Positions 1 to 25,473 of a stretch of DNA of 25,473 bases are shown here, one piece after another. The stretch's first letter is position 1; each line of letters opens with the position of its first letter. The translations under genes and the position numbers were made by a program. The DNA lies in the IMG/VR virus record IMGVR_UViG_3300045912_000837, positions 1-25,473 of that record. One strand, 5' to 3'. Source of the stretch: a virus. The notes under the pieces were generated by a model, which was not told the origin of the DNA, did not search any database, and saw nothing but the letters and a program-made list of their open reading frames with translations.

Positions 1-22
1 TTGAGCCAGCATCGCCTGGGCT

Positions 23-58
23 CGTGACACCTTTGGTCACGCGGGGAAAGAAATTCCC
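23..58 (-). terminator. Two small adjacent inverted repeats after the last minus-strand gene
   Basis: The bases beyond the glycosyltransferase stop hold two short hairpins. One has a 6-bp stem (23-28 with 36-41, 7-nt loop). The other has a 5-bp stem (44-48 with 54-58, 5-nt loop). Read on the minus strand, neither is followed by a clear T-tract, so a terminator role is only possible. I see no other feature in bases 1-76; the window edge cuts off whatever follows. Confidence 0.25.
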
Positions 59-76
59 TGAAAAATCGGGCTTGAT

Positions 77-1729
77 TCACCTTGCCGGTCCGCAGGCGAA
101 TGCCCGATGCCGATCCAACGCCGCGATCAAACCTTCGACGATCGCGTCGGAACTGAACGCTTGCTCAGATGCTGCTCGGACGGCATGGCGGTCCAGATTC
201 TGGGCTCGGGCGACGGCGTCGAGATAGACCGTCAGGGCCAGTTGGTCCGCGTCGGTCTCCACGCACTGGCGGCCGGGAGGCAGCCGATCGACCACGAAAC
301 CGGTCACGCCATCGCGGACGAACGAGGCTCCCGTGGGGACGCCGACTGTGGGGCAGCCGGCCAGCAGAATCTCCTGGAGGGCCAGCGGACCGTGGTCGTC
401 GTCCGCGAGGTAAGCACACGCTCGCGAGCGACGGGCGGCCTCGAACAGCTCTTCCCGGCGGTAGCGACCGTAGTGGATCTGGACGTGCCTAGGGAAGAGT
501 TCCGCCAGGTGCTCGAGCAGTTGCGGACGATGCCCGTTCTTGGCGTAGATCAGCAGGTCGTACTCATCGGGGAGCGGTTCGCCCGGCCATGGATCGATCG
601 GGTAAGGCCAGAGCACGATTGGCGACTGGTTGGCTGGTCCTCGGTGTTTGGCGATCAGGTCGCGATACCACTCGCTGTGGCAGAACATTGCCCGGCAGTT
701 GACGGCGTCGAGCAACGCGCACTCCTCGCGATCGATTCGGGGTGCCCCCGAGTCGGTGTAGAGCATGTTGGGTCCCTGCACAAACGGCTGGCCTTCTGCG
801 TCCCACCACATCGCGTAGCGACGATCGTCCCAGTGCCAGAACCATGGCAATGCACCTTTACTGGCCGGCAGCGACTTGATCGAGAGCCAATCGAGTCCCT
901 CGGCGATTCGCTTTCGAAGTGCTTTCTGCAGCGCGTACATGCCGTTCGTCGGACCGTTGCCGCCGGGCGCGTCGATCGGACCGATCAGTTCCACGGGCAT
1001 CTTGTCATCACGCGGGTTCACATGCGGCGCGAACGAGAAGCGACGGAGCACCGGCAGTTTGTCCCAATCGCGTGACCAGCCAACCGGGATGCTGTTTTTG
1101 CTGGGAAAGGCTCCAAGACCGAGCTCTCGATAACCATTGTCGTCCATGTAGCTGAGGTGGTAACTGCCGTTGTCGTAGCGATAGATGTAGAACGGCGCAG
1201 CGAACTCGCACGGGTCGCACTGCGTGATGCCTGCTGCACCAAGGCGATCGGCCAGCTCCTGATCTTCGCCATTGTTGTGGGGACCGTAACCACGCACGCG
1301 ATAGAAAGCCTCTCGACGAAACGCCCAGCCTCCGTGATACAGACCTCCCGTATCGCATTCCCGCAGCCCGTCATTGTGCTCGACGAGCACCAGTCCTGGA
1401 TGCGACCATTCGGCGCGCTTCAACGCTTCGGCCTGAGTGCGAAACCAATGGGGCAAATAGATGTCGTCGTCATCGGCCACCAGAAAACCTTCGGTGTCCG
1501 GCGACGCCAGAGCCGCACAGGCGTTGCGTTTCTCGCCCAACGAACGAAATCGTCTCGGAATCGACACCAAACGCCAGCCATCACCAGACTGGTTCTCGTA
1601 CTGGCCGGCGTCGTCCAGGATCACCAGTTCCCGCAGTTCGCGCGGGTAGTCCTGACGCAGGAAGCACTCGATCAACTGGCCGAGTCCCGCGGGTCGAAGG
1701 TAGGTGCAGCAAAGTGCGGCAAGCTTCAT
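77..1729 (-). CDS. Two-domain glycosyltransferase (GT-A family 2-like fused to GT-B family 4-like)
   Basis: The 550-aa product has two glycosyltransferase halves. Residues 1 to about 200 look like a family 2 GT-A domain: it starts KLAALCCTYLRP, has the LVILDDAG strand, and carries an acidic nucleotide-sugar/metal motif (VADDDDI, about 85-90) followed by a GEDQEL acceptor/catalytic-type motif near 154-159. Residues from about 235 to 520 resemble a GT-B domain, ending in the donor-site motif DHGPLALQEILLAGCP (about 445-460) and a GVTGFVVD loop. No signal peptide or membrane helix is seen, so it is probably cytoplasmic. It starts 4 bases after the methyltransferase-like gene stops, with only a weak GGTGAT ribosome site, so it probably depends on upstream translation. 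The fold class is clear; sugar and acceptor cannot be told from sequence. Confidence 0.85.
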   Translation of the reverse strand: MKLAALCCTYLRPAGLGQLIECFLRQDYPRELRELVILDDAGQYENQSGDGWRLVSIPRRFRSLGEKRNACAALASPDTEGFLVADDDDIYLPHWFRTQAEALKRAEWSHPGLVLVEHNDGLRECDTGGLYHGGWAFRREAFYRVRGYGPHNNGEDQELADRLGAAGITQCDPCEFAAPFYIYRYDNGSYHLSYMDDNGYRELGLGAFPSKNSIPVGWSRDWDKLPVLRRFSFAPHVNPRDDKMPVELIGPIDAPGGNGPTNGMYALQKALRKRIAEGLDWLSIKSLPASKGALPWFWHWDDRRYAMWWDAEGQPFVQGPNMLYTDSGAPRIDREECALLDAVNCRAMFCHSEWYRDLIAKHRGPANQSPIVLWPYPIDPWPGEPLPDEYDLLIYAKNGHRPQLLEHLAELFPRHVQIHYGRYRREELFEAARRSRACAYLADDDHGPLALQEILLAGCPTVGVPTGASFVRDGVTGFVVDRLPPGRQCVETDADQLALTVYLDAVARAQNLDRHAVRAASEQAFSSDAIVEGLIAALDRHRAFACGPAR

Positions 1730-1733
1730 GGGA

Positions 1734-2240
1734 TCACCACAGGGGACGCAGTGCGTCCTCGATCCAATCGAGCGGATCGGTATCGCTGACGACCGTCGTC
1801 CAGGGAAAGATTTTGGAAAGCGTGAAGCGATACTTGAAGGTGACGAATGCTGGACTGTAGCCGTAGTCCGGATGTTCGGAGTCGTGGCCGATGATCAATC
1901 CGCTGCGATCCTTGAGCCGCAACGCGTCGACGCCGCGCCGTGGCGGTGGCTCGTGGTCAAGTAACACGACCGACCACTGGTGGTCATCCATGGGCGCGTC
2001 GTTGTAGTCGGGTACGAACACAATTTGGTGGCGATGCCTTGTGATCGGCTGGTAGGTGCAAACGCGGGAAATGCGGTCGTACCACTCCGGATCGGTCTCA
2101 ACGGTCCGCACCAGCCGGTCTGTCGCGAATGCAGCCACCAGCGGCGTGCTGAACCAATCGCTCCCGAGTTCCAGCACCGGGCCGGACGTTCAGCGAAGGC
2201 AAGCCAGCAACAGCGGCATGTGGGTCGCAAATGGATTCAT
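1734..2240 (-). pseudogene. Class I SAM methyltransferase-like gene interrupted by in-frame TGA at codon 17
   Basis: An ATG at 2240 with a strong AAGGAGGAG ribosome site forms an ATGA overlap with the radical SAM gene. It opens a frame beginning MNPFATHMPLLLACLR, then meets TGA at 2192-2190. The same frame continues at once with TSGPVLELGSDWFSTP, a Rossmann motif-I-like start, followed by TVETDPEWYDRI, SVVLLDHEPPPRR, IIGHDSEHPDYGYSP and FKYRF, and ends at 1734. The match to SAM-dependent methyltransferase-type proteins is by recalled pattern. The glycine-rich motif has Asp where Gly is more usual (GSD). A GTG at 2177 could restart a 147-aa protein, but it has no ribosome site and lacks the N-terminus. 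It is therefore either a recent nonsense mutation, a sequencing error, or a recoded/read-through stop. Confidence 0.7.
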
Positions 2241-2995
2241 GTTGACTCCTCCTTCTTCTTGCGCTGCTCAATGCGTTTGACCGCAGCTTGCCAGGTCGGT
2301 GACATCAACGAGCCGTGCATGACCTGGCTCTTGGCGATGTGGTGGCTGGTGATTCCAAGCTCCCGCCCGCAGACATCGCAAAGTGAACAGGTCTGCTGGT
2401 GGGCGAACTCGGGATCGAACAGATCCTTGAGCTGTCGCGTGCGAACTTTGAGGTCGAGCACGCTGTCGATGGCCCCACCGATCGAGCAGATCGCGTAGCC
2501 GCCCGCATCGACGGAGATCCCGCAACCGAGCGCCGCATGGTTGTGGCAGGGGCGATGGTTGATGACACCGAAATCTTTGGGTGCCAGGAAGAAGTCCGCT
2601 TGCGGCAACACCATGCAGCCGTCGGCTTTGATCGTCTCCTCGCAGACCTTGGCTTTCCCCTCGGCTCGAATCCTCGCCAGTTCGTCCTTTGCGGCGTCAC
2701 GATAGCCGTTCGACCAAACCTCAACCCGACCGGGGCTCAGTTCGTTGGCGATCTCGATGAACTCGAACAGGTCACGATGCAGAGTTGGTTCGCCGCCGAG
2801 GACCACGATTTTTGGGAACCAGTTCAGTTCACGGGCCTGGCGATTGAACTCGCGGGCGTCATCGAGCGTCATGTCGGGTGTGGTAGGTGGCAGGAAACAA
2901 AGGCGATTGCAATTCGGGCAAGCCAAATCACAGCGGTAGGTGATGTGCCACTCCGCTTCATTGCTCTTTGGCGTGTAGTCGGGAATCGTGCTCAT
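2237..2995 (-). CDS. Radical SAM protein with C-terminal SPASM-like cysteine cluster
   Basis: The 252-aa product has the radical SAM CX3CX2C cluster motif (YRCDLACPNC, Cys22/26/29), which binds a 4Fe-4S cluster and S-adenosylmethionine, then the GGEP SAM-contact motif (67-70) and an EVWSNGY strand near 92-98. More cysteines follow at 150, 158, 170, 203, 206 and 209, in a spacing reminiscent of SPASM/Twitch auxiliary cluster domains. The ATG at 2995 overlaps the upstream stop as ATGA and is preceded by GAGGAG; the longer open frame upstream lies inside the glycosyltransferase gene. Its place between a glycosyltransferase and a methyltransferase suggests modification of a sugar, peptide or virion protein. 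No precursor peptide was recognised nearby, so the substrate is unknown. Confidence 0.88.
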   Translation of the reverse strand: MSTIPDYTPKSNEAEWHITYRCDLACPNCNRLCFLPPTTPDMTLDDAREFNRQARELNWFPKIVVLGGEPTLHRDLFEFIEIANELSPGRVEVWSNGYRDAAKDELARIRAEGKAKVCEETIKADGCMVLPQADFFLAPKDFGVINHRPCHNHAALGCGISVDAGGYAICSIGGAIDSVLDLKVRTRQLKDLFDPEFAHQQTCSLCDVCGRELGITSHHIAKSQVMHGSLMSPTWQAAVKRIEQRKKKEEST

Positions 2996-4098
2996 GCGAA
3001 CTCCTCGACGCCCAGCGTCCCTGCATAGGTATGGGCGTGCGGGATGCCATCGACATCGCTGACGTACTGGCCCACGGATCGGAACAGTCGCTTCCACGCC
3101 TCCCAGATCACGTTGGGATTGGCCAGCTCGTTCACGAGTCGATCGTGCGCCGCGTGGATGATCCGCTGCCTGAGATCCTCGTCGTGAGCGAGCATCGCCG
3201 CGTAATGCGCCAGTTCGCAATCGTCGCTGCCAAGAAAACCGGTCACGCCGTGCTCGATCATTTCTCGCCAGCCCCAGTCGTTCTGAGCGACGATCGGAAC
3301 GCCGGCTGCCATCGCTTCGAGTCCCGCTCTTGGCCAGTTCTCACGGGCACCACCGTTGATCGGCAACAGGCAGTGGAGCGTCGAAAGGAATTGCTGGACC
3401 GAGATCGCCATCGGCTTGAGGCAATCGGCGAACACGGGCGATGCGCCCAGCTTTTCGTGAGTTCGGCTGTCCATACCAAGCATCAACGCCCGTTTGTTGG
3501 CGTACTGGATGGCCGAATAGATCGGCCAGGTGTTGCTGGACCACTTGTCGGTGTCAGGGCGCGCCATGCGTCCGACGACGTACACGTCGCCACGAGGATG
3601 TGAACGCGGCGCAAACTCGAACTCGTTCAAGTCGAATGCGCCACGGATCAGGTGGCCGCATTCCGGCGAGTAGCCCAGGGATTCAAGCTGCGGCTCCAGT
3701 TGCTGGCGTTGAAACTCCGACTGGAACACGAACGCATCGGCTGGTCCATGCTCCGCGAACAGTTGCTTTTCGTGATCGAACAAAAACGTCATGCAGTTGG
3801 CCCAGACCAGCGGGCAGCCCAGTTCTCGAAACCGCGGCGCATGGGCAATGAACTCGCGGTTGCAGAAACTCACCACAGGCGACCCTGCCAGATTCGGCAC
3901 GCTGGCCAGAGCATCGGGACGAACCTCGTGAGTCGTTGCTCCGATGGCCGCGACGCGTTCGCGCCATTTCTGGTCGCAGTGCCATGTAGGGATCAGATTG
4001 ACATCCACACCGTAGTGACACCACAACTTGATCGTGTGCCACGCCTCGGTGTTAGCTCCACCTATCTCGCCCGGATAACCGACTAAGAACACTCGCAT
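2992..4098 (-). CDS. GT-B fold glycosyltransferase (family 4-like)
   Basis: The 368-aa cytoplasmic protein begins MRVFLVGYPGEIGGANTEAW, the glycine-rich N-terminal loop of GT-B enzymes. It has the Rossmann strand DVYVVGRMARPDTDKW (about 171-186) and the donor-binding region RAGLEAMAAGVPIVAQ (257-272), followed by WREMIEHGVTGFL (277-289), typical of family 4 retaining glycosyltransferases. It starts with ATG after AAGGAG, 21 bases downstream of the Ser-rich virion gene, and overlaps the radical SAM start by four bases, so all belong to one transcription unit. The donor sugar and acceptor cannot be read from sequence. Inference: it may glycosylate the adjacent Ser-rich virion protein. Confidence 0.88.
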   Translation of the reverse strand: MRVFLVGYPGEIGGANTEAWHTIKLWCHYGVDVNLIPTWHCDQKWRERVAAIGATTHEVRPDALASVPNLAGSPVVSFCNREFIAHAPRFRELGCPLVWANCMTFLFDHEKQLFAEHGPADAFVFQSEFQRQQLEPQLESLGYSPECGHLIRGAFDLNEFEFAPRSHPRGDVYVVGRMARPDTDKWSSNTWPIYSAIQYANKRALMLGMDSRTHEKLGASPVFADCLKPMAISVQQFLSTLHCLLPINGGARENWPRAGLEAMAAGVPIVAQNDWGWREMIEHGVTGFLGSDDCELAHYAAMLAHDEDLRQRIIHAAHDRLVNELANPNVIWEAWKRLFRSVGQYVSDVDGIPHAHTYAGTLGVEEFA

Positions 4099-4119
4099 GG
4101 GACGTTAACTCCTTCTTGT

Positions 4120-5955
4120 CTAAATCTCGGTGACTTCGCTGCTGGGAACTGGAACGAGACTGCTGGAACCTGATCCACCAGAGCTGCTCGAGGGCGTGCC
4201 GCTGGAACTGCTCGCTCCGCTGGAGGACGGCGAGCTGCTGCTGGGTCCGCTGGATGACGAGCCGCTACCGCTCGGTCCGCTGGACGACGTCGAACCGCTA
4301 CTTGACGAGGTGGCCGATGACGAGGAGCCGGACGACGAGCCACTGGATGACCAAGAGATGCTGGAACTCCACGACGACGATCCGCTGGACGATCCACTCG
4401 AAGAACCACTTGAGGAACTTGAGCAGTTGTCGCAGCAACAGCAGCCAGCTTGGTGGCTGAAGGCCCACGGTCCCTCGTATCGAGTGAGCGTCGAACCCGA
4501 CAGGCAAATTGAAACGGCCCGCGTGTAGACGTTCAGCTTGCCGCTTTCGCACCGCACATCGGTTTCGTAGATCGCGACGCAGCTTTGTGGACCGCTGCTT
4601 GATGGACCGGAGGAACTGCCCGACGAACTGCTGCCCGAAGAGGAGGACGAGCCGGACGACGAACCTGACGAGCTCGAGGAACCGCTACTGGATGACGAAC
4701 CAGAGGAACTTCCGCTCGACGACGACGAAGGGGCACTGGAACTGGATGAGCCACTGGAACTGGACGAACCTGAAGAGGAACCGCTGGAACTGGATGATCC
4801 GGACGAAGACGACGAAGCGGGCGGCTCGCAGCATCCTTCGCCGAGCGTCAAAACTTCCCATTTGCAGCTATCGGCATAATGCTTGGCGACGCCGTAAGTA
4901 CCTGTGGGAACCGAGTCGCCGGATTCGCAGTTGCACCCGCTGGTGCCACTCGCGGGCTGGCAAATGTCCGCACAGACGATGCCCACCGGGTCGTGAACCG
5001 TGAAGAACAGCGAGACCGGGCACCACTTGCCGGACTGATAGAGCACGAGCTGCGCGGAAGCAGATCCACACCGAGCCAGTGGACTAAGCAGCTTGAACCG
5101 CCAGTGGTCTTCGTACGGCGCGAGCGCTTGCCAGCGACACTCGTCCTCATTCCAGATGCACCAGACCCAATCGCCACAGCCGAACTTGGCGGGCACGAGC
5201 CCCGTCGCCTTGTGGAGCGAAATGACGGCGGCCCGTTCCGCGGGTGGGTAGCCCACCGCGTGCCAGACGGTTTCCGTTGGCTCGCTATTGTCCGCTGCGT
5301 ATGTGATGCTCGAGCCGAAATAGAATACGGGCTGACAGCCGGTCATCTTCATCCAGCCATCTGGGTCTGGAGTGGCCGAGGCCTGCCACGTTCCCGAGAG
5401 CTGGAAGATGCCAAACCGTGGGCGCTCGCTCAATTGCACCACAGCCCACTTCACACCAAGGCCCGACTCCTTCCACAGGATTCGAGTCAGGCCGTTGGGT
5501 GAGCTCCGCAAATGGGCCGTCTCATTTGTCGCGATCTCGGCATAGGCGTCCGATTCGCGGATGACGTTGATACGGACGGGCGTGACGCCCGACACGATTC
5601 CGCGACCAATGCCGCCGCTTGTCAGCGGATCGAGCAGGATGGCAAATCGTTCGCGCTTGCTCGGGTCGGTTGCTTTGACACCATCGAGGTTGACCCGGTT
5701 CTTGAACTCCTGCAGGTTGTCCGTTGGGCTGACGATCGGGCTTCGCAGCGCCAGGATGTGGTAGCGATTCTGATCGGTTCCGGTTTGATTTCGAACCTTG
5801 ATGATGCCGGTCTGCCGAACCTCAAGCCCAGCTTCCTGTTCGATACTATGGCGGCGCGAACGCTCCTCGCGAACGGCATCGATGAAAGCGTTGTAGGCCT
5901 CGGCCGGAATCTCCATCCGCTGGCCCGCCTGCACTTTTTTCAAGGCGTCGCCCAT
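4120..5955 (-). CDS. Ser/Gly-repeat virion protein, probable distal tail/fibre component
   Basis: The 611-aa product has three parts. Residues 1-150 are a polar, mixed alpha/beta region starting with a short amphipathic segment. Residues 150-380 are beta-rich and contain many cysteines and tryptophans (for example FGCGDWVWCIW). The C-terminus is dominated by two Ser/Gly blocks (about 381-456 and 512-599, units such as SSSSGSSSG), split by a Cys-rich 55-residue island with four consecutive cysteines (CCCC). It starts three bases after the upstream tail gene, with AGGAA as ribosome site. As the last gene of the tail block, it sits where fibre or receptor-binding proteins usually lie. It has no signal peptide. 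The Ser blocks are likely flexible linkers and plausible O-glycosylation targets, given the next genes. Function is inferred from position. Confidence 0.7.
   Translation of the reverse strand: MGDALKKVQAGQRMEIPAEAYNAFIDAVREERSRRHSIEQEAGLEVRQTGIIKVRNQTGTDQNRYHILALRSPIVSPTDNLQEFKNRVNLDGVKATDPSKRERFAILLDPLTSGGIGRGIVSGVTPVRINVIRESDAYAEIATNETAHLRSSPNGLTRILWKESGLGVKWAVVQLSERPRFGIFQLSGTWQASATPDPDGWMKMTGCQPVFYFGSSITYAADNSEPTETVWHAVGYPPAERAAVISLHKATGLVPAKFGCGDWVWCIWNEDECRWQALAPYEDHWRFKLLSPLARCGSASAQLVLYQSGKWCPVSLFFTVHDPVGIVCADICQPASGTSGCNCESGDSVPTGTYGVAKHYADSCKWEVLTLGEGCCEPPASSSSSGSSSSSGSSSGSSSSSGSSSSSAPSSSSSGSSSGSSSSSGSSSSSGSSSGSSSSSGSSSSGSSSGPSSSGPQSCVAIYETDVRCESGKLNVYTRAVSICLSGSTLTRYEGPWAFSHQAGCCCCDNCSSSSSGSSSGSSSGSSSWSSSISWSSSGSSSGSSSSATSSSSGSTSSSGPSGSGSSSSGPSSSSPSSSGASSSSGTPSSSSGGSGSSSLVPVPSSEVTEI
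4159..4422 (-). repeat. C-terminal Ser/Gly codon-repeat block
   Basis: This stretch encodes about 88 residues of Ser with interspersed Gly, Thr, Pro and Trp (residues 512-599 of the 611-aa protein). All six serine codons appear mixed rather than one repeated trinucleotide. That suggests selection for amino-acid composition rather than recent slippage. Confidence 0.85.
4588..4815 (-). repeat. Internal Ser/Gly codon-repeat block
   Basis: This stretch encodes about 76 residues of nearly pure Ser/Gly (residues 381-456 of the 611-aa protein), with SSSGSSSSSG-type units. It is separated from the second block by a Cys-rich island. Confidence 0.85.
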
Positions 5956-5958
5956 CGG

Positions 5959-6750
5959 TCAGGTTCCTATTCCAAGTCCCGCGAAATTTCCCTCGTCGTA
6001 GACCTTCTCCACGTAGGCGGCGATCGGCTGCTTGACCAACACGTGCTGGTCTTCGGCGTCGGCGTATCGGACCCACAGATACTCCCATCCCCGTTTGGCG
6101 ATGCCGGTGATCGGGCCAATCGATAGGCCCGTGACGTTGGGACTGGCGGCAAAGCGGAAGGTGATCTCCCAGTCTTCTTCACCACGCTGCGAGCCCGATG
6201 CGCCCAGGAATAGCACTTCGCCTGGAGCGAATCCCTTGAACGCGCTGGCGTTGACTTTGCCGGTGAGCAAGAAGAGTGTCGCCTTGTAGGCACCGGTTAC
6301 CAGCGCGATCGGGATGTAGTGCGTTTCCGTGAAGTTGTAGATCGGGACCGTAATATCGGTCCCTTCGACGCTGTCGGTGGTGACTCCAATGGCTCCTTGG
6401 AAGTTCGGAGCGGTCTTGCCCGGCGGTGCGTAGCTGCCGATCGTCTGCAGCGACTGCGTGACATGCGTCGTTCCGCCGCCTGTGTCGAACGAGAACGATG
6501 AGTCGCCGGTATCCTTGGGCTCCTTCTTGCCGTAGCGAACCGACACCTCCCACACGCCGCCGCCCTGATGCGTGATGTGGTAGGACTGGAACACCAGCCC
6601 GGCGTAGAGCGCGGGAATCGTAGACTCCACCAGCGCGCGCACGGCTCCGTCATCTTCGGTTCCCTGGACCACGTAGATGAGATCGACCGAAGGGCTCTCG
6701 ATTCCCTCCGTCGCTTCCCGGCTGTCGTAGCGTTCGATGATTGTGGCCAT
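5959..6750 (-). CDS. Distal tail / tail-tip structural protein (hypothetical)
   Basis: The 263-aa product is soluble and rich in predicted beta strands (for example VWEVSVRYG and WEITFRFAASP), with no signal peptide or membrane helix. It starts at ATG 12 bases after the tape measure gene ends, with an AAGAAG-type ribosome site, and ends three bases before the Ser-rich gene. Genes directly after the tape measure in siphovirus modules usually encode the distal tail protein or baseplate hub, so that role is inferred from position. I do not recognise a specific family. The central segment, with AFKGFAPGEVLFLG and VTGLSIGPI, looks like a compact fold rather than a fibre. Confidence 0.65.
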   Translation of the reverse strand: MATIIERYDSREATEGIESPSVDLIYVVQGTEDDGAVRALVESTIPALYAGLVFQSYHITHQGGGVWEVSVRYGKKEPKDTGDSSFSFDTGGGTTHVTQSLQTIGSYAPPGKTAPNFQGAIGVTTDSVEGTDITVPIYNFTETHYIPIALVTGAYKATLFLLTGKVNASAFKGFAPGEVLFLGASGSQRGEEDWEITFRFAASPNVTGLSIGPITGIAKRGWEYLWVRYADAEDQHVLVKQPIAAYVEKVYDEGNFAGLGIGT

Positions 6751-6762
6751 ACGTGTGTCTTC

Positions 6763-8751
6763 TTACGCGAACACCAGTCCGCCATGTTGAGCCTCCTGCA
6801 CGAGCCGCTTGGTGTTGGCAGCAACCTGCTCGCTGGCCTTCGCCGTCCGTTCGTTAAGCGAGTCGATACCGAGATTGGCGGCCGCGAGCGGATTGAACGT
6901 TCCCACGACATCGACTTTGCGCTGCGTCGTGTCGATCAGTTCATCGAGGCCCGACAAGTCCAATTCGGCTTGCTTGACGCGATCTGGTCCCGTGCGCGAT
7001 TCGGCCTCGGTGCGTTTGCTGGCCGCCTCAGCCAATGCGTCTTCCCACTCCTGGCGCGCGGCCGCGAGGGCGTCTTCCGATTCCTTGAGGTCGGCATCGA
7101 ATTGCCGTTGGCGGTCGGCGTGGGCTCGCTGACGATCCTGCTCCAGAACATCGAGCGTGCCGGTCCGCTGCCCTTCGATCTCAGATTGCCGGCGTTGTCG
7201 ACCGGTTTCGATGCCGGCGAGCTGCTGATTGGTTGCCCGCTGTCGCGATTGCTGTTCGCGCTGAAAGTCTTCCTGCAGCACGGCCAGTGTGCCTTCGACG
7301 TCAACCGAGTCGTCGAGCATTCCCATCAGATGCACGATGCCCTTGGCGATGATGTTCTGCGCGCCTTTCCAGGCGGAAACGGCTCCACTGGCAAACAAGG
7401 TCCAGGCTGTCGACATGGCGGCGACCGTTTCGGTCCAGAACGACTGCAAGCCTGCCCAGGCGTTGGTCATGATCCGCGACAGACCGAACACCGCTTCGGT
7501 CCAGATCGAGAGGAAGACCTCTTTGAATCCGATCCATTTCTCCTGCAGCCAGTTGATGCCCTTTTGCCATTCCATCTTGAGCGTCAGCCACAGAATCTTG
7601 GCGGCCAGGCCGATGTCACCGGCGGCCAGTGCGTCCGAGATCCCCTGGAACGCAGCGAGCGCATCGTCCTTCAGATCCATGAACACGCCGGCGAGCCAAG
7701 TCAATGCTTGCTGGCCGACGCCGGAAACGTAGAGCAGATACCCCGCCAGCGCGACGACGCCTGCGATCACCAGCCCGATGGGAGAAAGAATGGCGGCGAT
7801 GATCGAACCCAATGTGGCAATCGCCGCTCCGATGCCGGTAGCGACCGTGGCGATGGAACCCAGCGCCGCACCGATTCCTGAAACAGCGGTGCCGAGCGCG
7901 ATCAGGGCGACTCCGGCAGCAGTGGCTGCGGCAGCGATCTTGAAGACCCACACCACCAGCTCTTTGTTCTGCTTGATCCAGTCGGTGACGGTCACCACGA
8001 TTCGGGTCATCGCTTGAGCCGCTTCGATCAGCAGCGGAGCGAGCGCCGAGCCGATTGTAAACGCGATGCTCTTGAGAACTTTCCAGAGATCGTCGAGTGT
8101 GTCGCCGAAGACTTCCGCCGCCTTGGCGTCCTCGGTCGAAATGGTCAGCCCCAACTGCCTGGCCTGTTCCTGAAGTTCCTCGATTCCTTGCGTACCGTTG
8201 GCAATGAGCGGAAGCAGCCTCGTTCCCGACTTGCCGAACACTTCCATCGCCAGCGCGGCTTTGAGTGTCGGATTTTGAATCTGTGAGAGCCGGTCCGCGA
8301 TGAGCTTGAACTGCCCCTCAGGCGAAAGGCTCGCCAGGTCACTTACCGAGATCCCCAGTCGCCCGAACGATTCGGCGGCGGTTTCCGATCCGCCAGCAGC
8401 CTCGACGACCTGTTTCTGCATGCGGCGCAGCGCGGCTTCGAGTGTCTCCAGGTCCGCACCGGATTGATCGGCTGCGTAACCAAGCTCGGAAAGCGACTCG
8501 ACGGAGACGCCCGTTCGAGCGCTCATCTTGGCCAGGGTGTCGCCCATACTGGCGAAGACATTGGTCGTAGCGAGCAGTGGTGTGACGACGCCGGCTCCCA
8601 GTCCCGCGAGCTTCGTCCCAATGGAGGTGATCCCCGCGCCGAACGCTTTCAGCTTCTTCTCGGCGGCCTGCAGACCTTTCACGAGGCGGCTGTCTTTCGT
8701 GTACAGCTCGACATAGGCCGCGCCGGCTCGAATCCCCTGGGACAATCCCAT
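6763..8751 (-). CDS. Phage tail tape measure protein
   Basis: The 662-aa protein has classic tape measure architecture. It has an amphipathic N-terminal helical region (AAYVELYTKDSRLVKGLQ), then a conserved-looking segment around 65-200 (MGDTLAKMSARTGVSVESLS, ALRRMQKQVVEAAGG, FGKSGTRLLPLIANG) typical of TIGR01760-like tape measures. A long hydrophobic stretch (about 264-343) consists of several potential membrane segments, and a highly charged coiled coil (about 480-600) is rich in Gln, Arg and Glu. Tape measures set tail length and may enter the cell envelope at infection. At roughly 0.15 nm per residue it would give a tail near 100 nm (inference from the family rule). Its place after the G/T chaperones and tube protein fits a siphovirus. 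Confidence 0.93.
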   Translation of the reverse strand: MGLSQGIRAGAAYVELYTKDSRLVKGLQAAEKKLKAFGAGITSIGTKLAGLGAGVVTPLLATTNVFASMGDTLAKMSARTGVSVESLSELGYAADQSGADLETLEAALRRMQKQVVEAAGGSETAAESFGRLGISVSDLASLSPEGQFKLIADRLSQIQNPTLKAALAMEVFGKSGTRLLPLIANGTQGIEELQEQARQLGLTISTEDAKAAEVFGDTLDDLWKVLKSIAFTIGSALAPLLIEAAQAMTRIVVTVTDWIKQNKELVVWVFKIAAAATAAGVALIALGTAVSGIGAALGSIATVATGIGAAIATLGSIIAAILSPIGLVIAGVVALAGYLLYVSGVGQQALTWLAGVFMDLKDDALAAFQGISDALAAGDIGLAAKILWLTLKMEWQKGINWLQEKWIGFKEVFLSIWTEAVFGLSRIMTNAWAGLQSFWTETVAAMSTAWTLFASGAVSAWKGAQNIIAKGIVHLMGMLDDSVDVEGTLAVLQEDFQREQQSRQRATNQQLAGIETGRQRRQSEIEGQRTGTLDVLEQDRQRAHADRQRQFDADLKESEDALAAARQEWEDALAEAASKRTEAESRTGPDRVKQAELDLSGLDELIDTTQRKVDVVGTFNPLAAANLGIDSLNERTAKASEQVAANTKRLVQEAQHGGLVFA

Positions 8752-8754
8752 CGT

Positions 8755-8964
8755 TTACGTTCCTTCGCTACGATTGCTGACGAACACTTGCTTAAGGACG
8801 CTGATGCCCACTTTTTGAATGGTCACTGGCGTCTTTCGAATGTGCGGATTGAAGTCGGCAGGCTTGTAGGCCCGCGTCTTCTTGGAGTCGCGATGCACGT
8901 TGGCCAACAGCGCCAGCACGCTGGACGTGTGCGCCCAGGCTTGGCGGCTGCGGGCCTCGCCCAT
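8755..8964 (-). CDS. Tail assembly chaperone T-like segment (possibly expressed by -1 frameshift from G)
   Basis: This 69-aa frame (MGEARSRQAWAHTSSVLALL onward) has an ATG at 8964, five bases after the G-like stop, with a possible GGGAG ribosome site. Protein-like sequence continues upstream of that ATG in the same frame, with no stop, through DEVDRLVWQLAGVIGIDPGP and FTLRELIAM. That stretch overlaps the G-like gene and matches my memory of the start of such T-like proteins. There is no ATG, GTG or TTG in the overlap, so full-length T would need a -1 shift out of G, as in the lambda G-GT arrangement. The T portion helps tape-measure-guided tube assembly. It ends four bases before the tape measure start. 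Confidence 0.7.
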   Translation of the reverse strand: MGEARSRQAWAHTSSVLALLANVHRDSKKTRAYKPADFNPHIRKTPVTIQKVGISVLKQVFVSNRSEGT

Positions 8965-8969
8965 CGCAA

Positions 8970-9464
8970 TCAGCTCCCGGAGCGTGAATGGTCCGGGGTC
9001 GATGCCGATGACTCCGGCGAGTTGCCAAACGAGGCGATCAACTTCGTCGCCTCGAGTTCGGGGTCGATCGTTTCCAGCAGCGTTTCCGCGTGCGTCAGCA
9101 GCCTCTGCCGCACCTTCCGGCCCGCGTCGATCACCCTCCGAAGTCCGGCTCTCGCGCGGGCATCGGGGAAAAAATCGATCAGTTCCTCCACGAACGCGTC
9201 GGCTGCCAGCGTGATGGAATCGCCCGCCAGACCACGTCCAAACTCCTCGTCCGTGATCTGTTTTGCATCCGCTTCGTCCTTGACCAGGCAGAAGAGCACG
9301 TCCGCCAGTTGAACCGGATCGCTGACCAGCTTGCCCAATGCCTGAAAGCCGTCGTCCACGAGTTTGAAGAGGTCGAGCCCCAGCAAGCCGCGAACACGTT
9401 TGATCGCGGCCACATTGACCTGAACGGTCCAGGTGCGGCCCGCGTTGTCGGTAAACGTTCTCAT
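8970..9464 (-). CDS. Tail assembly chaperone G-like protein
   Basis: The 164-aa product lies between the tail tube and tape measure genes, the conserved place of the lambda gpG chaperone. It starts MRTFTDNAGRTWTVQVNVAA, contains IKRVRGLLGLDLFKLVDDG and a helical, acidic middle, and loses protein-like character after about residue 143, where the tail (GNSPESSASTPDHSRSGS) looks like the shadow of the T-like frame. The ATG at 9464 has a GGAGG site. Inference: G binds the tape measure and recruits tube protein, and a G-T fusion is made by a -1 shift. Confidence 0.75.
   Translation of the reverse strand: MRTFTDNAGRTWTVQVNVAAIKRVRGLLGLDLFKLVDDGFQALGKLVSDPVQLADVLFCLVKDEADAKQITDEEFGRGLAGDSITLAADAFVEELIDFFPDARARAGLRRVIDAGRKVRQRLLTHAETLLETIDPELEATKLIASFGNSPESSASTPDHSRSGS
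9168..9174 (-). promoter_or_regulatory. Candidate -1 slippery heptamer TTTTTTC in the G-like gene
   Basis: Read on the minus strand, codons 97-99 are GAT TTT TTC, giving an in-frame T TTT TTC heptamer followed by CCC. This is a canonical X-XXY-YYZ slip pattern. The -1 frame is open from here through the T-like region with no stop. Against it, the -1 translation over the next 40 codons looks like a shadow frame, whereas the G frame still looks real, so slippage may occur nearer the G end. Confidence 0.35.
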
Positions 9465-9481
9465 CGATGCCTCCGTGTTGC

Positions 9482-9922
9482 TTAGGTCGTGGTCATCCAG
9501 CTGGGCGGATTGGCCGAGTAGGTGGGCTTGGCGGTGACGCTGACGGTGATGGCTTCCTCGAGCGGTTCGTTCCGACTGAAGCTAGTGATCATGAAACTGG
9601 CCCGCAGACCTTGAGATCCCGGCGTGGCCATCGCTCCGTCCATCACGGCCATTTCGATCGCGGTCTTGTTGAGGAATGCGTCGCGAATCGAGGTGAAATC
9701 GTCGTCCGCCGAATCCCAAACCATCTCGAACTCGATCGATCCGTCCTTGAGCGTGGCGACTGTCGCTCGCCAGCCGTTGTTGCCGCGCGTGGTCACGTCG
9801 GCTTCACCCGCTTCCAGGCTGAGCGTCACATCGCGGACGTTCGTGATTTCATTCCAGGTCGGGGTCGCGTAGGTCCCCGTGTTGCGAAAGAGCTTGGCAT
9901 CGAGCCCGAGTTTGACTGCCAT
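9482..9922 (-). CDS. Major tail tube protein
   Basis: The 146-aa product (MAVKLGLDAKLFRNTGTYAT) has the pattern of siphovirus tube subunits: ITNVRDVTLSLEAGEADVTT near the front, WRATVATLKDGSIEFEMVWD in the middle, and a C-terminal strand with EPLEEAITVSVTAKPT. These features are typical of Gly/Thr-rich beta-sandwich tube proteins that stack as hexamers around the tape measure. It starts at ATG with a near-perfect AAGGAGG site, suggesting high expression, as expected for a protein needed in many copies. It lies directly upstream of the G/T chaperones, which fits. Confidence 0.85.
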   Translation of the reverse strand: MAVKLGLDAKLFRNTGTYATPTWNEITNVRDVTLSLEAGEADVTTRGNNGWRATVATLKDGSIEFEMVWDSADDDFTSIRDAFLNKTAIEMAVMDGAMATPGSQGLRASFMITSFSRNEPLEEAITVSVTAKPTYSANPPSWMTTT

Positions 9923-9937
9923 GAAAGGTCCTCCTTG

Positions 9938-10396
9938 TTATTTGACGGAATTGCCCCACAGACCGACGAATTTCGGCAGCTCACGCTCCATCGCTGGTCC
10001 CATGAATGGTCGAGGTGCGTACTTCGCACGACGTTTGCGTTTGCGGCTCGTGACGACTGCAGCTCCGCCCAATTCGTGCAGCGATGGCACCGTTTTGCGA
10101 TTGCTCCCCTCCAGCCGCGAACCGTTGAGTTTCAGGGGCCCTACGACAACGCTGCGATTGGCTGGCTCGAAGACGAACCAGATGTTCTTGAGCGTGGCGA
10201 CTCGATCTTTCGTGTGGACGCTCGGCGGTTCACCGGGCGGCGATGATGCTTTGCGACGCCTGAGCGACGATCGCGCGGAGGTGCGAATGAAGCTGCCAGC
10301 CTTGGAGAGGTTCTTGGCAGCAGCCCTCCCCACCGCGTCGATCACGATCTGCCGATCGAAGAAGAACTGCTTCTTGTCAAAGCCCACGCTTGCCAT
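9938..10396 (-). CDS. HK97 gp10-like tail completion / minor tail protein
   Basis: The 152-aa basic product contains AKNLSKAGSFIRTSARSSLR and SPPGEPPSVHTKDRVATLKN, then VVVGPLKLNG, PSLHELGG and the ending APRPFMGPAMERELPKF. The order of SPPGxPP, a VGP strand, HELGG and a PRPFM-type C-terminus is characteristic of HK97-gp10-like and related neck/tail-completion proteins. The ATG at 10396 has a GGAGGT site and lies six bases after the previous stop; the in-frame TTG at 10411 overlaps that stop region and is less likely. It probably acts at the head-tail junction or in tail tube completion. Confidence 0.75.
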   Translation of the reverse strand: MASVGFDKKQFFFDRQIVIDAVGRAAAKNLSKAGSFIRTSARSSLRRRKASSPPGEPPSVHTKDRVATLKNIWFVFEPANRSVVVGPLKLNGSRLEGSNRKTVPSLHELGGAAVVTSRKRKRRAKYAPRPFMGPAMERELPKFVGLWGNSVK

Positions 10397-10401
10397 GGCG
10401 G

Positions 10402-10896
10402 TTACCTCCAAACTCGATAGGTGAGCGAGAGCACGCTGGTGAACTGGCGCAACTCATCGAGATGATCGGGAGCGAACACGGGTTCGTTGTTGAGGGCCAT
10501 CAACCTCGCGTCGGGTAAGGCTGTGAGCGGAACGGTGCGAAGCCGCTCAGCGATTTCCGCGACGAGCAACGTCAAGCCGTCGAGCGTCGCCTGGTCCATC
10601 GGACTGCGCTGCTGGATGCCAACGTCGATGCCGCAGTCGTACGAGGTCAGGGCTCGCGAGAGTTGCTTCTCCGAGATCGAACGGGGCACGACGCTAACGT
10701 GCAATTCGTCCATTTCTTTCAGGTCAAAGCGCGGTTGGTAGTACCGCACGGCGACGACGCTTTGGCTATAGACGCCGAGATTGATCTCGTACGTCACCGC
10801 TTCCGCGACCTGAAGTAGCAGCGGATCGACCACGGGCGGCAGCGGTGGGGCCAACGTCGCATTGAAACCCCTTCCCAGGATTCCGATCAGGCTCAT
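10402..10896 (-). CDS. Tail terminator / neck protein (hypothetical)
   Basis: The 164-aa product begins MSLIGILGRGFNATLAPPLP and contains alternating strands (for example AVTYEINLGVYSQSVVAVRYYQPRF, split here into YEINLGVY and VVAVRYYQPRF) and VVPRSISEKQLSRALTSYDC, ending in VLSLTYRVWR. The ATG at 10896 overlaps the upstream stop as ATGA and has a strong GGGAGGT site; the longer open frame upstream lies in the neighbouring gene. Size, a beta-strand at the C-terminus, and position before the gp10-like and tube genes fit a tail terminator, which caps the tube and joins it to the head. The call rests mostly on position. Confidence 0.6.
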   Translation of the reverse strand: MSLIGILGRGFNATLAPPLPPVVDPLLLQVAEAVTYEINLGVYSQSVVAVRYYQPRFDLKEMDELHVSVVPRSISEKQLSRALTSYDCGIDVGIQQRSPMDQATLDGLTLLVAEIAERLRTVPLTALPDARLMALNNEPVFAPDHLDELRQFTSVLSLTYRVWR

Positions 10897-12188
10897 GGCC
10901 CACCTCCCACGACGGCTCGGCCCACGAAGTTCGAGATGGACGTGATGCCCGCGCCGGTCTCCGTAAACAGTTCCTGCCGCAAAAGCTCGACGCCAACGCC
11001 CGGACCACCGCTCCCTTTGCGAGTCAGGACCATCGCCCAGGGTGTCACCGTGGTGTCGATGTAGCGGTCCGCTTCCAGCAGCTCGGCCAGCGACGCCACA
11101 CGTTCGAGAGAGTGCTTCGCCTCGTCGAACGTTCCGCCGCCAACGTTGATCTCGGCTTTGGCCGTCGGATCCGCCGCATCCGCTCGAATCAACGCACGGA
11201 GCCAAGCGGCCAGGCTGGTGATGCCATCGAGTACGGATTCGATCTGCGTGATGCTGCTGTTGTCCGGTGCGGTGTACGCGCTGCTCGCCAGTCGCGAAGA
11301 AATCGTCGCATCGAGGTTGTCGAGATTCGCGGCTCGGACCGGGGTCAATCGCGATTCGAGTTCATCCACGAAGGCGATGATCGTCGTCTGGTTGGCCAGC
11401 GTTCCGAGTCCCGACTGAATTTCCAGCGTGGCGTCGGTCGCCAGAGCCGAGGCCGTGATCGCGTTGGCCTGAAACTTGGTGGCTCCGATGGCTCCGTCCA
11501 CGAGCGTCACGCCATTGGTCACGCTCGCGACCGTCGTGACCTGAAAGACGGTTCCCGTAAGGTCGCCCGAGATGTCGGCGGTGAAGACGCCGCCAGTTCC
11601 ATCGAGGCACTTTTCCAGTTCGTCGGCGGCGAGTGAATCTCCGCTGATCGCCAGGACGTCGGAGGAAACGAGCCCGCCTGGTGTCAGCGGAATCGCGGCT
11701 CCGGTCGAGGTGAGATTCGTGGCTGCCGTGAGAGTGCGAGTTGCGTTGGTCCAGACGTTCGCCGCAGTGAGCGTACTGCGGGAACTGATCGTGGCATCCA
11801 GGTTGTCAAGTTTGGCGGCTCGGACAGCGGTGTAGTCCACAGCGGACGCACGACTCGTCACAGCAGCGTCCAGGCGGTTCAAGCCGAGGTTGGCATCAAA
11901 CGGATCCCAGGGGACGATTTCGAGATTGAAGTCGACAGGATCTGCTCCAGTCGCTTCGACATGTACGGCGAGTTCCCCCAACGCACTGCGGTCGGACGTG
12001 TTGGCCGCCCAGGCATACCAGCCGCTGCCGATTTCGGCGATGGTTCCTGATGCAGACGCGAATGCGGCACCGTTCTTCGAGATGGTCACAATTGGCATCG
12101 CACCAGCCAGGCCTGTGATGTGGTCGCCAGATTGCACAAGGAAGAAAGTCACTGGGTAGACGGTCGAATTCTGTTGGCGTTGTCGCAT
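10893..12188 (-). CDS. Repeat-containing virion structural protein (431 aa)
   Basis: Residues 1-95 form a beta domain (YPVTFFLVQSGDHITGLAGA, ISKNGAAFASASGTIAEIGS, GWYAWA) of a type common at the front of phage fibre or baseplate proteins. A helical repeat of the type LDxLDAxxSSR follows, seen at about 103-113, 127-137 and 289-299. The second and third copies share AAxLDNLDATISSR at the protein level but differ at many codon third positions, so the duplication is old. The C-terminus (from about 340) is mixed. No signal peptide is seen. It starts with ATG three bases after the 65-aa gene and overlaps the tail terminator gene. It is probably a fibre, neck or decoration protein; the exact role is unknown. 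Confidence 0.65.
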   Translation of the reverse strand: MRQRQQNSTVYPVTFFLVQSGDHITGLAGAMPIVTISKNGAAFASASGTIAEIGSGWYAWAANTSDRSALGELAVHVEATGADPVDFNLEIVPWDPFDANLGLNRLDAAVTSRASAVDYTAVRAAKLDNLDATISSRSTLTAANVWTNATRTLTAATNLTSTGAAIPLTPGGLVSSDVLAISGDSLAADELEKCLDGTGGVFTADISGDLTGTVFQVTTVASVTNGVTLVDGAIGATKFQANAITASALATDATLEIQSGLGTLANQTTIIAFVDELESRLTPVRAANLDNLDATISSRLASSAYTAPDNSSITQIESVLDGITSLAAWLRALIRADAADPTAKAEINVGGGTFDEAKHSLERVASLAELLEADRYIDTTVTPWAMVLTRKGSGGPGVGVELLRQELFTETGAGITSISNFVGRAVVGGGP

Positions 12189-12190
12189 GG

Positions 12191-12388
12191 TTAATGATCT
12201 CCCTGCACACGGGAGCGGGAGATACCGCCGGACACTGTGGCGACGATGGGCACCTCGACGAGCGCAGCGCCGCTATTGGTGCCGCCTTCGGTCAGGATGT
12301 CGGGCAGCGTGACCAGCGCCTCGGCCGGCAACTCATCCATGAGCCCGGCCCAGTCGCCGACGTCCATCAAGATGTCATCGAGGGCCAT
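12191..12388 (-). CDS. Small acidic hypothetical phage protein
   Basis: This 65-aa product (MALDDILMDVGDWAGLMDEL) is acidic and has a helical front half and a beta-type back half (VEVPIVATVSGGISRSRV). It lies 8 bases after the 712-aa structural gene and three bases before the 431-aa gene, so it is probably translated as part of the same unit. Its ribosome site is weak. I do not recognise a family. The longer open frame reaching back to 12538 overlaps the 712-aa gene and is rejected as its start. Confidence 0.55.
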   Translation of the reverse strand: MALDDILMDVGDWAGLMDELPAEALVTLPDILTEGGTNSGAALVEVPIVATVSGGISRSRVQGDH

Positions 12389-12396
12389 ATTGGTGC

Positions 12397-14535
12397 TCAC
12401 TTCTGGGTCAAGATCGCGCGAACGCGGATGTTGTCGGCCAGCGACGCTGGTGTGTATCGGACGTAAGTCGTCTCGTTGGTCTTGTCGGCGTTGATCCAAG
12501 CCGACCACGCGGCACCGCCGTTGGTTGAACGCTCCCACGTGCCGGTAGGCGTGTCGGTGTTGTCGTCCAGGAGCAGTGTCCCGAACACGGCGTCGTAGAG
12601 GCGAATCCGTAGCGCGGGCACGCTGCCGCCGAATGCCACCGCTTGTCGCCAGGCGAACCGCTTGCTCGCGGTCGAACTTTGACCCACGCTCGGCTGATAA
12701 TGCGAGTCCGTGCTCGTGTCGTCGTAAACGAGCGTGACCGCATAGACGCGGGCTGGAATGCAGGTCAGACCGACCGTGCGAAACTCGAGCGCGAACTGAA
12801 TCGCCGTTCCGGGCGAGACGGCCGACAGGTCGCCACTATCGTCGAGCACCGTCCACTGGCCGCTGTTGTCAGCGATTCCGGTTGTGCGATACAGGATTCG
12901 CAGCGGTTCGGTCGCGAGTCCAAGATTCTGGGCCGTCGCGCCGCCCAGCACCTGTGCGTGGGAAACCAGCACTCGCCGCAGACGGTCCGCCGCCGGCGTT
13001 TCCATCTTGGGTAGCACGATGCGTTGGTCGCTTGATGCGGCGTACTCCCAATCGCCTGCGATGGGGAAGGCATAGAGGATGCCGGTCGCAGTGGCCGACA
13101 CTCGCGCCGTGAACGCCATACCCCCTTCGACCCGAGTCGAGAGCTGCCCTTCGAGAATGTTGGGATGCGGGGTGCTGGCGCTGTCGGCATTGGCTTGATC
13201 GATTTGCCGAGTGCTAACAAACAGGATGCGGTCGAACTGCCCGCCATCGGTGCGATACTGCGTCAGGTACGAACGAAAGCTCGTGGCCCCCGTGCTGATG
13301 ACCAGAAACCTGTCGATAGAGTCGAGGTACTCGATCTGTGCCAGCGCGCCGGTGGCGGCGAACGTGTTCGTACCGCCAGGCGGAACTTCCGTTGCCGCAT
13401 CGGCTTGCCACGGGCCGCCATTGGTGATGGTTGCCATGGGCAGTGTGCGATAGATACGGGTAGTGGTAACCAGGTAGCCGCAGCCCTGGCCGCTGCCTGG
13501 TCCGTGATTGGCGACGGCGTAGCGGCCGTTATTGGTCTGCGAACCCGTGCCCGTGACCGCTTGCGCGGCCGACGCCAACACGAATGCGTTGGTCGCCTTG
13601 CCGGCGGTGAGTGTCAGCGCCGCTCGTAGGTTGTATTTGAACAGCTTGATCGACGTCGTACCGTCGACCACCCAGCAATGATGTGTCGCCTTGCTCGCCG
13701 CTGGTTCGAGCATCGTGCCTGCAGCCACGGTGTTCGTAACCGTCCCGGCATCAGCCAGCCAATAAACGGCGCGGATGTTGTCCACCGTCGTCGCGGCTGG
13801 GATCGCCGTGCCCGCGGGGATGAAGATCTCGGGTCGCAGACCCTTGGCAACGAAAAGGCCGCCGTTGGTTGCAGTGGCGTTGGTCGTCGCGGCCACGACG
13901 CGCAGATCCTCAATCACATACGCCGTGCCGCCGGCCAGCGTGCCAGGCGAAGAGTCCAGCGTCAGCGACGTGTTCGAGCCAATCGCCGTGATCTCGTACC
14001 AGGTCGAGATCTGCATGGGATCGGTCGAGCCGAATCCAATGCGGTTGCCGACGCATGCGCCGTCGGTTTGCCACGTTGTACCGGTGCCCGTGACCGTGGT
14101 TCCGCTGACCGCCACGGTGCCCGCATTGTGCTTGTCGTAAGTGACGCGCATCGACCGCAGCGTGTGGTTGGTGGCGCTAGGGAAAGTGAGTATGATTGCG
14201 CCTTCCCAGGAAAACTGCTGCGTGGCCCGGTCGAACTGATACAGTCCGATGCGGCGCGTGGCGGCAGCCGCCGCGTTGTCTCCGTAGAACACCCAGTCCT
14301 TGGTGCTGGACCAGCGAATCACGTGCAGCCAATTGGGCGGAATCGACAGCGACTGCTCGAACGGACGAGCTACGGCGACCGGAGAGGGGCCGATCCATTT
14401 ACCTGTGTTTCCCGCGTCGTTGCGACGGACCATCAGCGAACCCAGACCCAGCTGGTTCTGATCATAGGGTCCGCCAGGAACTGGATAGGTTCCGAGCGAT
14501 TGCCAGTTGCTGAGTGTGACGGCCTGCATTCCCAC
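12397..14535 (-). CDS. Large beta-rich virion protein (712 aa), unknown family
   Basis: The 712-aa product is Gly/Thr/Ala-rich with many short strands and no signal peptide or membrane helix. The front (to about 100) has LYQFDRATQQFSWEGAIILT, a strand-rich pattern. A compact domain near 130-210 (TVAVSGTTVTGTGTTWQTDG, then ISTWYEITAIGSNTSLTLDS) looks like a beta-sandwich or Ig-like insert. The middle has propeller-like repeats of strand and turn (for example LAQIEYLDSIDRFLVISTGA). The end is again strand-rich (WERSTNGGAAWSAW). The start is either GTG at 14535, spaced well from GGGGA, or ATG at 14529. Placement between the head-tail connector and the tail terminator is unusual for so large a protein. 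It is probably a particle surface or fibre protein. Confidence 0.65.
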   Translation of the reverse strand: MGMQAVTLSNWQSLGTYPVPGGPYDQNQLGLGSLMVRRNDAGNTGKWIGPSPVAVARPFEQSLSIPPNWLHVIRWSSTKDWVFYGDNAAAAATRRIGLYQFDRATQQFSWEGAIILTFPSATNHTLRSMRVTYDKHNAGTVAVSGTTVTGTGTTWQTDGACVGNRIGFGSTDPMQISTWYEITAIGSNTSLTLDSSPGTLAGGTAYVIEDLRVVAATTNATATNGGLFVAKGLRPEIFIPAGTAIPAATTVDNIRAVYWLADAGTVTNTVAAGTMLEPAASKATHHCWVVDGTTSIKLFKYNLRAALTLTAGKATNAFVLASAAQAVTGTGSQTNNGRYAVANHGPGSGQGCGYLVTTTRIYRTLPMATITNGGPWQADAATEVPPGGTNTFAATGALAQIEYLDSIDRFLVISTGATSFRSYLTQYRTDGGQFDRILFVSTRQIDQANADSASTPHPNILEGQLSTRVEGGMAFTARVSATATGILYAFPIAGDWEYAASSDQRIVLPKMETPAADRLRRVLVSHAQVLGGATAQNLGLATEPLRILYRTTGIADNSGQWTVLDDSGDLSAVSPGTAIQFALEFRTVGLTCIPARVYAVTLVYDDTSTDSHYQPSVGQSSTASKRFAWRQAVAFGGSVPALRIRLYDAVFGTLLLDDNTDTPTGTWERSTNGGAAWSAWINADKTNETTYVRYTPASLADNIRVRAILTQK

Positions 14536-14550
14536 GCGTGGTGTCCCCGA

Positions 14551-14934
14551 TTACGACTCGATGCCAATGAATTTGGTGTGAATCCGCAACAGCTTTCCGA
14601 ACGGGTCACTGAAGCGCCACGGCGGCTCGCCGCCGTAGGCCATGACTTCGAACACCGACGTGTTGACTCCGACCGTTTCCCGAATCCGGTCGCCCCGCTC
14701 GGGCGTTACGGTCGCCGGGCCAAGCATCAGGTCGGCGGCCTGGATCAGGAAGTCGCGATCGGTCCACTCCATCCGCACACCGCCGTAGCCGTCATCGAGC
14801 TTCAGCAGCGTGCGACCGATCGTGGCTTGGACCGTCACTTGCTGCGCTCCGCGCTGGTAGACGACCTCGCGTGAGGCGTGTTCTTTCAGTTGGTCGGCGA
14901 GCCACTCCTGTCCTGCCTGAAGAAGGTCAGCCAT
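14551..14934 (-). CDS. Head-tail connector / head completion protein
   Basis: The 127-aa product begins MADLLQAGQEWLADQLKEHA, a short helix, then YQRGAQQVTVQATIGRTLLK and a strand-rich body with DFLIQAADLML and PERGDRI, ending in FGKLLRIHTKFIGIES. This layout (N-terminal helix, then a small barrel with an ERGDxI-type loop and Trp-containing strands) resembles phage head completion proteins such as lambda gpFII-like connectors. It starts at ATG with a strong GAGGAGG site. It lies 15 bases upstream of the 712-aa gene and follows the thioredoxin-fold gene. The connector role fits its position between head and tail genes. Confidence 0.7.
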   Translation of the reverse strand: MADLLQAGQEWLADQLKEHASREVVYQRGAQQVTVQATIGRTLLKLDDGYGGVRMEWTDRDFLIQAADLMLGPATVTPERGDRIRETVGVNTSVFEVMAYGGEPPWRFSDPFGKLLRIHTKFIGIES

Positions 14935-14949
14935 CGCGAACCTCCTCGG

Positions 14950-15873
14950 TCAGACGCCGCTCGACGAGGGCTTGGCTTGACTCTCAGCAAGTTGCTTGAG
15001 CAGCGCCAGCACCTGGTCGAGTGTCTGCTGATCGACGATCGGCGGTTTACCAGCAGCTTGACGGCGAGCCCGAATGAACGACACCGCCCAGACCACCAGA
15101 GCCACAGCCGCCGGAAGTGAAAACCCGGCCGCAATCAGCGTCAGCACCGACGACCAGGGGAACCCAGGCACCGGCACGGGAGCGGGAGGTTGTGGAGGGA
15201 TGGACGGATCGAATAGCGGAAACTGCGGGTTTGTTTGTGGCTGGGGTTGCCAGGGATCGACGCGCGGCGTCGGCTGCCACGGAGGATCTGCTGCGACTTG
15301 GCCGGTATCGCCTGTGTGCGCCGGCGTCGGCGGTGCCTGCAGTTTCGAGATGTACTGGCGAATGGCACTGGTGATCGCGCGAGCCTGCTTCTCGGGGTCT
15401 CCGGAGTACACGCCCTGGTAGACCACGGTTGCGGGATCGCCGTATCGTTCGCTGCGAGGTGGTTGCACCAGAATCGTCGGATACGCAGTGACCTTGATGT
15501 TCTCGAAACGAAACGCCTGGCTGCGATCGTCCTTGTCGTAGACCTTGTAATGCGACCACGACTGCTTCGGATCGGTTGGATTGGCGAGAGCCAAGAGCCA
15601 GGGATTGGTAGCCCAGTCTTGTTTGAGTTTCTCGCACCCGGCGCAGCCCTTCATCGAGAGCACGCTGATGAACCATTTGTCTGCATCGCTGGCCGGCGGG
15701 CCCATGGCGGTCACAAAGGCATCGTCGCCCGAAGCCCGGACGTTTTCACCCACGCTCTGGACCATGTCGCCCAATCGCATCACCTCGGCCTGATCCACCT
15801 CCGGAGGCGACTGTGCCAACGCCATGGGCGGCATGGCCGCGAACAACGAAACGAAAAGCACCAATGCTCGCAT
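14950..15873 (-). CDS. Exported, membrane-anchored thioredoxin-fold protein
   Basis: The 307-aa product has a signal peptide (MRALVLFVSLFAAMPPMALA, cleaved after about residue 20). A thioredoxin-like domain follows, with a CAGC redox motif (77-80, within VLSMKGCAGCEKLK) and a YPTILV strand (131-136) in the position of the cis-proline loop. Next come a Pro-rich spacer (about 180-235), one membrane helix (about 241-267) and a basic, helical cytoplasmic tail with a heptad-like LDQVLALLKQLAESQ. So the thiol domain should lie outside the cytoplasm. The ATG at 15873 has AGGAG at good spacing; the upstream in-frame start at 15891 is less likely. Likely a disulfide-handling or thiol-reduction protein. 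Its presence inside a head gene cluster is unusual. Confidence 0.75.
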   Translation of the reverse strand: MRALVLFVSLFAAMPPMALAQSPPEVDQAEVMRLGDMVQSVGENVRASGDDAFVTAMGPPASDADKWFISVLSMKGCAGCEKLKQDWATNPWLLALANPTDPKQSWSHYKVYDKDDRSQAFRFENIKVTAYPTILVQPPRSERYGDPATVVYQGVYSGDPEKQARAITSAIRQYISKLQAPPTPAHTGDTGQVAADPPWQPTPRVDPWQPQPQTNPQFPLFDPSIPPQPPAPVPVPGFPWSSVLTLIAAGFSLPAAVALVVWAVSFIRARRQAAGKPPIVDQQTLDQVLALLKQLAESQAKPSSSGV

Positions 15874-15910
15874 CGAAGAATCTCCTGTCATGAAATGGCT
15901 TGAATCGGGT

Positions 15911-16486
15911 TCACCACCACCGGTAGTAGCGCGGGCGTTCCGGGTGTGGCGGATAGTCGAGAATCACGACCCACTGCCCGCTGGCCAGATGCAATCGCCT
16001 GAACGACGCCTCGTCATAGGCATCGATGCGGCTCGGCGAGTTGTTGTCGCAGACGTACCAGGTGCCGCTCTGCGGGTCGTAGCCCATGAGCGTTTGGAAA
16101 TGTGCCGTGCCTGCACCGATGGCCGCACCGCGCCCGGTCACGGCGGCCCACTTCATCCAGTCCCAGGTGCTTTGGCCGGTGACGTTGAAGGCGCGGATGC
16201 CGCGCCTGTGGCAGTACTCCGACACCCGTGAAGGTCCCGAGCCTCCTCGCTCCCGCTTGCCGTACTCGGTGTCCCATAGCAACGTGGCCGCCTCAGGGAC
16301 GTTTTGGTCCACACCGCACATCCCGATCGAGCACTGCACGCAGGAGCCGTCGGGGTTGCGAAACCACGTGCGGATCTCCTTGGGCAGGTCAACTGCCAGA
16401 CGGCGATCCGGACACTCCAGCGACTGCGACCAAGCCACGGCGGCGAAACTGCCCCAGGCAATTAGAACCAACAACATCTGCTTCAC
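15911..16486 (-). CDS. Exported C39/papain-like cysteine peptidase
   Basis: The 191-aa product has a signal peptide (KQMLLVLIAWGSFAAVAWS). It also has a cysteine-peptidase-like layout: DGSCVQCSIG places Cys49 as nucleophile, TAHFQTLMGYD has His129, and VCDNNSP has Asn148/149, the order Cys-His-Asn of papain-like and C39-like folds. WDTEYGKRERGGSGPSRVSE (71-90) lies between Cys and His. The start is taken as GTG at 16486, behind AGAGGTAAG; an upstream ATG at 16522 would add 12 residues before the signal peptide. It may cut peptide bonds in the wall or process exported proteins. It could serve as a lysis enzyme, but that is inference. Confidence 0.7.
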   Translation of the reverse strand: MKQMLLVLIAWGSFAAVAWSQSLECPDRRLAVDLPKEIRTWFRNPDGSCVQCSIGMCGVDQNVPEAATLLWDTEYGKRERGGSGPSRVSEYCHRRGIRAFNVTGQSTWDWMKWAAVTGRGAAIGAGTAHFQTLMGYDPQSGTWYVCDNNSPSRIDAYDEASFRRLHLASGQWVVILDYPPHPERPRYYRWW

Positions 16487-16534
16487 GTGGCTTACCTCTG
16501 GCTGTTCGGAACGAAACATCAACTGGACGTCGCC

Positions 16535-16753
16535 TTAATGAGCGGCACGGCTGCTACTTGCAGCGGCGCGGCAATCGCATGCCGGTCCACAATCGCAGTG
16601 GCGATGTCGAATAGCTCGGATCAAACGAACCGGCGAAGTCACGACGCCACGCACGCGAGCGCGAAGACGACCACAGGCCGCGTCGGCCTGACTGGGAGCA
16701 CTGGCGAAAGCGACAGCGGCCAGCACAGCACCGAGAAGCAAAAAGCGTTTCAT
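16535..16753 (-). CDS. Small exported Cys/Arg-rich peptide
   Basis: The 72-aa product has a clear signal peptide (MKRFLLLGAVLAAVAFASAP, cleavage near ADA-AC) and a mature part rich in Arg and Cys (ACGRLRARVRGVV, then HRHCDCGPACDCRAAAS), with five cysteines. It has no known match that I can name. Position between the decoration protein and cysteine peptidase genes, next to an exported thioredoxin-fold protein, makes it a possible disulfide-bonded partner or substrate of that protein. The ribosome site is weak (GAGAG). It could be a secreted toxin-like or envelope-disturbing peptide; function is unknown. Confidence 0.55.
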   Translation of the reverse strand: MKRFLLLGAVLAAVAFASAPSQADAACGRLRARVRGVVTSPVRLIRAIRHRHCDCGPACDCRAAASSSRAAH

Positions 16754-16808
16754 GAATGGTTTCTCTCGAAGGACCTGAAAACAAAGTGAAATCGGAACAA
16801 CACTCTGG

Positions 16809-17138
16809 CTACTGACTGAGCCGCACGCGGACCGTGGTGTCGGTCGTGCCAGCGGCGCGGACGACTTTGCCGATCTGCTTGTTGCCGGTCGCGGTCGTGG
16901 TCACGACGTTGTTGGTATCGTCCCAGTACAGGATGGTGCCGACCGTGTAGGCCACGCCGGTGTTCTTGGTGAAGTCGAAGATGCCATCGACAGCGAGCGC
17001 ACCAAGCTCACCCACAGCAAGCGGCCGAACAGTGACTCCCACAAGGTCGCCCTGGACGACCACGTCCCCGGACGCGAGCGCACCCGCGGGCGTGTGGTCG
17101 ATGTACTTGCCGTCGTGAACAAAAGTTGCCTGAGGCAT
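16809..17138 (-). CDS. DUF2190-like capsid decoration/stabilising protein
   Basis: The 109-aa product (MPQATFVHDGKYIDHTPAGA) has LASGDVVVQGDLVGVTVRPL, a VDGIFDFTKNTGVAYTVGTI segment, YWDDTNNVVTTTATGNKQIG and a final RVRLSQ strand. This order, with YWDD and TATGN/IGKVV, matches the DUF2190 family found after major capsid genes and often taken as capsid cement. It has a strong AAGGAGA site. It sits right after the fused protease/capsid gene, as expected, and before the exported-protein group. Probably binds the outer capsid surface. Confidence 0.88.
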   Translation of the reverse strand: MPQATFVHDGKYIDHTPAGALASGDVVVQGDLVGVTVRPLAVGELGALAVDGIFDFTKNTGVAYTVGTILYWDDTNNVVTTTATGNKQIGKVVRAAGTTDTTVRVRLSQ

Positions 17139-17180
17139 GAATCTGTCTCCTTGAGTTTCAAATGGTCTCGTTCAGCGGGC

Positions 17181-19208
17181 TTACACTTCGCCCTTGCTCT
17201 TGATGGCTCCTCTCGGGTCCTGCAGTGCTACGCCAAAGTCGTGGTAGCCACGCATTTGGATCCCCAGCACGTTGAAGTCCGCGTCGGCCGTTTCGATCGT
17301 CGGCGCTTCCTGACCGTTGAGGAACGCAACCTCGATCACCGGCAGGTCGGTCGGCTCGGCGAGGAGGTACCACGCCTTGGCCGAGTTGCCCGTGTAGCTG
17401 GTGTTGGCCAGGTAACGACTGACCTCGACTCGGAACTTGCCCTGATGCGGGTTGGCAACGGGGAACTTGGTGGTTGCCGTCGTGTCGCGTAGCTCCAGCG
17501 ACTTGAACAGCTGCGAACCGATCGCCGAAAGCGCTGTGGGAACGAGCATGATCGACGGCATGATGCCGATCGGTTTGCCGTCAGTGTCGGTCAGGTCCAT
17601 GAAGGCCACCTCGGACTTGGTGAGTCCGTCGATGGAGAGCGCCGTATCCGCACCGGTCAGGTAGTTCTTGTTCCCTGCGGTGAAGAAGCTTGCGTTGTTC
17701 ATGAACGTGGACCAGAAGATGTCGTTGATCTTCAGGCCACTGCCACGACCGAGTTTGCGGGGCACTGTGGTGATGGCACCCAGATCGTCGTTGATGATGT
17801 CGCGACGATCGATCGAGAGCATCAGACCGTAGGTATCGGCCTTGTTGGTGTATTGCTCGTTGCCCAACGTCCCGTGCTTGAGCTCACCGCCGGGCGCGAC
17901 CAGTTCGTACTGGTCCTTCCCGACGAGGCGATAGCTGGTCACGGTCTTGAAGTCGCTCACGTTCCGGACAGCACAGATGTTCCGCCAAGTGCGTTCGACG
18001 CTGAAGAATCCATCGAGCAGGAACTTGTTGGCGACGTTCGAAAGAATGCCACCGATGTCGATGTTGGAAAACGATGCTTCGAGGCTGTGTCCGAACGCGA
18101 ACCGCAGCACGCTTCGACTATCGCGGAAATTGCGACCGGTGTAACCGTTGGCCCAGGCCGCTTCGAGCAGCAGTTCCTGCAGTCCGATGCCGCCACGGAA
18201 TCGCCGCTCGGCGAGCTCCAGGGCTTGTTGGTCCGCGTCGCGTTCCAGATCGCTGAGCCCGGCCGAGAGACAACAGGCCGCTTCGAGCACTGCAGCGGTA
18301 ACGGTGTTGTCCGCCACATGAACTGCGGCTACGGCAGGCCGCTGCCCGCGGAGAGCTTCCAGCTCGGTGCGTTGTTCGGTCCAGCCCTCACGAATCGCCT
18401 GAGCCTCCAGCCTCGGCATGCGTCCGTTGCAAATGCGGCGAATCCCGGCGATCCGTTCGGTCTCAGCCGCCTGTTCGGCGCGGATGGCTTCGACGCCGCT
18501 GGACTGAGCAGGTGCGGGAGGTGCCGGAGCCACCGGGGCGGAAGCAGGCTGAACTTGAGGTTCCGGTGCAGGTTGAGTCAATTCTTCCTGAGGCGTGACG
18601 ATCGATTCTTCCACGACTGGTTCTCCTGTTGGTGAATGGGCATTGGCCGCCACGCTCGCGCTGGTCGCTCCGTCCGCCCCGAGGTCTACGAAACTGATTT
18701 CGCCAAGCGATGCCTTCCGCACCACGTTGAGCGGCCCGCTGTATTGCCGACCGTTCACCATGACCTTCTGGCTTTCCTTGATGAATTCGAACTCCTCCAC
18801 ACTGGCTCCCACGGACGCTTGCCATGGGAATCCGTTCTTGGAACTGACCACCACTTCGCGAGCGGCTGGAGTGTCCCTGGAGACGACGCCCGTCGCGACG
18901 AGTTGTCCGTCCTCGACGCGGATGGCATCGGTGTGCCCAACACCGGCCAACGGATCGTGCCCGAAGCGAATCGGTCGCGCCTGCGAGGGAATCGCGAGGC
19001 CAGCTAGATCGATGATCACCGGATACCGCCAACCGCTGACTCGCATCGGGCCGCCCGTGTAGGCGACCATGCGGAACTTCGGCAGCGAGCTGTTCGCTCC
19101 GTCCGCTGCGGCATCGAGGTCGATGACTGCGCTGGTGGTGAAGCTGAGATTGGTGGGGGCCACGATCTGCTCAGGCTTCGGAGGCTGGGGTTTCCTGTTC
19201 GGCTTCAT
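17181..19208 (-). CDS. Fused prohead protease and major capsid protein
   Basis: The 675-aa product joins two functions. Residues about 40-190 are an HK97-type (S78-like) prohead protease, with His84 in RFGHDP, Ser132 in WQASVGAS and the SLGEISFVDLGADG strand (167-180). A Pro/Ala-rich linker (about 200-237) and a charged helical scaffold-like segment (about 238-290) follow. Residues from about 300 to 675 form a major capsid domain, with FSNIDIGGILSNVANKFLLD, FWSTFMNNASFFTAGNKNYL and RRDIINDDLGA; these resemble Mu-type or HK97-type capsid proteins. The ATG at 19208 has GGAG at good spacing and overlaps the portal gene by 38 bases. The protease would cut the scaffold during head maturation, releasing mature capsid subunits. 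Confidence 0.9.
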   Translation of the reverse strand: MKPNRKPQPPKPEQIVAPTNLSFTTSAVIDLDAAADGANSSLPKFRMVAYTGGPMRVSGWRYPVIIDLAGLAIPSQARPIRFGHDPLAGVGHTDAIRVEDGQLVATGVVSRDTPAAREVVVSSKNGFPWQASVGASVEEFEFIKESQKVMVNGRQYSGPLNVVRKASLGEISFVDLGADGATSASVAANAHSPTGEPVVEESIVTPQEELTQPAPEPQVQPASAPVAPAPPAPAQSSGVEAIRAEQAAETERIAGIRRICNGRMPRLEAQAIREGWTEQRTELEALRGQRPAVAAVHVADNTVTAAVLEAACCLSAGLSDLERDADQQALELAERRFRGGIGLQELLLEAAWANGYTGRNFRDSRSVLRFAFGHSLEASFSNIDIGGILSNVANKFLLDGFFSVERTWRNICAVRNVSDFKTVTSYRLVGKDQYELVAPGGELKHGTLGNEQYTNKADTYGLMLSIDRRDIINDDLGAITTVPRKLGRGSGLKINDIFWSTFMNNASFFTAGNKNYLTGADTALSIDGLTKSEVAFMDLTDTDGKPIGIMPSIMLVPTALSAIGSQLFKSLELRDTTATTKFPVANPHQGKFRVEVSRYLANTSYTGNSAKAWYLLAEPTDLPVIEVAFLNGQEAPTIETADADFNVLGIQMRGYHDFGVALQDPRGAIKSKGEV

Positions 19209-20622
19209 CCGGAGTCTCCGTTGAGGGTGATGGTTGCGACTGAGCTGCGGCCAGCCCGAGCTCGTTCATCAGCGCGAGCTCTTTGGCTCGCTGCCGAAGC
19301 TGCACTTCCCAATCGAGTCCACGCTTCGCGTACTCATCCGCGAGCGTGGTGGTGTGATTGGCGAGACGCGTGGCTTGCGCGCTGGCTTCTTTGGCGGGAT
19401 CGACGTGTTCGTGACCGTCCCAGAACCACTGGTGTGGCCAATCCGCGATCGGCCCGAGGCCCGCGGGGAGAAAGTCGGGAAGCAGCGCGGCCTCGTCGAA
19501 CCACGCAGCGAGAATGCGATCCAGTACGACGCACTCCAGATGCGACTGCTCGACGCGGATCGCCTTGAAATAGGTTTGATGGTCGAGCCGACCGGAGGCG
19601 TAGTTGTAGCCAGACGAATTCGCAGCGGCGACGTTGTAGGGCATGTTCAGACAGCGAGCGATTTCGTTGAGCAGCTCGTGCTTGAACTCCGCATAAGTCG
19701 TCGCCGGCTGCTCGGCCTGCATCTGGCTCATCTTCCAGCCGCCGGGCATCGTCAGCAGGGCTCGCTTTTCGAGCTCGATCGGTTCGAACGGTTCGGCGGC
19801 GTCCGCTTCACCGTTGGCCGGCGCGTCGGTGTAGAGAATCCCCGCGAATTCAGCTGCGGTTTCGGCGGCAGCGAGCACTGCCAAAGTAAACCGGCGAAGC
19901 TGCGCGAATAGCGGCAGCGCCGGCATGATGTCGGGAATGCCACGAGCCTGTCCGGGGCGATCAGCGCGAAACCAATGCACCACGGCAGTTGCCGGAACGC
20001 GGTCGTAATCACGCATCAGTGCGGACGCACCATCACCGGGATGGCTGCGAAGCACGTGATACTCGGTCGGATTTCCTGCGCCGTCGAAGACGATGCCATC
20101 GACCGAGCGGCTGGAGATTCGGTTGAGGTCAGGCGTCGTCACCTGATCCGCCTCGACCAAGCGCAGGTCGAGCTGGATATCGGTCATCAACGCCGGATTG
20201 TTGGTCAGAATCGCGAAGGCCTCGCCGTCGGTCGCGCGAGCGGCCCGCATCGTGCGGAGCTTCTCGGGCAAGCGAACCACCTTGGCCCACTGCATGAACG
20301 ATTGTTCGATGCGACGGTTTGCTTCCGCGTCATCGGTCAGCAGCTGCAATCGCGGACCGGTTCCAACCACATCGTGCGCCAGCGTCAGAACGATGCCTCG
20401 GGCGTACGAGTTGTTGGCCACCTCGTAGCGGGCGCGGTTTCTCAGCACACGCCGCACCTCGGGACCGTTCGCGCTGTTCGCTGACAATCCGTCTGCGTTC
20501 GCCCAGTGCCGGCGGTTGTCCTCGTTGGTGACGGCCGCATCGTAGCGTCCGCGAACGACAGTCCGCGTATGCAACCGTGTCGTCTTGCTCTTGGGGAGCA
20601 GATTGGATAACCAATTCAGCAT
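19171..20622 (-). CDS. Phage portal protein (lambda family)
   Basis: The 483-aa product carries the lambda-family portal pattern: RGRYDAAVTNEDNRRHWANA near the N-terminus, then VRRVLRNRARYEVANNSYAR, LAHDVVGTGPRLQL, and a central HWFRADRPGQARGIPDIMPA motif followed by RRFTLAVLAAAETAAEFAGI. Portals form the ring at one capsid vertex through which DNA is pumped by the terminase. The start is taken as ATG at 20622 (a TTG two codons upstream is in frame), two bases past the previous stop, with GGGAG upstream. The C-terminus is acidic and overlaps the capsid/protease start. Its length is normal for the family. Confidence 0.95.
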   Translation of the reverse strand: MLNWLSNLLPKSKTTRLHTRTVVRGRYDAAVTNEDNRRHWANADGLSANSANGPEVRRVLRNRARYEVANNSYARGIVLTLAHDVVGTGPRLQLLTDDAEANRRIEQSFMQWAKVVRLPEKLRTMRAARATDGEAFAILTNNPALMTDIQLDLRLVEADQVTTPDLNRISSRSVDGIVFDGAGNPTEYHVLRSHPGDGASALMRDYDRVPATAVVHWFRADRPGQARGIPDIMPALPLFAQLRRFTLAVLAAAETAAEFAGILYTDAPANGEADAAEPFEPIELEKRALLTMPGGWKMSQMQAEQPATTYAEFKHELLNEIARCLNMPYNVAAANSSGYNYASGRLDHQTYFKAIRVEQSHLECVVLDRILAAWFDEAALLPDFLPAGLGPIADWPHQWFWDGHEHVDPAKEASAQATRLANHTTTLADEYAKRGLDWEVQLRQRAKELALMNELGLAAAQSQPSPSTETPDEAEQETPASEA

Positions 20623-20624
20623 GG

Positions 20625-20822
20625 TCAATCGGCTCCCGGCGGCACGAGCTTGTTAAGGACCAATCCACGCTTCTTGGACTTGGCTGCCTCTTTGGAGGCG
20701 AGGTAACGATCCGCTTCGATCTGATCCGAGAGCTTGTGCTGCTCGACGCTGCCCGCATCGCCCGCAGCCTTCGCTGGTCCCTGGGCGTTGTCACGAATGG
20801 TGTCTGCGAGATCGTCGGCCAC
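20625..20822 (-). CDS. Small conserved phage protein in the gpW position
   Basis: This 65-aa product (MADDLADTIRDNAQGPAKAA) has LSDQIEADRYLASKEAAKSK in the middle and ends in GLVLNKLVPPGAD. It starts with GTG at 20822, with GGAGA upstream, and stops two bases before the portal ATG. In lambda-type phages a short protein (gpW) lies between terminase and portal and helps join head and tail; this one shares place and size but not an obvious gpW sequence. The pattern IEADRYL plus LVPPG at the end looks conserved in related phages from memory. The 110 bases before it hold no other gene that I can support. Confidence 0.6.
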   Translation of the reverse strand: MADDLADTIRDNAQGPAKAAGDAGSVEQHKLSDQIEADRYLASKEAAKSKKRGLVLNKLVPPGAD

Positions 20823-20932
20823 GAAGAATGTCTCCGGTCAGAAGGCGAAACATGGTCACCTACTGTTGGACCTACCGGACGACGGGCCGAGTTGACGGAA
20901 GAAACGAGAGATTTCTTTCGGAACTGCTACAT

Positions 20933-21127
20933 CTAGCGATCCATCGACTTCTTCACCTGAATCGCGGCTTCGTAGGTGACGATACGGCGTCCACAATGAC
21001 GGCATCGTTTGCGACGTCGAATGCGTCCGTCACGCAGCGGCTCGGTGTTCGTCGTGTAGAAGTGACAACAGCCGCAATGCGGACAACGGATGCCGTTCGA
21101 GTTTGGTTGCTGCGTTGCGGTACTCAT
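20933..21127 (-). CDS. NrdR-like zinc ribbon protein
   Basis: This 64-aa product has two CXXC knuckles (CPHC and CRHC) spaced about 25 residues apart, with DGRIRRRKRCRHCGRRIVTY between and after. That is the pattern of the zinc ribbon at the front of the NrdR repressor (CPxC ... RRRRxCxxCxxRFTTYE), but the ATP-cone domain is missing. It therefore cannot be NrdR itself. A zinc-dependent nucleic-acid-binding role is likely. The start ATG overlaps the terminase stop (ATGA), so the two are translationally coupled. It might help packaging or regulate transcription. Confidence 0.65.
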   Translation of the reverse strand: MSTATQQPNSNGIRCPHCGCCHFYTTNTEPLRDGRIRRRKRCRHCGRRIVTYEAAIQVKKSMDR

Positions 21128-23391
21128 CGTCGGTTCCTCCGCTGCAGCTCGGCGAAGCTGACACGCTCCCGACGCTTCTGAGAGCTCGCCTCCATGCCAA
21201 GCAGCGCCGTACCTTGGAGCGACGCGGCGACGGCAGATCCCACCAGACAGTCGAACCAGTGGTTGTCATCCCGCTCGGGTCGCATCTTCCATTCGTCTAC
21301 TGTCCGACCACGCCCCTCTGTCTTCACCCGATACTCGCTGGTGAGGTGTTCGGCGATCAGTCGATGCGGCTCCGGGGACTCTCCGAACAGCGACAGGCAA
21401 CCACGGTCGCCCATCGGCACGGCGAGTCGCGCGTGCACGAATGACTTCCAGTAGTTGGTGTCGTAGACGATATGGCGAACGGCGCGCTTGCCATGCACGT
21501 TCGGGATCCGCCAGTTGTGCCCAACGCGGTCCCCAGGTCGCCGTTTGTATTCCGAGAATGGCTGGCTTGAAGCGCCGACGAATCGCCCGTGACTGGGCAT
21601 CACGATTCCCGCGTGGGCCGATTGGCGACAGAACTGGTAAATCACATCGGTCGATGAGCCCCAGTTGGCATCGATCAAGCAGCGATCGATTCGCAGCATC
21701 GCGCCGTCATCTCTTTTCCAATCTCGCTGCAGCAGGTTGCCAGTGAGCGATTCGAGACCCGCGAAGATGGCTCCCTCGATCCCGTTACTCTTGGTGACCG
21801 TGGAAAGCGTCACGCGGGCATCGCGCAGTGTGAAGTAGTGTCGATGCTGGTCCGGCCAGGTCCCATAGTCGATCACATAACCCGTGAAATCTTCCTCCCA
21901 GGCTGCCACCAGATAGAAAAGGAGGTTGGCCTGCACGTCGATGAACATCGAGAGATGATTGCAGCCGACCGGCACTTCGCCGCGCTGCATGCGGTTGGTC
22001 TTGGCCGCGATCTGATCGGCGGTCAGCTCATCATCGGTCGCCGCGATTTCCGGCAGCGGTTCGTTTTGGTACTCCGCGAAGAACGCAGCTTCGTCTTGAA
22101 GCTTCAGGTTCATCGCGTGCTGAATGGCTGACAACTCGTCGTGATTGAATCGCTCTGGCCACGCGATGACGCATCCCTCGTCCATCGCTTCCTGATTGGC
22201 GCGGTAGAACTCGGTGGCTGCCTCACCTGCGTTTCCTTCCCGCATGCTCTCGGCACGCAGCTCGGCGTATCGTTTCCAGAGCGTCTCGTTGGTCGGGAAC
22301 GAGTAGACCATTTTGGTGCGTTCGCCATTCCATTCCGGGTGCTTGTCGCGGGAGAGAATGTTGTCGGCCATGTCGCTGGGCCGGATGACGGTGCAAGGCA
22401 TGATGCCAGAAATCTTCTTGCCGGGACCAGCAAGTCCAAGCACGGCACCCGCCAGGATGCTCTCCCGCGTCGCACACTGGGAAAGCGACCGGGCCGACTC
22501 ATCCGTCTGCGGATCGTCGAGTACGACCAGCGAAGGTCGAACCGTCTTGCCGTCCGCTCGTTTGTACTTCATTCCGCGAATGCGCCCCGTGATGCCGGCA
22601 ACCTTGATGATCGCTCCGCTGGCCACACTGCCAGGCATTGTCGGAAGCACCACTTCCTTGGCGGTCCATCCGATGTGGGTCCGCTGGCCTTTGTAAAGCT
22701 GCCCGTTGCAGCGATTGGCGATTCCATCGAGTGCCTGAATCGGGAAGACGACCTCCGGGTAGTCGGCCAAGAGCAGTTCGTTGCCATCGAGTTCCATCTT
22801 GATCGACTCGAGCATGTCCATCGCGTGCCCCTCATCGCTGCCGATGAGGCACACGAACTCGCGATGGCCATTGAGCACCGCCCAGATGCAGGCGCACTCG
22901 CAGATGGTCGTTTTGCCCGACCCGCGCGGCATGGCCATCGAGAACAGGCCACCTCGCATCACCGCCTGCTCGATCCTCCGGATGACCTTCAGATGGTCGG
23001 CCGACCAAGGTAGGTGAAACGTGAGTGGAAAGTACGACTCACAGAAGTACTGAAAGTCAGACTCCGCACGTGCCTTGCGATCCGGGTCGGCAACGACAGG
23101 GAGGTCGCCAATGTCGCGACCCGCGATCGCCAACGCAACGTTGCGAGCACGGGCCCGGTCCTTCATGCGTTCGTAGGTGTCGCCTTGGGACTCGCGCGGT
23201 GGTGCATGCCGCGTTTGCACGAGCCACGCCACGTAACGCAGCAAGTCGACGTGCCGACCATCGCCAATCCGATTTCCAGCGCGGGTGCGATGTCGGTGCA
23301 GCTGCCGCTCGCTGAGCACCTCGCCCAGAGGTGTCGAGTTCAGCAGGCGGCATAGCTCGCTGGGGCGAAGTCGTCTTGGATCAGTCGCCAC
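21124..23391 (-). CDS. Phage terminase large subunit with extra N-terminal DNA-binding-like domain
   Basis: The 755-aa product is the DNA-packaging motor. Walker A is MPRGSGKTT (154-162) and Walker B SLVVLDDP (287-294), in an ATPase domain of GpA-like type. The nuclease domain has three acidic positions: Asp485 (FIDVQ), Asp574 (LIDANWG) and Asp714 (NHWFDCLVGS). The first 70 residues form an added domain (LRPSELCRLLNSTPLGEVLS, VDLLRYVAWLVQ) that echoes the small upstream protein. The start is GTG at 23391, with AAGGAG at 7-nt spacing, overlapping the small gene's end; the longer frame to 23565 runs through that gene. It cuts and pumps DNA into the prohead through the portal. Confidence 0.95.
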   Translation of the reverse strand: MATDPRRLRPSELCRLLNSTPLGEVLSERQLHRHRTRAGNRIGDGRHVDLLRYVAWLVQTRHAPPRESQGDTYERMKDRARARNVALAIAGRDIGDLPVVADPDRKARAESDFQYFCESYFPLTFHLPWSADHLKVIRRIEQAVMRGGLFSMAMPRGSGKTTICECACIWAVLNGHREFVCLIGSDEGHAMDMLESIKMELDGNELLLADYPEVVFPIQALDGIANRCNGQLYKGQRTHIGWTAKEVVLPTMPGSVASGAIIKVAGITGRIRGMKYKRADGKTVRPSLVVLDDPQTDESARSLSQCATRESILAGAVLGLAGPGKKISGIMPCTVIRPSDMADNILSRDKHPEWNGERTKMVYSFPTNETLWKRYAELRAESMREGNAGEAATEFYRANQEAMDEGCVIAWPERFNHDELSAIQHAMNLKLQDEAAFFAEYQNEPLPEIAATDDELTADQIAAKTNRMQRGEVPVGCNHLSMFIDVQANLLFYLVAAWEEDFTGYVIDYGTWPDQHRHYFTLRDARVTLSTVTKSNGIEGAIFAGLESLTGNLLQRDWKRDDGAMLRIDRCLIDANWGSSTDVIYQFCRQSAHAGIVMPSHGRFVGASSQPFSEYKRRPGDRVGHNWRIPNVHGKRAVRHIVYDTNYWKSFVHARLAVPMGDRGCLSLFGESPEPHRLIAEHLTSEYRVKTEGRGRTVDEWKMRPERDDNHWFDCLVGSAVAASLQGTALLGMEASSQKRRERVSFAELQRRNRR

Positions 23392-23587
23392 GGCCCAGCT
23401 CCTTCGCGATCCACGCGGCGTAGTGCACAAGGTTGAGCGTGCCGTCTGCATTCCGCGGCGCTCCGGCCTCCAGGTCCTCAGCAATCTGCTCGACCGGAAT
23501 GCGGATCTTGGCGGCCGCCGAGAGCAGCTTGGCCGCCTGCTCTGGCGTGAGCCGGTTCGGATCAACGGGCGTCGGTTCGGTGGTCAT
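23381..23587 (-). CDS. Small terminase-like DNA-recognition protein (68 aa)
   Basis: The product (MTTEPTPVDPNRLTPEQAAK) has LLSAAAKIRIPVEQIAEDLE and a final LNLVHYAAWIAKELGRGD. The helical layout, with a closing Gly-x-LxLxxYAAWL-like helix, resembles the DNA-binding region of small terminase subunits (Nu1-like), but it is very short. The same helix pattern occurs at the front of the large terminase (VDLLRYVAWLVQTRH), so the two may be paralogous. The ATG at 23587 has GGGAGG and is chosen over the ORF start at 23728, which lies in the leader. It is the first gene of the minus-strand run and overlaps the large terminase start by 11 bases. Confidence 0.55.
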   Translation of the reverse strand: MTTEPTPVDPNRLTPEQAAKLLSAAAKIRIPVEQIAEDLEAGAPRNADGTLNLVHYAAWIAKELGRGD

Positions 23588-23649
23588 CCCTGCCTCCCTT
23601 CCTGGTCCTTCGCGACTGACGCCCGTGGTGCTCTCGTTTGCCGGCCATT

Positions 23650-23737
23650 CGTTGGCCCAGTTTCGCCACGGTGGGGCGCGGTCCGGTAGATCCACAGTAA
23701 GGGGCCAGTTCCCGACATGTCGCCACACGGGCCAACG
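23650..23737. repeat. 9-bp inverted repeat in the leader
   Basis: CGTTGGCCC (23650-23658) and GGGCCAACG (23729-23737) are exact reverse complements 70 bases apart. The downstream copy at the right edge keeps only parts of these arms. They could be the two ends of a protein-binding loop or chance pairing. Confidence 0.35.
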
Positions 23738-23797
23738 TAGCGCGTACTCCGCGATTGGTGCGTTTTCCCAGCGTTTTCCGGGCCAAAAAGAACCTTC

Positions 23798-23867
23798 CAG
23801 ATTCCTGCGAACATTCCGCCAACCGCGCTTGATGTCGTTTCAAACGCATGGCTCATGTGTGTCATCG
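23798..23867 (+). repeat. Leader repeat copy 1 (70 bp, operator-like core)
   Basis: This stretch aligns without gaps to 25393-25462, at about 54 of 70 positions. It begins with CAGATTCCTG in both copies. The 19-nt core (23844-23862) is identical in both and contains ACGCATG, GCT, CATGTGT, a near-palindrome with one mismatch. It ends 41 bases before the plus-strand start at 23908. It may be an operator or an upstream promoter element. Confidence 0.7.
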
Positions 23868-23907
23868 GAAGCGAATTCCCCACAACACCCAACACGGAGA
23901 AAAGACG

Positions 23908-24240
23908 ATGGCCAGCACGAACGACCCCTTCGAATTCGACCTGGGAGACGACCTGAAGATCACCAAGACCACCCGCCGCGCTTCGGGTGGCGGTACCTGG
24001 GTATGCGGAACGATTTCCGGACACCGCTTCGACGCTCTGGTCTTCCCCGAACACGCCGAGTGCGAGGAATACGAACTCGGCAAGAGCCGCATCTCGAAGC
24101 TCTGGCTGCAGCGGCTGGAAGACAAGAAGACGGTTTTCAACTGGGACCGCGGGCTCGACGTCGACGCGACCACCGACCTGGCCCGCGCGATTGTGGACTT
24201 CCTCGCCGCCGGGCTCGCCGACCACATCTACGCCGAGTAA
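23908..24240 (+). CDS. Small hypothetical protein, DUF7678-like pattern
   Basis: The 110-aa acidic product has a Trp-containing strand pattern (GGTWVCGTISGHRFDALVFP, RISKLWLQRLEDKKTVFNWD, RGLDV) and a final helix (AIVDFLAAGLADHIYAE). From memory this resembles the small DUF7678-type proteins found in phage-like and planctomycete genomes, but that match is not certain. The ATG at 23908 follows GGAGAAAAGACG; a longer ORF from 23848 has no clear ribosome site. It is the first gene of a four-gene plus-strand operon. Its role is unknown. Confidence 0.7.
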   Translation: MASTNDPFEFDLGDDLKITKTTRRASGGGTWVCGTISGHRFDALVFPEHAECEEYELGKSRISKLWLQRLEDKKTVFNWDRGLDVDATTDLARAIVDFLAAGLADHIYAE

Positions 24241-24264
24241 CCCCCAACACCAAGGAACCAGACC

Positions 24265-24519
24265 ATGACGATCGACGAATTGATTGAACGCCTCGAGGAG
24301 TACCGCGACGAGCTGGGTGGCGATTGCGAGGTGCGTTTGATGACGCAGCAGAACTGGCCTTTCGAGAACCGCATTGCCGGCCTCGCCTCGGGATGCGAGA
24401 TCAACGACCGGGATGAAGACGAGGACGAAGAGGACGTCGACACCGACCAGGTGGTCATCATCGTCGAAGGTGGGCAGCTTGGATACGGATCGAAGCGAGC
24501 CTGGGACGTCGCGTACTGA
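24265..24519 (+). CDS. Small acidic hypothetical protein
   Basis: The 84-aa product (MTIDELIERLEEYRDELGGD) contains EVRLMTQQNWPFENRIAGLA and a strongly acidic stretch (DRDEDEDEEDVDTDQVVIIV) before the final GGQLGYGSKRAWDVAY. The segment around MTQQNWPFE looks conserved in small proteins from planctomycetes and other bacteria, from memory. It starts with ATG behind AAGGAA, 24 bases after the previous gene. No catalytic motif is visible. Confidence 0.75.
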   Translation: MTIDELIERLEEYRDELGGDCEVRLMTQQNWPFENRIAGLASGCEINDRDEDEDEEDVDTDQVVIIVEGGQLGYGSKRAWDVAY

Positions 24520-24552
24520 AGCCGAAACGCGAGCGACACGGGTCGCTGCGTC

Positions 24553-24573
24553 GCGGCGGGTGGTTCCCGCCGC
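24553..24573 (+). repeat. Perfect 8-bp hairpin between plus-strand genes
   Basis: GCGGCGGG (24553-24560) pairs with CCCGCCGC (24566-24573) around a 5-nt loop. No T-tract follows, so it is not a normal intrinsic terminator. It may protect mRNA ends or tune expression of the HARE-HTH gene that starts 49 bases later. Confidence 0.6.
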
Positions 24574-24621
24574 CTGAGATTGGCAGCCAAACCACTCAAC
24601 CCAATTCCGAGGAGACGAACG

Positions 24622-25041
24622 ATGGCTACGAAGAAGACCACTACCGCCAAGAATACCAGCACGAAGACTGCCGCGAACAAGAGGACCGCAAAGCCGCGCA
24701 CGATCAAGGTCGTCGAAGAGACGAGCGCCGACCAGGTGGTGGAAACCACGGTGCCCGCCGAGACCGCCAAGTCCGCCACGAAGGCGAAGGTCAAGTCGGA
24801 GCCCAAAGTGAAACGGCTGAGCGCCCTCGACGCGGCGGCCAAGGTGCTGGAGGAATCGGCCGAACCGCTGAACACGAAGCAGATGGTGGATGCGATGGCG
24901 GCCAAAGGGTATTGGACGAGTCCCGGCGGCAAGACGCCGCACGCGACCTTGTACAGCGCGATCCTTCGGGAGATCGCCAGCAAGGGGAACGAATCCCGGT
25001 TCGTCAAAACCGAACGCGGCCAATTCACCATCAACGGCTGA
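24622..25041 (+). CDS. Lys-rich HARE-HTH DNA-binding protein
   Basis: The 139-aa product has two parts. Residues 1 to about 70 are basic and low in complexity ([20 protein letters not shown]), like a histone-tail or nucleoid protein. Residues about 70-139 form a HARE-HTH domain (PF05066-type): [40 protein letters not shown], then [15 protein letters not shown] and [14 protein letters not shown]. This fold is known in RNA polymerase delta subunits and restriction-linked proteins. The ATG at 24622 follows GAGGAG; an in-frame ATG at 24580 lacks one. It probably binds DNA with both parts, possibly as a chromatin-like or transcription factor. Confidence 0.85.
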
Positions 25042-25055
25042 GAGGAACACCAACC

Positions 25056-25235
25056 ATGAACGAACTCGCCGATGCGATTCGCAAGGTAACCGCCGCGATC
25101 CAGCGGGAACTGGACGCCGGGCGACGCTCGAGCCATCTCGATGCGCACGACCTGGTCGACGTCCTGCTGGCGGTCGCCGACGAACTTGACCCGCCGCTGG
25201 CCCCGCGTCCGCGCGACGAACGGCCCCACGAATGA
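25056..25235 (+). CDS. Small hypothetical protein, last gene of the plus-strand operon
   Basis: The 59-aa product (MNELADAIRKVTAAIQRELD) is mostly helical, followed by HLDAHDLVDVLLAVADELDP and a Pro/Arg-rich end. It starts 14 bases after the HARE-HTH stop, with GAGAGGA upstream, and stops 38 bases before the intrinsic terminator. The longer open frame from 24912 overlaps the HARE-HTH gene and is rejected as its start. No family is recognised. Confidence 0.6.
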   Translation: MNELADAIRKVTAAIQRELDAGRRSSHLDAHDLVDVLLAVADELDPPLAPRPRDERPHE

Positions 25236-25273
25236 CCACGCCCAGATCGGTAGCGGCCACGGACTTGGCCCAG

Positions 25274-25305
25274 AACGCCCCACGTTCGCCACGTTGGGGC
25301 GTTTT
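25274..25305 (+). terminator. Intrinsic terminator of the plus-strand operon
   Basis: AACGCCCC (25274-25281) plus ACGT pairs with ACGT and GGGGCGTT (25296-25303) around a 5-nt loop with one bulged T. The 12-bp GC-rich stem runs into TTTT, the expected form of a Rho-independent terminator. It lies 38 bases after the last gene of the operon. Confidence 0.8.
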
Positions 25306-25392
25306 GTCGTGAGTGGCCTCGCTGGCCAAGGCGGCACGTCGACCGCGCCACGGGCTAACGTGGGCCGAACTGCGCAGGCAACGGAAAAGCTG

Positions 25393-25462
25393 CAGATTCC
25401 TGAAATCATTTCCCCACCGGCTATTGATGCGTTTCAACACGCATGGCTCATGTGTGTTATCG
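25393..25462 (+). repeat. Leader repeat copy 2 (70 bp, operator-like core)
   Basis: This is the second copy of the repeat at 23798-23867, with an identical 19-nt core at 25439-25457. The 238 bases after the last gene hold the terminator and this repeat and no gene that I can support. The window ends 11 bases later, so any gene it controls lies beyond the edge. Confidence 0.7.
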
Positions 25463-25473
25463 CAACGACGATT

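Follow-up and report, generated by a model that had tools for sequence, protein, structure and literature searches.

To our knowledge, glycosylation of the virion is known from only a few phages. Serine-rich acceptors with adjacent glycosyltransferases (GTs) are known in bacterial adhesins (GspB/Fap1, and Sdr proteins with SdgA/SdgB), and GtrABC serotype conversion depends on an integral-membrane glucosyltransferase and a flippase. In mycobacteriophages, phage-encoded GTs glycosylate virion proteins, and the glycans, as that work is cited, lie at the C-termini of capsid and tail tube proteins (Freeman et al. 2023, cited in PMC12619734).

Here we describe a gene module on a planctomycete tailed-phage contig (the window: the whole 25,473-base virus record IMGVR_UViG_3300045912_000837) that is probably a phage-encoded virion glycosylation cassette acting on the Ser/Gly-rich C-terminus of a candidate structural protein. 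Like the mycobacteriophage system, it links phage GT genes to virion structural genes and has its candidate acceptor at a C-terminus, here as read from the genes alone. Unlike that system, the module has a separate tail-operon protein whose dedicated Ser/Gly tract is the proposed acceptor, the cassette has an exchangeable tailoring slot that includes a radical SAM (rSAM) enzyme, and the likely host belongs to another phylum. Homologues of the Ser/Gly protein, the rSAM enzyme, the GT-B enzyme and the GT fusion were absent from 50,697 phage records, and our literature search found no description of such a module or of planctomycete phage glycosylation; the module would represent phage virion glycosylation in a form absent from the annotated phage records and literature searched.

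The late operon on the minus strand runs in the order terminase large subunit, portal, protease/major head protein, major tail protein and tape measure; 3' of the tape measure, on the same strand, come a 263-aa protein, the Ser/Gly protein and four enzyme genes (Table 1). A gap of 21 nt separates the Ser/Gly gene from the GT-B gene, the GT-B and rSAM genes overlap by ATGA, the rSAM stop overlaps the ancestral ATG of a methyltransferase (MT) gene, and 4 nt lie between the MT gene and the GT fusion. The order, direction and tight packing described in the earlier note hold, the genes forming one tight operon in which they overlap or are closely spaced. The nearest relatives sit in Planctomycetota MAGs, with the GT fusion 91% identical in a Pirellulales MAG, and these close relatives make a planctomycete, as first assumed, the most likely host of the phage. 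L132, a match assigned to a Bacteroidales bin, was probably binned wrongly.

Table 1. Features of the module in the window, and occupants of its variable slot in related loci (L numbers)
Feature	Position or loci	Strand	Remark
Terminase large subunit	21124-23565	-	
Tape measure protein	6763..8751	-	puts module at end of tail operon
Conserved 263-aa tail protein	5959..6750	-	directly upstream of Ser/Gly protein
Tail-operon structural protein (candidate), 611 aa	4120..5955	-	proposed glycan acceptor
Ser/Gly block 1	4573..4836	-	residues 374-461; 60 S, 14 G of 88
Cys-containing mini-domain, 44 residues	4441..4572	-	between blocks; CVAIYETDVRCE...GCCCCDNC
Ser/Gly block 2	4147..4440	-	residues 506-603; 61 S, 15 G of 98
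GT-B fold glycosyltransferase, GT4-like	2992..4098	-	proposed first sugar transfer
Twitch-type radical SAM enzyme, 252 aa	2237..2995	-	proposed sugar tailoring
Class I SAM methyltransferase-like gene	1734..2240	-	broken here, intact in relatives
GT-A (GT2-like) + GT-B fusion, 550 aa	77..1729	-	proposed chain extension
Slot: rSAM + MT	window, L055, L004, L117, L120, L127, L128, L153		
Slot: rSAM only	L012, L115/L116, L124-L126		
Slot: MT only	L005, L082/L083, L121, L122		
Slot: polysaccharide pyruvyl transferase (PF04230)	L015, L114; by likeness L017, L123		
Slot: LicD (PF04991)	L134; by likeness L062		
Slot: another GT	L090; by likeness L087-L094		GT64-family/GT2 domain in L090
Slot: GT2-rSAM fusion	L034		
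Slot: empty	L056, L119		

Both GT assignments of the earlier note were borne out. The GT-B enzyme matches Pfam Glycos_transf_1 (E 1.7e-10) and carries an E-x7-E motif (ENWPRAGLE) that is invariant among homologues; the GT-A/GT-B fusion matches Glycos_transf_2 (E 1.7e-5) and, below threshold, Glycos_transf_1, with invariant DxD and ED motifs in its GT2-like GT-A part. As in serine-rich repeat glycoprotein and Sdr systems, a long Ser-rich tract stands beside GT4-type and other GTs, and a weak SdgA match appears among the NCBIfam profile results for the window GTs. Unlike in those systems, the GTs gave no NCBIfam match to the GtfA/GtfB models, the Ser-rich protein is not secreted and is encoded in a phage tail operon, and accessory Sec genes (SecA2/SecY2) were not among the matches in that operon. 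Because no transmembrane segments or signal peptides were found in the cassette enzymes or the Ser/Gly protein, modification would be expected to be cytoplasmic and to precede or accompany tail assembly. A hydrophobicity scan of the GTs, rSAM and MT likewise gave no segment above KD19 1.6, which sets them apart from the membrane-borne GtrABC serotype converters. This bears on an alternative in which the tract is an unmodified flexible linker and the enzymes act on a surface glycan of the infected or lysogenic host, remodelling it for receptor masking or superinfection exclusion. GTs adjoining tail genes of pelagimyophages have been interpreted in this way (PMC7029224), and some of the related loci sit in host genomes; the absence of membrane segments and the fixed position within the late tail operon argue against it.

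The 611-aa protein combines a conserved N-terminal region (residues 1-373) with a Ser/Gly C-terminus, whose two blocks were noted from the start, although they total about 186 residues and not the roughly 165 first given. Serine codons of the tract are drawn from both families (83 TCN, 45 AGY), so the residue, and not a DNA repeat, appears to be maintained. Together with the single short array (2.9 copies) that TRF found in the window and the rarity of Ser/Gly tracts remote from these genes (only 2 in 1.49 Mb of related loci), this codon usage indicates that the tract is neither a product of chance nor a DNA repeat artefact. The protein is a candidate virion protein, given its position after the tape measure and a weak fold resemblance. 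A PDB profile search with its tail domain gave no match, and a PDB fold search gave weak resemblance to the base of the phi29 head fibre gp8.5 and to T1-type capsid chains (E 0.013 or worse); in BFVD, fold matches were significant but of low coverage and fell mostly on uncharacterised phage proteins, some matches carrying fibre-like or tropism-determinant-like names. These resemblances make a virion role, at the tail tip or as a decoration, plausible.

In 104 distinct contigs, every stop-to-stop frame was searched with profiles of the individual window proteins. The same order of tract-bearing tail protein, GT-B, slot and GT fusion recurs across phage contigs and Planctomycetota genomes, and one complete module lies beside head and tail genes on a 6.96-Mb chromosome contig. 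In all, about 40 related loci speak for a dedicated glycan pathway. Of the 38 GT-B homologues that reach 55% identity or more and are covered for at least 1.5 kb upstream, 35 are preceded by a Ser/Gly tract no more than 3.3 kb away. The tract of L090 lies slightly further upstream, behind inserted genes, and L125 and L027 were dropped as counter-examples, their GT-B fragments being joined to unrelated DNA. Every intact close GT-B homologue has a tract upstream (36/36), in counts that are not all independent, some contigs being near-copies of one another. The association of enzymes with a Ser-rich gene, which the earlier note had proposed as a check, therefore holds for close homologues, GT-B never being intact there without a tract. 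At lower identity (<55%) the tract is present in 2 and absent in 14 of 16 homologues; since most of these lack it, the GT-B family as a whole would not be tied to Ser repeats and would serve other acceptors too.

A second survey collected loci from the tail protein, the enzymes not being used in finding them. A downstream glyco-enzyme is present in all 15 loci with a tract and in one of the nine without (none in 8/9; Fisher p 1.2e-5), a p value that overstates independence, because the Ser-tract trait changes only 4 times on the N-terminal-domain tree and yields 1 well-supported independent pair. L073 has a weak GT2-like gene and no Ser tract. The few independent changes, together with the exchange of the cassette by recombination, speak for a reading in which the enzymes are morons, inserted by chance at the end of the tail operon and associated with Ser tracts through common descent only. 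Against this, the tail-protein family has two further lineages with enzymes non-homologous to those of the window: in L070 and L079 the tract is followed by a GT25 + sulfotransferase fusion (in L063, by the start of a GT25), and in L058 and L061 Mannosyl_trans3 follows a tract that sits in a separate small protein, with an FkbM methyltransferase after it in L061. Three unrelated glyco-enzyme sets adjoin Ser/Gly tracts within this family, and tract-less members carry unrelated genes downstream (DNA adenine methylase, kelch-like or unknown proteins); chance insertion is accordingly unlikely. That the function returns without homology is our strongest argument for the tract as acceptor. The recurrence of non-homologous enzymes behind Ser tracts, but not behind tract-less homologues, also weighs against remodelling of the host surface, as does the 36/36 coupling. 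A 'Stealth-like' reading of L065 was dropped, Pfam having given no support.

Between the GT-B and GT fusion genes lies a variable tailoring position (Table 1). The rSAM step that was highlighted at first is present in the window but is not universal, being one of several alternative occupants. Two of the slot families, pyruvyltransferase and LicD, are typical of cell-surface polysaccharides and favour the host-surface alternative; set against the membrane-free enzymes, the fixed position and the coupling to the tract, they leave it improbable, if somewhat less so than chance insertion. Cassettes as a whole also vary beside similar tails. L117 and L087 share a 263-aa protein (94% identical) and a tail domain (89%), yet have different cassettes; the L117 cassette is closest to that of L153 (GTB 87%, rSAM 93%, GT-A 85%), and the tail domains of these two are only 47% identical. 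These pairs indicate that phages exchange the glycan cassette and that the Ser tract lies close to the border of what is exchanged. Anatomy, co-occurrence, slot diversity and cassette exchange are all read directly from the sequences.

The rSAM enzyme matches PF04055 (E 2.2e-8), and its core motif CDLACPNC holds the core cysteines C22/C26/C29 (CxxxCxxC). These, and likewise C158, C170, C206 and C209 (C206xxC209), do not vary among 10 homologues that share 52-93% identity with the window copy. The SPASM motif, CX9-15GX4C...CX2CX5CX3C...C, binds two clusters (PMC6231123); its seven cysteines were sought in the window rSAM and its close homologues, and no cysteine follows C209. Of the radical SAM/SPASM-like enzyme in the earlier note, the radical SAM part stands, and the SPASM class is ruled out by the missing cysteines of a second auxiliary cluster; the enzyme appears to be twitch-type, its cysteines (putative ligands) fitting one auxiliary cluster. 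The family is strongly constrained (82-93% identity to the window copy in 8/9 aligned homologues), and the neighbouring GT-B shows 65-87% identity in most of the homologues compared for rSAM. The cut-off used gave two members of the family in 392 planctomycete genomes, and both (2/2) lie inside the module.

In size, core CxxxCxxC and its single set of auxiliary-cluster cysteines the enzyme resembles BtrN, which dehydrogenates an aminocyclitol (PMC9012708). A Foldseek search with an rSAM model (pLDDT 64) placed BtrN and AbmM best, with prob 0.98-0.99 and E values (0.036-0.11; 0.036 at best) that are not significant; sequence likeness to AbmM is confined to the core (E 0.058), and BtrN is not among the listed matches. 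Peptides are the substrates of many SPASM-type rSAM enzymes and of the twitch enzyme SkfB (PMC9012708, PMC6231123), and peptide maturases are among the weak profile matches of the window rSAM. The rSAM (and MT) might then act on peptide in the manner of the SPASM/twitch maturases of RiPPs, for example on the Cys mini-domain or on serine side chains, and glycosylation would be separate. The 252-aa enzyme, however, has no N-terminal peptide-binding (RRE) domain and no room for one; second-cluster cysteines are absent after C209; the mini-domain is kept equally in relatives with and without rSAM; and one of the two best fold matches, neither of them significant, is an enzyme with an aminocyclitol substrate. 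In other loci the slot that holds the rSAM gene is taken by glycan-tailoring enzymes, and L034 encodes an rSAM domain and a GT as one fused protein. Peptide modification is therefore unlikely, though a stronger contender than either alternative above, and since it concerns a single step it would leave room for glycosylation by the remaining enzymes. Because the other slot occupants, MT excepted, are by name glycan-building or glycan-decorating families, sugar tailoring is the best reading of the rSAM enzyme, which most likely edits the sugar and not the peptide.

Virion glycosylation, our preferred reading, would proceed as follows. The Ser/Gly C-terminus, judged by position, composition and coupling, would be an unfolded, hydroxyl-rich acceptor. 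The GT4-like GT-B, which adjoins the acceptor and is present in all close loci, would put the first sugar(s) on Ser, and the GT2+GT-B fusion would extend them. The slot gene(s), by their equivalence of position, would tailor the sugar, in the window lineage through a twitch rSAM enzyme and, originally, a methyltransferase. We infer glycan attachment to the tract, enzyme order, a sugar as rSAM substrate and the biological role, the glycan presumably serving for shielding or receptor contact. Recombination that replaces the cassette and keeps the tail would switch the glycan type, much like serotype switching, and a variable glycan most likely coats the tail, akin to bacterial variation of surface sugars. 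More tentatively, and with somewhat less than an even chance in our estimate, the rSAM enzyme would radically edit a virion-displayed sugar (e.g. by dehydrogenation or epimerisation) and cassette swaps next to the tract would switch glycotype, a virion analogue of O-antigen variation.

The module predicts a phage family whose particles bear a dedicated disordered glycan scaffold and an exchangeable decoration module that includes radical chemistry. It provides a clear candidate acceptor, a matched enzyme set and a natural swap pair (L117 vs L087) for probing the role of virion glycans, and its twitch radical SAM enzyme is small, strongly constrained in sequence and probably active on a sugar.

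The dedicated virion-glycan pathway of the earlier note is supported by the coupling to the tract and the three non-homologous enzyme sets, but only in part, its MT step being probably inactive here. The methyltransferase-like gene is in the operon as described, but is broken in the window: from its ATG at 2240, an in-frame TGA (2190-2192) follows after 16 codons, and motif I is changed from GSG to GSD. Because of these two changes, whereas the gene is intact in 11 relatives, it is probably dead in the window phage, or misassembled.

In two related loci, L061 and L058, the Ser/Gly tract is carried on a separate small protein that contains RYLARF...PLYALGCP repeats and is followed by Mannosyl_trans3, with an FkbM methyltransferase also lying 3' of it in L061. 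In L043 and L044, where a homologue of the tail-domain protein is encoded upstream of a distant GT-B, the Ser/Gly tract is replaced by an acidic version, SSSEEESSSEE.

The slot between the two glycosyltransferases of L034, another related locus, is occupied by a natural fusion of a GT2/Glyco_transf_7C-like domain to a radical SAM domain. The methyltransferase gene of the window, which is intact in 11 relatives, has an in-frame TGA at 2190-2192 and a GSG to GSD change.

Locations of the features discussed
Feature	Location	Strand	Remarks
Small Ser/Gly-tract protein	L061:10672-11706; L058:10480-12420		3' of tail-domain protein gene
GT2/Glyco_transf_7C-like and radical SAM fusion	L034:7161-8552		
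Methyltransferase gene	window 1734-2240	-	
Pair of large genes, with products of 712 and 431 aa	window 10893-14535	-	head genes on one side, tail genes on the other
Direct repeat, 73 nt, 2 copies	window 23798-23870; 25393-25465		copies 77% identical
Small early-type genes	window 24580-25041; neighbours 23848-25235	+	strand opposite to late operon

The first of the two large genes has weak matches to tail-fibre proteins and a 95% identical counterpart in the related L003, with no match in the other relatives compared.

The direct repeat includes an exact 18-mer, CGCATGGCTCATGTGTGT, present twice (expected 0.04), whose 20-mer form (two further 5' bases) was not found in any fetched related locus. 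One copy lies close to where the cluster of small plus-strand genes begins, the other at the contig end; the repeat is possibly a duplicated promoter or leader. One small plus-strand gene reads like a HARE-HTH-type DNA-binding domain, and these opposite-strand genes probably account for the AT-skew jump at 24-25 kb.
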